From Massilia aquatica (GTDB taxonomy: Bacteria; Pseudomonadota; Gammaproteobacteria; Burkholderiales; Burkholderiaceae_D): a stretch of 64,000 nucleotides of DNA. Under the pieces are notes generated by a model. It worked only from the letters and a program-made list of their open reading frames with translations. It was not told where the DNA came from and did not search any database. This document shows, piece by piece, positions 1-64,000 of the stretch. The stretch is from the NCBI RefSeq assembly GCF_011682045.1, contig NZ_VVIW01000010.1, positions 62,001 to 126,000 on the forward strand, read 5' to 3'. The position numbers and the translations under genes are program-made. Every line of letters starts with the position of its first letter. Position 1 is the first letter of the stretch.

Positions 1-823
1 CCTCCGATGAATAGGTGTCGTTGACCGGCACGCCCCAGGCCTCGCGGCAGGCCTGGCGCACCTGCGCGTCGAGCGGTTCGCCGAAGGTGCGCACTTCGCG
101 CAGGCTTGGGAGGCGCACGCCTTGCTCAAGCGCCAGGGTGGCCAGTTGCAGGGCCAGCGAGGGATAGGTCAGCAGGTAGCCCGGCGCGCGCTCAACCAGC
201 CACGCCAGCTGGGCCTCGACATCGACGCTGACCGGGCACAGACAGGCTGGGCCGGTGTGGAACATGCGGGTCGCCATGCCCCAGTTGTCGGCCTCGGCGG
301 CCTCGCCGCGCCGGATGATGCACAGCGTTTGCAGCAGGTCGCGCGCATGCCACGCATGGTCGAGCAGGGTCAGCGCTTCCCACACCAGCTGGTTGAGGTA
401 GGTTTTGCGAAAGCGCACCGGCGTGCCGGTCGAGCCGGAACTGCCGCCGTCGGCCAGCGGCCCGTGTTCGGACGGCACGGCGCTGCTCTGAAGCTGGTCG
501 AACTGCGCTTGCAGTTCCCGCCGGGACAAGCACGGCAGCCGTGCGAACTCGTCCGCGCGCACGGGCGCGCCCTCGCTCCATTGCGCCACCAGGCCGGGCG
601 GCCAGTGTTCACGGTACCAGGGCACGCTGCGCGCGGCGTGGCGCACGATCTGCGCCAATTGGAGCGACTGGCGCGCCGCGATCTCGTGCGGGGCCAGCCA
701 TTGCTCGCTCTCCATCTGGTGCAACAGGGAGCAGACCAGGCCGCTCCGCATGTCCGGAACGGCCGGCCACGCGATGCCGGCCAGGCTGCTTTTCAAACGC
801 CATGCGGGTGCGTCGGTCGGCAT
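1..823 (-). CDS. Phenylacetate-CoA ligase-like adenylating enzyme (C-terminus off the left edge)
   Basis: This reading frame is open to the window edge, so only about 274 N-terminal residues are visible. The translation carries the ATP-binding P-loop SSGSTGTPVRFRKT near residue 118 and, close to the edge, the GEPLD and NDTYSSE segments typical of the phenylacetate-CoA ligase / CapF-PaaK branch of acyl-adenylating enzymes. These enzymes activate a carboxylic acid with ATP and usually load it on CoA. The start is ATG at 823, 30 bp after the stop of the autotransporter gene on the same strand, so the two may be co-transcribed. The substrate cannot be read from what is visible; polysaccharide- or siderophore-associated relatives exist. 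Confidence 0.75.
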   Translation of the reverse strand, partial: MPTDAPAWRLKSSLAGIAWPAVPDMRSGLVCSLLHQMESEQWLAPHEIAARQSLQLAQIVRHAARSVPWYREHWPPGLVAQWSEGAPVRADEFARLPCLSRRELQAQFDQLQSSAVPSEHGPLADGGSSGSTGTPVRFRKTYLNQLVWEALTLLDHAWHARDLLQTLCIIRRGEAAEADNWGMATRMFHTGPACLCPVSVDVEAQLAWLVERAPGYLLTYPSLALQLATLALEQGVRLPSLREVRTFGEPLDAQVRQACREAWGVPVNDTYSSE

Positions 824-852
824 TGCTCTGTCTGGATCAGGCGCGGCGGCGT

Positions 853-3800
853 TCAGAACTGCTTGCGCAGCTTGAACGAGACGCTTTGCGCACGCAAGCC
901 GCGATGGGCTTCGGCGTCGTAGCGCGCCGTCAGTTCGGTGTTGCCGTCGCGCAGCAGCGTCACGCCGGCGCCGGCGCGCGCGAACAGCGGCTTGGCATCG
1001 ACCCCGTAGGTGGTGAAGGCCGGTCCGCCACCGGCAAACGCCGCCACCAGCGTGGTTTGCTCGGCAAGGAAATCATAGCCGAGCCCGAGGTTGCCGGAGA
1101 ACGTCAATTGCTTCGATGGCGAATGATTGAACTTGGCGTCGGCGTACAGGGTGAACTGTTTGGCGCGCTGGCTGTTTACCATCAGGTTCAGGGCGCCGGC
1201 GCCGGTTTCGGCGTAGGCCTTGTTCTTGACGGTGGTGTAGTCCAGGCGCACTGATGGCGTCAGGCTGGTTTGCTCGCTGAGTGCCACGACGCGCGCAATG
1301 CCGCTGCCGGCATGCAGGCTGATGCCGCGGTAGTCGCTGCCGGCCATGCGCGTCAGGCCGCCGAAACTGATGAGCCTGCGTCCCTCGGTCTTGTTGGTGC
1401 CGGCATCGAGCTGCCAGTTGATGTCGGTATCGGCATCGAGGCTGTGGCTGCCGTAGGTCATCAGTTGCAGCAGGTCGATATCGGCCGACTGCGGGCTTAC
1501 GCCGTTGCCGTCCAGATTGGTGCGGGCGTAGGTCAGCGCGACGCCGACCCGGTCGGCGCTGCCGACGCCGCCGTCCGCGCCGACGATCAGGCCACCGGTG
1601 TCGGCTTTATAGCCGGCCGTGCCATCGCGTTCGCTCTGGCGCGCCCAGGCCCCGAACGGCTTGGCCCATAAGTTGCGCTCGCTGTCGTAGCCGCCGCCGG
1701 CCGACAGGCCGCGCTTCGATTCGATGCGCGCTTGCACCACGCGGCCGGTCAGGTTCATGTTGTGGGCAACGGCGGAGGCCATGCCGCCGCCTGCCAGCGG
1801 CAGGGTCTGGCCGACGGCATCCGAGACTTCCTGCGCGGTCGACAGCTTGCCCAGCGCTGTGATGACCTGGCCCATGTCGCCGCCGGTACCGCTGGCGATC
1901 AGGCTGTCGAACACGCGCGCGGCGCCCCCGCCGGACGAGTTGCCGGTAGCGACGATGGCCGAGATGGCGGTATTGGCCGGCTGCGGCTGGATTGGCGGCA
2001 GCGTTGGCGTCGGCACCGGGGTCGGGACCGGCGTTGGCACTGGCACTGGAACCGGTACTGGCGTTGGCACTGGGACCGGCACCGGTGTCGGCACTGGAAC
2101 CGGCGTCGGCACTGGAACCGGAACCGGCGTCGGAACCGGCACTGGCACTGGCGTTGGCACTGGGACCGGCACCGGCGTCGGCGGCGGGACCGGGACCGGG
2201 ACCGGGACCGGCGTCGGCACTGGAACCGGCACCGGTGTCGGCACCGGCACCGGCGTCGGCACAGGAACAGGTGTGGGGACGGGTGTTGGTTCCGGCGTCG
2301 GCACCGGTGTCGGTGTCGGAACAGGTGTTGGTACCGGCACTGGTGTCGGTGTCGGGGTCGGGGTTGGCGTTGGCGTCGGCGTCGGCGTCGGCGTTGCCGA
2401 GGCGATTACCAGGTCGATGGCATTGCCGTTCTTGACGCCAGTCAGGTTGAACAGGAAGCTGTTGTCGGTAACGGGAATGATGGCCGCCGTTGTCAGCGTG
2501 TCGCCAGCCTTGATCACATTGGCAAGCACGGTGCCGTTGGCCAGCACCGGCGCGCCGCTGACATCGACATCGATGTTGCTGCTGGCGGACATGTCGACAT
2601 TGCCTGTGACGTTCAGTTTGCCGTAAGTGGTGGCATTGGTCAGGCCGGTGCGAAAGATGCCGCCGACGGGCTGGAGATAGTCGCCGGTCAAGGTCACGGT
2701 ATGGCCGGCGGCGACCGACAGGATTCCGCTGTTGCTCATGGTCGTCGCGCCGATGGCCAGCGCACTGCTTGAGCGCAGGGTGCTGCCGGCGCTGATATTC
2801 ATCTGGCTCAAGCCGGAAAAATTGCCACCGGCGGTCATCGCCGCGCTGTTGAGCGTACCGGTGCCGATATTGACCACGCTGCCGGCGCCGCCGCTGACGG
2901 TGCCGGTCACGCTGGCGCTGGTGCCCAGGATATTCAAGGTATTGATGCCGAGCGCGAGCGCGCCAGTCAGGCTGCCCCGGTTAGTGACGATAAACGCGCT
3001 GCCGCTGTTGGTGAAGTTGAGCGAATTGGTGCCGCTGATGGCGCCGGTGCCGCTGTTCAGGATACCGCCGTCGAGAACGCTCGTGCCGGTGATTGCGATG
3101 CCGGTGTTGGTGCCGCTGATCGTGCCATCGTTGGTGATGCCTCCATGCACTTGCGCGTTGGGCACGGTGATGCCGATGTCGGTGGCGGTGATGGTGGCGC
3201 CGGCCTGGTTGACGATGCCGCCGGACACGATATTGGCGCCGCTGCCGATCCGGATGCCGCGCGGGGCGTCCAGCGCACCGGCGTTGACGATGCCGGTGGC
3301 CACGCTGGCGCCGGTGCCGTTGACATTGATGGCGTGGTTCTTGCTGGTGATGACGCCGTTTGCGGTATTGCTGACCGACCCCGCCGTGGCGCCGTTGGAC
3401 AAGGTGATGCCATTGCCGTTACTACTGGTAATGACCGAGCTGTTGACGATCTGGCCAGTGACAGTGGAATTGTCGCTGATGAATATGCCGGCGCCGTCGA
3501 TGCTGTTTCTGCCGCTCGACAGGGTGGTGGTGATGGTGCCGGCGTTATTGACGTTGCCGGTGATCGTGCTGCCATTGTAGGCGGCGATGCCGCCTTCGGC
3601 CCCGTCCATCAGGCCACGGTTGATGATGTCGCCGCTGATCTGCGACGCGCTCAGGTTGATCGAGCGATCGCCGTGGGTCTCGGCGCCGCTATCGTTCAGG
3701 ATGCCGCCGCCGCTGATGGTGGCGCTGCTCAGGTCGATGGGGTGGCTGCCGGTCAGTTTGCCGGCATTGACGATGCCACTGGTGACCGTCGAAGCGGCGA

Positions 3801-4686
3801 CGCCGATGATCGCGGTGCGGCCGCCGCTCATGATGCCGGTCGCGGTATTCTCGATCATGCCGACGGTCGAGCCGCTTCCCACCACCACCATGCTCGAATT
3901 GGCGCCGGCGATCGTGCCGCTGTTGCTGATTTTGCCGCTCACGGTGCTTCCCGCCAGTGCCAGCGCCGGGTTGCCGCCCTGGGTGTCGATGCTGCCGCTG
4001 TTGAGGATGTCGCCGGTGAGCGTGACGCTCGCCAGGGCGATGCCGCGCGCGTTTTGCCCTGGCGTCTTGCCGATGTGCCCCTGGTTGATAATGCTGGCGC
4101 CGAGCTGGGAATTGCTGATGTCGAGTGCGGCAAAACCGGCGGCCGCGTTGATGTTGCCGCCGGCGGCGTTGGTGATGCCGCCCTGCACAGTACTGTTGAC
4201 GATGTGGATCGCGGTGCCGTTGGCGGCGCTGATCACGCCGGCCGGACCGTTGCTGATGGCACCGGTAACATTAGCGCCGTTCAGGCGTATGCCTTCCAGA
4301 GTCAGGCCGCCCAACACGACGGTGGACGCGATGGTGCCGGTATTGGTGATCCCGCCGCTGAGGGTGCCTTCGATGTTGAGCGCGACCGTGGCCGGGTTGA
4401 TGGTGCCGGCATTGGTGATCGAGACGGCGCTGACGCCGCTGCCGAGCTGGACCCCATTGTTGGGGGTGTTTGCCAACGGCACGGTAATCACCCCGGTGGC
4501 GCTTACCGCGAGGCTCTCGCCGGCGCCGATGGTGCAGGTGCTATCGATGGTCGTGTTGTCCACCGTAATGATGCCGCCGCTGGCGGCCGGGCAAGGATTG
4601 CCGATTGCCGCCGCGTTGGCCATCATCAGGCAGGCGCCGGCCACCAGCACCGCCATTTGTTTTTTTTGAAAGGTGTAATTCGGCAT
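853..4686 (-). CDS. Autotransporter (type Va) surface protein with proline-rich stalk
   Basis: 1277 residues. An N-terminal signal peptide (residues 1-28, ending ANAAA) is followed by a passenger of about 730 residues made of imperfect N-x-G-x-I repeats such as GGITNTGTI, which usually fold as a right-handed beta-helix. Residues about 765-905 are an almost pure Pro-Thr/Pro-Val repeat that should form a rigid rod. The last 320 or so residues look like an outer-membrane autotransporter barrel, with strands of alternating residues and a C-terminal Phe (KLRKQF). Expected role: surface-displayed adhesin or biofilm factor. No protease or esterase motif was seen in the passenger. The ATG at 4686 is preceded by a GC-rich leader, and an FNR-like palindrome lies at 4771-4784. 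Confidence 0.9.
1998..2394. repeat. Low-complexity hexanucleotide-type repeat encoding Pro-Thr/Pro-Val
   Basis: About 400 bp of imperfect repeats of GGCACTGGAACC / GGCGTC type units. Read on the minus strand they encode the (PT/PV)n stalk of the autotransporter. Synonymous interruptions and PVPVP versus PTPVP blocks point to repeated unit duplication. Such tracts are prone to length change by slippage. The long Gly-Thr-Gly open frames on the opposite strand are by-products. Confidence 0.9.
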
Positions 4687-4770
4687 GAGATCGATTCCCG
4701 GTCAGGTCCGCAACAGTTGTGGGAGGCGCCGGAAGAGAAGGTGCGCGCGCCGGATGAATCAAGGCATTGC

Positions 4771-4784
4771 TTGATCTATCTCAA
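4771..4784 (-). promoter_or_regulatory. FNR-like palindrome upstream of the autotransporter
   Basis: TTGATCTATCTCAA matches the FNR/Anr consensus TTGAT-N4-ATCAA at nine of ten positions and lies 85-98 bp upstream of the autotransporter start. No convincing -10 hexamer lies at the usual distance on the minus strand, so the functional call is weak. Confidence 0.35.
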
Positions 4785-4941
4785 GCCGCGCTGATCCCTA
4801 TGTGTATGTATTGAATATAGAGAACAACGATTTTTGTGTAAATGCGTTTCGTTCGGAAGCAGACGGGAATCAAGTCCGAGAACAACACTTCAGCCACGGC
4901 CGGGATGACCCCCCGCAGCCGTGGTACCACATCGACAAGAC

Positions 4942-6336
4942 TCAGATCCAGTATTCGGTCAGGCGCGCCGTCCATTCCTTGATGCGGTCGCTCCACGGCC
5001 GGTCGCGCCACTGTTCCAGGGTGATTTCCTTGGAATCGCGCATGTCTTCCGAAAACGCGCTTTCCATGTCGGCGCCGAAGCCGGCATCGAGCACCACCAC
5101 GTTGAGCTCGTAGTTGTGCAGGAAACTGCGGCGGTCGATATTGGCCGAGCCGACCGTCGACCAGGTGCCGTCGATCACCGCCGTCTTGGCATGCAGGATC
5201 GCCACCTGCAACTGGTGGATCTTGACCCCGTTCTTGAGCAGTTCGTCGTAGAAGGCGCGGCCGGCGTGGAACACCAGGCCGTGATCGGTCACGCCCGGCA
5301 GCACCAGGCGCACGTCCACGCCGCGCCTGGCGGCCGCGCTCAGGGCGTCGACAAACTGGCGGTCCGGCACGAAATACGCGGCCGTGATGTGCACCGACTT
5401 CTTCGATTCCTGGATCGCCAGCATGAGCGACTTGTAGATCTCGGACTCGCGCTCGGGATCGGTGGCGAGCACGCGCACGATCTTGTCGCCGACCGGGGCC
5501 AGCGCCGGAAAGTACTCGCGCTCGGGCAATTCGCCGGCATCCTGGTTGACCCAGGCGTCGATGAAGTGATATTGCAGGGTCGCCACCGCCGGGCCTTCGA
5601 TCTTGATGTGGGTGTCGCGCCAGCCGACTTTCTTGCTGTCGATCGTCGCGTCCGGCCGGCGCTTGGAGCGGAAGAAGGAACTGTTGGCGTAGGTGCTGCT
5701 GATGTTGATGCCGCCCGTAAACGCCACCTTGCCATCGACCACCATCAGCTTGCGGTGGTCGCGGTTGTTCAATTCCCACTTGCCGACCCGCGCCGCCGGA
5801 TTGACCGGGTTGAAGGCGACCATGGCAATGCCGGCCTGCTGCATGCGCTCGAAGAATTCCTTGGGCGTGCCGAAGGTGCCGACGCTGTCGTACAGCACGT
5901 TGACGGTGACGCCCTGTTTTTGCTTGTCGATCAGGACGTTGGCGAACTGCAGGCCGATTTCATCCTGGTCGAAAATGTAGGTTTCCAGGTTGATCGAGGT
6001 TTTGGCGTTGCTGGCGGCCGCCATCATTTCGCGCATGGTGGCCGGGCCGTCGAACAGCAGGGTGACTTTGTTGCCCGCCACCAGCGGCACGCCCGTGGCG
6101 GCTTCTTCCAGCACCGCCAGCGCCTTCATGTCGGGGGTGGCCTTGGCCCAGCGCCGCGCCAGCAGGTCGGCGGCCTTTTTCTTGTCCATCCGGCCCTTGC
6201 CGGTGGCCACCGTCGGGGTCTTCTGCGCCACCGGCGTGTCGCCCACCCCGTCCATCGAGGGCAGGGAAGCGCAGGAGGCCAGACCGACCGCCAGGGCCAG
6301 CACGGCCAGCCAGGCAGCGACACGTGATTTCGTCAT
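4942..6336 (-). CDS. Phospholipase D / cardiolipin-synthase-like lipoprotein
   Basis: 464 residues. A lipoprotein signal peptide ends at LASCAS, with Cys22 as the likely lipidated residue. Two HKD catalytic motifs are intact: HRKLMVVDGKVAFTGG and, near the C-terminus, HAKTAVIDGTWSTVGSAN. This fits the cardiolipin synthase / PLD-like family, which transfers phosphatidyl groups or hydrolyses phosphodiesters. The lipoprotein anchor places it at the envelope. Its start overlaps the stop of the upstream Gcr gene by four bases (ATGA), so the two are translationally coupled and probably share the motif-bearing promoter at 8464-8505. A 255-bp spacer separates it from the autotransporter. Confidence 0.88.
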   Translation of the reverse strand: MTKSRVAAWLAVLALAVGLASCASLPSMDGVGDTPVAQKTPTVATGKGRMDKKKAADLLARRWAKATPDMKALAVLEEAATGVPLVAGNKVTLLFDGPATMREMMAAASNAKTSINLETYIFDQDEIGLQFANVLIDKQKQGVTVNVLYDSVGTFGTPKEFFERMQQAGIAMVAFNPVNPAARVGKWELNNRDHRKLMVVDGKVAFTGGINISSTYANSSFFRSKRRPDATIDSKKVGWRDTHIKIEGPAVATLQYHFIDAWVNQDAGELPEREYFPALAPVGDKIVRVLATDPERESEIYKSLMLAIQESKKSVHITAAYFVPDRQFVDALSAAARRGVDVRLVLPGVTDHGLVFHAGRAFYDELLKNGVKIHQLQVAILHAKTAVIDGTWSTVGSANIDRRSFLHNYELNVVVLDAGFGADMESAFSEDMRDSKEITLEQWRDRPWSDRIKEWTARLTEYWI

Positions 6337-8429
6337 TTTGATCCCTTAAGTGGTACAGCGTCGGGCGACTCGGACGGCAAGTCCTTGGGTCCGATGAAAA
6401 AATCGATGGGGGCGGCCAGGAAACGCCGTCCGAGTGCTTTCAACAACAGGATACCGTGTTCAAAGTGAATCTTGCGCGCGCGAAGCGCAACCAACAGTGC
6501 CAAGCCGAAACTTACCACGAGATTGACCGTGCCGATCGATAAAAAACCGCCGATCGAGGTCAGCGCGACTTGCCAGCTCATCTGGTGGTCGAGCGCAACC
6601 AGCGCGGTGGCGAAGTTGGCCGACGAGAAGGTGACGTGGCGGATGTCGAGCGGCAGGCCGAACAGGAAGCCGAGGGTACCGATGGTGCCCAGCAGCACGC
6701 CGAAGTACAGATTGCCCATCAGGCTGCCGAGGTTGTTCTCGATGTACAGCGACAGGCGCAGCAAGCGCTCCGGCCCCAGCAAACGGCCCAGGCCGCGCAG
6801 CTGGTAGACGCGCTGCGCCATGCGCGTGTAAAGCGCCTTGTTGTCGAAATAACCAGAGATCAGGCCGGCCACGAACAGGCACACGCCTGCGATGGCGGCG
6901 TAGAACAGGGCCGGGCTGTGGATCGGATCGATGTCGTGCAGCAGGTGCGCGGCTTTCTCTTGTGTGACCAAGTGGCGCCCGGTGGCGTAGTGGTAGCCGG
7001 TGGCGATCAGCCAGGCGGTCGGAATCGCCGTGGCCAGGTTGCCGAGCACGGCGACGCACTGGGTGCGGAACACCTTGTTGATGAGCGCCGCCATGCTGTC
7101 GAGGTCGATGTTCCTGCCATCCTTGCTCGACAGGCCGGCGGCGATGCGCGAGGCGGTCATGGCCGGCTGCTTGGTGGCCACGGTGAAATGCAGCACGTGG
7201 ATCAGCATGAAGCCGAGCGAGTAGTTCAGGCTGAACAAAAAGGCTTCAACTAGTGGCGCGGCGCGCAGGGTGCCGAGCAGGATCTTGAACAGCGCCATGA
7301 AGCCGACGATGAAACCGGCCCCGGCCGAGGAATTGAACATGCTGCGCAGCTGGACGCGGCTGTCGGCAATGTAGTGTTCGCCGGTGCGGCTGGCGTTTTC
7401 GGTCACATTGCGCGCCAGCAAGTCGATATTGTCGGCAAACAAGTCGCGGACGGTGTATTTGTTGTTGTGCGCTTCGACCAGTTCCTGCGCCAGGGCAATG
7501 CCGCCGGCGCGGCGCAGGCTGGTCGGCGGGGCATAGTCGGGCGTGGCGTCGTTGGCCAGGGTGGCCAGGTCGACCCCGGGGGCGGACGGCAAGTGACCGC
7601 TCACATCGACCAGGAACAGCAGTTTGCGCAGGCGGTCGATGCTTTGGGTCAGCGCCACCAGCAGGTAAGTGAGGGCCACGCTGGTGCCGTGGCTGAGCGC
7701 GTTCTTGCGGATCTTGGCGACCACGCTGTCGCACTGGTCGAGCATCACGAGCAGGTGGCGTGCGTCGTCGACGCTGGCCACGTCGCCGGCCAGCAGGCGC
7801 GCATAGCCGTCGAGGTAGTTGTTGACCTCGATGTTTTGCATCAGGAACGGCGAATCGAAGTTTTCGATGTCCGCATGGCTGCTGATCAGGCGCGGCTCGA
7901 AACCGAGCGCGCAGACGCGGCAGGAAATCGTGCGGATCGCTTCGAGCATGCCGAGCACGGTGGTGCGCTCGGCGTTGGCCGGGCTTGTGAACGGCGCGGG
8001 AGGGGCGTTCGAGACCACGTCGAACAGCTCCAGCCAGTCGGCGGCGGGCACGGTGCGGATCCAGCGGTAGTCGGTCTGGACGTACAGGACCTGGTCGATG
8101 GCGTCGCTCAGGTACACATCGCCCAGTGCGGGCGGCAGGAAGCGGTAGGAAATGCGGCGTTTCAGTTCGGTAAAGAAACCGTCGTTGGAGAGCACCCCGA
8201 TGTCGGTGTACAGGCTGGCGTGGCGGCGGCTGTCGAGCAGGCGCGTGAGGTAGCTGCGCAGGGCCGAGGCTTGCTCGGGATTGCCCTTGAGTAGCTGGCA
8301 CAGGGTGCGCACGCGCTCGGTGCTGGTGGCGATCTCGGCGCGGCGGCGCGGACGCAGTTTTTCCACCAGGTCGACCAGCACATCAATGCGGTCGCTATGG
8401 GGATCGATTCGTTCTAGGGTGGAAAGCAT
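6333..8429 (-). CDS. Gcr-family 'site-specific recombinase' membrane protein
   Basis: 698 residues that I recognise as the COG4389/SpecificRecomb family, long annotated as site-specific recombinase after the gonococcal gcr gene. The sequence shows no tyrosine or serine recombinase motif. Instead it has an N-terminal helical domain of about 380 residues and then several hydrophobic segments between residues 385 and 660 (for example GFIVGFMALFKILLG and SLGFMLIHVLHF). A membrane role is therefore more likely. The start has a weak ribosome site; the leader would be only about 28 nt if the predicted promoter at 8464-8505 is used. It overlaps the PLD gene by 4 bp. Confidence 0.8.
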   Translation of the reverse strand: MLSTLERIDPHSDRIDVLVDLVEKLRPRRRAEIATSTERVRTLCQLLKGNPEQASALRSYLTRLLDSRRHASLYTDIGVLSNDGFFTELKRRISYRFLPPALGDVYLSDAIDQVLYVQTDYRWIRTVPAADWLELFDVVSNAPPAPFTSPANAERTTVLGMLEAIRTISCRVCALGFEPRLISSHADIENFDSPFLMQNIEVNNYLDGYARLLAGDVASVDDARHLLVMLDQCDSVVAKIRKNALSHGTSVALTYLLVALTQSIDRLRKLLFLVDVSGHLPSAPGVDLATLANDATPDYAPPTSLRRAGGIALAQELVEAHNNKYTVRDLFADNIDLLARNVTENASRTGEHYIADSRVQLRSMFNSSAGAGFIVGFMALFKILLGTLRAAPLVEAFLFSLNYSLGFMLIHVLHFTVATKQPAMTASRIAAGLSSKDGRNIDLDSMAALINKVFRTQCVAVLGNLATAIPTAWLIATGYHYATGRHLVTQEKAAHLLHDIDPIHSPALFYAAIAGVCLFVAGLISGYFDNKALYTRMAQRVYQLRGLGRLLGPERLLRLSLYIENNLGSLMGNLYFGVLLGTIGTLGFLFGLPLDIRHVTFSSANFATALVALDHQMSWQVALTSIGGFLSIGTVNLVVSFGLALLVALRARKIHFEHGILLLKALGRRFLAAPIDFFIGPKDLPSESPDAVPLKGSK

Positions 8430-8463
8430 GAAATAGTGCCGGAGCAGCAGATACTAAAGACGT

Positions 8464-8505
8464 AGTGTACGTGGTGTTGCGCGGAAACTTTGTTCGCTAG
8501 CGAAC
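8464..8505 (-). promoter_or_regulatory. GTDCG-N4-CGHAC site and -10 for the gcr-PLD operon
   Basis: Perfect palindrome GTTCGCTAGCGAAC at 8492-8505, then 22 bp, then a -10-like TACACT at 8464-8469 (minus strand). This is the class II activator geometry shared with the other sites in this window. Confidence 0.7.
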
Positions 8506-8520
8506 AGACTGGCTACGCGG

Positions 8521-9243
8521 CTAGTTGGGACACAGCGTGTATTTCTTGCTACCCATGGGATCGGTGGCGGATGGATAGGTGACGCAATAGGTTCCCAGCG
8601 CGGTTTTGATCTTGTACATGCGCCCGCCTCTATCGCTATTGCCGGTTGTAATTTCCTCGATCTCGGCTTTTTCAAACAGGGTGGGGTTGCGCCGGGCCGA
8701 CTGGATGCCGGCGATCAGGCGTTTTTGCGGCGAATCGTCGGGCACGGCGAACTTGTTGAGCGATGCCTTGCGCAACTCCTTGTCGATCTTGGCCAAGTCG
8801 GCCAGGGCGCGCTTGCGGATGGCGTCGGCGCCGCCGGCGGGTGCCGCAGGGGCCGGTTCGGTGGCGAACGGGTCGGGCGGCAGCAGCGCGATGGCCGGTG
8901 CCTCGCTCTCGGGCGTGGCGGGCACGGAAATCGCAGGGGCGGGCGGCGCCGGTGGCGTGGCGGGCGCATCGCGTCGCGTGCGCGCGGCCCGCACCGGTTC
9001 GCTGCTGGCGCTGGCCGCCGGTACGGGACGCGCTTGCGGCGCCGGCTCGCCCGCTTTGGGGGCAACGGTGTCGATCCACTGGATGCGCGGGCCACTGTCC
9101 TCGTCGCGCAGCGGGGCTTGTTCGCGCGTGTGGTGCCACGCCAGCAACAGGGCGGCGTGCAGGCCGATCACGATGCCGATGGTGAGCCAGCGGCCTGGCG
9201 GCCGGGAAAACGCGATGTCGGTGGAAGGGTGCAGCGTCGGCAA
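8521..9243 (-). CDS. TonB-like periplasm-spanning protein of unknown role
   Basis: 240 residues. One N-terminal transmembrane segment (WLTIGIVIGLHAALLLAW, about residues 19-36) is followed by an Ala/Pro-rich stretch of about 110 residues and a compact C-terminal region with two cysteines (TYCVTYP...YTLCPN) that could form a disulfide. The layout is that of TonB-like energy transducers or anchor proteins, but the C-terminus does not show the classical TonB YP motif. The stop lies 15 bp from the palindrome that serves the next gene. The upstream 184-bp spacer contains two GGTTAAAT copies and is AT-rich, so a divergent promoter with the aminotransferase gene is likely. Confidence 0.6.
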   Translation of the reverse strand: MPTLHPSTDIAFSRPPGRWLTIGIVIGLHAALLLAWHHTREQAPLRDEDSGPRIQWIDTVAPKAGEPAPQARPVPAASASSEPVRAARTRRDAPATPPAPPAPAISVPATPESEAPAIALLPPDPFATEPAPAAPAGGADAIRKRALADLAKIDKELRKASLNKFAVPDDSPQKRLIAGIQSARRNPTLFEKAEIEEITTGNSDRGGRMYKIKTALGTYCVTYPSATDPMGSKKYTLCPN

Positions 9244-9427
9244 AATGAAATACCTTAGGTTAAATCTTGGGTTAAATATATGATTGCAGCATTTTCAATG
9301 CTAACAGGTATGGTCGGATTATTGCTGTGCTGCATTGGAGTCCGGCCTCTAACCGGCGTCGGCGGCGGCCGGACCTGTCGCGCAAGTTCGGTTAAACTTC
9401 CTGCACAACAATGACAAGGGAGCGATT

Positions 9428-10264
9428 ATGTATCTGACTTATTTCAAGGGGCAATGGGCCGAAGGTAATGTGCCCTTGTTCGGGGCGATGGATCACAGCG
9501 TCTGGCTCGGCTCGTCCGTGTTCGATGGCGCGCGCGCCATCCGCGGCCAGTTGCCGGACCTGCGCCCGCACCTGGAACGGGTGATCCGTTCCGCCGAGCG
9601 GCTTGGCTTGCAGTGCCCGCTGACGGTCGACGAGATGGAAGCGCTGGTGCGCGAGGGTGTCGCCAAATTTCCGGCCGATGCCGAACTGTATGTGCGCCCG
9701 CTGGTGTTCGGCGCCGAGGGTTTCCTGGTGCCGGTGCCCGACAAGAGCGGCTTCGCCTTGACCCTGTTCGATGCGCCGATGCCGCCGTTCACCGGCTTTT
9801 CGGCCTGCCTGTCGACCCTGTGCCGGCCCGACGCGACCATGGCGCCGACCGATGCCAAGGCCTCGGCCCTGTACGCCAACACCACGCGCGCCATCCGCGA
9901 AGCGAGTGCGCGCGGTTTCGAGAACGCCGTGGTGGTCGACAGCGATGGCCACGTGGCCGAATTTGCGACATCGAACCTGTTCCTGGTCACGCCGGAAGGC
10001 AAGGTGGTGACGCCGGTGCCGAATGGCACGTTCCTGGCGGGAATTACGCGGGCACGGGTGATTGGTTTACTGGCCGAGGCCGGTGTAGCGGTGGAGGAGC
10101 GCAGCGTCCATCCGGAGGAGTTGCTGACGGCGCTGGAAATTTTTAATACTGGAAACTACGGCAAGGTCACGCCCTGCATCCGCTACGAGCAGCGCACGCT
10201 CGCCATCGGGCCGGTGGCGACCCTGGCGCGCGAGCGCTACCTGGCGTTCAGCGGCGCCGCTTAA
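9428..10264 (+). CDS. ilvE: Branched-chain amino acid aminotransferase-like class IV enzyme
   Basis: 278 residues, fold-type IV PLP aminotransferase. The segment DAKASALYAN holds the likely PLP lysine, and it is followed by the family signature in which a conserved Glu (VAEFATSNLFLV) precedes the cofactor-binding Asn. YFKGQWAEG at the N-terminus and GSSVFDGARAIRG fit branched-chain aminotransferase. It would move an amino group between 2-oxoglutarate and branched-chain 2-oxo acids in the cytosol. Length is slightly shorter than E. coli IlvE (309). A D-amino acid or aminodeoxychorismate lyase role is possible, since class IV members are hard to tell apart. A ribosome site AAGGGAG precedes the ATG. 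Confidence 0.75.
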   Translation: MYLTYFKGQWAEGNVPLFGAMDHSVWLGSSVFDGARAIRGQLPDLRPHLERVIRSAERLGLQCPLTVDEMEALVREGVAKFPADAELYVRPLVFGAEGFLVPVPDKSGFALTLFDAPMPPFTGFSACLSTLCRPDATMAPTDAKASALYANTTRAIREASARGFENAVVVDSDGHVAEFATSNLFLVTPEGKVVTPVPNGTFLAGITRARVIGLLAEAGVAVEERSVHPEELLTALEIFNTGNYGKVTPCIRYEQRTLAIGPVATLARERYLAFSGAA

Positions 10265-10313
10265 GCGGCGGCAGGCGGGCGCTGCTTAAGCGGCGGCGCC
10301 CACAGCGTCGCGC

Positions 10314-10895
10314 TTACTTCTTGGCGGCCGCCGGCGGAATGTCGATCGGCTTGATGGTGCCGCAATCGGCGCCGAGCCATTTGCCTTTGGACTCGGTCGT
10401 CATGACTTCCTTCTTGCCGTTGGTCGTGGTGGTGGTCTTCATGACCGAGGTGTAATCGTTGCCCTGATACACGGTCTTGCCTTCACCGGACGACACCGGG
10501 TTGGCGCAGGCGAACGAGTAGGTCTGGGTGCCGCCCACGTTGGCGCCTTGCTTGTACTTGCAGTTGCCGTCATCGACGCCCATGTTGGCGCCGGCGTCGA
10601 TCTGTTTCTGCGAGACGCAGTTCTTGACGGTGAAGCCGCCGTCGGCATTCATGGTCATTACCGGGCCGCCCGGCTTGTTCATGGCCTTTTCCATTTCCTT
10701 GCGCTGGGCCGCAGGCAGCTTGGTCATTTGCTTCTGCGCATCAATCATCGCCTTGTTGGTCGCCGGATCGGCGAAGGTGGTTTTGGCGGTGCTTTCCCAC
10801 AGGCCTGGCTTCATGGTCTGGGCGAAGGCAGGCGTGATGGCCATTGCTGCTGCGGAAACGAGGGCGAGGGCGCTCAGGCGGAAACGTTGATTCAT
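10314..10895 (-). CDS. DUF3617 periplasmic protein
   Basis: 193 residues with a clear signal peptide (MNQRFRLSALALVSAAAMA...AFA) and the DUF3617 core beginning MKPGLWESTAKTTF, with paired cysteines (NCVSQKQ, GNCKYKQ, FACANPV, ADCGTIKP) typical of this family. The function is unknown; these proteins are exported and often lie near envelope genes. The ATG at 10895 is chosen over an upstream in-frame start because it has GGAG seven bases upstream and gives a proper signal peptide. It converges with the aminotransferase gene, 49 bp away. Confidence 0.8.
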   Translation of the reverse strand: MNQRFRLSALALVSAAAMAITPAFAQTMKPGLWESTAKTTFADPATNKAMIDAQKQMTKLPAAQRKEMEKAMNKPGGPVMTMNADGGFTVKNCVSQKQIDAGANMGVDDGNCKYKQGANVGGTQTYSFACANPVSSGEGKTVYQGNDYTSVMKTTTTTNGKKEVMTTESKGKWLGADCGTIKPIDIPPAAAKK

Positions 10896-11123
10896 AGTTA
10901 CTCCAAGTGTCAATCCGCTAGTTTAGCGCGAATCGTGCATTGGATGTTGTTATTTCAATATTGACGGATAAGTCTTTCCTGTCCGGTCTATCACACTGTT
11001 CATTATTCCCACATGTAACGCCGAGCTTGATAACAGTCAAGCCGCGCGTGTTTACGCATTGCTAACCTATCGGAGTTTTATCCAAACAGACTGATCCGCT
11101 CTATTTACCAATTGAGGCATTCG

Positions 11124-12527
11124 ATGGGTAATGATATCGACGACATGTGGCGCGTCTGGAGCATGCTCCAGCACAAAGAAGATGCGTTGAAATGGGGCGG
11201 CCGCCAGGGCAATGCCGGTCAGCAGTACGACAGCATCGGGCGCCTGCTCAGTTCATCCGACCATGGGCATATGGGCTGGAGGTACGAGCGGATGGGGCGG
11301 GTGGGCCGGGTACGCAAAGCGTTGCACGACTCGGGGCCGTTGGCGTTCCAGATGATTGCGCAGAGACTGACCGGCATCGACCTGTCCGCCATCTGGCCGA
11401 TTCTTGTATCGGCATGCCAGGATATTGCGCTCTACTACGGCGGGACGGTGGTCGCGGGCGGGCTGATCGGCGGCGTTGGCGGGGCGCTGCTTGGTGGCGT
11501 CGGTGCGGTTCCTGGCGCAACGGCGGGCGCGGCGGCGGGGAGCTATGCGGGCGGCTGGGTACTGGCGATGCTGGGCTTGAAGTCCCTGGTGGAAGGTTTG
11601 GCCCAGGCCGTTCCGGAAGCCCTGCGCTATTACGAAAGCGGCTTCCTGGAAGCGTGGGGGCCGCTGCGGCAGGATCGCCAGCACGGCTTTGTCAGCCGTG
11701 CGACCGGTGATCCGGCGTTTGCCGCCTTGGACTTCGCCAATGGCCACGTCATCATGGTGTTGGCCATTCTGACGACGCTGCTGGCCTATTTCACACGGGG
11801 CAAGGGCGGCAAGGCTGCGCTATTGAGCGATATTCGCCGCAGTCCACGCCTGGGGCCGCGCGTGGCGAAGTGGATCGAGGAAAACGAGCGCAGGCTCGCT
11901 CAGCACCCCGCGCTCCAGTCACGCGGACGCGGTGGCGCGGCGGGCGGATCGGCGCCGGCGCCGGCGCCGAAGCGCAGGCCAGATCGGAAGGACGAGCCCA
12001 CCGTTCCCAAGGGCATGCCAAAGAAGGAAGTGCCTTGTTTTAACACGAATGGCCTGCCACAGGGCAAGGTTCCGGAGTTCGACCGTCAGCTTGCCGGGCA
12101 AGAAATGGGCATCAATGAGATGACGGTTGATGAGTATCTCAAAGGGCGGGAGGCGTTCGAGAAGGGGGCGACGGTGCGGGATCCGAACGTGGCGCGCGCA
12201 GCGAGAGCGAGTTATCAAAAAGAAATGGAACGCAATTTATTCAAGCAATTTCGTGAAAGTGGAATGACGACTGCCCAAGCCGAAGCAGCCGCACAGGAAG
12301 GTGCCAAAAGTAAAATGAAAACGTTGGCAGCGTTGCACAACCCCGATATGGTGGCTGCAGGCAAGGACAAAATAAGCAATTTTGGGGACAGGAATATCAA
12401 TTCACGCATTGGTGCGCAGTGGAAAAAAAGTCAACGTTTGATGCAATTGGATGAAGCGGCAAAAGAGATTGGGAAATCAATACGAGGCAGCACAAAAATG
12501 AACGTCAAACTTGAACGATGCAAATAA
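11124..12527 (+). CDS. Type VI secretion DNase effector, Ntox15/Tde1-like
   Basis: 467 residues. The N-terminal part (WRVWSMLQHKEDALKWGGRQ...) looks like the DUF6861-type adaptor of T6SS cargo. Residues about 100-150 form a glycine-zipper hydrophobic region (GGLIGGVGGALLGGVGAVPG), a feature known to help Agrobacterium Tde1 reach its target cell. After a Pro/Arg/Lys-rich linker comes a C-terminal domain that matches Ntox15 (toxin_43), starting CFNTNGLPQGKVPEFDRQL and containing the HxxD nuclease motif (LHNPDMV). Predicted action: DNA degradation in a rival cell. The 3' third is clearly more AT-rich than the 5' part, which suggests toxin-domain exchange. The ATG at 11124 is preferred over a TTG at 11112. 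No hcp, vgrG or sheath genes are in the window. Confidence 0.85.
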   Translation: MGNDIDDMWRVWSMLQHKEDALKWGGRQGNAGQQYDSIGRLLSSSDHGHMGWRYERMGRVGRVRKALHDSGPLAFQMIAQRLTGIDLSAIWPILVSACQDIALYYGGTVVAGGLIGGVGGALLGGVGAVPGATAGAAAGSYAGGWVLAMLGLKSLVEGLAQAVPEALRYYESGFLEAWGPLRQDRQHGFVSRATGDPAFAALDFANGHVIMVLAILTTLLAYFTRGKGGKAALLSDIRRSPRLGPRVAKWIEENERRLAQHPALQSRGRGGAAGGSAPAPAPKRRPDRKDEPTVPKGMPKKEVPCFNTNGLPQGKVPEFDRQLAGQEMGINEMTVDEYLKGREAFEKGATVRDPNVARAARASYQKEMERNLFKQFRESGMTTAQAEAAAQEGAKSKMKTLAALHNPDMVAAGKDKISNFGDRNINSRIGAQWKKSQRLMQLDEAAKEIGKSIRGSTKMNVKLERCK

Positions 12528-12538
12528 AGGAGCGCGAC

Positions 12539-13180
12539 ATGGACGAAGACTTTGCCAGTTTTAGAGAAAAATTTGGTCCGGAAATCAGCACGAGATATGT
12601 GCCCTCGTCATCTATTGAGCGCTACCGTGGAAAATTGCCGGACCAACTGATGTTGTATTGGGAAGAGAGCGGCTGGTGCGGCTACGCCGACGGCCTTTTC
12701 TGGACAGTTGATCCGCAAGAGTATGAACCAGTGCTGGAAGCATGGATAGGCGACACGGAATTTATGGAGCGGGACGCTTATCATCTTATCGCCAGAAGTG
12801 CATTTGGCGAGCTCGTTTTTTGGGGTGAAAAATCCGGCGATAGCTTATCGATTCTGCCTTGGCATGCGCTAGCGTTTCCGTCCGAGGGATCGGAAGAGTA
12901 CATCTTGAAAGGGAAGGCGGATGATGCGGCAAAATGGTTTTTTAGTTCCCAAAAGCGTGAGTATTTTGATATGGAAGATGACGCGGAGAAGCCACTTTTC
13001 GCCCGCGCATTAAAGAAGCTGGGGCCGTTAAAACCGGATGAGATGTATGGTTTTGTGCCCGCACTCGCTTTCGGCGGTTCGGCTACCCTAAAAAACTTAC
13101 AGAAGGTGAAAGCGGTTGAACATCTGGTGTTTCTTGCTCAACTCGCTCCTTTGCAGATAATGCGTTCTCCAATTTCGTGA
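12539..13180 (+). CDS. Immunity protein to the Ntox15 effector (GAD-like/DUF1851)
   Basis: 213 residues. The N-terminal half (FASFREKFGPEI...LPDQLMLYWEESGWCGYADGLFW) matches the GAD-like domain and the C-terminal half (FARALKKLGPLKPDEMYGFVPALAFGG) matches DUF1851. This two-domain layout is the one of Tdi1, the immunity partner of the Tde1 DNase. It should bind and block the toxin made by the gene 11 bp upstream. The ATG at 12539 has AAAGGAG upstream. Base composition is lower in GC than the neighbours, like the toxin domain. Confidence 0.85.
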   Translation: MDEDFASFREKFGPEISTRYVPSSSIERYRGKLPDQLMLYWEESGWCGYADGLFWTVDPQEYEPVLEAWIGDTEFMERDAYHLIARSAFGELVFWGEKSGDSLSILPWHALAFPSEGSEEYILKGKADDAAKWFFSSQKREYFDMEDDAEKPLFARALKKLGPLKPDEMYGFVPALAFGGSATLKNLQKVKAVEHLVFLAQLAPLQIMRSPIS

Positions 13181-13217
13181 TCGTGAAGCTTGGGCGATGA
13201 GAAGAATGTCCGAACCT

Positions 13218-13257
13218 GCCTGTGCCGGCGCCGGACTTGTCCGGCGCCGGCACAGGC
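13218..13257. terminator. Perfect 19-bp inverted repeat between convergent genes
   Basis: Two 19-base arms (GCCTGTGCCGGCGCCGGAC and its complement) separated by only TT, between the immunity gene and the convergent gene at 13540. It has no T-tract on either side. It would form a very strong hairpin, so it probably acts as a bidirectional transcription barrier. Confidence 0.6.
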
Positions 13258-13264
13258 GAGCTGG

Positions 13265-13540
13265 TCATTTGAAATCGTCATCTTCCTCGTCGTCAAGGTC
13301 ATCGTCGAGTTCCCCGGCGGCGTCGGCCTGGCTGTCGTTGCCGGCCAGGACATTACCCTGGGCGCGCCAGGCCGAGTCCGCTCCGACCGCTTCCAGCAAG
13401 CCCTTGACGCGGCGTACCCGCGCGCTCTGGTTGGCGTTGGTCTGGCCGGTGGCGCTGGGCGGCGCGGGGGCCGGCGCTGGCGCTTCGGCGCTCCAGGATT
13501 GCAGAGAATCCAAAAAATGGGCAAAACGCTCCGTGCTCAT
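13265..13540 (-). CDS. Small hypothetical protein with acidic tail
   Basis: 91 residues starting MSTERFAHFLDSLQSWSAEA, with an Ala/Pro linker and a strongly acidic C-terminus (ELDDDLDDEEDDDFK). I do not recognise a family. Codon use and the clean start (AGGAGCATGGT context at 13540) support a real gene. It stops 8 bp from the large inverted repeat. Confidence 0.5.
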   Translation of the reverse strand: MSTERFAHFLDSLQSWSAEAPAPAPAPPSATGQTNANQSARVRRVKGLLEAVGADSAWRAQGNVLAGNDSQADAAGELDDDLDDEEDDDFK

Positions 13541-13624
13541 ACCATGCTCCTGTGCGAATGGTCAACCTGCGAAAAGTGGGTACTGCAAACAACAACGGCG
13601 CTGCGGCAGGGCCGGCAGCGCCGT

Positions 13625-14080
13625 TCAATGAACCTGTTGAAGCACGGCCAGCAGATGCGCGTAGCCGAGCAAGTACGCGAGCAGCAACACCAGCGCGCAA
13701 GGCAGCGCGATCGCCCACGAGCGGCGCGCATAGTCGGTGCCCAACCGTTCACGCACGAAGCGCTCCTGCGGGCTGGCCACGGCGATGTACCAGACCAGCA
13801 GCAGGACGATGGGACCGGTTTGCAACGGATTGGGTGCTTCGCGCAGCAGGGAAATATAGACATTGAGAATGAGCGCCACGAGACAGGCGGCGAACCACCA
13901 GCAGGCCTGCACGGCGCGCTTCGGCTCGCCCAGCGCTTCCCAGTTGCGGATCACCAGGATGGTGCCGAACAGCGGCGTGAACAGGAGGCTCCAGCAAGCG
14001 GCGGCGTCCGGATTCCACAGCGCCGCGCGGTGCCCGGCATGCGCTGCCTGGGTGTCTGGGAGGGAAGAATGTGCATTCAT
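13625..14080 (-). CDS. Small integral membrane protein of unknown function
   Basis: 151 residues with four likely membrane segments (CWSLLFTPLFGTILVI, ACWWFAACLVALILNVYISL, GPIVLLLVWYIAVA, SWAIALPCALVLLLAYLLGY). No catalytic motif seen. The start at 14080 sits 52 bp from the end of the Nudix gene on the same strand, so they may share a transcript. Confidence 0.65.
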   Translation of the reverse strand: MNAHSSLPDTQAAHAGHRAALWNPDAAACWSLLFTPLFGTILVIRNWEALGEPKRAVQACWWFAACLVALILNVYISLLREAPNPLQTGPIVLLLVWYIAVASPQERFVRERLGTDYARRSWAIALPCALVLLLAYLLGYAHLLAVLQQVH

Positions 14081-14132
14081 GTGTGCAACTATCGCGTGCC
14101 TCCCACGCGCATGTATTGATCTGGCGCTAGCT

Positions 14133-14714
14133 TTACGCCGACATCAGATGCAACTGGAGATATTGCAACAGCAGGACGGTTTTGCCATCCATGATCTCGC
14201 CGCTGTCCATCATCGCCAGCGCTTGCCCGAAACCGAGTTCGAGCACGTCGATATCCTCGCCTTCGGCGGCCAGGCCGCCGCCGTCGCCCACCTTGTGCTC
14301 GGGCTCGTAGGCGCCGATGAAAAAGTGCAGGCGTTCGGTGACCGAGCCGGGGCTCATGAAGAGGTCGTAGATCTTTTTCACGTTCTCGACACGGTAGCCG
14401 GTTTCTTCCTCGGCTTCCTCGCGGATGCGCTGTTCCGGGCTGGCATGGTCGAGCAGGCCGGCGGCCGCTTCGATCAGAAAGCCGTCGTGGCCGTTTACAA
14501 ACGCGGGAATGCGGAACTGGCGCGTGAGCAGCACCGTGCGCTGGCGCAGGTTGTACAGCAGGATGACGGCGCCGTTGCCGCGGTCGTAGACTTCGCGCGT
14601 CTGGCTTTGCCAACTGCCGTCGCGCCGGCGCAGCGAGAAGGTCAGGCGTTTCAGGGTGTACCAGTTGTCCGACAGCAGTTCTTCCTTGTCGATCCGTACC
14701 CGTTCTGCTTGCAT
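14133..14714 (-). CDS. Nudix hydrolase, NudK/ADP-sugar pyrophosphatase-like
   Basis: 193 residues. The Nudix region GLLDHASPEQRIREEAEEETGY holds the catalytic glutamates; the first Glu of the canonical GX5E is replaced by Ser, while the REx2EE core is present. The N-terminal part (ISxDNWYTLKR-like: LLSDNWYTLKRLTF) and REVYDRGNGAVILLY match the GDP-mannose/ADP-ribose pyrophosphatase branch that cleaves nucleoside diphosphate sugars. Start at 14714, divergent from the DeoR gene with an 85-bp shared control region bearing direct repeats. Confidence 0.82.
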   Translation of the reverse strand: MQAERVRIDKEELLSDNWYTLKRLTFSLRRRDGSWQSQTREVYDRGNGAVILLYNLRQRTVLLTRQFRIPAFVNGHDGFLIEAAAGLLDHASPEQRIREEAEEETGYRVENVKKIYDLFMSPGSVTERLHFFIGAYEPEHKVGDGGGLAAEGEDIDVLELGFGQALAMMDSGEIMDGKTVLLLQYLQLHLMSA

Positions 14715-14754
14715 GATGTTCCTTCGTGATTGTGCTTGGTGTTTTTTAGAATAT

Positions 14755-14790
14755 CGTGCAAAATCGTGCAATGTCAAGAAAATACGTGCA
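14755..14790. promoter_or_regulatory. Three CGTGCA direct repeats, probable DeoR-family operator
   Basis: CGTGCA occurs at 14755-14760, 14765-14770 and 14785-14790, always flanked by A/T, with 10-bp and 20-bp spacing, so all copies lie on the same DNA face. The array sits between the divergent Nudix and DeoR-family genes, just upstream of the regulator start at 14800, which fits autoregulation. Confidence 0.6.
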
Positions 14791-14799
14791 AAGGCAATC

Positions 14800-15573
14800 A
14801 TGCTGACGACCCAGCGAAAGCAATACCTGATGGACCTGTTGCGGCGCGACGGGCAAGTGGTGGCCAAGGCTGTGAGCGAGGCGCTGGGGCTGTCGGAAGA
14901 CACCATCCGGCGCGACCTGCGCGAACTGGCGCGCGAGGGCCTGTTGCAGCGCGTGCACGGCGGCGCGCTGCCGGCCATGCCGGCGTCGCCGGCGCTGGCC
15001 GACTTCGGTGCGCGCGAGCGGATATCGCAAGACGCCAAGGCGGCCATCGGGCGCGCCGCCGCCGCCCTGGTCGTGCCGGGGCAGGTGCTGCTGGTCGACG
15101 GCGGCACCACCTCGGGCCATCTGGTACGCTCGCTGGCGCCCGACCTGCGCGCCACGGTCGTCACCCACAGTCCGTCGGTGGCGCTGGCGCTGCTGGGGCA
15201 CGAACGGATCGAGGTGATCATGCTGGGCGGGCGCCTGTACCGCCATTCGGTGGTGGGGGTGGGCGCGGCCACGCTCGAGGCGATTGGCCAGGTGCGCGCC
15301 GACCTGTGTTTCCTGGGCGTGAGCAGCATCGATCCGGAAGCGGGCTTGTCGACCGGCGACTTCGAGGAAGCGGCCGTCAAGCGCGCCATGTGGCGGGCGG
15401 CGGCGCACACGGTGGTGCTGGCCTCGCCGGAAAAGCTGGCGACGAGCTCGCCTTTCCGGATCGCCGGTGCGGATGAGATCGGGGCAATCGTGGTCGCGCA
15501 CGGCACCGATGAGGGCTTGCTGGCGCGCTACCGGGCGCTGGGAGTGGGCGTGCACGTGGCGCAGCCGGAGTAA
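14800..15573 (+). CDS. DeoR/GlpR-family transcriptional regulator
   Basis: 257 residues. The N-terminal winged helix (RKQYLMDLLRRDGQVVAKAV...LGLSEDTIRRDLREL) matches the DeoR signature, and the C-terminal sensor resembles the DeoR sugar-phosphate domain (VLLVDGGTTSGHLVRSL, TVVTHSPSVALAL, GGRLYRHS, DLCFLGVSSIDPEAGLST). It should repress sugar or nucleotide-sugar metabolism and respond to a phosphorylated sugar. The ATG at 14800 gives the canonical MLTTQRKQYL start. The divergent Nudix hydrolase is the most obvious target. Confidence 0.88.
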   Translation: MLTTQRKQYLMDLLRRDGQVVAKAVSEALGLSEDTIRRDLRELAREGLLQRVHGGALPAMPASPALADFGARERISQDAKAAIGRAAAALVVPGQVLLVDGGTTSGHLVRSLAPDLRATVVTHSPSVALALLGHERIEVIMLGGRLYRHSVVGVGAATLEAIGQVRADLCFLGVSSIDPEAGLSTGDFEEAAVKRAMWRAAAHTVVLASPEKLATSSPFRIAGADEIGAIVVAHGTDEGLLARYRALGVGVHVAQPE

Positions 15574-15875
15574 GGTTCCCGTACCTTCGCCATTCTCACC
15601 TCATCCCCTTGCGTGGTCGATGCCGGGTCGGGCGACTTATCAACGTGGCCTGATCGGGGGAATTTTCTCACCAAGCGCTGCCGAAGCGTCGGACGGTGCC
15701 TTTGGCTGCGTGGAGTTGAAACGCAGCTTGCCGTTCATTTTCCTCGGCTAGATAGCACTGCATTGCTAAACGCCTGGCGTGGAATATCTCATCATTGCCA
15801 TTTAGCAGATCGTGCAACTCCTGGGCGATCGTCGCCGTGGACGCTGGCGCGATTCCCGCAACGCGCGAGACCAGC
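15574..15875. other. Non-coding, degenerate stretch
   Basis: About 300 bp with only short open frames. No gene, RNA or clear repeat is supported. It leads into the IS66 remnant and is probably decayed mobile-element DNA. Confidence 0.5.
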
Positions 15876-16217
15876 TTAGTGCTGGGTAGAACTGCCGAAC
15901 GGCAGCCGCGAATCGATCTCGCTGTTGCGGCAGGTCGGCAAACGTTCGAGCGGGTCGGCACGCCAGCAGGTGGGATCGAGTCCGTTCAGTTCGGCGGTAG
16001 CGGGCACGCTCCGGATGGCCGTAGCGCGGTGGCCAGCGCGAGCCGATCCGGCAAACAGGCAGGCTGGGAAGCAGCATGTTTTCTGGTGCACGGCGCAGTT
16101 CCAGGACAGGCAGTGGTCGACCCCGGTTGACCGGGGGATCTGCGATATCATGAAAACGCGCCAGTCCTCAAGCCGGTCCGCCGGCGAAAGCCCCCGAAAG
16201 CCCGCCTGATGCCGCAT
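15876..16217 (-). pseudogene. IS66-family transposase C-terminal remnant
   Basis: The frame contains FAGSARAGHRATAIRSV then TAELNGLDPTCWRADPLERL and NSEIDSRLPF, which line up with the conserved IS66 transposase tail (FAGSDAGGERAAAIYSL, TAKLNGLDPEAYLRHVLERI, NRIDELLPW). The DDE catalytic core is missing, several conserved positions have changed and no terminal repeats were found, so this is a dead fragment. Confidence 0.75.
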
Positions 16218-16479
16218 TGCGGGCGTGGCGCGAGGGCTTGGCGGCGCGTCAAGCCGTGACCGCTGACTGGGGTTCCAAGCCCGGAACGCCGATTTTTTTC
16301 GTGGACCTGTTTTGCTCCTATTCCCTGTTTTGGCGCCGAAAATGGCCGATTCCGATGTGAGAAAAAATGCGCCCCACCGTCAACTTCCTTCAATCGAGCA
16401 ACAATCTTGGTGGTAATCGATCCTATTCAGCCCAAAAAGGACCGACGGAAAAAATCGGCGCTCCGGGTGTAGAACCCGA

Positions 16480-16752
16480 ATGAGGGACGAGGTATCCCTC
16501 ACTCCTCGTGAGCGGGAGGTCCTCGATTGCGTGGCCGCCGGGCTTGGCTGCAAGGCCACTGCTCGAAGGCTGGGAATCAGCGAATTCACGGTGCGCAAGC
16601 ACCGGGCCAACCTGTTGCGCAAAATGCAGTTGAGAAACCCCGCCGAGCTCACCGCGTATGCGTTGCGATGCGATGCGCGGGCCATGGACCGGCAGAAGTG
16701 GGGGCCAGATCCGCCGAGTTCCCGCAGCACGGTTTGCCTCAGAGCGGCCTGA
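16480..16752 (+). CDS. LuxR-type HTH protein (first of two HTH domains in different frames)
   Basis: 90 residues starting at ATG 16480. Residues 6-60 form a LuxR/FixJ helix-turn-helix (LTPREREVLDCVAAGLGCKA, ARRLGISEFTVRKHRANLL). No receiver or autoinducer domain is present. The C-terminal 25 residues are unlike any family, as if the reading frame had shifted, and a second LuxR domain follows in another frame. It could be a small stand-alone regulator or one half of a frameshifted two-HTH gene. Confidence 0.55.
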   Translation: MRDEVSLTPREREVLDCVAAGLGCKATARRLGISEFTVRKHRANLLRKMQLRNPAELTAYALRCDARAMDRQKWGPDPPSSRSTVCLRAA

Positions 16753-16928
16753 CGCCGCGTGAGGCCCAGGTCGCCACGCTCCTTCTGGATGGTCTGACCA
16801 GCAAGGAAATCGCACGGCGATTGAACATCAGCGACCTCACCGTTCGCAAACACCGGGAGAACCTGTTGGCGAAGCTTGGACTCGTCAACACGGGTCAGTT
16901 GATTCGCTTGCTTCTGTCGGCGCCTTAA
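16698..16928 (+). CDS. Second LuxR-type HTH domain, overlapping frame
   Basis: A possible GTG start at 16698 gives 76 residues that hold a full LuxR HTH (LTPREAQVATLLLDGLTSKE, ARRLNISDLTVRKHRENLL). It overlaps the first HTH gene by 55 bp in a different frame, and no good ribosome site was found. The two domains are clearly paralogous. Either translation is coupled, or a single-base change split one tandem-HTH gene. Confidence 0.5.
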   Translation: MGARSAEFPQHGLPQSGLTPREAQVATLLLDGLTSKEIARRLNISDLTVRKHRENLLAKLGLVNTGQLIRLLLSAP

Positions 16929-16946
16929 GCCTTCCCGGATCGGTCA

Positions 16947-17110
16947 CTAAGTACCCGCCAATAAATAAATGTGAGATTTTGGCAAACAGAGCCGGATGCG
17001 ATGCAAGGCGCCCGACGCGACGCAGTGCGAGCACTGCGAGTGGAGGGCAACGCCACAGCGCGCCGGCTATGGAAGACAAAAATCACAGTTATTTAGGGGC
17101 GGGTACTTAG
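16947..17110. mobile_element. MITE-like element with ~33-bp terminal inverted repeats
   Basis: Left end CTAAGTACCCGCC...AAATAAATGTGAGATTTT and right end AAAATCACAGTTATTT...GGCGGGTACTTAG are imperfect inverted copies. The 164-bp unit has no coding capacity and holds an inner palindrome (GCAGTGCGAGCACTGC). The ends are flanked by a possible 2-bp CA duplication. Size, terminal repeats and lack of genes fit a miniature inverted-repeat transposable element. Confidence 0.6.
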
Positions 17111-17234
17111 CATGGTCTCACTTGCAAGTCCATACGACACCGGAGCCATATCGTGACGCACAAGGTTGCCGGACTATGGAGTCACTCGTTGCCGCCGGTA
17201 GCGAGTCTAACCAACCCATCTAAGGGAGTTCAAA

Positions 17235-18218
17235 ATGGCAGCAGAAACCATCACCGTCTACATCGACCCCACCCAATTAGTGGCACAGTCAAATAACGGC
17301 TACAGTCTCTACTTGGCCAAAATGGTCAACGGAAACTGCAATGTGATCTGGAAAGCGTTGGTCGCCGACTCGACCGATCCAGACGCCTATGGGCCGAAGA
17401 ACGTTTTCAACATCGCCCTTCCTTCGTACCAAGTCAACTATACGGACGACCCCATCGTGGAGGGTTCGGTGACGCTCACTACCAGCGGGATCTCGACACC
17501 GATCGAATTGGGTCAAATTGTCACGCTGGATAAGTACGGGATCTTCAGCGAACCGGGCAACAACGGCACTGCTCTGGCCGTTAGTATCACAAATCAGAAA
17601 TCCAACAACCCGCATGCAATTCTTCTAGACAACGAGGGGAATCCAATCTTCCTCAATACCAGTGGTATGGATATCACTGGGCAACCATCCACCATGCAGC
17701 CCGTCGACACATATCAGGTCTGGTTCGCGAATTTGCAGGATACCGGTACGATTATCGCGTCAAACCAGAGCGTGGTAGGCACCGTCACTTTCTCCGACAG
17801 CGATACGGACAAATCCATCAGCTTCACCGCGAACCAAGCTTGGGAGGATGGTGCGCCAGCAGACAAGGAGGTGCGCGAAGCACTGAGCAACAGGGGCGGC
17901 AATCCTATCGTGGTCGCCGTGACGGCCACCCTGAGCGTTGCAATGACGACTGCGGCGGCAACTTACCTCGGCAGCCACCTGATCAACAAATTCAGTTCCA
18001 ACCTCAAGCCGAGCAGCATCTCGGTGACGCTGTACGGGAAGAGCGTGACAGTGAATTTCTCCGATCCGAAAAACGCGGAAATCCTGTCCGCCCTTGGGCC
18101 GGATGTTTACGAGACCGCAGTTAACGATGCGCTCAAAAAAGCGGTGAAGGACAAGGCCTTCAACATGGGGGGCGAAACGTGGAAGTTGCAGGAGACGCGC
18201 GTGACATTGCCTCAATAA
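17235..18218 (+). CDS. Hypothetical protein, unknown family
   Basis: 327 residues, no signal peptide. The N-terminal 200 residues are Thr/Asn/Ser-rich and look like beta-sandwich sequence (ETITVYIDPTQLVAQSNNGY, VEGSVTLTTSGISTPIELGQ). A hydrophobic Ala/Thr segment (VVAVTATLSVAMTTAAATYLG) lies near residues 225-250, then a mixed alpha/beta tail. GC is lower than in neighbours. GGGAG eight bases before the ATG supports the start. It sits just after the MITE and HTH scar, so it may be an acquired gene. I do not assign a function. Confidence 0.6.
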   Translation: MAAETITVYIDPTQLVAQSNNGYSLYLAKMVNGNCNVIWKALVADSTDPDAYGPKNVFNIALPSYQVNYTDDPIVEGSVTLTTSGISTPIELGQIVTLDKYGIFSEPGNNGTALAVSITNQKSNNPHAILLDNEGNPIFLNTSGMDITGQPSTMQPVDTYQVWFANLQDTGTIIASNQSVVGTVTFSDSDTDKSISFTANQAWEDGAPADKEVREALSNRGGNPIVVAVTATLSVAMTTAAATYLGSHLINKFSSNLKPSSISVTLYGKSVTVNFSDPKNAEILSALGPDVYETAVNDALKKAVKDKAFNMGGETWKLQETRVTLPQ

Positions 18219-18445
18219 GCGGCTGAAAGCGGGGAAGCGCACGGCTAGCTGGCGGTGCCGCCCCGGCACCGCAACGCATCCCGGGTGACCTCCTTCATCG
18301 TCTACCCGGGGCCAGGCGAATTGGCCACGGTGCAGACGGCGCAAGCACATCCGGACGCGAGTGCCGTCGCAAGGTGGCCGGCCCAGCGTTTGCTGCACGA
18401 CAGGGGAAGCGGCTGCGCCACGTCGTTCGCGCGGGTACATGAAAA

Positions 18446-18476
18446 AAGCGGCCAACGCTTGTGGCGTTGGCCGCTT
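18446..18476 (-). terminator. Rho-independent terminator of the OmpA/glycine-zipper gene
   Basis: A 13-bp stem (AAGCGGCCAACGC with its complement) and a 5-nt loop; on the minus strand it is followed by a T-run (CTTTTTTC). It ends transcription from 18507-19172. Confidence 0.85.
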
Positions 18477-18506
18477 TCCATGTTCTACAACGGTATAGCG
18501 CGGGAA

Positions 18507-19172
18507 TTAACCCTGGCGGTTCGGCTCGGCGACGTAGATCTCGACGCGGCGGTTGCGCGCGCGGCCGTTGGCATCGTCGTTCGACGCGACCGGCTCGCGC
18601 TCGCCACGGCCGTCGATCATGATGCGGTTCGGCGAGACGCCGCGCGCCGCGAGGTAGTCGCGGGTCTGGGCCGCACGGTCGACCGACAGCGGCTGGTTGA
18701 CCGAGTCGTTGCCGGTGCTGTCGGTGTGGCCGATGATGGTCACGGTGGTCGACGGATTGTCTTGCAAGGTCGTGGCGAAGCGCTCGAGCACAGGACGGAA
18801 ATTGGCTTTGATGGCGGAACGGCCGGTATCGAACGAGACGTCGGCAGGCACGTCGAGCTTGAGGCGGTTATCGTGGGTCTGGCTGACCTGGATGCCGGTG
18901 CCGCGCGTGGCTTGTTCCATGGCTTGCTTTTGCTGTTCCATGCGGTTCGACCAGATATTGCCGATGATCGCACCAGCGGCGCCGCCGATGATGGCGCCCT
19001 TGCCGGCACGTCCGCCGTGGCCGGAGGTCGCGCCAATAATCGCGCCCAGGCCGGCGCCGACACCAGCGCCTGTTGCCGTACCGCGCTGGGTGGCGGACAT
19101 GTCGGCGCAACCGGTTGCCATCATGGCGACGACGGTGATGCCGAGCAGGGATTTAGTCAGGTTCTTTTTCAT
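18507..19172 (-). CDS. OmpA-family lipoprotein with glycine zipper
   Basis: 221 residues. Lipoprotein signal (LLGITVVAMMATGCADMS, lipidated Cys about 22), a glycine-zipper segment (GAGVGAGLGAIIGATSGHGG), then a C-terminal OmpA peptidoglycan-binding domain (VSFDTGRSAIKANFRPVLER, TIIGHTDSTGNDSVNQPLS, NRRVEIYV). It probably links the outer membrane to peptidoglycan. The start at 19172 is chosen because MKKNLTKSL gives a proper signal and AGGAG lies just upstream. The Lmo0937-type gene lies 108 bp upstream on the same strand, so both may be read from the promoter at 19476-19517. Confidence 0.9.
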   Translation of the reverse strand: MKKNLTKSLLGITVVAMMATGCADMSATQRGTATGAGVGAGLGAIIGATSGHGGRAGKGAIIGGAAGAIIGNIWSNRMEQQKQAMEQATRGTGIQVSQTHDNRLKLDVPADVSFDTGRSAIKANFRPVLERFATTLQDNPSTTVTIIGHTDSTGNDSVNQPLSVDRAAQTRDYLAARGVSPNRIMIDGRGEREPVASNDDANGRARNRRVEIYVAEPNRQG

Positions 19173-19280
19173 AGTGTGGCTCCTAAAAGTAATAAAATCC
19201 GTTTCGCTGTCACACCAGGCTAAGCCAGGCACGACCGCGAAACGGATCGGACATCAGTCGATGGCCGGATGCTGTGTAAG

Positions 19281-19427
19281 CTAGATACCTCGGCCGCTGA
19301 TAAGGCGAACCAGAATCATGATAACAGCAACAACCAGCAGGATGTGGATGAAGCCGCCAATTGTATAGGAAGTGACCAAGCCAAGCAGCCACAGGATCAG
19401 GAGTACGACGGCGATTGTATAGAGCAT
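19281..19427 (-). CDS. Lmo0937/DUF5670-family small membrane protein
   Basis: 48 residues: MLYTIAVVLLILWLLGLVTS then a GGFIHILLVVAVIMILVRLI segment and RISG-type end (LISGRGI). This is the standard two-helix layout of the Lmo0937 family, found near stress genes. GAGGA lies upstream of the ATG. Its promoter carries the GTDCG palindrome. The molecular role is unknown. Confidence 0.85.
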   Translation of the reverse strand: MLYTIAVVLLILWLLGLVTSYTIGGFIHILLVVAVIMILVRLISGRGI

Positions 19428-19475
19428 GATTTTGTCCTCGGTGGGTTTTTATAGACGACTTGATGTCGTGAGTGC

Positions 19476-19517
19476 AGTATGCAGAACTCTTGCATGCCGC
19501 TCCGTACGCTGGCGTAC
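19476..19517 (-). promoter_or_regulatory. GTDCG-N4-CGHAC site and -10 for the Lmo0937-type gene
   Basis: Palindrome GTACGCTGGCGTAC at 19504-19517, 22-bp spacer, -10-like CATACT at 19476-19481 on the minus strand. Confidence 0.72.
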
Positions 19518-19518
19518 A

Positions 19519-19749
19519 TTAAGAATAAGTTTTTTGTTCGTTTTGCAATGCAGGCAACCAGCCCAATACGCCTGCCAGGCCAACCAAACCGATCAGGCAG
19601 GCCACCAGGCCGCCGGCAATCAGAAACACCACGTCCTGGGCCTGCATTGTGGCGCTGCTGCCCGCCGCGACAGGTCCCGCGGCGCTGAATCCAAACAGCG
19701 TTACGATAATGCCCCAAGCTAAAATGCCGATCCAAACCATGCGGTTCAT
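19519..19749 (-). CDS. Small two-helix membrane protein
   Basis: 76 residues with two hydrophobic helices (VWIGILAWGIIVTLFGFSAAG and VVFLIAGGLVACLIGLVGLAGVL). No family is recognised. AAGGAAT precedes the ATG. It has its own palindrome-bearing promoter, so it belongs to the same response as its neighbours. Confidence 0.7.
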   Translation of the reverse strand: MNRMVWIGILAWGIIVTLFGFSAAGPVAAGSSATMQAQDVVFLIAGGLVACLIGLVGLAGVLGWLPALQNEQKTYS

Positions 19750-19805
19750 GATAATTCCTTCGTCTCTGGTGATACTGCCGCGCCTTTTGCTGCAGGCGTA
19801 AAGCT

Positions 19806-19847
19806 ATTTTCGCGCTTGCTCATCAGCAAATCGGTTCGTTGGCGCAC
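19806..19847 (-). promoter_or_regulatory. GTDCG-N4-CGHAC site and -10 for the 76-residue membrane gene
   Basis: Palindrome GTTCGTTGGCGCAC at 19834-19847, 22-bp spacer, -10-like GAAAAT at 19806-19811 on the minus strand. Confidence 0.7.
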
Positions 19848-19869
19848 ATTGCAAAGAAGAAAAGAAAAA

Positions 19870-19901
19870 GCCTCGTGGAAATAACCACGAGGCGTTGTTT
19901 T
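19870..19901 (-). terminator. Rho-independent terminator after the glycine-zipper gene
   Basis: GCCTCGTGG-AAATAA-CCACGAGGC hairpin with an A-run on one side and T-run on the other, so it can stop transcription in both directions. It mainly serves the gene ending at 19921. Confidence 0.88.
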
Positions 19902-19920
19902 TTTGTACAGCGGGAGCGGA

Positions 19921-20778
19921 TCAGGCGGCCGAACGCAAGGTCCCGTTGACGACCTTGACGCGGTCCCCAGTGCGCCAGCCAGCCGCGCTCTGCTGATGGA
20001 AGGTGCGCGCTCCGCCATCGTCCAGGCGCACCCGGATTTCGTAGCTGCGCGTCGCTTTCAGATTGCCTTCGACCTGGTTGCCGACTACCGCGCCGCCGAC
20101 CGCACCGGCGACGGTGGCGAGCTTGCGGCCGTTGCCGCCGCCTACCTGGTTGCCGAGCAAGCCGCCCAGCACCGCGCCGCCCGCCGCGCCCAGGCCGCTG
20201 CCTTGCGCGCGCTGGGTCACTTCACGCACCGATTCGATATTGCCGCAATGGTTGCACCAGCGCTCCGGCGCCGGCTCGGAAGCGGCGTGGCGCGGCGCCG
20301 GCGCCGGCTTGCGCTCGGCTGGTTTGCGTGTCGTTGCCGGTCCGCCGTTGTGCAGCGCGGCGCGGTCGAGCTCCTGCTGCGTCGGGATGCGCCTGGCTTC
20401 CTCTGCGGCCTCGCGCTTTTCTTCGCGGTCGCGCGCGGCACGCAGGTCGTCCTCGCGCTGGTTATCGGCGCGCTGGGCGGCGCGGTAGCGGGCGGCATTG
20501 CGTTCGGCGTCGGTGTCCTGCGCGTCAAGTGCGGCCAGGGTGCGCGGCGCGAGGTTCGATGCGCCAGCCGAGCTGCCCTCGCTTTGCAGTGTCGAGGCCA
20601 GCACCGCGCGGTCGATTTCACTGAGCTCGGCGGTGGCGGGCGTGCCGCCGATCGATGAGGGAATCCAGCCGAGGATGGCGGCCGTGCCGGCCCCGCAAAA
20701 CACGATCACCGCGACGGCGGCGGCGATCAGCAGCGGATGCTGGGCGCTGCGGGGCGCAGGGGAGGAGGGCGTCGTCAT
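19921..20778 (-). CDS. Glycine-zipper (2TM) inner-membrane-anchored protein
   Basis: 285 residues. One N-terminal membrane helix (LIAAAVAVIVFCGAGTAAILG), a long charged, probably coiled region rich in Arg/Glu/Ala (residues 85-135), a CNHCGNIESV motif, then a Rick_17kDa/glycine-zipper segment (GLGAAGGAVLGGLLGNQVGG, GAVGGAVVGNQVEG) and a C-terminal beta domain that also occurs in the SlyB-like proteins (SYEIRVRLDDGGARTF, GDRVKVVNG). It resembles the shorter gene at 30883. Role in envelope integrity is inferred. Confidence 0.8.
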   Translation of the reverse strand: MTTPSSPAPRSAQHPLLIAAAVAVIVFCGAGTAAILGWIPSSIGGTPATAELSEIDRAVLASTLQSEGSSAGASNLAPRTLAALDAQDTDAERNAARYRAAQRADNQREDDLRAARDREEKREAAEEARRIPTQQELDRAALHNGGPATTRKPAERKPAPAPRHAASEPAPERWCNHCGNIESVREVTQRAQGSGLGAAGGAVLGGLLGNQVGGGNGRKLATVAGAVGGAVVGNQVEGNLKATRSYEIRVRLDDGGARTFHQQSAAGWRTGDRVKVVNGTLRSAA

Positions 20779-20832
20779 GATGATTCCTTGTTGGTGAATG
20801 TGTGGTCGTGCACGGTCGGGTTGATGGACGCC

Positions 20833-20874
20833 ATTCTCCCGAGGATGGGGCGGCCCTTCCGTGCGTCACCGTAC
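20833..20874 (-). promoter_or_regulatory. GTDCG-N4-CGHAC site shared by the glycine-zipper gene and the Crp/Fnr gene
   Basis: Palindrome GTGCGTCACCGTAC at 20861-20874. On the minus strand a 22-bp spacer leads to GAGAAT at 20833-20838. On the plus strand TACGCT lies at the same distance (20897-20902), upstream of the regulator gene, so the site could also mediate autoregulation. Confidence 0.7.
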
Positions 20875-21015
20875 ATACTTTGCCTATTATTGACGTTACG
20901 CTGATTGAAATTGTTTGTAAATGTATCTGTCATACCAACCTGGCCTTACCTATCTAATGATCGCTATCCGTTTTGTCTCATGGCCGACCGCGCGCCCTGC
21001 CCACCGGAGGGAGCG

Positions 21016-21747
21016 ATGAATCACGTTTCCGCCGTTGAGTTCGACCACCCGAACGGCAACCAGCTGCTCGCCGCCTTGCCGCACAACGACCTTGCGCGGC
21101 TGTCTCCCTTGCTCGAACCGGTACAGGTGGAAGTGGGCGAGGTGCTGTACGAGCCGGCCGAGCCGGTCCGCCATATCTATTTTCCGCACGACAGCCTGAT
21201 TTCGCTGCTGGGCGTGGCCGAAGGGCGCATGACGCTCGAGGTCGGCCTGGTCGGGCGCGAAGGCATGCTGGGCGCCACCGTCGCGCTCGGGCACGATACC
21301 GCGCAGACGCGCGCCATCGTCCAGCGCGCCGGGTGCGCCAGCCGCATGGACAGCGCCAAGTTCCGCACCGAATTCGCGCGCAATCCTGCCTTGCAGAGGG
21401 TGCTGTACCGCTATACCGACACCTTGCTGGCGCAGGCGATCCAGATCGCCGTGTGCAGCCGCTTCCACGTGCTCGAAGCGCGCCTGGCGCGCTCGCTGCT
21501 GATTACGCGCGACCGTCTCAAGTCCGACAAATTTCATCTGACCCACGAATTCCTTGCGCATGCGCTCGGCGTGCGCCGGGTCGGCGTGACCAAGGCCGCC
21601 AGCGCCTTGCAGCAGCAGGGGCTGATCATCTACAGCCGCGGCAATATCGAGATCCTCGACGTGCAGGGACTGGCGGCGGCCTCCTGTAAATGCTACGAGA
21701 TCGTCAAGGAAGCGGGCGCGAGCGCGCTGTCGACCGCCTTCGTCTGA
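21016..21747 (+). CDS. Crp/Fnr-family transcriptional regulator
   Basis: 243 residues. An N-terminal cyclic-nucleotide-binding-like beta-roll (GEVLYEPAEPVRHIYFPHDS, GLVGREGMLGATVALG) leads through a long dimer helix to a winged helix (FHLTHEFLAHALGVRRVGVT). There is no N-terminal Cys cluster, so it is not an oxygen-sensing FNR. The recognition helix has RRVGVTK where CRP has SRETVGR: the first Arg is kept but the key Glu is Val, predicting a different target. The ATG at 21016 is chosen for GGAGG seven bases upstream. It sits in the centre of the genes that carry the GTDCG palindrome, with one copy in its own upstream region. The ligand is unknown. Confidence 0.9.
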   Translation: MNHVSAVEFDHPNGNQLLAALPHNDLARLSPLLEPVQVEVGEVLYEPAEPVRHIYFPHDSLISLLGVAEGRMTLEVGLVGREGMLGATVALGHDTAQTRAIVQRAGCASRMDSAKFRTEFARNPALQRVLYRYTDTLLAQAIQIAVCSRFHVLEARLARSLLITRDRLKSDKFHLTHEFLAHALGVRRVGVTKAASALQQQGLIIYSRGNIEILDVQGLAAASCKCYEIVKEAGASALSTAFV

Positions 21748-21810
21748 CGCTGCGGGCGGTGCGCTCGGCGCAGTCAAAAAAGAGGGAACTTTGTCTGGCA
21801 GGCAGAGATC

Positions 21811-21843
21811 TATCACCACACAAGCACGTCGTGTGCGTGGTGA
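21811..21843. promoter_or_regulatory. Hairpin in the leader of the next gene
   Basis: ATCACCAC and GTGGTGAT arms with a partly paired middle, 22 bp before the start at 21866. It could be the end of the regulator transcript or a leader structure; there is no T-run. Confidence 0.4.
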
Positions 21844-21865
21844 TGACGATCTCAAGGAGCCTGCC

Positions 21866-22423
21866 ATGCCGGTGCCGCTTAATCCTCCTGTCTCTGCCCG
21901 GTCGGTAGCGCCGCCGCGCTATGTCTTCTTTTCCACGGATGACCACAGCCTGTGGCGTTATCTCTGGCCGTTTCTCTCCGCAAAACAATTGATCACCGCG
22001 CTGGCGCTGGTCGTCGTGGCGGCGCTTGTCTGCATCGAAGTGCTGCCTCGGACCTTCGCCGCGGACGCCAGGATGGCGGTCTTCTTCTGTTTCTTCTTTA
22101 TGCTGATCGGCACGCTCTACAAGCAACTGCCCGGAAAAATAAGCATTGCCACCACGCGTGGTCCGGCGCGCCAGTTGATGGCCATCCTGGAACCGCTGGT
22201 GTGCGATCTGGGCTATGTGCGCAGGCAGGTGGACCCAAGCGGCGAATGCATCCGATGGCGTCCCACACCGGGTTACGGCTTGTCCTGGCTTGACTCACCC
22301 GACCAGGATGTCGAGCTGCGCATCGCGGATGAAAACATCATCGAGGTGCGCGGCCCGAAAGACGTTCTCGAGGCTCCCCTGACGGGCCTGCGTTCGAGAT
22401 TGAAAGAAGCGAAAGGCGGCTGA
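21866..22423 (+). CDS. Membrane protein with cytoplasmic C-terminal domain, unknown
   Basis: 185 residues. Two membrane segments (LITALALVVVAALVCIEVL and MAVFFCFFFMLIGTLY) are followed by about 100 soluble residues (QLMAILEPLVCDLGYVRRQV...WLDSPDQDVELRI) that look like a small alpha/beta domain. I recognise no family. The start at 21866 has AAGGAG upstream; the longer frame is rejected for lack of a ribosome site. It ends at a bidirectional terminator. Confidence 0.65.
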   Translation: MPVPLNPPVSARSVAPPRYVFFSTDDHSLWRYLWPFLSAKQLITALALVVVAALVCIEVLPRTFAADARMAVFFCFFFMLIGTLYKQLPGKISIATTRGPARQLMAILEPLVCDLGYVRRQVDPSGECIRWRPTPGYGLSWLDSPDQDVELRIADENIIEVRGPKDVLEAPLTGLRSRLKEAKGG

Positions 22424-22449
22424 TTGCCGCTTTCAGAAAAGGCAGACGT

Positions 22450-22490
22450 AAAAAAACCCCGCGAGCGGGGCAGCTGGCGAGGTTTTTTCT
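22450..22490. terminator. Bidirectional terminator between convergent genes
   Basis: AAAAAACC...GGTTTTTT outer arms enclose a CCCCGCGAGCGGGG hairpin. It lies between the genes ending at 22423 (+) and 22509 (-). Confidence 0.85.
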
Positions 22491-22508
22491 CCAATCAGGC
22501 AAGCCGGA

Positions 22509-22730
22509 TCATTTCGGTGGCTTGACCTGGTTGCCGATGACGCCGCCGACGGCTGCGCCGCCAACGGTACCGACAGCGCTGCCGCCGGTCAATACGCCAC
22601 CGACAACTGCGCCGGCGCCGGCGCCGATGGCCGTGTTCTTATCCTGGGCCGACATGCCTGCGCAGCCACCCAAACCGAGCGCTACTGTTACCAGCGTCGC
22701 GCTCATTACCAGTTGCTTGATTGTTTTCAT
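22509..22730 (-). CDS. OsmB-like glycine-zipper lipoprotein
   Basis: 73 residues: lipoprotein signal (TLVTVALGLGGCAGMS), then a glycine zipper (GAGAGAVVGGVLTGGSAVGT) and a short basic end. This is the OsmB/YMGG size and layout, osmotically induced in enterics. It lies 25 bp after the BON gene on the same strand, so the two form an operon. AGAGG lies upstream of the ATG. Confidence 0.85.
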   Translation of the reverse strand: MKTIKQLVMSATLVTVALGLGGCAGMSAQDKNTAIGAGAGAVVGGVLTGGSAVGTVGGAAVGGVIGNQVKPPK

Positions 22731-22755
22731 GATAGTGCCTCTTTAATTGTAAAGC

Positions 22756-23067
22756 TTACTTCATGCGAATGTCGTTTTTCACCGACTTCACACCTTTGAC
22801 ATTGCGGGCGACTTTGCCGGCGGTAGCGATGCTGTCTTGCGCAGCGACGAAGCCGCTCAGCTGAACAACGCCTTTGAAGGTTTCAACGTTGATTTCCGAA
22901 ACTTTCAGGGTCGGCTCATTGACGATGGCCGCTTTGACGCTGGTGGTGATCACGCTGTCGTCAACGTATTCGCCCACGCTTTCTTTTTTGTCGGTCGAGG
23001 CGCAGCCAACAACGGTGGTCAGCATCAGGGCGGCGATGAGGGTCGATACGATTTTCAGGTTTTTCAT
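22756..23067 (-). CDS. BON-domain lipoprotein
   Basis: 103 residues: lipoprotein signal ending VVGCAS, then one BON domain (VDDSVITTSVKAAIVNEPTL, VETFKGVVQLSGFVAAQDSI, GVKSVKNDI). BON domains bind phospholipid surfaces and OsmY-like members stabilise the envelope. It is closely similar to the BON gene at 32174, pointing to a recent paralogue. It is first in an operon with the OsmB-like gene and is served by the palindrome at 23168. Confidence 0.92.
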   Translation of the reverse strand: MKNLKIVSTLIAALMLTTVVGCASTDKKESVGEYVDDSVITTSVKAAIVNEPTLKVSEINVETFKGVVQLSGFVAAQDSIATAGKVARNVKGVKSVKNDIRMK

Positions 23068-23139
23068 GGTGTGTTCCTCTATGGTGGTGGTCTATGTTGT
23101 TATGCGTTCGGCGGTGCATGTCGCCCAACCGATACGTCT

Positions 23140-23181
23140 AGATTAGGGCTTGCCGAGCTCGTGGTCTGTTCGGCAACGCAC
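23140..23181 (-). promoter_or_regulatory. GTDCG-N4-CGHAC site and -10 for the BON-OsmB operon
   Basis: Palindrome GTTCGGCAACGCAC at 23168-23181, 22-bp spacer, -10-like TAATCT at 23140-23145 on the minus strand. Confidence 0.7.
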
Positions 23182-23210
23182 ATAAGTGACAAAACGCAAT
23201 TTTTTTGGAA

Positions 23211-25295
23211 TCAGCGGCGCGGGCGGACGTTTTGGGCCGAGGGTGCGCTCTTGCCCGGCGGCGGCGCCACCGGCTTTTCGCGCGCTTCGGCCAGCAAGCG
23301 AGCGCAGCCGCTTTCCTGGCCCGGACCGGTATTGACCAGGGGCAGCAGGGCGGCCGGGGCTGCGACCAGGCCCAGCGCAACCGCGCCACCCGCCTTCAGG
23401 GCCAGCACGCCCTTGTCGACGCTCACCTCCGGCTTGGAGAAGCTGCCGCGCAGGTGCAGGGGCGAGCGCAGCGAAAAGATGCGCAAGCCCTTGGTCTTGG
23501 GATTCAAGGTCAGGTCCATCTGTTCGTTGGCCAGGTTGATGGTGCCGTCGCCCGTGATGGCCGCCTCTTCGGTATCGACCACGAAGGTGCGCGTCTGCAT
23601 CAGCCCGTTGGTGACCTGGAAATCGCTGGCCATGCAATTGAGCTTGACCTGCTTGTCGCCGAACAGTTTGGTCAGCACGATATTGCCGATGTTCAGGCCA
23701 GCCTGTTCGAGCAGCATCTTGCTCACCGTGCCTTCGTCGATCAGCGCCTTGACTTCGCCATTCGAGGCCGCCAGCAAGGACGCCACCGAATTGCCGGTGC
23801 TTGACAACTGCGCGTCGCCATTGATCTGGCCGACCGTGGCCTTCATGCCTTCAACCGAGGGAAACAGTTCCTTGATCTTGATGTGGCGCGCGCTGACCTT
23901 GGCGGTGGCCTTGATGGCTTGCTTGCCATTGCCGCTGCCATCGAGCTTGATGGTGGAGGTGACGCTGCCGCCGGCCATCTGGAAATTCATCGGCGCCAGG
24001 GTCAGCACCCCATCCTTGAGGATCAGGTGGGTCGACAGTTTGCTGATCGGCAGCTGCTTTTCGCGCACGATGCGCTCGGCCGCGTAGTGCACGTCGGCGT
24101 CGATCGCGGTCCAGCGTTCGGTGCGGAACGATTCGACCGGCAGCACCTTGCCGCTCGGCTGCACCGCCTCGACCCCGCGCGCCTCCTTGCTGGCGTTCGA
24201 ATCGGCGCCCACCAGCGGCCCCAGATCGGCGAACTGCAGCAGTTTCGACGACACCTTGCCACTCAGTTTGCCGCGTGGCTTGCCGGTCTGGTATTCCATA
24301 TGCCCGGCGATATCGCTCGAACCGACCTTGCCGGTAAATTTGTCGTAGACCCAGCGGCTGCCGGCCTCGCCGAGCTCGCCGGTCAGGCGGCCCTCGGTGC
24401 GAAAGGCCGGCGTTTCCGGCAGCAGCAGCCCGGTCAGGGTGTACAGGCGCGCCATGCTGGCGCCCGAGAGCTTCAGGCGCACATCGACCGCCGCCAGCTT
24501 GGTCGGCTTGGTGATCGTGCCTTCGATTTCGATGTGGGTTTTTCCGACGCGCAGGTCGGCCTGGAGCGGATAGGGGGTGCTCTGCTCCTTGAGCGAGAGC
24601 ACTGCGCCGGCCTTGCCGCCGCCGGTCACCGGGCCGTTGTTATAGGTGCCGCGCAGCTTCCAGCTGATTCCGTAGGCGGGGTCGGCGTTGACGGTGTCGA
24701 CGTCGGCGCTCAGGTCGATGTCCTCGATCGCATCGTTGAACTTGACCACGCCCTTGGTAAACACCACGCGTTCGAGGTCGAGCTTCCAGCGTGCCGGCTT
24801 GTCTTCATTGCGGAAGGTCCAGTTGTTCTTGCCATCCTTGTCGCGCCGCAGGTCGACGGCCGGGGCGTCGAAGCGCAGCACCGGAATGGCGATGGTCTTG
24901 TGCAGCAGCGAGAAAGGGTTGAGCGAAAACGAGAACTGTTTGACGGAAGCCATGTCACCCGTGCCCATCCCGCCCGGCTGGCCCACGTGCACATCGTTGG
25001 CGACCAGGTGCGGCCAGGGCACCAGATCGCGCCAGGTGCGGTCGCGCTCGGCCATGACGGCGGACGGCTTTTCCCAGCTCAGGTCGAGGTTGCCCTTGAT
25101 GTTGAACGGACGGTCGATCGCTTCGCTGGCCTTGGCGTTGAGCCACGGACGGGCCTTGTTCCAGTCGTAGGTGAGCAGGATGGCGAGCGCGATCAGTGGA
25201 ATGGCGACCAGCACGGCCACGATGGCGAGAATAATTTTGGTGCGGCGCGCGATCGGTGTGCGACGGCCGGACGGGACCGGGGCGGCTTGGCTCAT
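23211..25295 (-). CDS. AsmA-family envelope protein
   Basis: 694 residues. One N-terminal membrane helix (IILAIVAVLVAIPLIALAILL), then the long beta-rich AsmA body: NIKGNLDLSWEKPSAVMAE near residue 60, ANDVHVGQPG..., and the C-terminal AsmA-2 part (SNGEVKALIDEGTVSKMLLE, TKGLRIFSLRSPLHLRGSFS). AsmA proteins form lipid-transfer bridges between inner and outer membranes. It ends in a Pro/Arg-rich tail. The predicted leader is about 20 nt from the palindrome promoter. It is divergent from the DUF4398 operon with one palindrome for each side. Confidence 0.9.
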   Translation of the reverse strand: MSQAAPVPSGRRTPIARRTKIILAIVAVLVAIPLIALAILLTYDWNKARPWLNAKASEAIDRPFNIKGNLDLSWEKPSAVMAERDRTWRDLVPWPHLVANDVHVGQPGGMGTGDMASVKQFSFSLNPFSLLHKTIAIPVLRFDAPAVDLRRDKDGKNNWTFRNEDKPARWKLDLERVVFTKGVVKFNDAIEDIDLSADVDTVNADPAYGISWKLRGTYNNGPVTGGGKAGAVLSLKEQSTPYPLQADLRVGKTHIEIEGTITKPTKLAAVDVRLKLSGASMARLYTLTGLLLPETPAFRTEGRLTGELGEAGSRWVYDKFTGKVGSSDIAGHMEYQTGKPRGKLSGKVSSKLLQFADLGPLVGADSNASKEARGVEAVQPSGKVLPVESFRTERWTAIDADVHYAAERIVREKQLPISKLSTHLILKDGVLTLAPMNFQMAGGSVTSTIKLDGSGNGKQAIKATAKVSARHIKIKELFPSVEGMKATVGQINGDAQLSSTGNSVASLLAASNGEVKALIDEGTVSKMLLEQAGLNIGNIVLTKLFGDKQVKLNCMASDFQVTNGLMQTRTFVVDTEEAAITGDGTINLANEQMDLTLNPKTKGLRIFSLRSPLHLRGSFSKPEVSVDKGVLALKAGGAVALGLVAAPAALLPLVNTGPGQESGCARLLAEAREKPVAPPPGKSAPSAQNVRPRR

Positions 25296-25322
25296 GATTA
25301 TCCTTATTGTGAGAATAGGGTC

Positions 25323-25365
25323 ACTTTAAGCGATATGGGTGGCACTTTTGTGTACGTTAGCGCAC
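25323..25365 (-). promoter_or_regulatory. GTDCG-N4-CGHAC site and -10 for asmA
   Basis: Palindrome GTACGTTAGCGCAC at 25352-25365; here the spacer is 23 bp to TAAAGT at 25323-25328 (minus strand). Confidence 0.65.
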
Positions 25366-25401
25366 GGTCGGCCAGCCCCTTGCACGTAAAACATTTGCTA
25401 T

Positions 25402-25443
25402 GTGCGGCAGCGAACCGAACTTGCCAATAAATCAGCTTATAAC
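25402..25443 (+). promoter_or_regulatory. GTDCG-N4-CGHAC site and -10 for the DUF4398-OmpA operon
   Basis: Palindrome GTGCGGCAGCGAAC at 25402-25415, 22-bp spacer, strong -10 TATAAC at 25438-25443. The implied start site is near 25450 and the palindrome centre lies at -41.5. Confidence 0.75.
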
Positions 25444-25480
25444 GTTATCACGACATCACTACACCTCATGGAGAAACACG

Positions 25481-25873
25481 ATGAATGCACAAATCAAGAA
25501 TCAAGTCAGTAAAGTTCTTTGCGCCGCACTGGTTATGACACTGGTCGCTTGCGCCAGTTCGCAAAAAGCACCGGCAACGGCTGATGTTGCCGTGTCGAAG
25601 AATGCCGTCGAAAACGCTGTGAGCGCCGGCGCCGCCGATCTGGCCCCGGAAGAAATCAACGCCGCCCGCACCAAGATGATGCAGGCCAACCAGGCCCTGG
25701 CCGCTAAAGATTACAAACTGGCGCGCGAACTGGCGACCCAGGCGCAGGCCGACGCCAAGCTGGCCCAGAGCAAGGCCAATTCGGCCAAGGCGACCACCGC
25801 CGCCAATGCACTCCAGGATGACCTGCGCGTGCTGCGCGAAGAAGTCGACCGCGCCAACAAGCCGCAACAATAA
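25481..25873 (+). CDS. DUF4398 lipoprotein
   Basis: 130 residues. Lipoprotein signal ending TLVACASSQK, then the helical DUF4398 domain (AAPADLAPEEINAARTKMMQ-type repeat, KDYKLARELATQAQADAKLA). The same domain is fused to OmpA in the next gene. It probably sits on the inner face of the outer membrane. The start at 25481 is chosen because the upstream frame lacks a signal. It is first gene of a likely six-gene operon ending at 28762. Confidence 0.88.
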   Translation: MNAQIKNQVSKVLCAALVMTLVACASSQKAPATADVAVSKNAVENAVSAGAADLAPEEINAARTKMMQANQALAAKDYKLARELATQAQADAKLAQSKANSAKATTAANALQDDLRVLREEVDRANKPQQ

Positions 25874-26023
25874 TAAGAATAATAAGTCTGCCCAGCAGAC
25901 AGATGCCGCGCGCCCTCACAGCGGCAGCGCAGGCCGAATGGCCGCGCACAGCAGTACCCAGAGCACAAGAAAACGTTTGAACTCCGCGCCACATGGCGCC
26001 ATGACAACAAAAGGAACAATTCC

Positions 26024-26959
26024 ATGAAACATACCCTGATCAAAACCGCTATCCTCGCCGCCGTCCTGACCCTTGGCGCTTGCAGCAGCGTGCCGACCAC
26101 CACCCCATTGCTGGACCAGGCCCGTGGCGATTTCGTCGCCGCCAACAATAATTCGCGCGTCGCCACCTTCGCCCCGCTGGAATTCAAGCAGGCCAGCGAA
26201 GCGCTGGATCAAGCCAACGCCGCCGCCGCCCGCAAGGACAGCCTGGAACAGATCGACAAGCTGGCCTATCTGGCCAAGCAAAAAATCGCCACCGCACAAG
26301 AAATCGCCAAGCAGAAACAGGCTGAAGCCGATATCGCCTCGTCCGGCAAAGAACGCGACGCCGTGCGCCTCGAAGCGCGCACCGTCGAAGCCGACCGCGC
26401 CAAGATGGATGCCGCCGCCGCCAAGGCCGCCGCCGCCGCCGCTTCGGCCGATGCCGCCGCCGCCCAGAACCAGGCTGCCGCCGCTCAAGGCCAGGTCGCC
26501 GCCGCCGAAGCCCAGACCCGCGAAGCCCAGGCTCGCGCCGCCCAGCTCGAAGCGCTGATGACCGACCTGCAAGCGAAGAAAACCGAACGCGGCCTGGTCA
26601 TCACGATCGGCGATGTGCTGTTCGGCGTGGACCAGGCCAACCTGACCGCGAACGGCCAGGCCACCCTGCGCAAGCTGGCCGATGCATTGGCACAGAACCC
26701 GAACCGCACCGTGCTGGTCGAAGGGTTTACCGACAGTACCGGCAGCACCGCGCATAACCAGCAATTGTCGGAAAAACGCGCCTCGTCCGTGCGCGCCGCG
26801 CTGGTCGAGATGGGCGTTGCCCGCGACCGCGTTGCAATGCGTGCGTATGGCGAAGCCTTCCCGGTCGCGCCGAATGACAACGCCGGCAACCGTCAGATGA
26901 ACCGCCGCGTTGAAATCGTGCTGTCGAACGAAGGCGCCGCGATCGCGCCGCGCCGTTAA
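26024..26959 (+). CDS. DUF4398-OmpA fusion lipoprotein
   Basis: 311 residues. Lipoprotein signal ending LGACSS, DUF4398-like helical part (residues 25-90), a long Ala-rich coiled coil (about 110-185), then OmpA peptidoglycan-binding domain (GDVLFGVDQANLTANGQATL, VEGFTDSTGSTAHNQQLSEK, NRQMNRRVEIVL). It should bridge outer membrane and cell wall across the periplasm. Follows the DUF4398 gene by 150 bp with no terminator visible. Confidence 0.9.
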   Translation: MKHTLIKTAILAAVLTLGACSSVPTTTPLLDQARGDFVAANNNSRVATFAPLEFKQASEALDQANAAAARKDSLEQIDKLAYLAKQKIATAQEIAKQKQAEADIASSGKERDAVRLEARTVEADRAKMDAAAAKAAAAAASADAAAAQNQAAAAQGQVAAAEAQTREAQARAAQLEALMTDLQAKKTERGLVITIGDVLFGVDQANLTANGQATLRKLADALAQNPNRTVLVEGFTDSTGSTAHNQQLSEKRASSVRAALVEMGVARDRVAMRAYGEAFPVAPNDNAGNRQMNRRVEIVLSNEGAAIAPRR

Positions 26960-27004
26960 TACCGAACACACTGCAGTAGCAACTTAATAGTAAAAGGAAT
27001 CATC

Positions 27005-27544
27005 ATGGACGACAATACCAAGCCACTGGCGCACGGATTCGACGTGAAAGCCATCCGCCAGGCAGCGGCCAATCTGGACGACGGCGCCGTCACGGACGGC
27101 TACGCAGCCGACCGTGAAGCGGTCATCAACATGCTGAACGACGCGCTCGCCACCGAACTGGTGTGCGTGCTGCGCTACAAGCGCCACTACTACACCGTCA
27201 GCGGCGTGGGCAACGGTCCGATCAAGGCCGAGTTCCTGGAGCACGCGCAACAGGAGCAGGAACACGCCGACTCGCTGGCCGAACGCATCGTCCAGCTCAA
27301 TGGTTCGCCGAATTTTAATCCGGCCACCCTGACCGCGCGCAGCCATGCCGAATACGACGATTCGGACGACGTGCAAGCGATGATCCGCTCGAACCTGATC
27401 GCCGAGCGCGTGGCGATCGAGTCATACCGTCAGATGATTGCCGCCATTGGCGAGAAGGACCCGACCACCAAGGCGCTGCTGGTAAGCATCATGGCGGTCG
27501 AAGAAGAGCACGCGGACGACATGCGCGACCTGCTGGCGCACTAA
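27005..27544 (+). CDS. Ferritin-like / bacterioferritin-type protein
   Basis: 179 residues forming a four-helix bundle with the di-iron ligands of the ferritin-like family: ATELVCVLRYKRHYY, EFLEHAQQEQEHAD, LIAERVAIESY and VEEEHADDM, giving the two ExxH pairs plus bridging Glu residues. Members store iron or reduce peroxide stress. It lies 45 bp after the OmpA fusion gene, so iron or oxidative protection appears to be co-expressed with envelope reinforcement. Confidence 0.85.
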   Translation: MDDNTKPLAHGFDVKAIRQAAANLDDGAVTDGYAADREAVINMLNDALATELVCVLRYKRHYYTVSGVGNGPIKAEFLEHAQQEQEHADSLAERIVQLNGSPNFNPATLTARSHAEYDDSDDVQAMIRSNLIAERVAIESYRQMIAAIGEKDPTTKALLVSIMAVEEEHADDMRDLLAH

Positions 27545-27599
27545 AAGCAAAAACGGTAACACTTTACAGACTTTTTTCAACCCACCACTGGAGTTCATC

Positions 27600-27938
27600 A
27601 TGTTAGATACCAACACCCGCACGAACGGCGTTTCCAACCTGAACGGCAATGTGAACGCCGTGCAAACCGACGTCAAGACCCTGGTCAAGGATGCCCAGAC
27701 CCTGCTGTCCGCAGCGGCCGCACTGACCGGAGAGAAAGCCGAAGACATGCGCGCACGCGGCATGGAAATGCTGGACGTGGCGCTGGGCAAGGCATCGCAA
27801 GTGCAAGGTCAAGCTATCGTCAAAGGCAAGGAACTGGCGCACACCGCCGATGTCTATGTTAAGGACAACCCATGGCGCACCATCGCCGCCGCTGCCAGCG
27901 TCGGCTTGCTGGTCGGTGTGATCCTGGGCCGTAAATAA
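27600..27938 (+). CDS. DUF883 (YqjD/ElaB-like) membrane-anchored protein
   Basis: 112 residues: an amphipathic helical N-terminal part (VQTDVKTLVKDAQTLLSAAA) and a C-terminal membrane helix after the family motif VKDNPWRTIAAAASVGLLVG. YqjD and ElaB are stationary-phase proteins that tether ribosomes to the membrane in E. coli. It is followed by YqjE- and YqjK-like genes as in E. coli. Confidence 0.9.
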   Translation: MLDTNTRTNGVSNLNGNVNAVQTDVKTLVKDAQTLLSAAAALTGEKAEDMRARGMEMLDVALGKASQVQGQAIVKGKELAHTADVYVKDNPWRTIAAAASVGLLVGVILGRK

Positions 27939-27956
27939 TTCAAGCCGGGAGAAGCC

Positions 27957-28343
27957 ATGGACAAAACAACAGCGGCAGTACATGGCCCCGGCCTGATGGG
28001 CGGCCTGACAGGGCTGGCAAAAAATGTCTTCGGACTCGTGGTGTCGCGCGTGGAACTGGCGGCACTCGAGTTGTCCGAAGTGCGCAATCATGTGCTTGAA
28101 TTGCTGGTGGTTTTTTCGCTGGCAGTGCTGTGCGCCATGTTTGCGTTGGCCTACGGTAGCGCGACAATTGTTGCGCTGGCCTGGGAAAGCATGGGCTGGA
28201 AAATCCTCCTCATCATGTTTGCCGTGTTCATCGCCGTGACGATCGGCCTCGTGCTCAAGGCCAAGGCCATGCTCAAAGAGGGCAAGCTGGCTTTCCCCGA
28301 GACCATGAACGAACTCAAGAACGATCGCGACATGCTGCTGTAA
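27957..28343 (+). CDS. YqjE-like phage-holin-family membrane protein
   Basis: 128 residues with two membrane helices (HVLELLVVFSLAVLCAMFAL and ILLIMFAVFIAVTIGLVLKA), matching the Phage_holin_3_6/YqjE family. Not a phage gene here: the yqjD-yqjE-yqjK order is conserved in proteobacteria. It starts 18 bp after the DUF883 gene. Confidence 0.85.
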   Translation: MDKTTAAVHGPGLMGGLTGLAKNVFGLVVSRVELAALELSEVRNHVLELLVVFSLAVLCAMFALAYGSATIVALAWESMGWKILLIMFAVFIAVTIGLVLKAKAMLKEGKLAFPETMNELKNDRDMLL

Positions 28344-28369
28344 GCGGCACTTCAGACGGGAGTATTACG

Positions 28370-28762
28370 ATGGATAACATTATCGGGCTCGAAAAATCCC
28401 CTGGCACAGGGGGCGACAAGACCGAATCGGTAGCCGAACGCAAGGCGCGCCTGCTGCGCCAGGGCGATTTCTACCGTGTCGGCATTGCCCACGCCAAAGC
28501 CCGGATCAAGCACGATGCGCGTCCCGACGTGCTGTTTCACTCGGCACTCGACCATGCGACCTTTGCGGTCCGTTCGCGGATCGACAGCGTGCTGCATCCG
28601 ACCGGCATCAGTGTCGCGTCGATCATGCCGTACGCCGCGACCATCATCGGCTTCATCACGCGGCGCCGGCTGATCAAGCCCGCGCTCGGCGTGGCGGCCG
28701 TGCTGGGCGGCGTGGCGTGGTACTTGCAACAGCGCCGCACAGGGCAGACGCAACAACTGTGA
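28370..28762 (+). CDS. YqjK-like protein
   Basis: 130 residues. A basic N-terminal helical part (AERKARLLRQGDFYRVGIAH) and a C-terminal hydrophobic stretch (IMPYAATIIGFITRRRLIKP, GVAAVLGGVAWYL). Similarity to YqjK is weak and rests mainly on gene order. Last gene before a strong terminator. Confidence 0.65.
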   Translation: MDNIIGLEKSPGTGGDKTESVAERKARLLRQGDFYRVGIAHAKARIKHDARPDVLFHSALDHATFAVRSRIDSVLHPTGISVASIMPYAATIIGFITRRRLIKPALGVAAVLGGVAWYLQQRRTGQTQQL

Positions 28763-28864
28763 CGCGCACAGCGCGCCGCAATACGTCTGAACTGTTTAGT
28801 TACCATGCCGGGCAAGCGAACCCGGCCTCGCAATAAGAACGGAAAGATATGGTGGGGCTTGAGC

Positions 28865-28901
28865 GGCGTCGTAATCTTCGGATTCGACGCCGTCTTTTTT
28901 T
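28865..28901 (+). terminator. Rho-independent terminator with UUCG loop
   Basis: GGCGTCG-T-AATC-TTCG-GATT-CGACGCC stem with a TTCG tetraloop followed by CTTTTTTT. It closes the operon 25481-28762. Confidence 0.9.
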
Positions 28902-28982
28902 GCTGGTATCGTTTTCATCCCTGGTCGTTTTTCGTATATTCACTTCTTCCATTCCCATTCCCGACTCGATTCCGGCCATCCT

Positions 28983-30134
28983 ATGACTGACCCAAATAAA
29001 CTCAACCCCGACAAGCTGCGCATTGTGCTGGTCCTGCAAGGGGGCGGCGCGCTGGGCGCCTACCAGGCCGGCGTGTACCAGGCGCTGCACGAGCACAACC
29101 TGGTGCCGGACTGGATCGTCGGCACTTCGATCGGCGCCATCAATGCTGCCCTGATCGCCGGCAACGAACAATCGGTGCGGCTGGAGAAAATCAAGGCTTT
29201 CTGGGACCGGGTGTCGCATGCCGACACGCTGGACATGACCCGGGTCGACGACCGCCAGCGGCGCTCGAATATCTGGCTCAACACCTTTGATACCGTCATG
29301 CGCGGGGTGCCGGGCTTTTTCAAGCCGCGCCTGTTCAGCGGTTTTCCATTCGGGATGACGGTTGCGCCGGAAGAAGCCTCGTTTTACGACACCACGCCGC
29401 TGCGCGACACGCTCCGCGAACTGGTCGACTTCGACTATCTGAACGAAGAGGGCGGCATGCGCCTGACGGTCAACGCCGTCAATGTGCGCACCGGCGAACT
29501 GGCGCATTTCGACAGCCAGGGCGGCGACCTGTGCGCCGACCATGTGCGCGCCAGCGGCAGCCTGCCGCCGGCCTTCGCCCCGGTGCGCATCGATGGCGAG
29601 CTGTACTGGGACGGCGGCCTGTATTCGAACACCCCGCTCGAATCGGTGCTGCGCGAGCTGCCCGGTGGCGACACCATCTGCTTCATGGTCGACCTGTGGA
29701 GTGCGGAAGGCGAGGAGCCGGTGACGATGGACCAGGTCAATACGCGCCAGAAAGACGTGACCTACGCGTCACGCTCGAAACGCCATATCGAAGACTACAG
29801 CGCCACCCATGCGCTGCAGCACAAGCTGCGCCAGATGTATGCGCGCATGCCCGAGGCCGAGCGCACCGAGGAAGACCGGCGCGAGCTCGCAGCGCTCGGC
29901 TGCGACGCCACACTGCACATCGTGCGCATTCCCTATGCGGGGCACGACTGGCATATGGCGTCCAAGGACGTCAATTTTTCCAGGGGGTCGATCGAATGGC
30001 GCTGGGAGCAGGGCTACCGCGATGCGCTGCGCGCGCTCAAGCACGCGGGCTGGCTGCTGATGGTGGCCGAAGAAACGGCCGTGGTGGTGCACGAATTGCC
30101 GCCGGACCAGGATGACTGGGTCGCGGCGGCATAA
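28983..30134 (+). CDS. Patatin-like phospholipase (DUF3734)
   Basis: 383 residues. Oxyanion motif LQGGGALGAYQAGVYQAL, nucleophile elbow GTSIG with the catalytic Ser near residue 48, and the catalytic Asp in WDGGLYSN complete the Ser-Asp dyad. The C-terminal region (ALQHKLRQMYARMPEAERTE, RIPYAGHDWHMASKDVNFS) is the DUF3734 extension. It should hydrolyse acyl esters of lipids in the cytoplasm. No signal peptide. Downstream of the terminator, so an independent unit. Confidence 0.9.
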   Translation: MTDPNKLNPDKLRIVLVLQGGGALGAYQAGVYQALHEHNLVPDWIVGTSIGAINAALIAGNEQSVRLEKIKAFWDRVSHADTLDMTRVDDRQRRSNIWLNTFDTVMRGVPGFFKPRLFSGFPFGMTVAPEEASFYDTTPLRDTLRELVDFDYLNEEGGMRLTVNAVNVRTGELAHFDSQGGDLCADHVRASGSLPPAFAPVRIDGELYWDGGLYSNTPLESVLRELPGGDTICFMVDLWSAEGEEPVTMDQVNTRQKDVTYASRSKRHIEDYSATHALQHKLRQMYARMPEAERTEEDRRELAALGCDATLHIVRIPYAGHDWHMASKDVNFSRGSIEWRWEQGYRDALRALKHAGWLLMVAEETAVVVHELPPDQDDWVAAA

Positions 30135-30191
30135 AGCGTTGCTGCCGGGAGCGTCGGCCGTCGATGCGGCGCGCCCGGCAGGCAGGTCCGG

Positions 30192-30584
30192 TCAGCCGCC
30201 CATGGCAGCCTGGGCGCGCGCGCCGGCCATGTCTTTCTGGTAGTTCGCTTGCGCTTCTTTGTTGCAAGCGCTGCGCTCGGACGCCGGCAGGGCGCGGCAT
30301 GCGCCTTTGGCTTCCTGCAGGGCCGCACCCATTTCCTTGCGCAAGGTGCGCAGGCGTGCCTCCGGGGTAGCGTCTTCTTGCGACCAGCGCGCCGGATCGC
30401 CACGGGCGATTTCGGCCGCTTGCTGGCGCGCGGTGGCGGCCGGCACGTTCTGGTCGGTCGAGGTTTGCGGCAGCTGGGCGCTGGCGATACTCATGCCCAT
30501 CAGGCAGGCGGCGGCGACGCTGGCGCGCAGCAGGCCGGTCAATGGGCCGCTGGTGCGTGGCGTGTTGTTGTCGGGCTTGCGCAT
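30192..30584 (-). CDS. Exported hypothetical protein
   Basis: 130 residues with an N-terminal signal or anchor (LLRASVAAACLMGMSIASAQ) and a helical rest with two Cys (ACRALPASERSACNKEAQAN). Function unknown. GGAG lies upstream of the ATG. Lies after the terminator of the DUF3309 operon. Confidence 0.6.
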   Translation of the reverse strand: MRKPDNNTPRTSGPLTGLLRASVAAACLMGMSIASAQLPQTSTDQNVPAATARQQAAEIARGDPARWSQEDATPEARLRTLRKEMGAALQEAKGACRALPASERSACNKEAQANYQKDMAGARAQAAMGG

Positions 30585-30624
30585 GGCAGCTCCTTTTCTG
30601 GTTGTTGATGGTGGGGTAAAAAAA

Positions 30625-30645
30625 ACCGGCGCACGCGGCGCCGGT
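30625..30645 (-). terminator. Rho-independent terminator of the DUF3309 gene
   Basis: 8-bp stem ACCGGCGC/GCGCCGGT with a 5-nt loop; on the minus strand it is followed by eight T. Confidence 0.9.
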
Positions 30646-30655
30646 TGTCGACTTG

Positions 30656-30808
30656 TTACAGACGCCCGGTCAGGAGCAGCACGATGAGCACCACCACGAT
30701 CAGGCCGGTGATGCCGCTTGGGCCGTATCCCCAGCTGCGGCTGTGGTTCCAGGTAGGAAGGGCGCCGATCAGGGCAAGAATGAGGATAACGAGAAGAATG
30801 GTACCCAT
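30656..30808 (-). CDS. DUF3309 small membrane protein
   Basis: 50 residues: MGTILLVILILALIGALPTW then HSRSWGYGPSG and a second helix (LIVVVLIVLLLTGRL). This is the standard DUF3309 pattern. AAGGAG precedes the ATG. It lies 74 bp after the glycine-zipper gene at 30883 and has no palindrome of its own, so it is probably read from the promoter at 31372-31413; a weak hairpin (GATCTG/CAGATC, 30829-30846) lies between the two. Confidence 0.9.
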   Translation of the reverse strand: MGTILLVILILALIGALPTWNHSRSWGYGPSGITGLIVVVLIVLLLTGRL

Positions 30809-30882
30809 GGTGGGCTCCTTTAAAAGTCGATCTGTCTGTGCAGATCGTGAGTTATATGAATGGTGGGGATGCTGTTAAATAA

Positions 30883-31344
30883 TTAGTAACGGTAGACGCG
30901 GCCGTCGACCACGCGTACGCGGTTGCCGACGCGCAGGTCGTACACGCTGTCCTGCACAACCGTGCGGGTTTCGCCGTTTTGCAGGCGAACGTTAATCTGG
31001 TACATCTCCTGGCCATTACCGGCATTGCGGTTGGCTTCGACCTTGTTGCCGACCACGGCGCCGCCGACGGCACCGGCGACAGTCGCTGCGGTACGGCCGC
31101 TGCCGCTGCCGACCTGATTACCGACCAGTGCGCCGACAATACCGCCGACAACCGCACCGGCGCCGTTGGTCTGGCCGTCATTGCGGGTGACCTGGATCGA
31201 TTCGATGGTGCCGTAGCCCGCCGACGAGGAGGCTGGATTGTCGTAGCTGCCATTGTTGACAGGCTGGGACGAGGTGCTGGCACAGCCGCTGAGCATGGCA
31301 GTGGTGGCGATGACGATTGCTGCGATAGTCTGGTTCGATTTCAT
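30883..31344 (-). CDS. Glycine-zipper 2TM lipoprotein (SlyB/Rick_17kDa-like)
   Basis: 153 residues. Lipoprotein signal ending TAMLSGCAST, glycine-zipper region (GAVVGGIVGALVGNQVGSGS, GAVGGAVVGNKVEAN) and a C-terminal domain (YQINVRLQNGETRTVVQDSV, VGNRVRVVDGRVYRY) closely like the end of the protein at 19921-20778. SlyB-type proteins support outer-membrane integrity. Start at 31344 chosen for signal and GGAGAAC upstream. Confidence 0.88.
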   Translation of the reverse strand: MKSNQTIAAIVIATTAMLSGCASTSSQPVNNGSYDNPASSSAGYGTIESIQVTRNDGQTNGAGAVVGGIVGALVGNQVGSGSGRTAATVAGAVGGAVVGNKVEANRNAGNGQEMYQINVRLQNGETRTVVQDSVYDLRVGNRVRVVDGRVYRY

Positions 31345-31371
31345 GTTGTTCTCCTGACAAAGTGTGAAGCC

Positions 31372-31413
31372 AGCATAATCAGCAAGCACCATGGGGTCTG
31401 TGCGCTGCCGCAC
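31372..31413 (-). promoter_or_regulatory. GTDCG-N4-CGHAC site and -10 for the 30883 glycine-zipper gene
   Basis: Palindrome GTGCGCTGCCGCAC at 31400-31413, 22-bp spacer, -10 TATGCT at 31372-31377 on the minus strand. Confidence 0.72.
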
Positions 31414-31473
31414 TCAGTTTAATTCAGTTGAGTTTGGCTTAAACTGTTGGGTTTTTGCCACTAATCTCGCTGT

Positions 31474-31515
31474 GTTCGCCAGCGTACAGATGTTGGGCGG
31501 TACTTCCCGTAAAAC
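31474..31515 (+). promoter_or_regulatory. GTDCG-N4-CGHAC site and -10 for the 31553 gene
   Basis: Palindrome GTTCGCCAGCGTAC at 31474-31487, 22-bp spacer, -10 TAAAAC at 31510-31515 on the plus strand. Confidence 0.72.
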
Positions 31516-31552
31516 GGAAGGCAGCGATGTATTGTCACCGGAGAAAAGCAAG

Positions 31553-32101
31553 ATGAAACGAGCAGTCACCCCCGCCTTGATCGGCGCCTTCCTGATGTCG
31601 GCCGCCTTGTCGGCCAGTGCGGCGACCCCGGAAGCGAAGGCGGCCTACAAGCAGGCCACAGCGGCGGCGACCGCCACCTACAAGGCGGCGCGTGCGCAAT
31701 GCGACGTGATTACCGGCAACCCCAAAGAGGTGTGCGTGGAAGAAGCCAAGGCAGCGCGCGTGCGCACCGTGGAAGAAGCGAGCGCCATCTACAAGAACAC
31801 GCTCAAAGCCTATACCCAGTCGCGCCAGACGATCGCCTCGGCCAACTTCGACCTCGACAAGGCCAAGTGCCGTGCGCTGACCGGCAACGACAAGGATGTC
31901 TGCATGCAGCAGGCAAAATCGACCCTGATCGCGGCCCAGGCCGACGCCAGGGCCGACAAGAAAGCGATCGAAGCGCGCACCGATGCGCGCGACGACAAAC
32001 GGACGGCCGAGTACAAAGTCGCGCTTGAAAAGTGCGATGCGTTTGCCGGTGCGGTCAAGGACACGTGTGTCTCGGCCGCGAAATCGCAGTATGGTAAATA
32101 A
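31553..32101 (+). CDS. Exported protein with three Cys-x10-Cys repeats
   Basis: 182 residues. Signal peptide (LIGAFLMSAALSASAA). Three similar helical units each carry a Cys pair ten residues apart: CDVITGNPKEVC, CRALTGNDKDVC and CDAFAGAVKDTC, each followed by a charged Ala/Lys-rich helix. The pairs could form helical-hairpin disulfides or bind a metal in the periplasm. I do not recognise the family beyond this repeat. GGAG lies upstream of the ATG at 31553. Confidence 0.75.
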   Translation: MKRAVTPALIGAFLMSAALSASAATPEAKAAYKQATAAATATYKAARAQCDVITGNPKEVCVEEAKAARVRTVEEASAIYKNTLKAYTQSRQTIASANFDLDKAKCRALTGNDKDVCMQQAKSTLIAAQADARADKKAIEARTDARDDKRTAEYKVALEKCDAFAGAVKDTCVSAAKSQYGK

Positions 32102-32173
32102 GTAACAAGCAAGCTATGCTGCAACAGCTCATATAGAGCAATTTTTTTTGAACCACCCACCAAGGAGTCCACT

Positions 32174-32488
32174 ATGAAAATCGCAAAACGTCTGTCGACC
32201 ATGCTGTTTGCCGCCACCCTCGTCGCCACCATGGCTGGTTGCGCCTCGACCGCCACCAAAGAAGGCACCGGCGAATTTATCGATGACACCGTGATCACCG
32301 CCAAAGTCAAGGCATCGATCTTCAACGAGCCTACCCTCAAAGCGTCGGAAATCAACGTTGAAACCTTCAAGGGCGACGTGCAGTTGTCCGGCTTCGTGGC
32401 CGATCCGGCCGATGCCACCAAAGCGGCCGATGTGGCACGCGGCGTGAAAGGTGTAGTATCGGTCAAGAACGACGTACGTGTGAAGTAA
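32174..32488 (+). CDS. BON-domain lipoprotein
   Basis: 104 residues, lipoprotein signal ending TMAGCAST and one BON domain (FIDDTVITAKVKASIFNEPT, VETFKGDVQLSGFVADPADA, GVVSVKNDVRVK). Very similar to the gene at 22756-23067, so a duplicated pair. Strong AAGGAG upstream. It follows the Cys-repeat gene by 72 bp and may share its promoter. Confidence 0.92.
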   Translation: MKIAKRLSTMLFAATLVATMAGCASTATKEGTGEFIDDTVITAKVKASIFNEPTLKASEINVETFKGDVQLSGFVADPADATKAADVARGVKGVVSVKNDVRVK

Positions 32489-32500
32489 GCTGAGCTCTTC

Positions 32501-32524
32501 AGGCCGGCCCGCAGTGGCCGGCCT
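32501..32524 (+). terminator. Hairpin after the BON gene
   Basis: Nine-bp stem AGGCCGGCC/GGCCGGCCT with a 6-nt loop, 12 bp past the stop. No clear T-run, so partial termination is likely. Confidence 0.55.
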
Positions 32525-32557
32525 GCGGTGCCGGCTCTAATAATATGTGAAGATTTT

Positions 32558-33808
32558 ATGCAGCTTGCAGATCCGATTCCGGCCCCCGCCAATCCCAATC
32601 CCGCTCCTTCCACCGAGAGCGGCGCCGTCAAGGCAGCCCCCGCCGACGCCGGCGCGGAGCATCACGACCCACTGACTGCCAGTTCCACTGCCGCGCACGC
32701 GCTGCGCATCCCGATTCATGTCAACGCGCGCGGGCTGGCGCTGGGCATTATCGCGACGATTGCCTTCGTCTATGCGCTCCAGTGGGCACAAAAATTCCTG
32801 GTCCCGCTGCTGCTCGGGATCTTTATCGCCTACACGCTCAATCCGCTGGTGCTGTTCCTCGAACGGCGCATGCGCATCAAGCGCGCCATCGGCGCCACCA
32901 TCGTCACCGTGGTCATCTTGGTGCTGATGGGCGGGGTGCTGAACCGGGTGCAGGGCGAGTTTTTCAACATCATCGACGAATTGCCGACGATTACGCAAAA
33001 GGTCACGCGCATCCTGACCCGCGCCAGCGGCGGACAGCCGAGCACGATCCAGCAGATGCAGGCGGCCGCCTCCCAGATCGAGCAAGCCACTTCCAGCGTC
33101 GGCGGGCAAAAATCGGCGGCGCGCAAGGCCATGCCGGCCGCGGCGGCCGCCGGCGGCAGTTTCAAGATCATGGACTGGGTACTGGCCGGGTCGATGGGCT
33201 TCATCGGTTTTGTCACGCAGGCGACCATGGTAGTGTTCCTGGTGTTCTTTTTGCTCCTTGCGGGAGACACCTTCAAGCGCAAGCTGGTCAAACTGACCGG
33301 ACCGTCGCTGAGCCGCAAGAAGGTGACCGTGCACATCCTGGACGACATCAATACCTCGATCCAGAACTATATGTTCATGCTGCTGGTCACGAATACCTTG
33401 CTGGCCTTGCTGATGTGGGTCGCGCTGCGCGCCATCGGCCTCGAAAATGCGGGCGCCTGGGCGATTTTTGCCGGCCTGATGCACATCATGCCGTACTTCG
33501 GCCCGCTGTTGATCACTGCGCTGACCGGCCTGGTTGCCTTCATGCAGTTCGAATCGCTGGAAATGGTGCTGCTGGTGGCCGGCGCCTCGCTGGCGATTGC
33601 CACCCTGGTCGGCACCGTGATTGCCACCTGGATGACCGGCAAGATCGCCAAGATGAACCCGGCCGCCGTGTTCGTCAGCCTGCTGTTCTGGGGCTGGCTG
33701 TGGGGCATGTGGGGCTTGCTGCTCGGCGTGCCGGTGGTCGTGATGATCAAGGTCGTGGCCGAACGGGTCGAAGGCATGGAAGTGCTGGCCGAGCTGCTGG
33801 GCGAGTAA
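32558..33808 (+). CDS. AI-2E-family transporter (PerM/TqsA-like)
   Basis: 416 residues. After a Pro/Ala-rich cytoplasmic N-terminus of about 55 residues there are seven to eight hydrophobic segments, including LVPLLLGIFIAYTLNPLVLF and the family-typical end SLLFWGWLWGMWGLLLGVPV. Members export signals such as AI-2, or act as Na+/H+ antiporters. The substrate cannot be inferred. The start at 32558 has a weak AAGA ribosome site. Confidence 0.85.
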   Translation: MQLADPIPAPANPNPAPSTESGAVKAAPADAGAEHHDPLTASSTAAHALRIPIHVNARGLALGIIATIAFVYALQWAQKFLVPLLLGIFIAYTLNPLVLFLERRMRIKRAIGATIVTVVILVLMGGVLNRVQGEFFNIIDELPTITQKVTRILTRASGGQPSTIQQMQAAASQIEQATSSVGGQKSAARKAMPAAAAAGGSFKIMDWVLAGSMGFIGFVTQATMVVFLVFFLLLAGDTFKRKLVKLTGPSLSRKKVTVHILDDINTSIQNYMFMLLVTNTLLALLMWVALRAIGLENAGAWAIFAGLMHIMPYFGPLLITALTGLVAFMQFESLEMVLLVAGASLAIATLVGTVIATWMTGKIAKMNPAAVFVSLLFWGWLWGMWGLLLGVPVVVMIKVVAERVEGMEVLAELLGE

Positions 33809-33911
33809 GCCGGTGTCGGCGGCGGCGGCGGCGGGGCGGGGGCGATGCCTTTGCGCCCGCGCCGCCGTATGTTAGGCTTGCAGATCGTCAATTCAGAAGC
33901 GCGCCTTGTCC

Positions 33912-34859
33912 ATGCTCCAGTTAAAAAATCTTGCGCTCGCGCTCTCCAGGGGCGCGCTCGCCGTGCTCTGTTGCGGCATCGTCGCTGGCGCCGCCTGCGC
34001 CCAATCGGTCGCCTTCACCTTCGATGACGGTCCTTCGCTGGCCGACACACCACGTTTCACGCCGCAGCAGCGCAACCAGGCGATGCTCGATGCCCTCGCC
34101 AGGCACAAGGTCAAGGCAGCGCTGTTCGTTACCGCCGGCAATGGCGCCGACAAGCCGGCCGGCTACGCGCTGGCACGCGCCTGGGGCGAGGCTGGCCACG
34201 TCATCGGCAACCACACGATGACCCATCCGGATCTCGACAGCGCCAAGGTCAGCCTGGCGCGATACCAGCAGGAAGTGCTGGAGTGCGACAAGATCACTGC
34301 CACCTTGCCCGGTTACCAGAAATGGTTCCGCTACACCTATCTGCGCGAAGGCAGCGAACCCGGCAAACGCGAGGGCATGCGCGACTTTCTCGCCGCGCAG
34401 GGCTACCGCAACGCCTATGTCACGCTCGACACCAGCGACTGGCGCCTCGACGAACACCTTGCCGAGACCTTGGCGAAGAACAGCAAGGCCGACCTGGCGC
34501 CCCTGAAAAAAGCGTACCTCGCGCATGTGCGCGAACGCGCGCTGGCCTACCGCGCCATGTCGCAGCGGCTACAGGGACGCGATATTGCTCAGGTGATTTT
34601 GCTACACCACAATCTGATCAACGCGCTGTTTCTCGACGACGTGATCGGCATGTTCAAGGAGATGGGCTGGACCATCGTCGCGCCGGCCAAGGCCTTCGAA
34701 GACCCGGTGTACCAGTTCTCGCCGCAACGTCCGGCACACGGACAAAGCCTGCTGCTGTCGATGTCGCGCAGCCTCGGCATGGACAAGCTGGACGACAAGA
34801 AACGCCTGCAAGACGATGGCGAGGCCGATATCGTCCGCCTGAAAGCACAAGGATACTAG
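33912..34859 (+). CDS. Exported polysaccharide deacetylase (NodB fold)
   Basis: 315 residues, signal peptide (ALAVLCCGIVAGAACAQ). NodB motif 1 TFDDGPS holds the catalytic base and metal Asp; motif 2 HTMTHPD provides the two metal His; FRYTYLREGSEPGKR is a motif-3-like Arg. It should remove N-acetyl groups from an extracellular polysaccharide. The end continues 6 bp before the LolC/E gene, so the two are co-transcribed. Start ATG 33912 preferred over TTG 33906. Confidence 0.85.
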   Translation: MLQLKNLALALSRGALAVLCCGIVAGAACAQSVAFTFDDGPSLADTPRFTPQQRNQAMLDALARHKVKAALFVTAGNGADKPAGYALARAWGEAGHVIGNHTMTHPDLDSAKVSLARYQQEVLECDKITATLPGYQKWFRYTYLREGSEPGKREGMRDFLAAQGYRNAYVTLDTSDWRLDEHLAETLAKNSKADLAPLKKAYLAHVRERALAYRAMSQRLQGRDIAQVILLHHNLINALFLDDVIGMFKEMGWTIVAPAKAFEDPVYQFSPQRPAHGQSLLLSMSRSLGMDKLDDKKRLQDDGEADIVRLKAQGY

Positions 34860-34865
34860 GAAACC

Positions 34866-36125
34866 ATGCTCGCTAATTTACCTTACGAATTACAGATCGC
34901 CCTGCGTTACACCAGCGCGCAACGCCGCAGCGAACGCAATCCGATGCTGTCGGTCATTTCGCTCATTTCGGTCAGCGGCATTGCGCTGGGCGTGGCCGCG
35001 CTGATCGTGGTGCTGTCGGTGATGAACGGCTTCCAGAAGGAAGTGGCGGCGCGCATGCTGTCGATGGTTCCGCACATTGAAGTCATGGACGAGCGCGGCG
35101 GCCTGCCCGACTGGGAGCAGACCCTGGCGCAGGCGCGCGGCAATCCGGCCGTGGCCGGCGGGGCGCCGTTCGTCACCTTGCAGGGCATGCTGCTGTACGA
35201 CGAAACCATGCGCCCGGTGGCGGTGCAGGGCATCTTGCCGGCGGCCGAAAAAACCGTGTCGAGCATTGCCGGGCGTATTACCGGCGGCACCCTGGACGAT
35301 TTGCAGCCGGGCCGCTTCAACATCGTGCTCGGCTACGCGCTGGCCGCCAAGCTGGGCGTGAAAGCGGGCGATAAATTGTCGCTGCTGGTGGCGCCGCAGG
35401 GCGCATCAACCACCGCCTGGGCACCGCGCCGGCAAGTCTTCACGGTGACCGGGACCTTCAACGTGGGGCACAACGATTACGATTCCACCGTGGCGCTGGC
35501 GCATATCGACGATGCGCGTTCGGTCGAGCAGCTGGCCTTGCCGACCGGACTGCGCCTGAGTTTGCATGACCTGCACCAGGCCCCGCGGGTGGCGCAGGAA
35601 TTGTCCGCCAGCATGCCGCAGGAACTCATGTTCCGCGACTGGACGCGCCAGAACGAAGTCTGGTTCGCCGCCCTGCAATCGCAAAAGCGCATGATGTTCC
35701 TGATCCTGGTGCTGATTATTGCCGTGGCGGCGTTCAACCTGGTATCCACCCTGGTGATGAAGGTCAACGACAAGCAGGCCGATATTGCAATCCTGCGCAC
35801 CCTGGGTGCTTCGCCGCGCTCGATCATGGCGGTGTTCATGATGCAGGGCGCGCTGGTCGGCGTGATCGGCACCGTGGCCGGGGTGGCGGCCGGCGTGCTG
35901 GTGGCGATGAATGTCCATGTCATCATGCCGGTAGTGGAGAAACTGATCGGCAGCAAGTTGCTGTCGCAAGAGATTTACTTCCTCAGTTCGGTGCCGTCGG
36001 ACCCGCAATGGCAGGATATCGTCATGATTGCCGGCGTGTCGGTGGCGCTGTCGTTCGTGGCGACCTTGTATCCGAGTTATGGGGCGGCGCGGATCAATCC
36101 GGCGGAGTCCTTGCGTTACGAGTAG
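34866..36125 (+). CDS. LolC/E-family lipoprotein-releasing permease
   Basis: 419 residues with the LolCE layout: N-terminal QIALRYTSAQRRSERNPMLS, first helix (LISVSGIALGVAALIVVLSV), a periplasmic loop of about 200 residues, and three C-terminal helices around QADIAILRTLGASPRSIMAV. With LolD it pulls mature lipoproteins off the inner membrane and hands them to LolA. The expected lolD ATPase gene is not downstream; unrelated small genes follow. Many lipoproteins elsewhere in the window would be its cargo. Confidence 0.92.
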   Translation: MLANLPYELQIALRYTSAQRRSERNPMLSVISLISVSGIALGVAALIVVLSVMNGFQKEVAARMLSMVPHIEVMDERGGLPDWEQTLAQARGNPAVAGGAPFVTLQGMLLYDETMRPVAVQGILPAAEKTVSSIAGRITGGTLDDLQPGRFNIVLGYALAAKLGVKAGDKLSLLVAPQGASTTAWAPRRQVFTVTGTFNVGHNDYDSTVALAHIDDARSVEQLALPTGLRLSLHDLHQAPRVAQELSASMPQELMFRDWTRQNEVWFAALQSQKRMMFLILVLIIAVAAFNLVSTLVMKVNDKQADIAILRTLGASPRSIMAVFMMQGALVGVIGTVAGVAAGVLVAMNVHVIMPVVEKLIGSKLLSQEIYFLSSVPSDPQWQDIVMIAGVSVALSFVATLYPSYGAARINPAESLRYE

Positions 36126-36161
36126 CACATCCGCAATTGGCTTGATGAACCAGGACCGACA

Positions 36162-36494
36162 ATGATGAAACCCTTGCGTCAACAGTCAGCCGTGCTCGCC
36201 GAGTGGGCAAATGAACTCGCGCTGCGCTTCGACAGGCCAGTCGACCAGCTGCTCACATCCGGGCTGATGGCGACTGATTTTTCCAGAGCAGTGGAAGTGA
36301 GGACGCCGTACGGCATGACGGTCCGCTTCGACCTGGCGTTCTTCCTGGTGCGGCCCGCCGTGGCTCAGGCGGTTGTGTTTACCGAGCATAGCGGATACGT
36401 CGAATTCGATATGGTGGACGAAATGGCGTTTGCCGAAATCTCCGAGTCGACCTACTACCATGATGCAGAGCTTGAAAATCGGCCGATTCAGTAG
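36162..36494 (+). CDS. Small hypothetical protein
   Basis: 110 residues (ATG 36162 or 36165), ending in an acidic stretch (FAEISESTYYHDAELENRPI). No motif recognised. It opens a run of small, soluble, uncharacterised genes that look like immunity or accessory genes, inserted where lolD would be expected. Confidence 0.5.
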   Translation: MMKPLRQQSAVLAEWANELALRFDRPVDQLLTSGLMATDFSRAVEVRTPYGMTVRFDLAFFLVRPAVAQAVVFTEHSGYVEFDMVDEMAFAEISESTYYHDAELENRPIQ

Positions 36495-36544
36495 CTGTTC
36501 GCCGCCGCATCGGCCGGTGCAGCTGCACGACGGATGGCAGCGTC

Positions 36545-36889
36545 ATGATGCTTGAAGACTTCGGCCTTCACGATGCGACGCTGCTGGCGATTGATTTCGC
36601 GTGGGCCAGCGGTCAATGTGTCGTGCGAATCAGGCACACCTCGCTGGCCGATTGCATCCTGCTGTTCACAGAGGTAACCCGCCTTAGCGTGCCACGCACC
36701 CACCCTTGGGGCCCATCGCAGTCCATTCATTCGGCGTCGACACGCGTCCAGGGCCAGTTCGAGATAGAAATGCAATCCGGCGACCTGATCGGAATTGAGG
36801 CTGGCGCGGTACGCCTGGTGCAGTGTCGGCCGGGGACGACTTGGGATGACGCGACCATGCGCATGCATGAGGGATGGAACCATGAATGA
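36545..36889 (+). CDS. Small hypothetical, immunity-like protein
   Basis: 114 residues, soluble. LHDATLLAIDFAWASGQCVV at the start and THPWGPSQSIHSAS plus EIEMQSGDLI are features I associate with small uncharacterised proteins near polymorphic-toxin loci. Overlaps the next start by 8 bp. Function not proven. Confidence 0.5.
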   Translation: MMLEDFGLHDATLLAIDFAWASGQCVVRIRHTSLADCILLFTEVTRLSVPRTHPWGPSQSIHSASTRVQGQFEIEMQSGDLIGIEAGAVRLVQCRPGTTWDDATMRMHEGWNHE

Positions 36890-37313
36890 AGTGCCTTTTT
36901 TTGTGAGGCGGCAGATCGACCAACGCGATTTGCTGCGCTTCTTCGAGCGCGAACTTGGCTTGTCCTGCGAGAGCATACTGCACCAAAAGGACACAGCGCT
37001 CGCCTTTCTGATGACGATCGAGCACGACGAGGGGTTTCGGCACTATGTCTATTTGTTCTGGCGCGAAGGGCCCGTGCTTGACAAGTCGCTTGCCCAGTTG
37101 GCCCCAATTTTTGCCGACGAGTTCGCGACCGAGATACTTTTCGAGTCGGAATCATCAATCGCGGACACCAGTGCGGAAGAGTGGCTTCTTGCAGTGCCTG
37201 GCGGCGGCGTTCCGACCCTCGTTTCAATCATTGATTTGGCAGATGGCATCGACGTTGCGGGCCCCTACTGCTTGATTGTGGCGGACGATCCGCTGATGCC
37301 ACCGGACAGTTAA
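36882..37313 (+). CDS. Small hypothetical, immunity-like protein
   Basis: 143 residues, acidic and soluble (RDLLRFFERELGLSCESILH, YVYLFWREGPVLDKSLAQLA). Starts inside the end of the previous gene, so translation is coupled. No known domain recognised. Confidence 0.5.
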   Translation: MNEVPFFVRRQIDQRDLLRFFERELGLSCESILHQKDTALAFLMTIEHDEGFRHYVYLFWREGPVLDKSLAQLAPIFADEFATEILFESESSIADTSAEEWLLAVPGGGVPTLVSIIDLADGIDVAGPYCLIVADDPLMPPDS

Positions 37314-37333
37314 CCAAGGGAGGATCGGACGAA

Positions 37334-37693
37334 CTATTGGCTTGGCGATCCAATAAATTTCAAATCGGAAATGAGACCTGCAAATTGTTTTAAGCGTGCA
37401 GGTACGCCCTGGGCATGCCGATGAGCTGACTGATAAAGCTGAAACACGTGCGCGTAATCGCTATCCGATTCGTCAAGGTACCAGGTGTCCATCACCATCC
37501 CATTCGGCCCGTATAAACCAAACGCCACGAATGGCAAGTCCGATTTTTCGTCGTTGTCAGCCCACAGCGCAAGTTTCGTGTTGTTGACAGTGACGGATAT
37601 TGTGTACTTGTCTTTGCGCCAACCGGCATTGCCTTCCTCGGGTTTGACAGAAAGCGCTTTTACAATTTCCCTGTAGTCGTTTGGTATCGACAT
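37334..37693 (-). CDS. Small hypothetical protein
   Basis: 119 residues, soluble (YREIVKALSVKPEEGNAGWR, FGLYGPNGMVMDTWYLDESD). Lower GC than the flanks. Convergent with the immunity-like genes by 20 bp. No family recognised. Confidence 0.5.
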   Translation of the reverse strand: MSIPNDYREIVKALSVKPEEGNAGWRKDKYTISVTVNNTKLALWADNDEKSDLPFVAFGLYGPNGMVMDTWYLDESDSDYAHVFQLYQSAHRHAQGVPARLKQFAGLISDLKFIGSPSQ

Positions 37694-37703
37694 GTGGTCC
37701 CGC

Positions 37704-38639
37704 TCACCGAATCCGCGTCACCTTCGCCGCCGTTGTCTGCCCGCCACCGGTGACTTCATCCGGCTTGTGCTTCAGACTGCCCAGTTGCAGCGCATATTGC
37801 CGGGCGAACTCGGCGCCCAGGAAGAAAATCTGCGCCGAGTAATACACCCACAGCAGCAGGGCGATCATCGAGCCGGCCGCGCCGAAACTGTTGGCCACGC
37901 CGCTGTTACCGATATACAGCCCTATTGCAAATTTCCCCAGGCTGAACAAGGCAGCCGTACCCAGCGCGCCGATGGTCACGTCGCGCCATGACAGCTTGAT
38001 GCGCGGGAGCATTTTGTAGATCACCCCGAACAGCACCGCGATGACCAGGAAGCTGATCGCCCACGATACCCACGACAGCAGCACGGCCGCGTCTTTCCAC
38101 AAGCCATTCATGTAATTTTCCAGCACGGCCAGCGCGGCGCTGACCACCAGCGAGACCATCAGCAGGAAACCCAGCACCAGGATCAGCCCGAACGACAGCA
38201 AACGCGTGCGCAGGATGTCCCACCAGGTCGCGTCGGTGGAGGCCGGCACCGCCCAGATCTCGTCCAGGCTGTCCTTGAGCTCCGAAAACACGGTGGTGGC
38301 CCCGAACAGCAGCAGGCCGGTGGCGATGACGGTGGCCCAGATGCCACTTTCCTTGTTTTGCGCGCCGGCCAGGATCAGCTGGATCGCTTCCGCGCCTTGC
38401 TTGCCGACCAGTCCGCGCAATTCGTTAATCAACTGGCCCTGGGCCGCTTCGGCGCCGTAGAAAAAACCGGCGATGGCGATCACCAGCACCAGGATCGGCG
38501 CCATCGAAAACAGGGTGTAGAACGCCAGTGCCGCGCCCTTGCTGGCGGCGCGGTGCGCGAACCATTCGGTGACCGCGCAGCGCATCACATTGACCAGTTG
38601 TTTGGAGTACGGCGCCCATTCCTTGATTTCCATTGTCAT
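37704..38639 (-). CDS. YihY/UPF0761 membrane protein
   Basis: 311 residues. The RAASKGAALAFYTLFSMAPI signature and six hydrophobic segments (including ILVLVIAIAGFFYG and LLSFGLILVLGFLLMVSLVV) match the YihY family (once called ribonuclease BN), now thought to be a membrane transporter or envelope protein. A longer upstream frame exists, but AAGGAAAG precedes the ATG at 38639. It follows the OmpA gene across a GC-rich hairpin (about 38656-38677) that may only partly terminate. Confidence 0.88.
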   Translation of the reverse strand: MTMEIKEWAPYSKQLVNVMRCAVTEWFAHRAASKGAALAFYTLFSMAPILVLVIAIAGFFYGAEAAQGQLINELRGLVGKQGAEAIQLILAGAQNKESGIWATVIATGLLLFGATTVFSELKDSLDEIWAVPASTDATWWDILRTRLLSFGLILVLGFLLMVSLVVSAALAVLENYMNGLWKDAAVLLSWVSWAISFLVIAVLFGVIYKMLPRIKLSWRDVTIGALGTAALFSLGKFAIGLYIGNSGVANSFGAAGSMIALLLWVYYSAQIFFLGAEFARQYALQLGSLKHKPDEVTGGGQTTAAKVTRIR

Positions 38640-38694
38640 TACTTTCCTTAAATTGCGCGGGGAGCACGCGCTCCCCGCAAAACAGTGAATCTTG

Positions 38695-39726
38695 TTATTG
38701 AACGCGTCGTTCGATGGTGATTTGCTCGACTTCAACGCGGCGGTTCGGTTCCAGGCAGGTGATCAGCGCGGCGCGGTTTTTCTCGGTGCAGGTGACTACC
38801 GGATTGGCCTCGCCCTTGCCGTAGGCTTTCAGGCGCGCGCCGTCGATGCCCTTGGCCACCAGATAGTCGCGCACCGCATTGGCGCGCCGCTCCGACAGCT
38901 TGAGGTTGTATTGCTCCGAACCGAGCCGGTCGGCGTAGCCGGTGATGTCGACGTCGGTGATGCTCGGGTCGGCCGCCAGCGCGGCGGCGATCTCGTCCAG
39001 GCGCGTCTGGGTGACGTTCAGGGTTGCGCTGTTGAAGGCGAACAGCTCGGTGGCGGTGAGCGTGATTTTTTCGAAGCGGGCCGGCGGCGGCGGCGGTGCC
39101 ACCGGTTCCGGCGGCGGCGTGAGTGCCGGCGGCGGGGTCGGCGCTGGCGGTGGCGGCGGCGGCGGAGGAGGAACCGGCTTGTTGAAAGCGTAGTTGACGC
39201 CGATCGTCAGGTATTTGTTGTTGCTGCGGTCGAAACCGAAGGCGTCGTCGCCGCGCAGGCGCCCGCGCACCGTGCGCAGGTCGGCCTGCATCGACCACTG
39301 GTCGGTCAGGCCCAGCTGGAATCCGAGGCCGGCGGTCGCGTAGGGCGAGGTCTTGCTGACCCGGCGCAGCGGATTGTCGACCCGGTCGCGCTCGGCGCCG
39401 ACGCCAATCAGCAGGAAGGGACGGAAATTCTGGCGCGACAGCATCAGCAGCGCGTCCGCGCCCACCAGGGTCTGGCGATAGTTGGCCAGGCCTTCCTTGC
39501 TGCGCGCATGGGTGACGCCCATCTGCACGTCCCACATCTCGGACAGCGGCCTGCCGATCTTGAGGCCGCCTCCGTAGTCGCGTTCGTCAACGCCGAAATC
39601 CTTGTCGGGCCGGAACGCGTTGGCGCTGGGCTGGATATACCACGAGGGATTGATATCTTGCGCAAAGGCCAGTGACGCGCTGCACGATAGTGCCGCAGCC
39701 AGGGCCGTCTTTCTCATTTTGCTCAC
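38695..39726 (-). CDS. OmpA-OmpF-porin-family outer membrane protein
   Basis: 343 residues. Signal peptide (TALAAALSCSASLAFAQ), an eight-strand barrel part (residues about 20-175, with GGGLKIGRPLSEMWDVQMGV), a Pro-rich linker with a nine-Pro run, and a C-terminal OmpA domain (ELFAFNSATLNVTQTRLDEI, DITGYADRLGSEQYNLKLSE). The start is taken as GTG at 39726 because AGGAG lies 5 bp upstream; an ATG at 39717 is the alternative. Role: structural anchor between outer membrane and peptidoglycan. Confidence 0.92.
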   Translation of the reverse strand: MSKMRKTALAAALSCSASLAFAQDINPSWYIQPSANAFRPDKDFGVDERDYGGGLKIGRPLSEMWDVQMGVTHARSKEGLANYRQTLVGADALLMLSRQNFRPFLLIGVGAERDRVDNPLRRVSKTSPYATAGLGFQLGLTDQWSMQADLRTVRGRLRGDDAFGFDRSNNKYLTIGVNYAFNKPVPPPPPPPPPAPTPPPALTPPPEPVAPPPPPARFEKITLTATELFAFNSATLNVTQTRLDEIAAALAADPSITDVDITGYADRLGSEQYNLKLSERRANAVRDYLVAKGIDGARLKAYGKGEANPVVTCTEKNRAALITCLEPNRRVEVEQITIERRVQ

Positions 39727-39795
39727 AGGGAACTCCTATTCGATAGGTCAGTTGAGTTGTCATCACTGAAATGCAGCAGTGTGACGTTCGACTTG

Positions 39796-39837
39796 AGATT
39801 AAGTGGGGGAGTTCAATGCAACCGTTCGATAGCGCAC
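39796..39837 (-). promoter_or_regulatory. GTDCG-N4-CGHAC site and -10 for the OmpA-YihY unit
   Basis: Palindrome GTTCGATAGCGCAC at 39824-39837, 22-bp spacer, -10-like TAATCT at 39796-39801 on the minus strand. Confidence 0.72.
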
Positions 39838-39892
39838 TGTGATTCTGGCCTTGTCTTTTTAATACAACAATTTGTGCGCTTGCTAAGAAAAA

Positions 39893-39926
39893 TCGCGCCG
39901 GACCAGGCGAACCTGGTGCGGCGCGA
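39893..39926 (-). terminator. Rho-independent terminator of the collagen-like gene
   Basis: TCGCGCCG/CGGCGCGA outer stem and ACCAGG/CCTGGT inner stem with a CGAA tetraloop; followed on the minus strand by TTTTTCTT. Confidence 0.88.
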
Positions 39927-39955
39927 CTTATCGCGCGAAAAATAGCCAGGGGCTA

Positions 39956-40273
39956 TTAGTTCGTTTTTTCCGGTACGACGATCACGGTGTCGCCGCCGGT
40001 CTTGCCTTGGTCGCCTTTGGCGCCGTCTACGCCAGGGGCACCTGGGGTGCCGGTTGCGCCAGCGGCGCCTGGGGTGCCGGTGGCGCCCGAGTTGCCGTCG
40101 GTACCAGCAGCGCCGGTCGCGCCGGTTGCGCCAGGAGCGCCAGCCGGGCCAGGTACGGCTACTGGAACTTCAACGGTTGGGGTAACAACCGTTGCAGGTG
40201 GGTTAACAGTGGTTTTTTCGCATGCGGTCAGGCCGGCGATTGCCAGCAGTGCTGCCAGGATAGTCGTTTTCAT
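39956..40273 (-). CDS. Collagen-like lipoprotein
   Basis: 105 residues. Lipoprotein signal (ILAALLAIAGLTACEK), a Pro/Val/Thr linker, then about 17 Gly-X-Y triplets (from GPAGAPGATG to GAKGDQGKTG, residues about 42-94) and a short C-terminal tail (DTVIVVPEKTN). Bacterial collagen-like proteins can form triple helices on the surface. Its small size suggests a short rod anchored in the outer membrane. Confidence 0.9.
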   Translation of the reverse strand: MKTTILAALLAIAGLTACEKTTVNPPATVVTPTVEVPVAVPGPAGAPGATGATGAAGTDGNSGATGTPGAAGATGTPGAPGVDGAKGDQGKTGGDTVIVVPEKTN

Positions 40274-40365
40274 GGTGGTTTCCTTTTATATGTGTCTGGT
40301 GCCGGCGGCAACCAGACTGAACGTCAGTGAAGTCATTGCACACACGAATTTGTGCGAACGGACCC

Positions 40366-40407
40366 AGAATACGGTCTTGTTTAGTTGGAATCTGTACGCC
40401 AACGCAC
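40366..40407 (-). promoter_or_regulatory. GTDCG-N4-CGHAC site and -10 for the collagen-like gene
   Basis: Palindrome GTACGCCAACGCAC at 40394-40407, 22-bp spacer, -10 TATTCT at 40366-40371 on the minus strand. Confidence 0.75.
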
Positions 40408-40474
40408 ACAGCAGAACCCGTCAGCAAAATTGCAACGATGAAAAGATGATCATAGGAAGTAAATTGTGCGAAAT

Positions 40475-40541
40475 GTTCGATGGCGCACAGACCATCGCGG
40501 TCCGCACAGGCAATCTTGCACTCAGTTGTGCGGAACCGAAT
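40475..40541 (+). promoter_or_regulatory. GTDCG-N4-CGHAC site plus a degenerate copy upstream of the winged-helix gene
   Basis: Perfect palindrome GTTCGATGGCGCAC at 40475-40488 with CAATCT 22 bp downstream (40511-40516), and a one-mismatch copy GTGCGGAACCGAAT at 40528-40541. A half-site GTGCGAA lies just upstream at 40466-40472. Confidence 0.6.
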
Positions 40542-40611
40542 TATTGTCAGGCTGTCAAACGACATGTACCGGATCCGGACGAAATGAATCTTCTCTCATG
40601 GAGTACTCAAC

Positions 40612-41223
40612 ATGCATGCAACGACACAGCACCACAATGCGGCCCAAGGCGAAATGACCACATTGCACACCAACGCCAATTCTTCGCTGATCGAGCGCGT
40701 CGCGCCGCAGCCGGCCGAGCGCGCCCCGATCTCGATGGCTCCGATCGAGCGCGTGCGTTCGACGTCGGCCACCCAGCGCCGCATCGAAAACATGCAAAAG
40801 CTGATCGGCGAACTGTCGACCCACGAAATGCTGGCTGACGAGATCGCCTGGTTCCTCAAATTCTCGCCATCCGGCGCGCGTAAGTACATCCGCGACCTGC
40901 GCGAAGCGGGCGTGATCGAACTGGCGCGCTATATCGAAGGTACCGCCACCTACCTGGGCAAAGCGGTGTACCAGATTTCGCCGGATCCGGAACGCGTCAA
41001 GGCTTTCCTGGCCGCGATCGTCCAGCCGAAACGCGAAGGCGCCGCACCGCGCAAAGAGCGTCCGGGCCTGCGCGAGCAGAGCATGGCTGGCACGGGCCGT
41101 CACTTCCATATCCTGGCGGACGACACCCACTATGCCATTCGCGTCAATCGCAGCCCGGTGGCGCGCGATCCGCTGGTCGCCGCCTTGTTCGGCGCAGCGC
41201 CGTCGGCCAAAGACCAGGCTTGA
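40612..41223 (+). CDS. Winged-helix DNA-binding-like protein, unknown family
   Basis: 203 residues. The middle (residues about 60-115: IGELSTHEMLADEIAWFLKF, GARKYIRDLREAGVIELARY) looks like a winged helix-turn-helix, flanked by disordered N- and C-terminal parts. No ligand domain is visible. The gene is divergent from the collagen-like gene and its control region carries several copies of the palindrome, so it is both a likely regulon member and a possible secondary regulator. The start at 40612 is tentative; no strong ribosome site is visible. Confidence 0.65.
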   Translation: MHATTQHHNAAQGEMTTLHTNANSSLIERVAPQPAERAPISMAPIERVRSTSATQRRIENMQKLIGELSTHEMLADEIAWFLKFSPSGARKYIRDLREAGVIELARYIEGTATYLGKAVYQISPDPERVKAFLAAIVQPKREGAAPRKERPGLREQSMAGTGRHFHILADDTHYAIRVNRSPVARDPLVAALFGAAPSAKDQA

Positions 41224-41584
41224 TCCTGCGCTGAGCTGCGCCCGCTGCGCCTGCGTCCGCCATCCGGTCGGACTGCGGGGCAGGGGCCGCCCGCGCGTTT
41301 TATCTTCCAGGCAGGACCGGCGTAGAACGGTCCAGCCCCGGACTCTGTTGTTTCGCTCTCTATTCGGCCGCGCCGTTCGGCCGCGCTATTCGGCCGTCCC
41401 TTAGGCCGTGCCAGTTGGCCCGTGCAGCCCAGCTTTGCCTTCACGCTTTCCTGCCAGGATGCGTGTGTTTCGGCACGTCTGCTGTTTTTCTGTCATTGTC
41501 CCCAATTGAAAACCCCCGAACCAGCCCCACTTGTGGCGGTGCGGGGATGTTCGCTCGTCCCACCCACTCACCCAAAGGAACGCC
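41224..41584. other. Intergenic region with short TTCGGCCG repeats
   Basis: 360 bp without a gene. TTCGGCCG occurs at 41363-41370, 41376-41383 and 41389-41396, a 13-bp period. Nothing else is supported apart from the promoter that must precede the Prx-Grx gene. Confidence 0.5.
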
Positions 41585-42337
41585 ATGTTACCGACGCCAG
41601 AATCGCTTGAAGGCAAGCCCGTACCGAATGTCACATTCAAGGCCCGGCCCAACGACCAGTGGAAAGACATCACCAGCGATGACTTGTTCAAGGGCCGCAC
41701 CGTCGTCGTGTTCTCGCTGCCCGGCGCCTACACGCCCACCTGTTCCTCCACCCATTTGCCGCGCTATAACGAACTGGCCCCCGTGTTCAAGCAGCACGGC
41801 GTCGACGAGATCATCTGCATCTCGGTCAACGATGCGTTTGTCATGAACGAGTGGAAAGTCGGCCAGGATGCCGAGAACATCACCGTGATCCCGGATGGCA
41901 ATGGCGACTTCAGCGAAGGCATGGGCATGCTGGTCGACAAGCGCAACATCGGCTTCGGCATGCGCTCGTGGCGCTATTCCATGCTGGTCAAGGACGGCAT
42001 CATCGAGAAGATCTTCATCGAGGCCGACAAGGAAGGCGATCCGTTTGAAGTGTCGGACGCCGAAACCATGCTGCGCCATATCAGTCCCGACGCCCAGGTT
42101 CCCGAGCCGGTCGTGGTGTTTTCCAAGCCCGGCTGCCCGCATTGCGCGCGCGCCAAGGCCACGCTCAAGGCGCACGGCTTGCAGTTCACCGAGATTTCGC
42201 AGGACCGCAAGATTAATTCCAGCGTGCTGCGCGCAGTCTCGGGCCAGTCGACCTGGCCGCAGGTCTTCATCGGCGGCAAGCTGATCGGCAACGCCGACGC
42301 GGTCGACGCTTACTTCGGCGCCGCCAAGGCGGCATAA
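41585..42337 (+). CDS. Peroxiredoxin-glutaredoxin fusion (hybrid PGdx)
   Basis: 250 residues. An N-terminal Prx5-type domain with the peroxidatic Cys in PGAYTPTCSSTHLP (about residue 50) is fused to a C-terminal glutaredoxin domain with CPHC (SKPGCPHCARAKATLKAHGL). Such hybrids reduce peroxides using glutathione directly. Start ATG 41585 has AAAGGAA upstream. Cytosolic. Confidence 0.93.
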   Translation: MLPTPESLEGKPVPNVTFKARPNDQWKDITSDDLFKGRTVVVFSLPGAYTPTCSSTHLPRYNELAPVFKQHGVDEIICISVNDAFVMNEWKVGQDAENITVIPDGNGDFSEGMGMLVDKRNIGFGMRSWRYSMLVKDGIIEKIFIEADKEGDPFEVSDAETMLRHISPDAQVPEPVVVFSKPGCPHCARAKATLKAHGLQFTEISQDRKINSSVLRAVSGQSTWPQVFIGGKLIGNADAVDAYFGAAKAA

Positions 42338-42425
42338 GCCCAGCCCGCAGCTCCGCGCGCCGGACCGGCGCGCGGAGCTGCGGCGCGGCTTCCTCGTTTT
42401 CGTATCGCACCCGACAAGGACTAAG

Positions 42426-43322
42426 ATGGAAGCGCTGCTCTGGACCACCGCCATCGTGGTGGCAATCGCGCTCGGCATGAGCTATCCCGGCTGGCGCCTC
42501 AGGCGCGCGCTGGCCCAGCCGTTCCCGCCTGCCTGGCGCGATATTCTTGAACGTAATATCCCCATTTATCAGCGCATGCAGCCCGACCTGCAAGCGCAAT
42601 TGCAGCGCCTGGTGCAGCAATTCCTGTTCCAGAAAAAGTTTGTCGGCTGCGAAGGGCTGGAGGTGGACGACGAGATCCGCGTCACCATCGCCGGCCAGGC
42701 CTGCCTGCTGCTGCTGAACCGCTTTACCCGCGTGTACCGCAAGCTGCACACCATCCTGGTCTACCCGAGCGCCTTCCTGGTGCCGCGCAACCATGCCGAC
42801 GAGGCCGGCATCGTGCATCCGGCGCGCCAGGAACTGCTGGGCGAATCGTGGGTCGACGGCCGCGTCGTGTTGTCGTGGGACCACGTCCAGCGCGGCGCCG
42901 GCGACTGGACCGATGGCCAGAACGTGGTGCTGCACGAATTCGCCCACCAGCTCGACAGCGAGTCGGGCAGCAACAACGGCGCACCATTCCTCGGCCATCC
43001 GGGCAGCTACCGCAACTGGTCCGAGGTGCTCTTGCGCGACTTCAACAACCTGCGCCACGAAGCCATGTTTCATCGCCAGAGCGTGCTGGACCACTATGGC
43101 GCGGTCAGTCCCGCCGAGTTTTTCGCCGTCGCCACCGAAACCTTTTTCGAGAAGCCCTGGCAGCTGGCCGAACGCCACGCCGCGCTGTACGAGCAGTTCC
43201 AGCAATACTACCGGGTCGACCCGCGCGAATGGCTGGCGCCGCCCGTGCTGGCACCTGAACCTCGCTTCGATGAACCCGAGCCGCCGGCCTCCTACGGTAC
43301 CGTGTACGGCCAGTGGCGATGA
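42426..43322 (+). CDS. mtfA: MtfA-like zinc metallopeptidase
   Basis: 298 residues. HEFAHQLD (about residue 169) is the HExxH-like zinc site of MtfA, and EFFAVATETFFEKP gives the downstream Glu. In E. coli MtfA binds the Mlc repressor and has peptidase activity. N-terminal hydrophobic stretch (ALLWTTAIVVAIALGMSYPG) may anchor it. Confidence 0.92.
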   Translation: MEALLWTTAIVVAIALGMSYPGWRLRRALAQPFPPAWRDILERNIPIYQRMQPDLQAQLQRLVQQFLFQKKFVGCEGLEVDDEIRVTIAGQACLLLLNRFTRVYRKLHTILVYPSAFLVPRNHADEAGIVHPARQELLGESWVDGRVVLSWDHVQRGAGDWTDGQNVVLHEFAHQLDSESGSNNGAPFLGHPGSYRNWSEVLLRDFNNLRHEAMFHRQSVLDHYGAVSPAEFFAVATETFFEKPWQLAERHAALYEQFQQYYRVDPREWLAPPVLAPEPRFDEPEPPASYGTVYGQWR

Positions 43323-43384
43323 TGCTGGCGTATGCCTGAATACTCGGTCATAATCGCCTGAAGTACTTTCCCACGGGATTGATC

Positions 43385-44710
43385 ATGGCGATGCAGTTCG
43401 AGGAATTTGAATCCTTCGCGTCCGACACGCCGCCCGCACCGGTGCGCGCGCCGGGCGCCGACGCCGCCTCGCCGCTGGTGCGCCTGCAGTACCTGATCGA
43501 CAACACCCCGGCCATCATCTATTGCACCGTGCCCAGCGGTGACTTCAAGATGACCTTCGTCAGCAACAACGCCTACAACGTGCTCGGCTACCGGCCCGAA
43601 GACATGGTGGCCGATCCCAATTTCTGGTTCGATCATATTCATCCGGACGACGCGCCGGCCATCTTTTCCAGCTTGGCGCTGGTGTTCGTCGAGGGCCAGC
43701 GCGCCTACGAGTACCGCTTCCGCGCCGCCGACGGGGCCTACCTGTGGATGCACGACACCTTGCGCCTGATCCGCGACGAGCATGGCGCGCCGCTCGAAGT
43801 GATCGGCTCGCTTACCGACATCACGATCCGCAAGACCATGGAAGAAGCGCTGCACAGCAAGGGCCAGGAACAGCAGTTGCTGATCGGGCGTCTGCAGGAA
43901 GCGCAGAACCAGTTGTTGCAATCGGAAAAAATGGCCTCGATCGGCCAGCTGGCGGCCGGCATCGCGCACGAGATCAACAACCCGGTCGGCTTCGTCAATT
44001 CGAACATGGGTACCTTGCAGAAATACGTGGCGACCCTGTTCGGCGTGGTCAGCCAGTACGATGCCGCCATCGCCGCGCACAGCCCGCCGCCGGACCTGTC
44101 CAGCCGCATCGCCCAGATCGGCAAGAGCGCCGACCTGGCCTTCCTGCAGGATGACGCGACCGACCTGATCCGGGAGTCGATGGACGGGCTCAAGCGGGTC
44201 AAGGATATCGTCCAGGCGCTCAAGGATTTTTCGCATGTGGGCGAGAACGAGTGGCAGGTGGCCGACCTGCATCACGGGCTCGACAGCACCCTGAATATCG
44301 TCTCCAACGAGATCAAGTACAAGGCCACGGTCGAGAAGCACTACGGGCAGCTGCCGCCGGTGACCTGCCTGGCCTCGCAGCTGAACCAGGTGTTCATGAA
44401 CCTGCTGGTCAATGCCGGGCACGCAATCAAGGAGAAGGGCGTGATCACGATCCGCACCGGGGCCGAGGATGGCTGGGTGTGGGTGGCGATCGGCGACACC
44501 GGCTGCGGCATCGCGCAGGAACACCTGAACCGGATTTTCGAGCCGTTTTTCACCACCAAGCCGGTCGGCAGCGGGACCGGGCTGGGCTTGTCGCTGTCGT
44601 ACGGGATCGTGAACAAGCATGGCGGGCGGATCGACGTAGCGTCGGCGCCGGGGCAGGGGACCACGTTTACGGTGCGTTTGCCGGTGCTGCCGCCGGGGGC
44701 GGGGGGGTAA
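43385..44710 (+). CDS. PAS-domain sensor histidine kinase
   Basis: 441 residues. A PAS domain (LIDNTPAIIYCTVPSGDFKM...FDHIHPDDAPAI, with PAC tail YLWMHDTLRLIRDEHGAPLE), a short coiled coil, HisKA with the phospho-His in GIAHEINNPVGF, and HATPase_c (NLLVNAGHAIKE, GDTGCGI, FFTTKPVGSGTGLGLSLSYG). No membrane helix, so it senses inside the cell. It is closely similar to the kinase at 46815-48278 on the other strand; a response regulator may be shared. Confidence 0.9.
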   Translation: MAMQFEEFESFASDTPPAPVRAPGADAASPLVRLQYLIDNTPAIIYCTVPSGDFKMTFVSNNAYNVLGYRPEDMVADPNFWFDHIHPDDAPAIFSSLALVFVEGQRAYEYRFRAADGAYLWMHDTLRLIRDEHGAPLEVIGSLTDITIRKTMEEALHSKGQEQQLLIGRLQEAQNQLLQSEKMASIGQLAAGIAHEINNPVGFVNSNMGTLQKYVATLFGVVSQYDAAIAAHSPPPDLSSRIAQIGKSADLAFLQDDATDLIRESMDGLKRVKDIVQALKDFSHVGENEWQVADLHHGLDSTLNIVSNEIKYKATVEKHYGQLPPVTCLASQLNQVFMNLLVNAGHAIKEKGVITIRTGAEDGWVWVAIGDTGCGIAQEHLNRIFEPFFTTKPVGSGTGLGLSLSYGIVNKHGGRIDVASAPGQGTTFTVRLPVLPPGAGG

Positions 44711-44801
44711 GGGTAGCCACAGGCTGGATTGTTCGCGGTCCTTCTGGAATCCATTGTAACGATAGCGCTAAAACCGTCTTTCCCGGCCTCGGCGGCCCCT
44801 T

Positions 44802-44897
44802 GGCGGGAATCCATCGCACCTACGCGAATCGACGGTGCTATGGATTCCCGCCTGCGCGGGAACGACGAGCTAGTGGCCGGGAACGACGAGCTAGTGG
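44802..44897. repeat. REP-like palindrome with 19-bp direct repeats
   Basis: GGCGGGAATCCAT-x-GCACC at 44802-44820 and its complement at 44834-44852 form a long hairpin; TCCCGCC-TGC-GCGGGA follows at once. GGGAACGACGAGCTAGTGG is then repeated at 44858-44876 and 44879-44897. The GGATTCCCGCCTGCGCGGGAA core is a dispersed repeat type known in many proteobacteria. Confidence 0.75.
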
Positions 44898-44957
44898 TCG
44901 GAAACAATGCTCGCGGTGAGAGAACCACGGCGATTGCCGAAGGTCGGCTGCCCCAGC

Positions 44958-45485
44958 TTACATAATAATCTCCCCGTTCGGCCCCCACTTCACCTTGAGC
45001 AGCCCCGGTTCCTCTTCCTCCATCTGGCGGATCGCCAGTTCCTCGCGGGTCATGGTGCCGTCCTGCACCCGTTGCCGGTCCGCCAGCCGATGCTGTTCGT
45101 GCAGCGTGTCGCGGTATTCCAGCGCGAGCCGGATGTTCTCGCGCAGATCGCCCACCTGCCATGGCTTCGGAATGAAGCGGAACACCTGCGCCTCGTTAAT
45201 CGCGCTCATCACCGTCTCGAACTCGGTCGAGGCCGACAAAATCATGCGCACCGTGTCGGGCGCCACCTCCATGATCGCGTGCAAGAACTCCACGCCGGTC
45301 ATCTGCGGCATGCGGTAGTCCGAAATGACCACGTCGAACGTCACCTCGGCGCAGCGCGTGAGCGCGTCGAACGGATCGCTGAAGGTCTCGATCTGCAGAT
45401 CGGGAATGTCCAGGTGCTGGCGCATCGCCCGCACCAGCGCATTGAGCACATTGACTTCATCGTCAACCAATAATATGCGGCGCAT
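44958..45485 (-). CDS. Single-domain response regulator
   Basis: 175 residues. A receiver domain (ILLVDDEVNVLNAL, phospho-acceptor Asp56 in DVVISDYRMP, Lys107 in FIPKPW) and an approximately 50-residue charged C-terminal tail with no output domain. Last gene of the six-gene signalling operon, 1 bp after the HD-GYP gene. Confidence 0.9.
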   Translation of the reverse strand: MRRILLVDDEVNVLNALVRAMRQHLDIPDLQIETFSDPFDALTRCAEVTFDVVISDYRMPQMTGVEFLHAIMEVAPDTVRMILSASTEFETVMSAINEAQVFRFIPKPWQVGDLRENIRLALEYRDTLHEQHRLADRQRVQDGTMTREELAIRQMEEEEPGLLKVKWGPNGEIIM

Positions 45486-45486
45486 C

Positions 45487-46814
45487 TCAAGCCCCCTTCA
45501 CCGGTAAAGGCCAGACCCAGATATTCAGGCGGACCTCGTTCTTGTTCTCGAAATCCTGCACCTGCTGGATCATGCGTTCATCGAGCACATGGTCGGCCGA
45601 GAGCAGCATGAAGCCCTCCGGACTGACCAGGTCGCGCGACAGGGTCATGCCCGGGGCCAGGTACTTGGCCATGGTGGCCAGGTCCTTGACCTTTTCCATC
45701 TTGTCGCCATCCATCAGCGCCCGGAACGCCGCCACCACGTTCGGGTCGTAGCGCTTGCCCACCGCGTCGTAGATGATCTGCTTGGCGTCGGGCACCAGCA
45801 CGCGGCGCTGGATCAGGGCGCCGATCTGCAGATTGTCGTAGTCCGAGGCCAGCGCCAGGATGCGCGCGCCGAGCGGAATCAGGGGCCCGGCCACGCCGTC
45901 CGGAAAGCCGCCGCCGTCGAAACGCTCCATCTGCGCGCGCAGCAGGGCCGCCACGCCCTGCAAGTCTTCCAGCGGCATCAGGAGCTGTTCGGCGCGCAGC
46001 GGATGCTTGCGGAACACGCCCAGCATGTCGCCGGCCAGCGAATTGACCGGCGTGGCCAGCAAGTCGTCCGTGAAACCGATCTTGCCGATGTCGTGCAGCA
46101 GCGCGGCAATGAACACTTCCTGGGTCGCGTTGCTGTCGAGGCCGAGCTTGACGGCGAGGCGCCGCGCCAGGTCCGCCACCCGGCGCGAATGCCCGGCCAG
46201 GTTGCCGCCGCGCATTTCGATCATGCTCGACAGGATCTTGATGGTGGTGATGAAATTGCTCTTGAGCTTTTTGTTGGTCTCTAAAATGGTGTCGCGCGAG
46301 TTGCGCAGCTCTTCGGTGCGGATCTCGACCTTCGCTTCCAGGCTCAGGTTGAGGGTTTTGAGTTCCTCGTTCTGGCGCACGGTCAACACTTCCAGGCGCG
46401 CCTTTTCCTGCTCCAGGGCACGGCGTTCGAGGGCGTGGCGCACCACCAGGCAAATATCGGTGTCGTCCCACGGCTTGGTGATGTAGCGGTAGATTTCGCC
46501 GCGGTTGATCGCCGCCAGGATCGAGGACACATCCGAGTAGCCGGTCAGCAGCAGGCGCACGGTGTCGGGCCAGCGCTCGCGCACGTGTTCCAGGAAGCGG
46601 GCGCCGTCCATTTCGGGCATGCGCATGTCGGAAATGACCAGGTCGACTTTTTCCTGTTCCAGGATGGCCAGGCCGGCCGCGCCGCTCTCGGCCACCAGCA
46701 CCCGGTAGCCTTCCGGGCGGAACAGGCGGCGCAGAGCCGAGAGGATGTTCGGTTCGTCGTCAACGCACAGCACGGTGGCCGGGGGTGGGGCGGTATCGTC
46801 GGTCAGGGGCTCTG

Positions 46815-46818
<4 letters not shown>
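45487..46818 (-). CDS. Receiver / HD-GYP-like cyclic-di-GMP phosphodiesterase
   Basis: 443 residues. N-terminal receiver (VLCVDDEPNILSALRR, acceptor Asp in LVISDMRMPEMDGA), coiled coil, then an HD-GYP-type domain: GHSRRVADLARRL, LLHDIGKIGF, KHPLRAEQL and DGGGFPDG. The usual HHE before DGxGYP reads QME, and GYP is GFP, so one conserved metal-binding His is missing and catalytic activity may be reduced. Overlaps the upstream kinase by 4 bp (ATGA). Confidence 0.88.
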
Positions 46819-48278
<1,460 letters not shown>

Positions 48279-48307
48279 CTTGATCGGCCTCCATGGCACT
48301 GGTCGGA

Positions 48308-49171
48308 CTAGCTAACGAGAATCTTGCACATGTCGACAAAGGTCGACTCGGTATCGCGGAACAGCTTGGCGCAGTCGGCTTCGCTCAGCGCCAGGGTCAC
48401 CCACAGCGCCTGCGGCATCGGCGGTGCCAGGTCGTCTTCCTCGCCCGACAGATCGAGGGCGTGGGCGATGATATTGGCGGCGTGCACCAGCAGCGGCAGG
48501 GTCGGCGTGCCGGTCGCGCCGAGCTGGTGGTGGCAGGCCACCGCTTCCTGCATGTCGGCCGGGAACTTCCAGTAAGCCGCTAGGGCCGCGCCGGCGGCGG
48601 CATGGTCGATCCCGATCACGGCCCGCTCGGCTTCGATGATGTAGCAATCGTGCTCCTTGCGGTAGGCCAGCATGGCCGCGTATTCGGCCGGAAAGCGGGT
48701 GGCCAGCACCAAGGTGCCGATATCGTGCAGCAGGCCGGCCGTAAACGCCGTCTCGGGATTGAGTTTCAGGTGCACCGCCAGCAGCTTGGCGCACACGGCG
48801 GTGGCCACCGAATGGCGCCAGAAGGCCTGCAAATTGACCCCGCCGGCCGCGTTGGACGGAAAACTGCTGGTCACCGCGCACGCCGTCACCAGGGTGCGGA
48901 TGCTGTGAAAGCCGAGCACCGCGATGGCCTGGTGGATGGTGGTGACCTTGGACGACATGCCGTAGAACGAGGAGTTCGCCAGGCGCAGGGTCTTGGCGGT
49001 GAGCGACTGGTCGAGCGCGATCTTGCCGCCCAGGACGTGCACATCGATGTCTTCCTGGTCCATCGACGAGAGCAGCTCGACCACCACCGCCGACAGCGAG
49101 GGCAGGTCGCGGATGCGCTTGACGACATCGTCGAGCGAGGTGGGCGTGGTGGGCATGGTGGCGGGCATCAT
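48308..49171 (-). CDS. HDOD-domain protein
   Basis: 287 residues. The HDOD signature is clear: IALDQSLTAKTLRLANSSFY, GFHSIRTLVTACAV, TAGLLHDIGTLVLA. HDOD proteins are non-catalytic or poorly catalytic relatives of HD phosphohydrolases that act in signalling. Starts with an ATGA overlap on the previous gene. Confidence 0.9.
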   Translation of the reverse strand: MMPATMPTTPTSLDDVVKRIRDLPSLSAVVVELLSSMDQEDIDVHVLGGKIALDQSLTAKTLRLANSSFYGMSSKVTTIHQAIAVLGFHSIRTLVTACAVTSSFPSNAAGGVNLQAFWRHSVATAVCAKLLAVHLKLNPETAFTAGLLHDIGTLVLATRFPAEYAAMLAYRKEHDCYIIEAERAVIGIDHAAAGAALAAYWKFPADMQEAVACHHQLGATGTPTLPLLVHAANIIAHALDLSGEEDDLAPPMPQALWVTLALSEADCAKLFRDTESTFVDMCKILVS

Positions 49172-49518
49172 GCGCTCGCGCGGTAGGCCAGCAGGCGTTC
49201 GAGCAGCAGCGCGCTGGCGCCGCCGGCATTGCCGGCCGCGCCGTTCAGGCAGCGCCGGAACAGGTGCTGCAGGCGCGCGCACTGGCGCTCGCGTTCGGCC
49301 TGCAAGGCCGCCGCGTCGAGTGCGGCGTCTGCCGAGTCGAGCGCGCCGACCACCTGCAGGCGCTCGATGCCGCGTCGCCGCAGCGAGGCCAATGAGGCGG
49401 CGCCGAGGGTGGCGCCGGCCGGCAGCAGGACGGCGCCGCCGGCGTCGCGCAGGTCGCAGGCCAGCACCATGCCTTCGCTGGCCTCGTCGATGCCGATGCT
49501 TTCTTCAATCGTGCTCAT
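49168..49518 (-). CDS. Small protein of the signalling operon
   Basis: 116 residues (MSTIEESIGIDEASEGMVLA...). VLACDLRDAGGAVLLPAGATLGAASLASLRRRGIERLQVV resembles the short beta-rich modules often seen before HD-GYP domains. Overlaps both neighbours by 4 bp (ATGA), which proves tight translational coupling. Confidence 0.75.
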   Translation of the reverse strand: MSTIEESIGIDEASEGMVLACDLRDAGGAVLLPAGATLGAASLASLRRRGIERLQVVGALDSADAALDAAALQAERERQCARLQHLFRRCLNGAAGNAGGASALLLERLLAYRASA

Positions 49519-52043
49519 GCTGTTTCCTCGCACACGCTAATGGTGATCAGGCTGCCGCGCGACTGCGAGTTCGCGCCCATGGGATGGGCCACCACCTGAA
49601 AGCAGCGTCCGTCGATGTCGACCTGGTGGCTGCCGCTGGGGGCCAGGCCGTCTGGAAACAGTTCGGGCAACACGATCTGCGCCTCATTGCCGAGTATGGC
49701 ACCATTCTGGCGGAACATGCGCTCGGCTGCGTCGTTCACGAACGCCACCATGCCCTCGTCGTCCAGGCCGATCACCGCCAGCGGCACGAACTGGAGCAGC
49801 TCGCGCGCCACGTTCAGGCTGATTTCATCGCGCGTGATCTGCTGCTGCTTCTGGCGCAGCACGTCTTCCATGCGCCGGTTGGCCGCCGCCAGCTCGTGGT
49901 TGGCGGTGCGCAGCTCCAGGTTCAGGCGTTCGTTGTCGTTGGCGATTTCCTTGAGGCGGAACGCTTCGGCGATGTGGGTGCGCAGCTGGTCGTCGTCCCA
50001 CGGCTTGGTGAGGAACTTGAAGATCGCGCCCTCGTTGACGGCGTCGGTCACCGATTGCAGCTCGGTGTAACCGGAGAGCATGATGCGGATCGTGTCCGGA
50101 TACAGGTTCTTGGCCGCGCGCAAAAAATCGGCGCCGATCATGCCCGGCATGCGCTGGTCCGAGACGATCACGTCGACCTCGTTGGCGGCCAGCACATCGA
50201 GCCCTTCCTGGCCGCTGTTGGCCGACAGGATCTGGTAGCCGTCGCGCCGCAGCAGGCGTTTCAGGGCCGAGACGATGTTTTGTTCGTCGTCCACCAGCAG
50301 CAGGGTGCGCGGCTGCTTCTGGATGCGCAGCAGGTGCGGCGGCAGCGCATGGCGCGCGGCCAGCATGTCGGCCACCTGGTCGCGGTCGCACGGCTTGCTG
50401 AAGAACCAGCCCTGGATCTGGTCGCACATATTGCGCCGCAAAAAGTCGCACTGGGCTTCCGTTTCCACGCCCTCGGCCGCCACTTCGATGCCCAGGTGAT
50501 GGGCCATCGAGATGATGGTCTTGACCAGGGCCGCGTCGTCGGCGCCGGTGACGATATTGCCGGTCAGGCCGCAGTCGATCTTGACCAGGTCGAGCGGGAA
50601 ACGCTTGAGGTGGTTCAGCGAAGAGTAGCCGGTGCCGAAGTCGTCCAGGGTCAGGCCGACTCCCAGCGCCTTCAACTGGGCCAGGGTGGCGTCGCTGGCG
50701 AGCGGGTCCTGCATCAGGGCCGCTTCGGTGATTTCGAGCGAGAGCTGGGCCGGCGCAATGCCCGAGGATGCAAGCGCGTCGGCCACCGCCTGGGGCAGGG
50801 CGGCGTCGCGGAACTGCTTGGGCGAGATATTGATTGCCACCCGCACCGGCGCCAGGCCGGCGCTGCGCCAGGCCGCCATGTCTTCCATGGCGCGGTGCAG
50901 GCTCCAGTAGCCGAGCGCGATGGTCAGGCCGGCCGCCTCGGCCAGCGGAATGAAGCGCCCGGCGGGAATCAGGCCCATCACCGGGTGCTGCCAGCGCACC
51001 AGCGCTTCGAGCGCGCAGATGGCGCCGGCTTGCAGGTCGCCCAAGGGCTGGTACTGCAGTTGCAGCTGGCCTTCGATCAGGGCGATGCGCAGCGCCGCTT
51101 CCATCTGGGCCCGCTCGGCGGTGCGCTGGTTCATCTCGGCGGCGAAAAAGCGCAGCTGGTTGCCGCCCAGCCCGCGCGCGTGCGAGAGCGCCATGTCGGC
51201 GTAGCGCAGCAGGGTCACGCCATCGTCGGCGTCCTGCGGATAGCGGGCGATGCCGATGCTGCAGCCGGCGTGCAGGCTCTGGCCGATCACCGGGAACGGG
51301 GCGCCGATCACGCGCACGATGTGCTCGCACACGGCATGCACCTGGGCGCTGTCGGCCACGTCGGCCAGCACCAGCACGAACTCGTTGCCGCCGTGGCGCG
51401 ACAGGGTGTCTTGCGCCCGCATGCAGGCCTGTACCCGCATCGCCACGCTGATCAGGAGCTGGTCGGCGGCCACGTAGCCGAGGCTTTCGCTGACCAGGTT
51501 GAAGCCGTCGAGCGCCAGGCACAGCACGGCAACCCCGCCGCCCGTGGCCTGCGCCTGCGCCATGGCCGCTTGCAGGCGTTCGTTGAACAGGGCGCGGTTG
51601 GCCAGGCCGGTGAGCGCGTCGTGGGTCGACAGGTGGGCCAGCAAGGCCTGCTGCTCGTACAGTTCGGTCACATCGTCGACCACGCACACCAGCTGGCGCG
51701 GCGCGTCGGGCCCGGCCGGCGCCACGCTGATGGTCCAGCGGCACAGCGGGGCGCAGACGCCGGCGCGCAGCAACAGCGACTCGGTGGCGCCGCCGGCGGC
51801 GGCGGTGCGCAGGGCGGCGGCCAGGGGATTGTCGGGCTCGTTACCGCCCAGCAGCAGCGCGCTGGCGCCGACCAGCCCGGCTTCGGTGCTGTGGTGCAGG
51901 CGGCAAAAAGCCGGGTTGACGGCGAGGATGGGCAAGCCGGCCGCGCCGGCGTCGACCAGCAGCACGCCATTGGCGCAGGCGGCCCAGGCGGCCGCGGCGG
52001 CGCCGGCAAGCGGTCGGGAGGAATGCGCGGTATCGACTTCCAT
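49515..52043 (-). CDS. GGDEF(degenerate)-EAL-receiver-PAS multidomain protein
   Basis: 842 residues. Order: PAS-like N-terminus, GGDEF-type domain (HDALTGLANRALFNERLQA; signature reads GGNEF, so cyclase activity is doubtful), EAL domain with intact residues (EALVRW, INISPKQF, LEITEAAL, DDFGTGYSSL, VKIDCGL, EGVETEAQ, QGWFFSKP), a receiver (LLLVDDEQNIVSALKR, SDQRMPGM) and a C-terminal PAS-like part. It probably degrades cyclic-di-GMP, with the degenerate GGDEF perhaps binding GTP as regulator. Start ATG 52043 is tentative; 52106 is possible. First gene of the operon. Confidence 0.88.
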   Translation of the reverse strand: MEVDTAHSSRPLAGAAAAAWAACANGVLLVDAGAAGLPILAVNPAFCRLHHSTEAGLVGASALLLGGNEPDNPLAAALRTAAAGGATESLLLRAGVCAPLCRWTISVAPAGPDAPRQLVCVVDDVTELYEQQALLAHLSTHDALTGLANRALFNERLQAAMAQAQATGGGVAVLCLALDGFNLVSESLGYVAADQLLISVAMRVQACMRAQDTLSRHGGNEFVLVLADVADSAQVHAVCEHIVRVIGAPFPVIGQSLHAGCSIGIARYPQDADDGVTLLRYADMALSHARGLGGNQLRFFAAEMNQRTAERAQMEAALRIALIEGQLQLQYQPLGDLQAGAICALEALVRWQHPVMGLIPAGRFIPLAEAAGLTIALGYWSLHRAMEDMAAWRSAGLAPVRVAINISPKQFRDAALPQAVADALASSGIAPAQLSLEITEAALMQDPLASDATLAQLKALGVGLTLDDFGTGYSSLNHLKRFPLDLVKIDCGLTGNIVTGADDAALVKTIISMAHHLGIEVAAEGVETEAQCDFLRRNMCDQIQGWFFSKPCDRDQVADMLAARHALPPHLLRIQKQPRTLLLVDDEQNIVSALKRLLRRDGYQILSANSGQEGLDVLAANEVDVIVSDQRMPGMIGADFLRAAKNLYPDTIRIMLSGYTELQSVTDAVNEGAIFKFLTKPWDDDQLRTHIAEAFRLKEIANDNERLNLELRTANHELAAANRRMEDVLRQKQQQITRDEISLNVARELLQFVPLAVIGLDDEGMVAFVNDAAERMFRQNGAILGNEAQIVLPELFPDGLAPSGSHQVDIDGRCFQVVAHPMGANSQSRGSLITISVCEETA

Positions 52044-52181
52044 CAGCGTCTTTCGGTGAAAAATGCGAGCGTTCTGGCCGTGCGAAGGCCGCCGGGGAAG
52101 CGGCATGCCTTCGATTTATTATACGGAGAAATATTTACAGAGCGGAAGCGAAGATTTCTTTTTGTTGCTCTGTGGCCTTAG

Positions 52182-52223
52182 GTGCGTTTGCGTACAGAAT
52201 AAATGGCGGCTTGGGTGCATGCT
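52182..52223 (+). promoter_or_regulatory. GTDCG-N4-CGHAC site and -10 for the 52253 gene
   Basis: Palindrome GTGCGTTTGCGTAC at 52182-52195, 22-bp spacer, -10-like CATGCT at 52218-52223 on the plus strand; the start codon follows after a predicted leader of about 22 nt with GGAGGAG. Confidence 0.7.
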
Positions 52224-52252
52224 GGGCCATCATTAATGCAGGAGGAGTTAGC

Positions 52253-52810
52253 ATGTCTACAATCGTTGCAGGTCACTTTCAGCTTCAGGACGAAGTTGAC
52301 AACGCGCGTCGCGAACTGGTACGCGCCGGTTTTTCAGAGGACCGCATCTCGGCCTTTTTCCTTAACCAGCCGGGCCAGCATGACCAGACCGCCATCGGCG
52401 GCGACAATATGCAGTCGCCCGGCGCCAAGGAAACCCCGGAAGGCGTGATGGCGGGCGCCGCCACCGGCGGCGCCATCGGCGTGGCGGTCGGCGCGGCCAC
52501 CTCGGTCGTGACCGGTCCGGTCGGCCCCATCGTCGGCGGCCTGGTCGGGGCGCACGTCGGCTCGCTGTTCAGTTTGTCGAAAATGAAGGATGCCGGCGAG
52601 GGCGAAGAAGGCAGCAGCGAAAACCGCTACGTGCCGCGCCAGTCGGGCATGCTGATCGCGGTCGCGGCCGACCAGCCGGAAGACGAGACGCGCGCCATCG
52701 ACGTGCTGCGCCGCCTCGGCGGCCACCATATCGAACGTGCCAAGGGCACCATCGTCGGGGGCGACTGGACCGATTTCGATCCGCTCAGTTTGCCGGTGCT
52801 GGTGCAGTAA
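52253..52810 (+). CDS. General-stress-type membrane protein with glycine zipper
   Basis: 185 residues. An N-terminal fold (IVAGHFQLQDEVDNARRELV) like the flavin/heat-induced stress 17-18 kDa proteins, a glycine-zipper segment (GAATGGAIGVAVGAATSVVT, GLVGAHVGSLF), and a C-terminal part (GMLIAVAADQPEDETRAIDV). It belongs to the palindrome-controlled set. The order suggests the small subunit-like stress protein that bridges the membrane. Confidence 0.75.
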   Translation: MSTIVAGHFQLQDEVDNARRELVRAGFSEDRISAFFLNQPGQHDQTAIGGDNMQSPGAKETPEGVMAGAATGGAIGVAVGAATSVVTGPVGPIVGGLVGAHVGSLFSLSKMKDAGEGEEGSSENRYVPRQSGMLIAVAADQPEDETRAIDVLRRLGGHHIERAKGTIVGGDWTDFDPLSLPVLVQ

Positions 52811-52832
52811 GCTAAGTAACAAGGTTTGGCAG

Positions 52833-52863
52833 CGCGCCGCCCCGCCTTGCGCCGGGCGGCGCG
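52833..52863 (+). terminator. GC-rich hairpin after the stress gene
   Basis: 10-bp arms CGCGCCGCCC/GGGCGGCGCG with an 11-nt loop, 23 bp past the stop; weak T-run (TTCTCGGTT). Confidence 0.65.
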
Positions 52864-53022
52864 TTCTCGGTTGGATGCCTGATTCATCGCGCCTGCAACA
52901 GCGCTCAGATAGTGCTTCCCATCACCGGCTTTTTGGGTATTATGCTCTTTACATAGTGCATCCGTACCAGTCCAGCCGGGGCATCCGCGCCGGTGACTGC
53001 GTGCCTCCGGGAGGACGCGACC

Positions 53023-53406
53023 ATGACCCAAGCCTGGCTCACCCTGACGAGCATGGACGGACGCGACATCGCCGCGCCCACCGAGGCGCAGCTGGCGGCG
53101 GTCCTCGCCGAACTGTACGCGCCGCTGTACCAAGACAAGGGCAAAGGCAAGGCCAAGAGAGCGCCCGGCGCCGCGCCCGAACCGGCCAGCGCTGCGCTGC
53201 GCTTCGGCTACGACGACGGCCTCATGTATGTGATCGAGGTGAGCAGCGGCGGCCAGATCCGCTTCGAAGAATGGTCCGACCGCGACTGCGAACTGGCGCT
53301 GGCGCCGCCGCGCCGCATGCGCGCCGACCTGCCCCTGGCCCAGCAGCTGTGGGCCTTGATGGCGCGCCGCCAGGTCTCGCGCATCCGCGAGCTCGACTGG
53401 CATTGA
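53023..53406 (+). CDS. Small hypothetical protein
   Basis: 127 residues (MTQAWLTLTSMDGRDIAAPT...), soluble, with a Lys/Ala-rich insert (DKGKGKAKRAPGA) and a domain ending FEEWSDRDCELALAPP. No family recognised. GGAGG precedes the ATG at 53023. Convergent with the Usp gene, 10 bp apart. Confidence 0.6.
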   Translation: MTQAWLTLTSMDGRDIAAPTEAQLAAVLAELYAPLYQDKGKGKAKRAPGAAPEPASAALRFGYDDGLMYVIEVSSGGQIRFEEWSDRDCELALAPPRRMRADLPLAQQLWALMARRQVSRIRELDWH

Positions 53407-53415
53407 AGCCTGGAA

Positions 53416-54261
53416 TCAGTGCGCCATCAGCACCGGCACAGTCATTGATTCGAGCAGGGTGCGCGTGACCCCGCCGAGGATGGTTTCGCGCACGCGCGAG
53501 TGGCCGTAGGCGCCCATCACCAGCAGGTCGGCATTTTTCTGCGCAGCCAGCGCCAGCAGGGCCTCGCCCACGTGCTGGCGCTTGTGCGCCAGCGGATGCA
53601 TGGCGAAACTGGCGCGTACCCCGTGCCGCGCCAGCCACGGGCGCGGATCGGCCGCCTGCGCTTCGGCCACGGTGTGGCTGCCGGAGCCGGTATCGAACAC
53701 GGCCAGGTCGACGCTGGATGCGTGGCGCAGCAGCGGCAGCGCCAGTTGCAGCGCGACCGCGGCCTCGCGGCTGGCGTCCCACGAAACCAGCACGCGCTGG
53801 CCGACGCTGGCGCGCTGGCTTGAAAACGGCACCATCAGCACCGGCGTGCCGGCGTGCAGCACCACCTCGGCGGGCAGGTCGGCCAGCAGGCCTGGGCCGC
53901 CCTGGCCGGGATCAGTCTGGCTGAGCACGATCACATCGGCCACCCGTCCATGCAGGCACAGGCCTCCGGCGGCGTCGTCGTCGAGCACGCGCGCTTCGTA
54001 GGATGTGAGTCCGGCCGCCTCGCAGCGCGCGGTAAACGCCGCCAGCGCCGTGTGCGCCTGTTCGCGCAAAAAGCCCAGGTGCAGCGCCAGGGTGGGGTCG
54101 GTCTGGCCCGGCGCCAGGCTCGGATGGAGGGTGCGCGAGACGCCGGTCGGAGCCATCCCGATCAGATGCCCGCCCTGCTTTGCCAGCGCGATGGCCACGC
54201 CGATGCGCGCCGGCGCTGCGGGGCTGTCGTCAACGTGGACGAGGATGGTCTGGAACGCCAT
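53416..54261 (-). CDS. Tandem universal stress protein (UspA family)
   Basis: 281 residues. Two Usp domains: the first begins FQTILVHVDDSPAAPARIGV, the second QRVLVSWDASREAAVALQLA and ends with the family signature ADLLVMGAYGHSRVRETILGGVTRTLLE, which carries the G-x2-G-x9-G-S/T-like nucleotide loop. Usp proteins bind ATP and rise under low oxygen, growth arrest or nutrient stress. The FNR box at 54321-54334 lies 60 bp upstream and is shared with phaB. Confidence 0.9.
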   Translation of the reverse strand: MAFQTILVHVDDSPAAPARIGVAIALAKQGGHLIGMAPTGVSRTLHPSLAPGQTDPTLALHLGFLREQAHTALAAFTARCEAAGLTSYEARVLDDDAAGGLCLHGRVADVIVLSQTDPGQGGPGLLADLPAEVVLHAGTPVLMVPFSSQRASVGQRVLVSWDASREAAVALQLALPLLRHASSVDLAVFDTGSGSHTVAEAQAADPRPWLARHGVRASFAMHPLAHKRQHVGEALLALAAQKNADLLVMGAYGHSRVRETILGGVTRTLLESMTVPVLMAH

Positions 54262-54292
54262 GATGATGCCTGTCTCGGTGAACGTGATATGC

Positions 54293-54361
54293 ATCATCTT
54301 AAACCATCTTTCCCCAAGCTTTGATATTGCTCAATGTTGCGTACGGTAACCACCCTAGACT
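54293..54361. promoter_or_regulatory. FNR-type box in the usp-phaB divergent promoter
   Basis: TTGATATTGCTCAA at 54321-54334 matches TTGAT-N4-ATCAA at nine of ten positions. On the minus strand GATGAT (54293-54298) lies where a class II -10 is expected for usp; on the plus strand TAGACT (54356-54361) lies within 1 bp of the expected place for phaB. Suggests oxygen control of both genes. Confidence 0.65.
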
Positions 54362-54394
54362 TGGGTTCGGACTTCACCACGATGACAGGAAAGC

Positions 54395-55144
54395 ATGATG
54401 GAAATCAAAAGAGTGGCACTCGTAACCGGGGGCATGGGAGGTTTGGGTACGGCAATTTGCCAGCGCTTGCACCGGGCTGGCTTTAGCGTGGCGGCCACCT
54501 ACTCACCGCACAACAGCTCGCCCGAGGGCTGGCTGGCGGCGCAACGCGACGAGGGCTTCCGCTTCACCGCCTACAAGGTCGATGTGGGCGACTTTGCCGA
54601 CAGCGAATGGATGGTGCAGAAACTGTTGTCCGAACAGGGGCGCCTGGACGTGCTGGTCAATAACGCCGGCATCACGCGCGACCGCAGCCTGGCCAAGATG
54701 GAGCACGACGACTGGGTCGAGGTCATGCGCACCAATCTCGACAGCGTATTCAACCTGTCCAAGCAGGCGATCGAACCGATGATCGCGCAGGGCTGGGGGC
54801 GGATCATCAATATCTCGTCGGTGAACGGGCAGAAGGGCGCTTTTGGCCAGGCCAACTATGCCGCCGCCAAGGCCGGCATGCATGGTTTTACCAAGGCGCT
54901 GGCGCTGGAAATGGCGCGCCACAACGTCACCGTCAACACCGTCTCACCCGGCTACCTGCGCACCAACATGGTGATGGCCGTGCCCGAGGAGGTGATGAGC
55001 AGCCGCATCTTGCCGCAGATTCCGGTCGGGCGGCTGGGCGAGCCGGAGGAAGTGGCGGGCCTGGTGGCCTATCTGTCGTCGGACGAGGCGGCCTTCGTGA
55101 CGGGCGCCAACATCGCCATCAATGGCGGGCAGCACATGAGCTGA
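54395..55144 (+). CDS. phaB: Acetoacetyl-CoA reductase (PhaB-like)
   Basis: 249 residues, short-chain dehydrogenase. NADPH-binding TGGMGGLG, NNAGITRD, catalytic Ser in ISSVNGQKGAFGQ and YxxxK in NYAAAKAG. The residues VNGQKG and NYAAAKAGMHGF are strongly PhaB-like. It reduces acetoacetyl-CoA to (R)-3-hydroxybutyryl-CoA for polyhydroxybutyrate. phaA and phaC are not in the window. Start 54395 or 54398. Confidence 0.9.
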   Translation: MMEIKRVALVTGGMGGLGTAICQRLHRAGFSVAATYSPHNSSPEGWLAAQRDEGFRFTAYKVDVGDFADSEWMVQKLLSEQGRLDVLVNNAGITRDRSLAKMEHDDWVEVMRTNLDSVFNLSKQAIEPMIAQGWGRIINISSVNGQKGAFGQANYAAAKAGMHGFTKALALEMARHNVTVNTVSPGYLRTNMVMAVPEEVMSSRILPQIPVGRLGEPEEVAGLVAYLSSDEAAFVTGANIAINGGQHMS

Positions 55145-55179
55145 GCAGGGCTTCCAGTACGCGATCGCCGCCGTACTGG

Positions 55180-55542
55180 TCAGCGCTTCTCGGCGCGGGT
55201 CTGGCAGGCGATGCAGAGGCGCGCTTCCGGACGCGCCTGCAGGCGCGAAAAGCCGATCGGATTGCCGCATTCTTCGCATTCGCCGTAACTGCCCTCATCG
55301 ATGCGCGCCAGCGCCTGGCGGATGGTGCGCAGTTGCGCCACGTGGTGGCCGGCCGCCTCCAGCGCCAGGTCGTTGAGCAGGCGCACGGTGGCTTTGTCGG
55401 CGGGCGAGGTTTCTACTTCCTGCACCGCCAGGTCGCGCGGGCCGGCCGGCAACTCGGCCCCGTCGTGGCGGGCCAGTTCGGCCAGCCGCTGTTCGAGGAC
55501 GGCTTTGAGGAGCGCAAGCTGCCCTGGTTCCAGTCCGTTCAT
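55180..55542 (-). CDS. TraR/DksA-family zinc-finger protein
   Basis: 120 residues. Two-cysteine pairs CEECGNPIGFSRLQARPEAR ... LCIACQ form the DksA/TraR C4 zinc finger; the N-terminal helices are short, so it is a DksA-like protein, not full DksA. DksA proteins bind RNA polymerase and help ppGpp control. ATG 55542 chosen over a TTG six bases upstream. Confidence 0.85.
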   Translation of the reverse strand: MNGLEPGQLALLKAVLEQRLAELARHDGAELPAGPRDLAVQEVETSPADKATVRLLNDLALEAAGHHVAQLRTIRQALARIDEGSYGECEECGNPIGFSRLQARPEARLCIACQTRAEKR

Positions 55543-55696
55543 GGTCAAATGCCCGGGAAAGTGGATGGTGTGTTGGCGCGGCGGCCCGGATGGCCGCGCG
55601 CATGGAGATGAGTGTAGCGCGTTCGCGCGGCGCTGAATACCGGCGCACGCGCGCCGGCGGCGATGCCTATCCGGGCGGATAGGTCATGATCAACTC

Positions 55697-56140
55697 TTAT
55701 TGCGCCTTGAGCGCCTTGATATGGTCGCGGACGCCCTTGAGTGCGAGCGAAACGGTGCCGGGCACGCCGCTGGCGGCCGCGCCTGCCAGTCCGACCAGCG
55801 CCGCCACCAGCCCGGTGATGTTGGCGATGACGGTGATTTTACGGATCTTTTCGGCGGCGTTGGCGGTGAGGTCGAGGACGTGCTGCTGCGGCTGGCCCAG
55901 GCCCTTGACCACGGCGCGCGCCGCGTCCAGGTACAGCGCGTGCACGTGCTGGCGCAGCAGCAGTTCGTCGTCGAGCAGGGCGAAGGCGCGCTGGCGCTCG
56001 TCCTCGCCAAGTGCCGCGTCGGCCGGTGCGCGGATGGCGGTCAGGGCGCGCTCATGGATGGCCCCGGCCACGCTTGATAATTGCGCGGCCAGCGCCATGA
56101 TGTCCTCTACGCTGGCCAGTCCGTCTTGATCTGTCTTCAT
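55697..56140 (-). CDS. Hypothetical protein with C-terminal membrane segment
   Basis: 147 residues. Helical N-terminal part, then a hydrophobic stretch (ITVIANITGLVAALVGLAGA) near residue 110. No family recognised. It lies 18 bp after the lipoprotein gene, so both form one unit. Confidence 0.6.
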   Translation of the reverse strand: MKTDQDGLASVEDIMALAAQLSSVAGAIHERALTAIRAPADAALGEDERQRAFALLDDELLLRQHVHALYLDAARAVVKGLGQPQQHVLDLTANAAEKIRKITVIANITGLVAALVGLAGAAASGVPGTVSLALKGVRDHIKALKAQ

Positions 56141-56158
56141 AGCACACCTCGGTTCGGT

Positions 56159-57013
56159 TTAGTCGCTGGCCAGGCCGGCGCGGATTAGGTTCAGGTCGCG
56201 CACCACGTCGGAGAGCATGTGGCGCATCTCGGACGAGGACATCGTGTCGAGGTTCTCGCGCAGCTTCTGGTGCCCCTGGGCCACCTTGGCCAGGCCCTGG
56301 CGCGCCAGGTCGATGCGGCGGTCGACCAGGCGGTATTCGCTGGTCTTGGCCTGCACGTGGGCGCGCGCCAGTGTGTACAGCAGGCGGTCCTGGGGCCGCT
56401 CGGCCAGCGGCAGGGCCACTTCAAAAAAGCCGAGCACGGTTTTCTTTTCATTCTCGTGGGCCGCCGCGTAGATATCGGTCAGGCTGGCCATGGCCTCGAG
56501 CAGGATGCGCACGTCGGCGTCGCCTTCGCGCACCATGGTTTCCACGCTCTCTTTCTGGAGGCGCGAAGTGAACGCGCGCGTCAGCAGGCGCGCCAGGCCG
56601 GTGTAGGCGCCCACCTGTTTCTGGCCGAGCGTGGTGTTGCTCATACCGGCCATGCCCACGCCGAAGGTGTCGAGCTGCGGCGAGAAATCGTAGCGCGCCG
56701 CGCCCGCCAGCTGGCTCAGGGTCTGCATGTACAGCACCACGGCTTTCTGGATCGTCACGAAGTCGTTGTAGGCGGCGTGCCGCCTGGCGTCGTTGTCCTT
56801 CGCGACCTGTTCGGCGGCGGGCGGCAGGTAGGGCTGCTCGCGCAGATAGGTGTCGCGGTAGCGCGTGGACAGTTCGGCGTAGCCGCCCAGCCGGGCCGAG
56901 GCGTCCGCGAATTCGCGCACCTCCTCCAGGTTGACCCGGTTGCTGGCGCAGCCGCCCAGCAGCAGGCTGGCGGCGAGAAGGGCGGAGGTGCAGAGGGTGC
57001 GAAGGGTGTTCAT
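56159..57013 (-). CDS. Hypothetical lipoprotein
   Basis: 284 residues. Lipoprotein signal (SALLAASLLLGGCASNRV) then an all-helical protein (YFDFSPQLDTF-type core, TMVREGDADVRILLEAMASL). Function unknown. AAAGGATG precedes the ATG at 57013. Confidence 0.75.
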   Translation of the reverse strand: MNTLRTLCTSALLAASLLLGGCASNRVNLEEVREFADASARLGGYAELSTRYRDTYLREQPYLPPAAEQVAKDNDARRHAAYNDFVTIQKAVVLYMQTLSQLAGAARYDFSPQLDTFGVGMAGMSNTTLGQKQVGAYTGLARLLTRAFTSRLQKESVETMVREGDADVRILLEAMASLTDIYAAAHENEKKTVLGFFEVALPLAERPQDRLLYTLARAHVQAKTSEYRLVDRRIDLARQGLAKVAQGHQKLRENLDTMSSSEMRHMLSDVVRDLNLIRAGLASD

Positions 57014-57353
57014 ACATCCTTTCAGGCAGCGGCGGGAAGGCTGGCCAGAAGTTCCCATTCTTGCGCCGATAATTTGCATCGGGTTTGTTTAAAGTCAAAC
57101 CTCGCTAATGTTTCCACTGGCGAAATATGCCGTCGATCATCTTGTTAATTTTGTCATGAATTACGTAAATATGCCACCTTGCTCTGGAGCGCCTAACCAG
57201 GCCTGTTACTTGCCGTGATGGCAACAAGATCGTACACTGAGCCATACCGACGGTCAGCTATCGGCCAGAAGCTGACTTTCGCAAACGGCCGCGATCATGC
57301 CAGGTGCGGGGCCTAAACATAGTGCGATCACCTCAAATACATAAGGATGAACT
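57014..57353. other. Divergent intergenic region, no gene
   Basis: 340 bp, AT-richer than average near 57130-57180. It must hold promoters for the lipoprotein gene and the small gene at 57354. No GTDCG palindrome or FNR box was seen. Confidence 0.5.
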
Positions 57354-57602
57354 GTGGCTACAGACAAAGAAATTGCTCTTCGAGTCCAACATTTGCAGAG
57401 CAGTGGAAGGGATGTGCCACTCATGCAACTACCCGGTTACATAAAATGGTCGGAGAGAAAACTCGATGAGGGAGTTTCGCCAGAGTTGATTGCCCACCTT
57501 GACAGTATCACTATGTTTTTAGTGCCAGAAGAGGAGCAGACTGTCGGTATCGATGAGTTCGAAGAACTGCTAGAGGATCTCATCGAGCAACTTGGGGAAT
57601 AG
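57354..57602 (+). CDS. Small hypothetical protein
   Basis: 82 residues from a GTG start with AAGGATGA upstream; acidic C-terminus (GIDEFEELLEDLIEQLGE). Base composition is lower in GC than neighbours, so it may be acquired. Function unknown. Confidence 0.5.
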   Translation: MATDKEIALRVQHLQSSGRDVPLMQLPGYIKWSERKLDEGVSPELIAHLDSITMFLVPEEEQTVGIDEFEELLEDLIEQLGE

Positions 57603-57715
57603 TCGAGTTAAGGTCTGCTTTGGGGCGATAGCGGACGTACACGGGCTCCGTCCGAGCATGACGATAAAGGCCGTGTTCTCAGCCGGAGTGATGCCATGGC
57701 CCAAGCACTAGTGGC

Positions 57716-58078
57716 ATGACATGCTGGCGTCGACTTCACGAATGGATGCAAGCCGGCAGCGTATCCATGAAACGCTTCCGTGGCGGCGCCGCGAGCACGA
57801 CCAGATCATGCGGGATCGAGCTAGCGTTGACGCCGCTAGCGTACCGGCACCTGACGGTGGCGAGCATACGGGCCGTAACCACACCGATCGTGGCAAACTC
57901 GGCTGCAAACAGGGAAAGGCTTGGACGACGGCGTTGGGTGGTCGCGCATACCTTGGGTTCGCTACATCGCTTTCGCAGGTTGCGCATCCGGCACGAACGA
58001 CGAGCAGACAGACATCCGGCGTTCCTTTCGCCCGCCTGCTCGCTCATCTGTTGGCGGTGTGCCGGTCGGTTTTGCTAA
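57716..58078 (+). pseudogene. IS5-family (IS427-type) transposase remnant
   Basis: One frame starts with MTCWRRLHEWMQAGSV, like the IS5/IS427 N-terminus, and then jumps to RHLTVASIRAVTTPIVANSA, RRRWVVAHTLGSLHRFRRLR, IRHERRADRHPAFLSPACSL ICWR, the C-terminal end of such transposases. The middle, with the DDE core, is missing. 57603-57715 and the rest of this stretch hold no other gene. Confidence 0.75.
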
Positions 58079-58853
58079 GTGCTTTCAGCCAATCCAGGCC
58101 GGTGCTGGTGTCGCCGCGCGGATGGTATTCGCAGCCGACCCAGCCGTCGTAAGCGAGTTCATCAAGCAGGGCGAACAGATAGCGGTAATTGATTTCGCCG
58201 CTGCCCGGTTCGTGGCGGCCCGGGTTGTCGGCGGCCTGCATGTGGCCGATCAGGGGCAGGTGGGCGCGGATGGTGTTGGCCAGTTCGCCTTCCATGCGCT
58301 GCATGTGATAGATGTCGTACTGCATGAACAGGTTCGGCGCGCCGCATTCGGCGATCACGGCGGCGGCCTGGGCGCTTCCGGTGAGGAAGTAGCCCGGCAT
58401 GTCGTAGGTATTGATCGGTTCGATCATCAGGTCGATGCCGTGCGCGGCCAGCTGGGCGGCGGCGAAACGCAGGTTGGCGATGTAAGTCTCGTGCGCGCGT
58501 TCGCGCTCGAGGCCGGGCGGCACGATGCCGGCCAGGCAGTGCAGGCGGCGCACGCCGAGTTGGCGGGCGTAGTCGAGCGCGAGCGCCACGCCGTCCTGGA
58601 ATTGGCCGAGGCGGCGCGGATCGCAGGCCAGGCCGCGCTCGCCCGCGCTCCAGTCCCCCGGCGGCAGGTTGTGCAGCACCAGCTGCACCTCGGAGCGCGC
58701 CAGGCGCTCGGCGATCTGGCCGGCCTCGAAGGCGTAGGGAAAAAGGAACTCGACCCCGGCGAAACCATTATCGCGCGCGGCGGCGAAACGGTCGAGGAAG
58801 CTTACTTCGGTGAACATCAGGCTGAGATTGGCGCAGAACTTTGGCATCGGCAT
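58044..58853 (-). CDS. hyi: Hydroxypyruvate isomerase (Hyi)
   Basis: 269 residues, TIM-barrel xylose-isomerase-like family. Key segments: FAGVEFLFPYAFEAGQIAE, EPINTYDMPGYFL (metal Glu), MQYDIYHMQRMEGEL (Asp), HMQAADNPGRHEPGSGEI (His) and GCEYHPRGDT (Glu). It interconverts hydroxypyruvate and tartronate semialdehyde. The final residues (ALSKTDRHTANR) overlap the IS5 remnant by 35 bp, so the tail may have been rewritten by the insertion. No gcl or glxR neighbour. Confidence 0.88.
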   Translation of the reverse strand: MPMPKFCANLSLMFTEVSFLDRFAAARDNGFAGVEFLFPYAFEAGQIAERLARSEVQLVLHNLPPGDWSAGERGLACDPRRLGQFQDGVALALDYARQLGVRRLHCLAGIVPPGLERERAHETYIANLRFAAAQLAAHGIDLMIEPINTYDMPGYFLTGSAQAAAVIAECGAPNLFMQYDIYHMQRMEGELANTIRAHLPLIGHMQAADNPGRHEPGSGEINYRYLFALLDELAYDGWVGCEYHPRGDTSTGLDWLKALSKTDRHTANR

Positions 58854-59118
58854 CGCTTCGAATGTGGCAATGCTTCATCGTAATCCAAATGCCGGCGCGT
58901 GGCGCGGTCGCGGGGCCCGAAGAGAAACTGGGGATCATGATTGCCAAAGAGTAAATATTGTCCGAATTTCTGTTACATTATGAGTTTGAAGAACGGCTTG
59001 CTTGTTTCGAAGCACCTTAGTAACTGCTTGGCCGCTGTCCGCCACCAGCAGCGTGTCGTGGCCGTCCGCTTGCGCGCAGATTCGCGGCTCTCTCACGACT
59101 ACCTACCTGGACGCCACC

Positions 59119-59652
59119 ATGAACCTCCCCCGCAACATAAGCTCGACCAAAGCGCGCGCTGTGCCCATGCCCGGCAACACCGTGCTGGCGCCGCTGTACG
59201 CCAACGCGGACCTGTTGGACGCCTTTGCCATTGCATTGCCGGCGCAGGCAAGCGATGATCTGGAGGTGCTGGCACGCATCGCGCTAGAGCACCAGGCGTG
59301 GTGGATTCGTGCGCTCCTGCGCGTGCGCGATGGGGTGATGGCGACCGTCGGCGTCGCATCGTCTGGCGCTGTCGGTCTTGCCGGAGCGGCGCGCGGGCCG
59401 GTGGTCGGCTTCCTGCCGCTGCTGTCAAAGAGTGCGACGGAGGTAATCCTGGGCGCGGATGACCGCCATCTCGACTTCCGCGTCACCATCCAGTTCCGCG
59501 CCGATGCGGCACATGGCCGCGAGCTGCTCGCGGGGACGGTGGTGCACTGCCATAACAGACTGGGACGCGTTTATCTGGCGACGATTGCGCCGTTTCATCG
59601 CGTGATCATGCGGGCCAATCTGGAAAGGGCAGTCAGGGAAATGAGGACTTGA
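59119..59652 (+). CDS. DUF2867-family protein
   Basis: 177 residues. DDLEVLARIALEHQAWWIRA, GFLPLLSKSATEVILGADDR and DFRVTIQFRADAAHGRELLA match DUF2867 in size and order. Function unknown. Start ATG 59119 chosen; the longer upstream frame has no ribosome site. Confidence 0.7.
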   Translation: MNLPRNISSTKARAVPMPGNTVLAPLYANADLLDAFAIALPAQASDDLEVLARIALEHQAWWIRALLRVRDGVMATVGVASSGAVGLAGAARGPVVGFLPLLSKSATEVILGADDRHLDFRVTIQFRADAAHGRELLAGTVVHCHNRLGRVYLATIAPFHRVIMRANLERAVREMRT

Positions 59653-59822
59653 GCATGGCATCGCGTGCTTGGGTGGCGTCAGCGGATCGGGCCAGCTACT
59701 TTCGCGGCCGGCGTCGCTGAGCGAGGGCGACGTTTGTCCCCCTCGCCACGATTATTCGCGTGTTTCCATGGTTGTCGTTGACGCCAACAAGGTCAATGAA
59801 CTCGTCGTTCAGCCACGCTTGG

Positions 59823-61100
59823 TTACATCCGCACCGGCGGCGCCCCGTCCGCGATCGTCCCCATCGGCGTGAGTAGCCAGGCCAGCGCCGCCGCTCCCAC
59901 CAGGAACAATCCCGCGCCGCCGAACAGCTGTGGCAAAGACATGTATTGCAGCAGCCAGCCGGTCAGCGCCGCCGACAGCGGCGCCACGCCCATGAAGATG
60001 AACATGAAGATGCTCATCGCCCGCCCCAGCATGGCGCGCGGTACGCGTTGCTGGAGCCAGCTGAACACCGCCACCTGCATGAAGCCGCCCAGCACGCCGA
60101 TCAGCAGCAGCAGTCCGGCCGCCTGCCAGGTCGCCACCACCAGCCCCAGCGGGATGAGGAGCAGCCCGACCAGCACATCGACCAGCAGCACCGTGGTGCC
60201 GAAATTGCGTACCCTGAACTTGCCCAGCACGCCGCTGAGGGCCATCCCGGCCAGGCTGCCGGCGCCATGCACGCCCATGATCAGGCCCAGCGCCGAGGCC
60301 CCATGCAGCACCGTGCTGGCCAGGACCGGCAGCGCGACCTGCATGGCGCCGCCGACGACAAAGGCGCACAAACCCCAGTACAGCATGCTGGTGCGCAGCG
60401 CCATGTCGTTCCAGACCATCCTGATGCCGGCGCCGACCGCGCGCAGCACCGGTTCGGGCGCCGCCTTCGGGGCCGCATGCAGCAGGCGCACGCGCGACAG
60501 GGTCCAGGCCGACAGCAGGAAGCTGGCGCTGTCGAGCGCGAAGGCCACGCCGATGCCGCTCGCGTTGCCGCCCCGGCTGCCGTCGCCGAACAGCGCCAGC
60601 AACAGGCCCGCCAGCAGCGGCCCGGCCAGCATGCTGACCTGGCGAATCCCCATCATGATGCCGTTGGCCATCGGCAGTTGGGCCGGCGCCACCACGTTCG
60701 GCAGCATCGAGGTGCCGGCCGGGATGCTGAAGGCCGAGGCGAAACCGATCGCCAGCGCCAGCGCGCCGATCAGCATCAATTCCATGTGGCCGGTGAACAC
60801 CATGACCGCCAGCAGGCCCAGCAAGACAGTGTTCACGTACTTGCTGATCATGAGCATCGACTTGGGCGAGTAGCGGTCGACCAGGGCGCCGCCGAGCAGG
60901 ATGAAAATGGCGCGCGGCACGCTCATCAGTGCAATCACCAGCCCCATCTTGAGCGGATCGCCCGTGCTCACCAGCACCAGCCAGGGCAGGGCGATCATGG
61001 TGAACTGGTCGCCCAGGGCCGAGATGATGCCGCCGCCCATCATCCACAGGAAATTCGGCTCGCGCAGCAGGGCCGCCCTGGCTTGCTTGGGATCGTCCAT
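59823..61100 (-). CDS. MFS transporter (12 helices)
   Basis: 425 residues with about twelve hydrophobic helices. The N-terminal WMMGGGIISALGDQFTMIAL and DRYSPKSMLMISKYVNTVLL fit the EntS/MFS_3 exporter group. Start 61100 lies 3 bp after the MarR stop, so the regulator and pump are co-transcribed. Probably exports toxic compounds or siderophores. Confidence 0.88.
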   Translation of the reverse strand: MDDPKQARAALLREPNFLWMMGGGIISALGDQFTMIALPWLVLVSTGDPLKMGLVIALMSVPRAIFILLGGALVDRYSPKSMLMISKYVNTVLLGLLAVMVFTGHMELMLIGALALAIGFASAFSIPAGTSMLPNVVAPAQLPMANGIMMGIRQVSMLAGPLLAGLLLALFGDGSRGGNASGIGVAFALDSASFLLSAWTLSRVRLLHAAPKAAPEPVLRAVGAGIRMVWNDMALRTSMLYWGLCAFVVGGAMQVALPVLASTVLHGASALGLIMGVHGAGSLAGMALSGVLGKFRVRNFGTTVLLVDVLVGLLLIPLGLVVATWQAAGLLLLIGVLGGFMQVAVFSWLQQRVPRAMLGRAMSIFMFIFMGVAPLSAALTGWLLQYMSLPQLFGGAGLFLVGAAALAWLLTPMGTIADGAPPVRM

Positions 61101-61103
61101 GGC

Positions 61104-61550
61104 TTAACTGTTGCTCAGGTTGATGCCGGCGATCTGGCCCAGGATGGCCGACATCGCTTCGAGCTGGTCCGGTGGGAATGGGCGCAGCGCTTCGCGGCTG
61201 ATCAGGTCGACGACATCGCTGGCGTTAAGCGCCAGTTCCTGCCCGCTGGGGGTGATGACGGCAAAGCCGACCCTGGCGTCGCGCGGGTCGGCCTCGCGCG
61301 TGACCAGCCCGATCTTTTCCAGCGGCAGCAGGCTGCGCGTGATGCCGGAGGCGGTCAGCCCGAGGCGCTCGGCCAGGTCGACCCGGCGCAGGCGTCCGCC
61401 CGGTGCGCGGCTCAGGTGGTTGACGATCTGGAAGTCGGAAAAGCTGATGCCGTGGTGTCCGCCCAGCGAGTTGTCGAAACGGCGCAGCAGGGCCGCGTTG
61501 GCGCGCGCCATGCGCAGGCATAGTTCGGCGTGGGAATTGAGTTCATTCAT
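61104..61550 (-). CDS. MarR-family transcriptional regulator
   Basis: 148 residues. Winged helix (FSDFQIVNHLSRAPGGRLRR, LAERLGLTASGITRSLLPLE, KIGLVTREADPRDARVGFAV) matches MarR. Start ATG 61550 with GGAGATTG upstream; the longer open frame is rejected. Likely represses its own MFS operon via the operator at 61583-61594. Confidence 0.9.
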   Translation of the reverse strand: MNELNSHAELCLRMARANAALLRRFDNSLGGHHGISFSDFQIVNHLSRAPGGRLRRVDLAERLGLTASGITRSLLPLEKIGLVTREADPRDARVGFAVITPSGQELALNASDVVDLISREALRPFPPDQLEAMSAILGQIAGINLSNS

Positions 61551-61582
61551 TGCAATCTCCTTTATTGATGCGGTATAGATAT

Positions 61583-61621
61583 TTGAGTACGCAAGTATAT
61601 AGGATTTTAAGGCATTGTCAA
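61583..61621 (-). promoter_or_regulatory. Promoter and MarR-type operator of the marR-MFS operon
   Basis: TTGACA (61616-61621) and TATACT (61594-61599), 16-bp spacer, make a near-consensus promoter on the minus strand. The palindrome TTGAGTACGCAA (61583-61594, TTGMGTAC core) overlaps the -10 and start, ideal for repression. Confidence 0.75.
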
Positions 61622-61839
61622 CTTGCGGCCAGGCGATGCCAATGAACTTCGCCGGCGCCAGCGCAAGCGCTTGACAGCGGAGCAGTACCGGCACGTCCGC
61701 ACGCAGGCATTTACTACATGGAATGAAGTCAGTGACGTAGCAAAGAACGCCTGATCCGTGGCGCCGTGTTTCCCGACCAGAGACAATTTCGCCTGGAATC
61801 CTGCAACTTGCCTTCTCGCTTCAGCAAGTTGCCTCGATG

Positions 61840-62238
61840 CTATTCATCGGAGTAAGCAAAAACACCGATAAAAACAGGATCATCCGCTATCGCGCGGGTG
61901 ACGACTGCCGGGTCATACGCGAAGTCAAATTGAATCACAAGCTCTCGTGCTTTTTCTATGCCTGTTTTTTTCGCCGCTGCCATCACATCGTCACTATATG
62001 TTGTTGAATAAGACAGCGGGGCCAGTAGGCGTGATAGCTCAACCACTTCATTGTCGAAAGACATGCTTTCCTGGTCGCTGAGCCTGTAATAACCCACGCC
62101 GCACAGGTCTTGCAGAATGTCGATGTCGTCATCTTCTTCAGTCTGAGGTGTCAAACCGATCCATGCCGAAAGCACGCCTTTTTTTTCAAAATTTTGTTCA
62201 TAAAACTCATCTTCATCGGAATAATCGTGTCGAGCCAT
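61840..62238 (-). CDS. Imm22-type immunity protein
   Basis: 132 residues, acidic. VLSAWIGLTPQTEEDDDIDI, the central SMSFDNEVVEL and the ending LVIQFDFAYDPAV...DPVFIGVFAYSDE fit Imm22 immunity proteins of polymorphic toxin systems. No toxin gene is next to it. GGAGGAAAT precedes ATG 62238. Confidence 0.65.
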   Translation of the reverse strand: MARHDYSDEDEFYEQNFEKKGVLSAWIGLTPQTEEDDDIDILQDLCGVGYYRLSDQESMSFDNEVVELSRLLAPLSYSTTYSDDVMAAAKKTGIEKARELVIQFDFAYDPAVVTRAIADDPVFIGVFAYSDE

Positions 62239-62376
62239 ATTTCCTCCCTGACTAGTTGTGAAAACCCGGCGGTAAGCCATCAGATCCACTTTGAAACCGG
62301 GCTGCTGTTTGTCCTGGTGACTGGAGGCTAAGACGGATCGCTCCAATTTTACCTGCGTCCGGATGCCAGGCTGACC

Positions 62377-62816
62377 TTGAACGACTTGGTGGCAAGCCAT
62401 GGCGCGCATAGTCAGGCTGTTAATATTCCGAAAGAGGAACTTTTTAAAATAGCACGCCTCAACCATGCTTTTAATGCAACCCTCATTGCGCGGTTCGAGC
62501 GGGACCACCCCTTGCCAGATGACCGGCCGGCCGAGCTCATTTTTCAGAAGGAGCCGCGTTGAGTCACGGGCCAGGCAACGGACCCGGCGTATGCCAGTGT
62601 CAAGGAGTATTGCGTCGGGCAGCTATATTGATCAGCGCCAAAAACTACTCTGATGCAGTCCCACTACTGGATCGAGGTATCGCGATGGTGGGGGAGACGT
62701 ATGTCATGCAGGATCTGAGTGACGACACCGGTATGAAGCTGACGCTGGCTCAGATTGAGGAAAAGAAGGGGGCGGCCAGGCGCGCCGCCGCGCTGCAGTA
62801 CCGTGTGCTTTCGTAA
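62377..62816 (+). pseudogene. Decayed gene, helical repeat-type protein
   Basis: One frame reads to a stop at 62560-62562, continues as DPAYASVKEYCVGQLY to another stop, and the frame then shifts to ISAKNYSDAVPLLDRGIAMV...TLAQIEEKKGAARRAAALQY. Joined, this makes a TPR-like tail. The stop plus frameshift (near 62633) indicate a dead gene. 62239-62376 and 62817-62901 hold nothing else recognisable. Confidence 0.45.
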
Positions 62817-62901
62817 CGTCTGGAAATGGATGGCTGGCGTCGTGAATGCGCCAGTAAAACCTGAAACAAACAAAATCTGGAGAGGTCCCCACAAAAAGAA
62901 A

Positions 62902-62957
62902 GCGCGTGGCAACCTGTCAGCGCATCGTTGCAGATGGGCTGACAGATGACCACGCGC
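62902..62957 (-). terminator. Two-tier hairpin and terminator after rhlE
   Basis: GCGCGTGG/CCACGCGC outer and CTGTCAGC/GCTGACAG inner arms with a 16-nt loop; on the minus strand followed by TTTCTTTTTG. A second hairpin GTCCGGCGC-CAGA-GCGCCGGAC lies at 62968-62989, closer to the stop of rhlE. Confidence 0.8.
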
Positions 62958-63000
62958 CAAGGCGTGCGTCCGGCGCCAGAGCGCCGGACTACATGATTAC

Positions 63001-64000
63001 TTAACGGCCGCGGCCGCCCGAACGGTGCGGCGCCGCCGGACGCGGACCGCGCGCGCCAGCCGTACCACCACCGCCGCCGCCGCCACCACCACCGGCGCTG
63101 CGCGGCTTGGCCGGAGCACGGCCACCGCCGCCGCCGACCTTGACCACTTGCCCGCCGCCGGAACGGCCGCCACGGCCGCCATGGCCCGGCGCGCCGCTAC
63201 GCAGCTGCACCGGCTGTGCGCGCGCGGTCGGGTCCGGCTCGAAACCGGCGATGATCTGGCGCGGCAGGGTTTGCTTGATCAGCTTTTCGATATCCTTGAG
63301 CATGTCGTGCTCGTCCACGCAGACCAGCGACACGGCTTCGCCGGTGGCGCCGGCGCGGCCGGTACGGCCGATACGGTGTACATAGTCTTCAGGAATGTTC
63401 GGCAGGTCGTAGTTGACCACGTGCGGCAACTGGTCGATATCGATACCGCGCGCGGCGATGTCGGTCGCGACCAGCACCTGCAGGGCGCCATCCTTGAATT
63501 CGGAGAGCGCCTTGGTGCGCGCCGACTGGCTCTTGTTGCCGTGGATTGCCATGGCGCCGATGCCGTCCGCGCCGAGTTGCTCGACCAGCTTGTTGGCGCC
63601 GTGCTTGGTGCGGGTAAACACCAGCACCTGGGTCCATTTGTTCGACTTGATCAGGTGCGACAGCATCGGATGCTTCTTGTCGCGGTCGACCGGGTGGATC
63701 TTTTGCGAAATGACTTCGACCGTCGAATTGCGGCGCGCCACTTCGATCATGGCCGGCTTGTTCAGCAAGCCATCGGCCAGGGCCTTGATCTCTTCCGAGA
63801 AGGTGGCCGAGAACAGCAGGTTCTGGCGCTTCGGCGGCAGGGCGGCCAGCACTTTTTTGATGTCGCGGATGAAGCCCATGTCGAGCATGCGGTCGGCTTC
63901 GTCCAGGATCAGGATTTCGACCTTCGACAGGTCGACCGTGCGCTGTTCCATGTGGTCCAGCAGACGCCCTGGCGTTGCCACCAGGATGTCGACGCCGTGC
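63001..64000 (-). CDS. rhlE: DEAD-box RNA helicase RhlE (N-terminus off the right edge)
   Basis: The frame is open to the window end, so only the C-terminal 333 residues are seen. Motifs: VATPGRL (Ib), DEAD in [14 protein letters not shown] (II), SAT (III), [18 protein letters not shown] (V), HRIGRTGR (VI). The C-terminal tail is Gly/Arg-rich ([11 protein letters not shown], about 90 residues), as in RhlE, and binds RNA. It unwinds RNA in ribosome assembly and cold adaptation. Confidence 0.95.

Follow-up and report, generated by a model that had tools for sequence, protein, structure and literature searches.

A Crp/Fnr regulator of Massilia aquatica and its proteobacterial relatives are predicted to act as class II activators at a shared 14-base palindrome

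The gene at 21016-21747 (+) in a 64-kb stretch of the Massilia aquatica genome, the whole of which we refer to as the window, encodes a Crp/Fnr regulator that quite probably functions as a class II activator, binding a 14-base palindrome and turning on envelope/stress-type genes as well as its own gene. We assign it to a subfamily for which we coin the name GVRR/C3H herein, after the recognition helix and four conserved ligand-type residues. The regulator has all four of these Cys/His residues, Cys147, His151, Cys224 and Cys226, and its own promoter contains a predicted TGTNCG-N4-CGNACA operator at -41.5. Both the gene and the palindrome copy in its upstream region (20861-20874), as described in the original prediction, were confirmed.

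The open reading frame, which has GGAGG directly before its ATG, specifies a protein of 243 amino acids with the recognition helix GVRRVGVTKAASALQ. A C-terminal Crp-type helix-turn-helix is present (HTH_Crp_2, PF13545; Pfam E 3.7e-14), and the cNMP-binding domain (PF00027) scored under the Pfam cut-off (21.8 vs 27.5 bits). The AlphaFold model of the protein (mean pLDDT 88.7, pTM 0.84) has a Crp fold and matched CRP and GlxR structures in the PDB, the best match being M. tuberculosis CRP. The Foldseek alignment to 4a2u_F (E 3.0e-14, TM 0.76) included the N-terminal cNMP-like domain and the overall fold. An identical protein is present in M. atriviolacea and M. mucilaginosa records.

We counted 14 copies of the palindrome, GTDCGN4CGHAC, in the 64-kb window; 100 dinucleotide shuffles averaged 1.20 copies and never yielded as many as 14. 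Across the whole genome (7.47 Mb) we found 173 sites versus 133 for a reversed control, and 66 versus 29 when a central YR step was required; 13 of these 66 YR-type sites lie in the window, around the GVRRV gene. One of the window matches, 8856-8869, falls within a predicted gene (8521-9243) and probably arose by chance. That the motif as a whole is a product of base composition or of a repeat family is an explanation to which we give almost no weight: the G+C-rich palindromes CGNCG and GCNGC do outnumber it in total across the 80 ortholog loci considered below, but the shuffles, the reversed control, the exact spacing to the -10 box and the conservation in the 80 loci contradict this reading. 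A further three copies of the motif, all identical (GTGCGACAACGTAC) and about 80 bp apart, lie beyond the window at G000:C7:142440-142612; they lack -10 boxes at 22 nt and look like a tandem repeat. Scans of the window with Rfam, at gathering thresholds, and for tRNAs gave no matches. The window also contains a predicted 1277-residue protein with a signal-like start at 853-4686.

To define the promoter geometry, 13 sites were oriented to the nearest downstream gene, with the site at 20861 taken both ways and the intragenic site at 8856 excluded, giving 14 gene-facing ends. The -10-like pattern xAxxxT begins 22 nt after the palindrome in 11 of the 14 ends and 23 nt after it in one more; the remaining two ends have TATAAC and TAAAAC, both at 22 nt. 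On the minus strand, sites precede the genes for a SpecificRecomb (PF10136) protein (site 8492-8505, gene 6333-8381), a lmo0937-family membrane protein (19504-19517, gene 19281-19427), a 76-residue protein with no Pfam match (19834-19847, gene 19519-19749), a BON-domain protein (23168-23181, gene 22756-23067), an AsmA-family protein (25352-25365, gene 23211-25295; the end with its -10 box at 23 nt), a glycine-zipper protein (31400-31413, gene 30883-31344), an OmpA/beta-barrel protein (39824-39837, gene 38695-39726) and a 105-residue protein with collagen-like repeats, for which the matches were below cut-off (40394-40407, gene 39956-40273). Plus-strand sites are found before genes for a DUF4398 protein (25402-25415, gene 25481-25873; the TATAAC end), a 182-residue protein with no family match (31474-31487, gene 31553-32101; the TAAAAC end), a 203-residue protein with no NCBIfam match (40475-40488, gene 40612-41223) and a 185-residue protein with no Pfam match (52182-52195, gene 52253-52810), the last being the sole site that lacks a central YR step.

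The preferred spacing does not depend on the choice of orientation. With orientation left unchosen, xAxxxT was found at offset 22 in 11 of 28 ends of the window sites, compared with five ends at the runner-up offset. Offset 22 also came out on top in each of three separate sets of loci, with 459 of 1206 ends (166 at the runner-up), 53 of 152 (17 at the runner-up) and 28 of 80 (11 at the runner-up). A -10 box 22 nt after the palindrome places the palindrome centre at -41.5, a class II position. In the columns just downstream of the palindrome, A, G and A are found at 9, 11 and 13 of the 14 ends, respectively, a pattern that would suit an extended palindrome as well as the GA of a weak -35 box. 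Judged by sequence, the window sites look like class II activator sites. As the palindrome overlaps the -35 region, the regulator might instead bind as a repressor that blocks this element, which we consider unlikely: class II activators are characterized by a fixed -41.5 position and weak -35 elements, and the spacing observed here is nearly constant.

The site next to the regulator gene, GTGCGTCACCGTAC at 20861-20874, precedes the regulator by about 148 nt and the divergently oriented gene 19921-20778 by about 89 nt, and is predicted to be a bidirectional operator. It is followed at 22 nt by a -10 box in each direction, TACGCT toward the regulator (20897-20902, plus strand) and GAGAAT toward gene 19921-20778 (20833-20838, minus strand). 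This arrangement is conserved: when the window was taken together with 80 ortholog loci, 79 of 81 loci had the site beside the regulator flanked on each side by a -10 box at 21-23 nt, one of the two exceptions being cut at a contig end. Of the remaining 520 sites in these loci, 36 were flanked in this way. A single palindrome therefore appears to serve two divergent promoters.

In the mode of action that we infer for activation, each subunit of a dimer would read one TGTNCG half of TNTGTNCG-NYRN-CGNACANA. Positioned at -41.5, the dimer would overlap the poor -35 region and recruit RNA polymerase to a -10 box that starts 22 nt on, and about a dozen envelope/stress-type transcripts of the island would be switched on. 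The shared palindrome would drive both the regulator gene, as positive autoregulation, and the divergent glycine-zipper gene 19921-20778.

If this regulator reads the palindrome, the two should be found together in other genomes. Relatives of the regulator were collected from named genomes and the best 80 of 134 were used as ortholog loci; the motif was present in all 80. When a script assigned to each oriented site the first gene that follows it, the most frequent were regulators of this family (102 loci) and glycine-zipper proteins (84 loci), followed by the lmo0937-family peptide (68), the PF10136 protein (58), the 76-residue protein (54), the AsmA protein (49) and BON proteins (24). We then ranked all 256 palindromes of the form abNcd-N4 by how many distinct regulators have a copy in the 400 bp upstream. 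GTNCG ranked first upstream of close GVRRV regulators (81 of the 81 with enough upstream sequence; next 27), of distant GVRRV regulators (18 of 32; next 5) and of GVRRE regulators (31 of 57; next 8), leaving 14 distant GVRRV and 26 GVRRE proteins with no site within 400 bp. Within the same distance it was found upstream of none of six proteins without RR and none of four with RR followed by A, S or T; one of the six, L150, has a bidirectional site approximately 430 nt upstream. A second palindrome, TGNGC-N4-GCNCA, is present upstream of eight of the 57 GVRRE regulators, five times with a -10 box, and is perhaps a variant operator.

Within the family, genome-wide motif counts exceeded the control in all 26 genomes that have an ortholog (E < 1e-90), in 5 of the 13 whose best homolog is middling (1e-60 to 1e-78) and in 20 of 77 with no match at 1e-60 (Mann-Whitney p 4e-11 for ortholog versus no-match genomes, uncorrected for relatedness); these genomes and loci are related, so that the counts are not independent. 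Across the order, 100 genomes had a match at 1e-50 and 56 of them showed an excess (50 of 94 with six close ones set aside), compared with 86 of the 299 genomes without such a match. Outside the Massilia group, genome-wide counting is therefore a blunt test, and sites near the regulators are the sharper one. In the phylum, homologs at 1e-40 were found in 31 of 299 sampled genomes, often in multiple copies, and sites were present in 12 of 14 GVRRE loci and in none of six others, a contrast that is confounded with taxonomy. Relatives of the regulator in other proteobacteria appear, from their promoter sequences, to use the same palindrome. The earlier proposal of this regulator as the best candidate reader is supported by its ortholog loci, by the family genomes with an ortholog and by the promoters of the close orthologs.

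Since the regulator gene is among the targets, motif enrichment at its promoter is no proof that its product is the reader, and a transcription factor of another family could read the palindrome with the Crp/Fnr gene as just one target. Two motif-rich genomes yielded no homolog: G015, from the same order, has 81 motif copies versus 15 for the control yet no homolog at 1e-40, and G437 has a motif excess and no homolog at the thresholds used. We nevertheless regard a reader from another family as very improbable, since the association tracks the Crp/Fnr subfamily across families and classes, and the size and spacing of the palindrome suit Crp/Fnr dimers. A further genome, G463, with 34 sites versus 8 and no homolog of either query, looked like a counter-example; of the 15 sites examined, two had a -10 match on either side at 22-23 nt. 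Its sites are spread over many contigs, although the assembly is in 480 pieces.

The association with Crp/Fnr proteins extends beyond the GVRRVGVTK helix of this regulator. The expectation that its unusual helix would account for a new target sequence was not supported, as relatives with a GVRRE helix have this palindrome too, at an identical distance from the -10 box. Motif clusters without the regulator, which the original prediction had named as evidence against it, were also found. Three genomes picked for neighbouring sites, G465, G482 and G408, contain local groups of four sites in 19 kb, four in 19 kb and five in 36 kb, respectively, and no GVRRV member at 1e-20; their genome-wide motif and control counts were 19 and 21, 39 and 32, and 24 and 32, with only G482 above its control. 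At the same threshold each has a single homolog, of the GVRRE type and from the same subfamily, and the link between regulator and motif therefore moves up to the subfamily rather than falling. A tree of 99 proteins placed 35 GVRRV rows, together with four other rows, in a branch of 39 with support 100/95, and the other branch holds 53 of 54 GVRRE rows. As the site is found with both types, the operator is common to both branches and, on the available sequences, belongs to the subfamily and not to the GVRRV helix alone. Positions 181 and 185 covary: of 98 homologs, 42 have E/E and 23 have V/K. V at position 181 was rejected as a specificity determinant, since the motif is common to GVRRE proteins. 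In an alignment to CRP, the second R of the RR helix is taken to stand at the place of R180. According to a passage in Rodionov et al. (PMC1274295), R180 of CRP correlates with G3 of the site and E181 is tied to A6. The G that matches R180 is part of the palindrome motif, and the E181-A6 rule would be broken by GVRRE proteins should these read C at that base.

Four paralogs were found in the regulator's own genome, all of the GVRRE type and sharing the RR helix: C1:48559, C88:21782, C6:163904 and C4:66138. The promoters of the first two carry the palindrome, and those of the last two do not. Paralog G000:C1:48559, which lies 34 kb from the regulator, has a bidirectional palindrome of its own at C1:48425-48438, 13.6 kb left of the window; the other side of this palindrome points toward a gene judged by eye to encode a membrane protein. 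One of the GVRRE paralogs, C1:48559 in particular, might be the main reader or a co-reader of the sites, a possibility that we take seriously though we think it the less probable one. In addition to having its own site, this paralog has relatives in the motif groups of G465, G482 and G408, and relatives of 55-87% identity in four of six tested motif-rich genomes without a GVRRV match at 1e-60. Logos of 20 bp from loci with and without a GVRRV member are near-identical, with the same spacing. Against this, 22 of the 26 ortholog genomes were tested and 15 have a close relative (E < 1e-120) of C1:48559; the other seven all retain the motif excess, with other paralogs of 48-57% identity to C1:48559 present, and this paralog is therefore unnecessary for the motif. 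The clustering of 13 of the 66 YR-type sites around the GVRRV gene also favors the regulator at 21016-21747 as reader. Where both proteins occur, they likely share sites.

As to the signal, the original prediction held that there is no Fe-S cysteine cluster and that the ligand is open. The first part stands in that the N-terminal [4Fe-4S] cysteines of FNR are absent, the first Cys of the regulator being residue 107, but the near-invariant Cys147, His151, Cys224 and Cys226 had been missed. All four are present in 97 of 99 aligned homologs, including the regulator. The two exceptions, the own-genome paralogs C6:163904 and C4:66138, lack Cys147, His151 and Cys224; in both, this loss coincides with the missing promoter palindrome. 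In the model the four residues are located at the end of the dimerisation helix, in the hinge and at the start of an extra C-terminal helix, and they may form one site. A metal or redox change at these residues is our leading guess for the trigger, which is probably not cAMP.

Comparison with known systems places the subfamily near several of them. E. coli CRP, which uses R180 and acts at class II promoters from -41.5, resembles the regulator in fold, helix-turn-helix, an arginine at the R180 place with G at the matching half-site base, and the -41.5 position. The half-site differs (TGTNCG versus TGTGA for CRP), as do the weakly matched cNMP domain and the C-terminal Cys extension, and with V presumably at the E181 place and K at the R185 place the regulator has R-V-K instead of the R180-E181-R185 set of CRP. 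FNR sites have 5-N4-5 spacing in a class II architecture, and the sites described here share both; the regulator differs in having cysteines at the hinge and C-terminus and none at the N-terminus, and with GTNCG as the top palindrome upstream of the regulators its operator would not be the TTGAT-N4-ATCAA of FNR. NtcA has the consensus GTAN8TAC with a -10 box about 22 nt on and is alike in its 14-bp palindrome beginning with GT and ending with AC and in the -10 distance, but it matched the regulator at 19 bits only and the palindrome here has CG at positions 4-5. For NnrR of alphaproteobacteria, a passage of PMC1274295 gives the motif ctTTGcgnnnncgCAAag, which shares the cg-N4-cg core and has TTG as outer bases in place of the GTN found here. 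RedB of Rhodobacter capsulatus is, according to PMC9603854, likewise a Crp/Fnr member, from a widespread subgroup that had gone unstudied before that report; its motif is reported there as AT-rich and non-palindromic, and it is by this described motif, not by sequence, that we set it apart. A text search of an open-access library, which motifs drawn in figures escape, found no report of this operator and no functional study of the GVRR/C3H subfamily.

Taken more broadly, and tentatively, a large proteobacterial Crp/Fnr subfamily may sense a metal, redox state or iron-sulfur cluster through a Cys3His site that runs from the hinge helix to a C-terminal Cys-x-Cys and does not involve the N-terminus; its interlocked, self-activating paralogs would act through one palindrome on an envelope-stress regulon. 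The predicted operator, the exact promoter geometry, the list of targets and the four candidate ligand residues together make the function of the subfamily testable at once.
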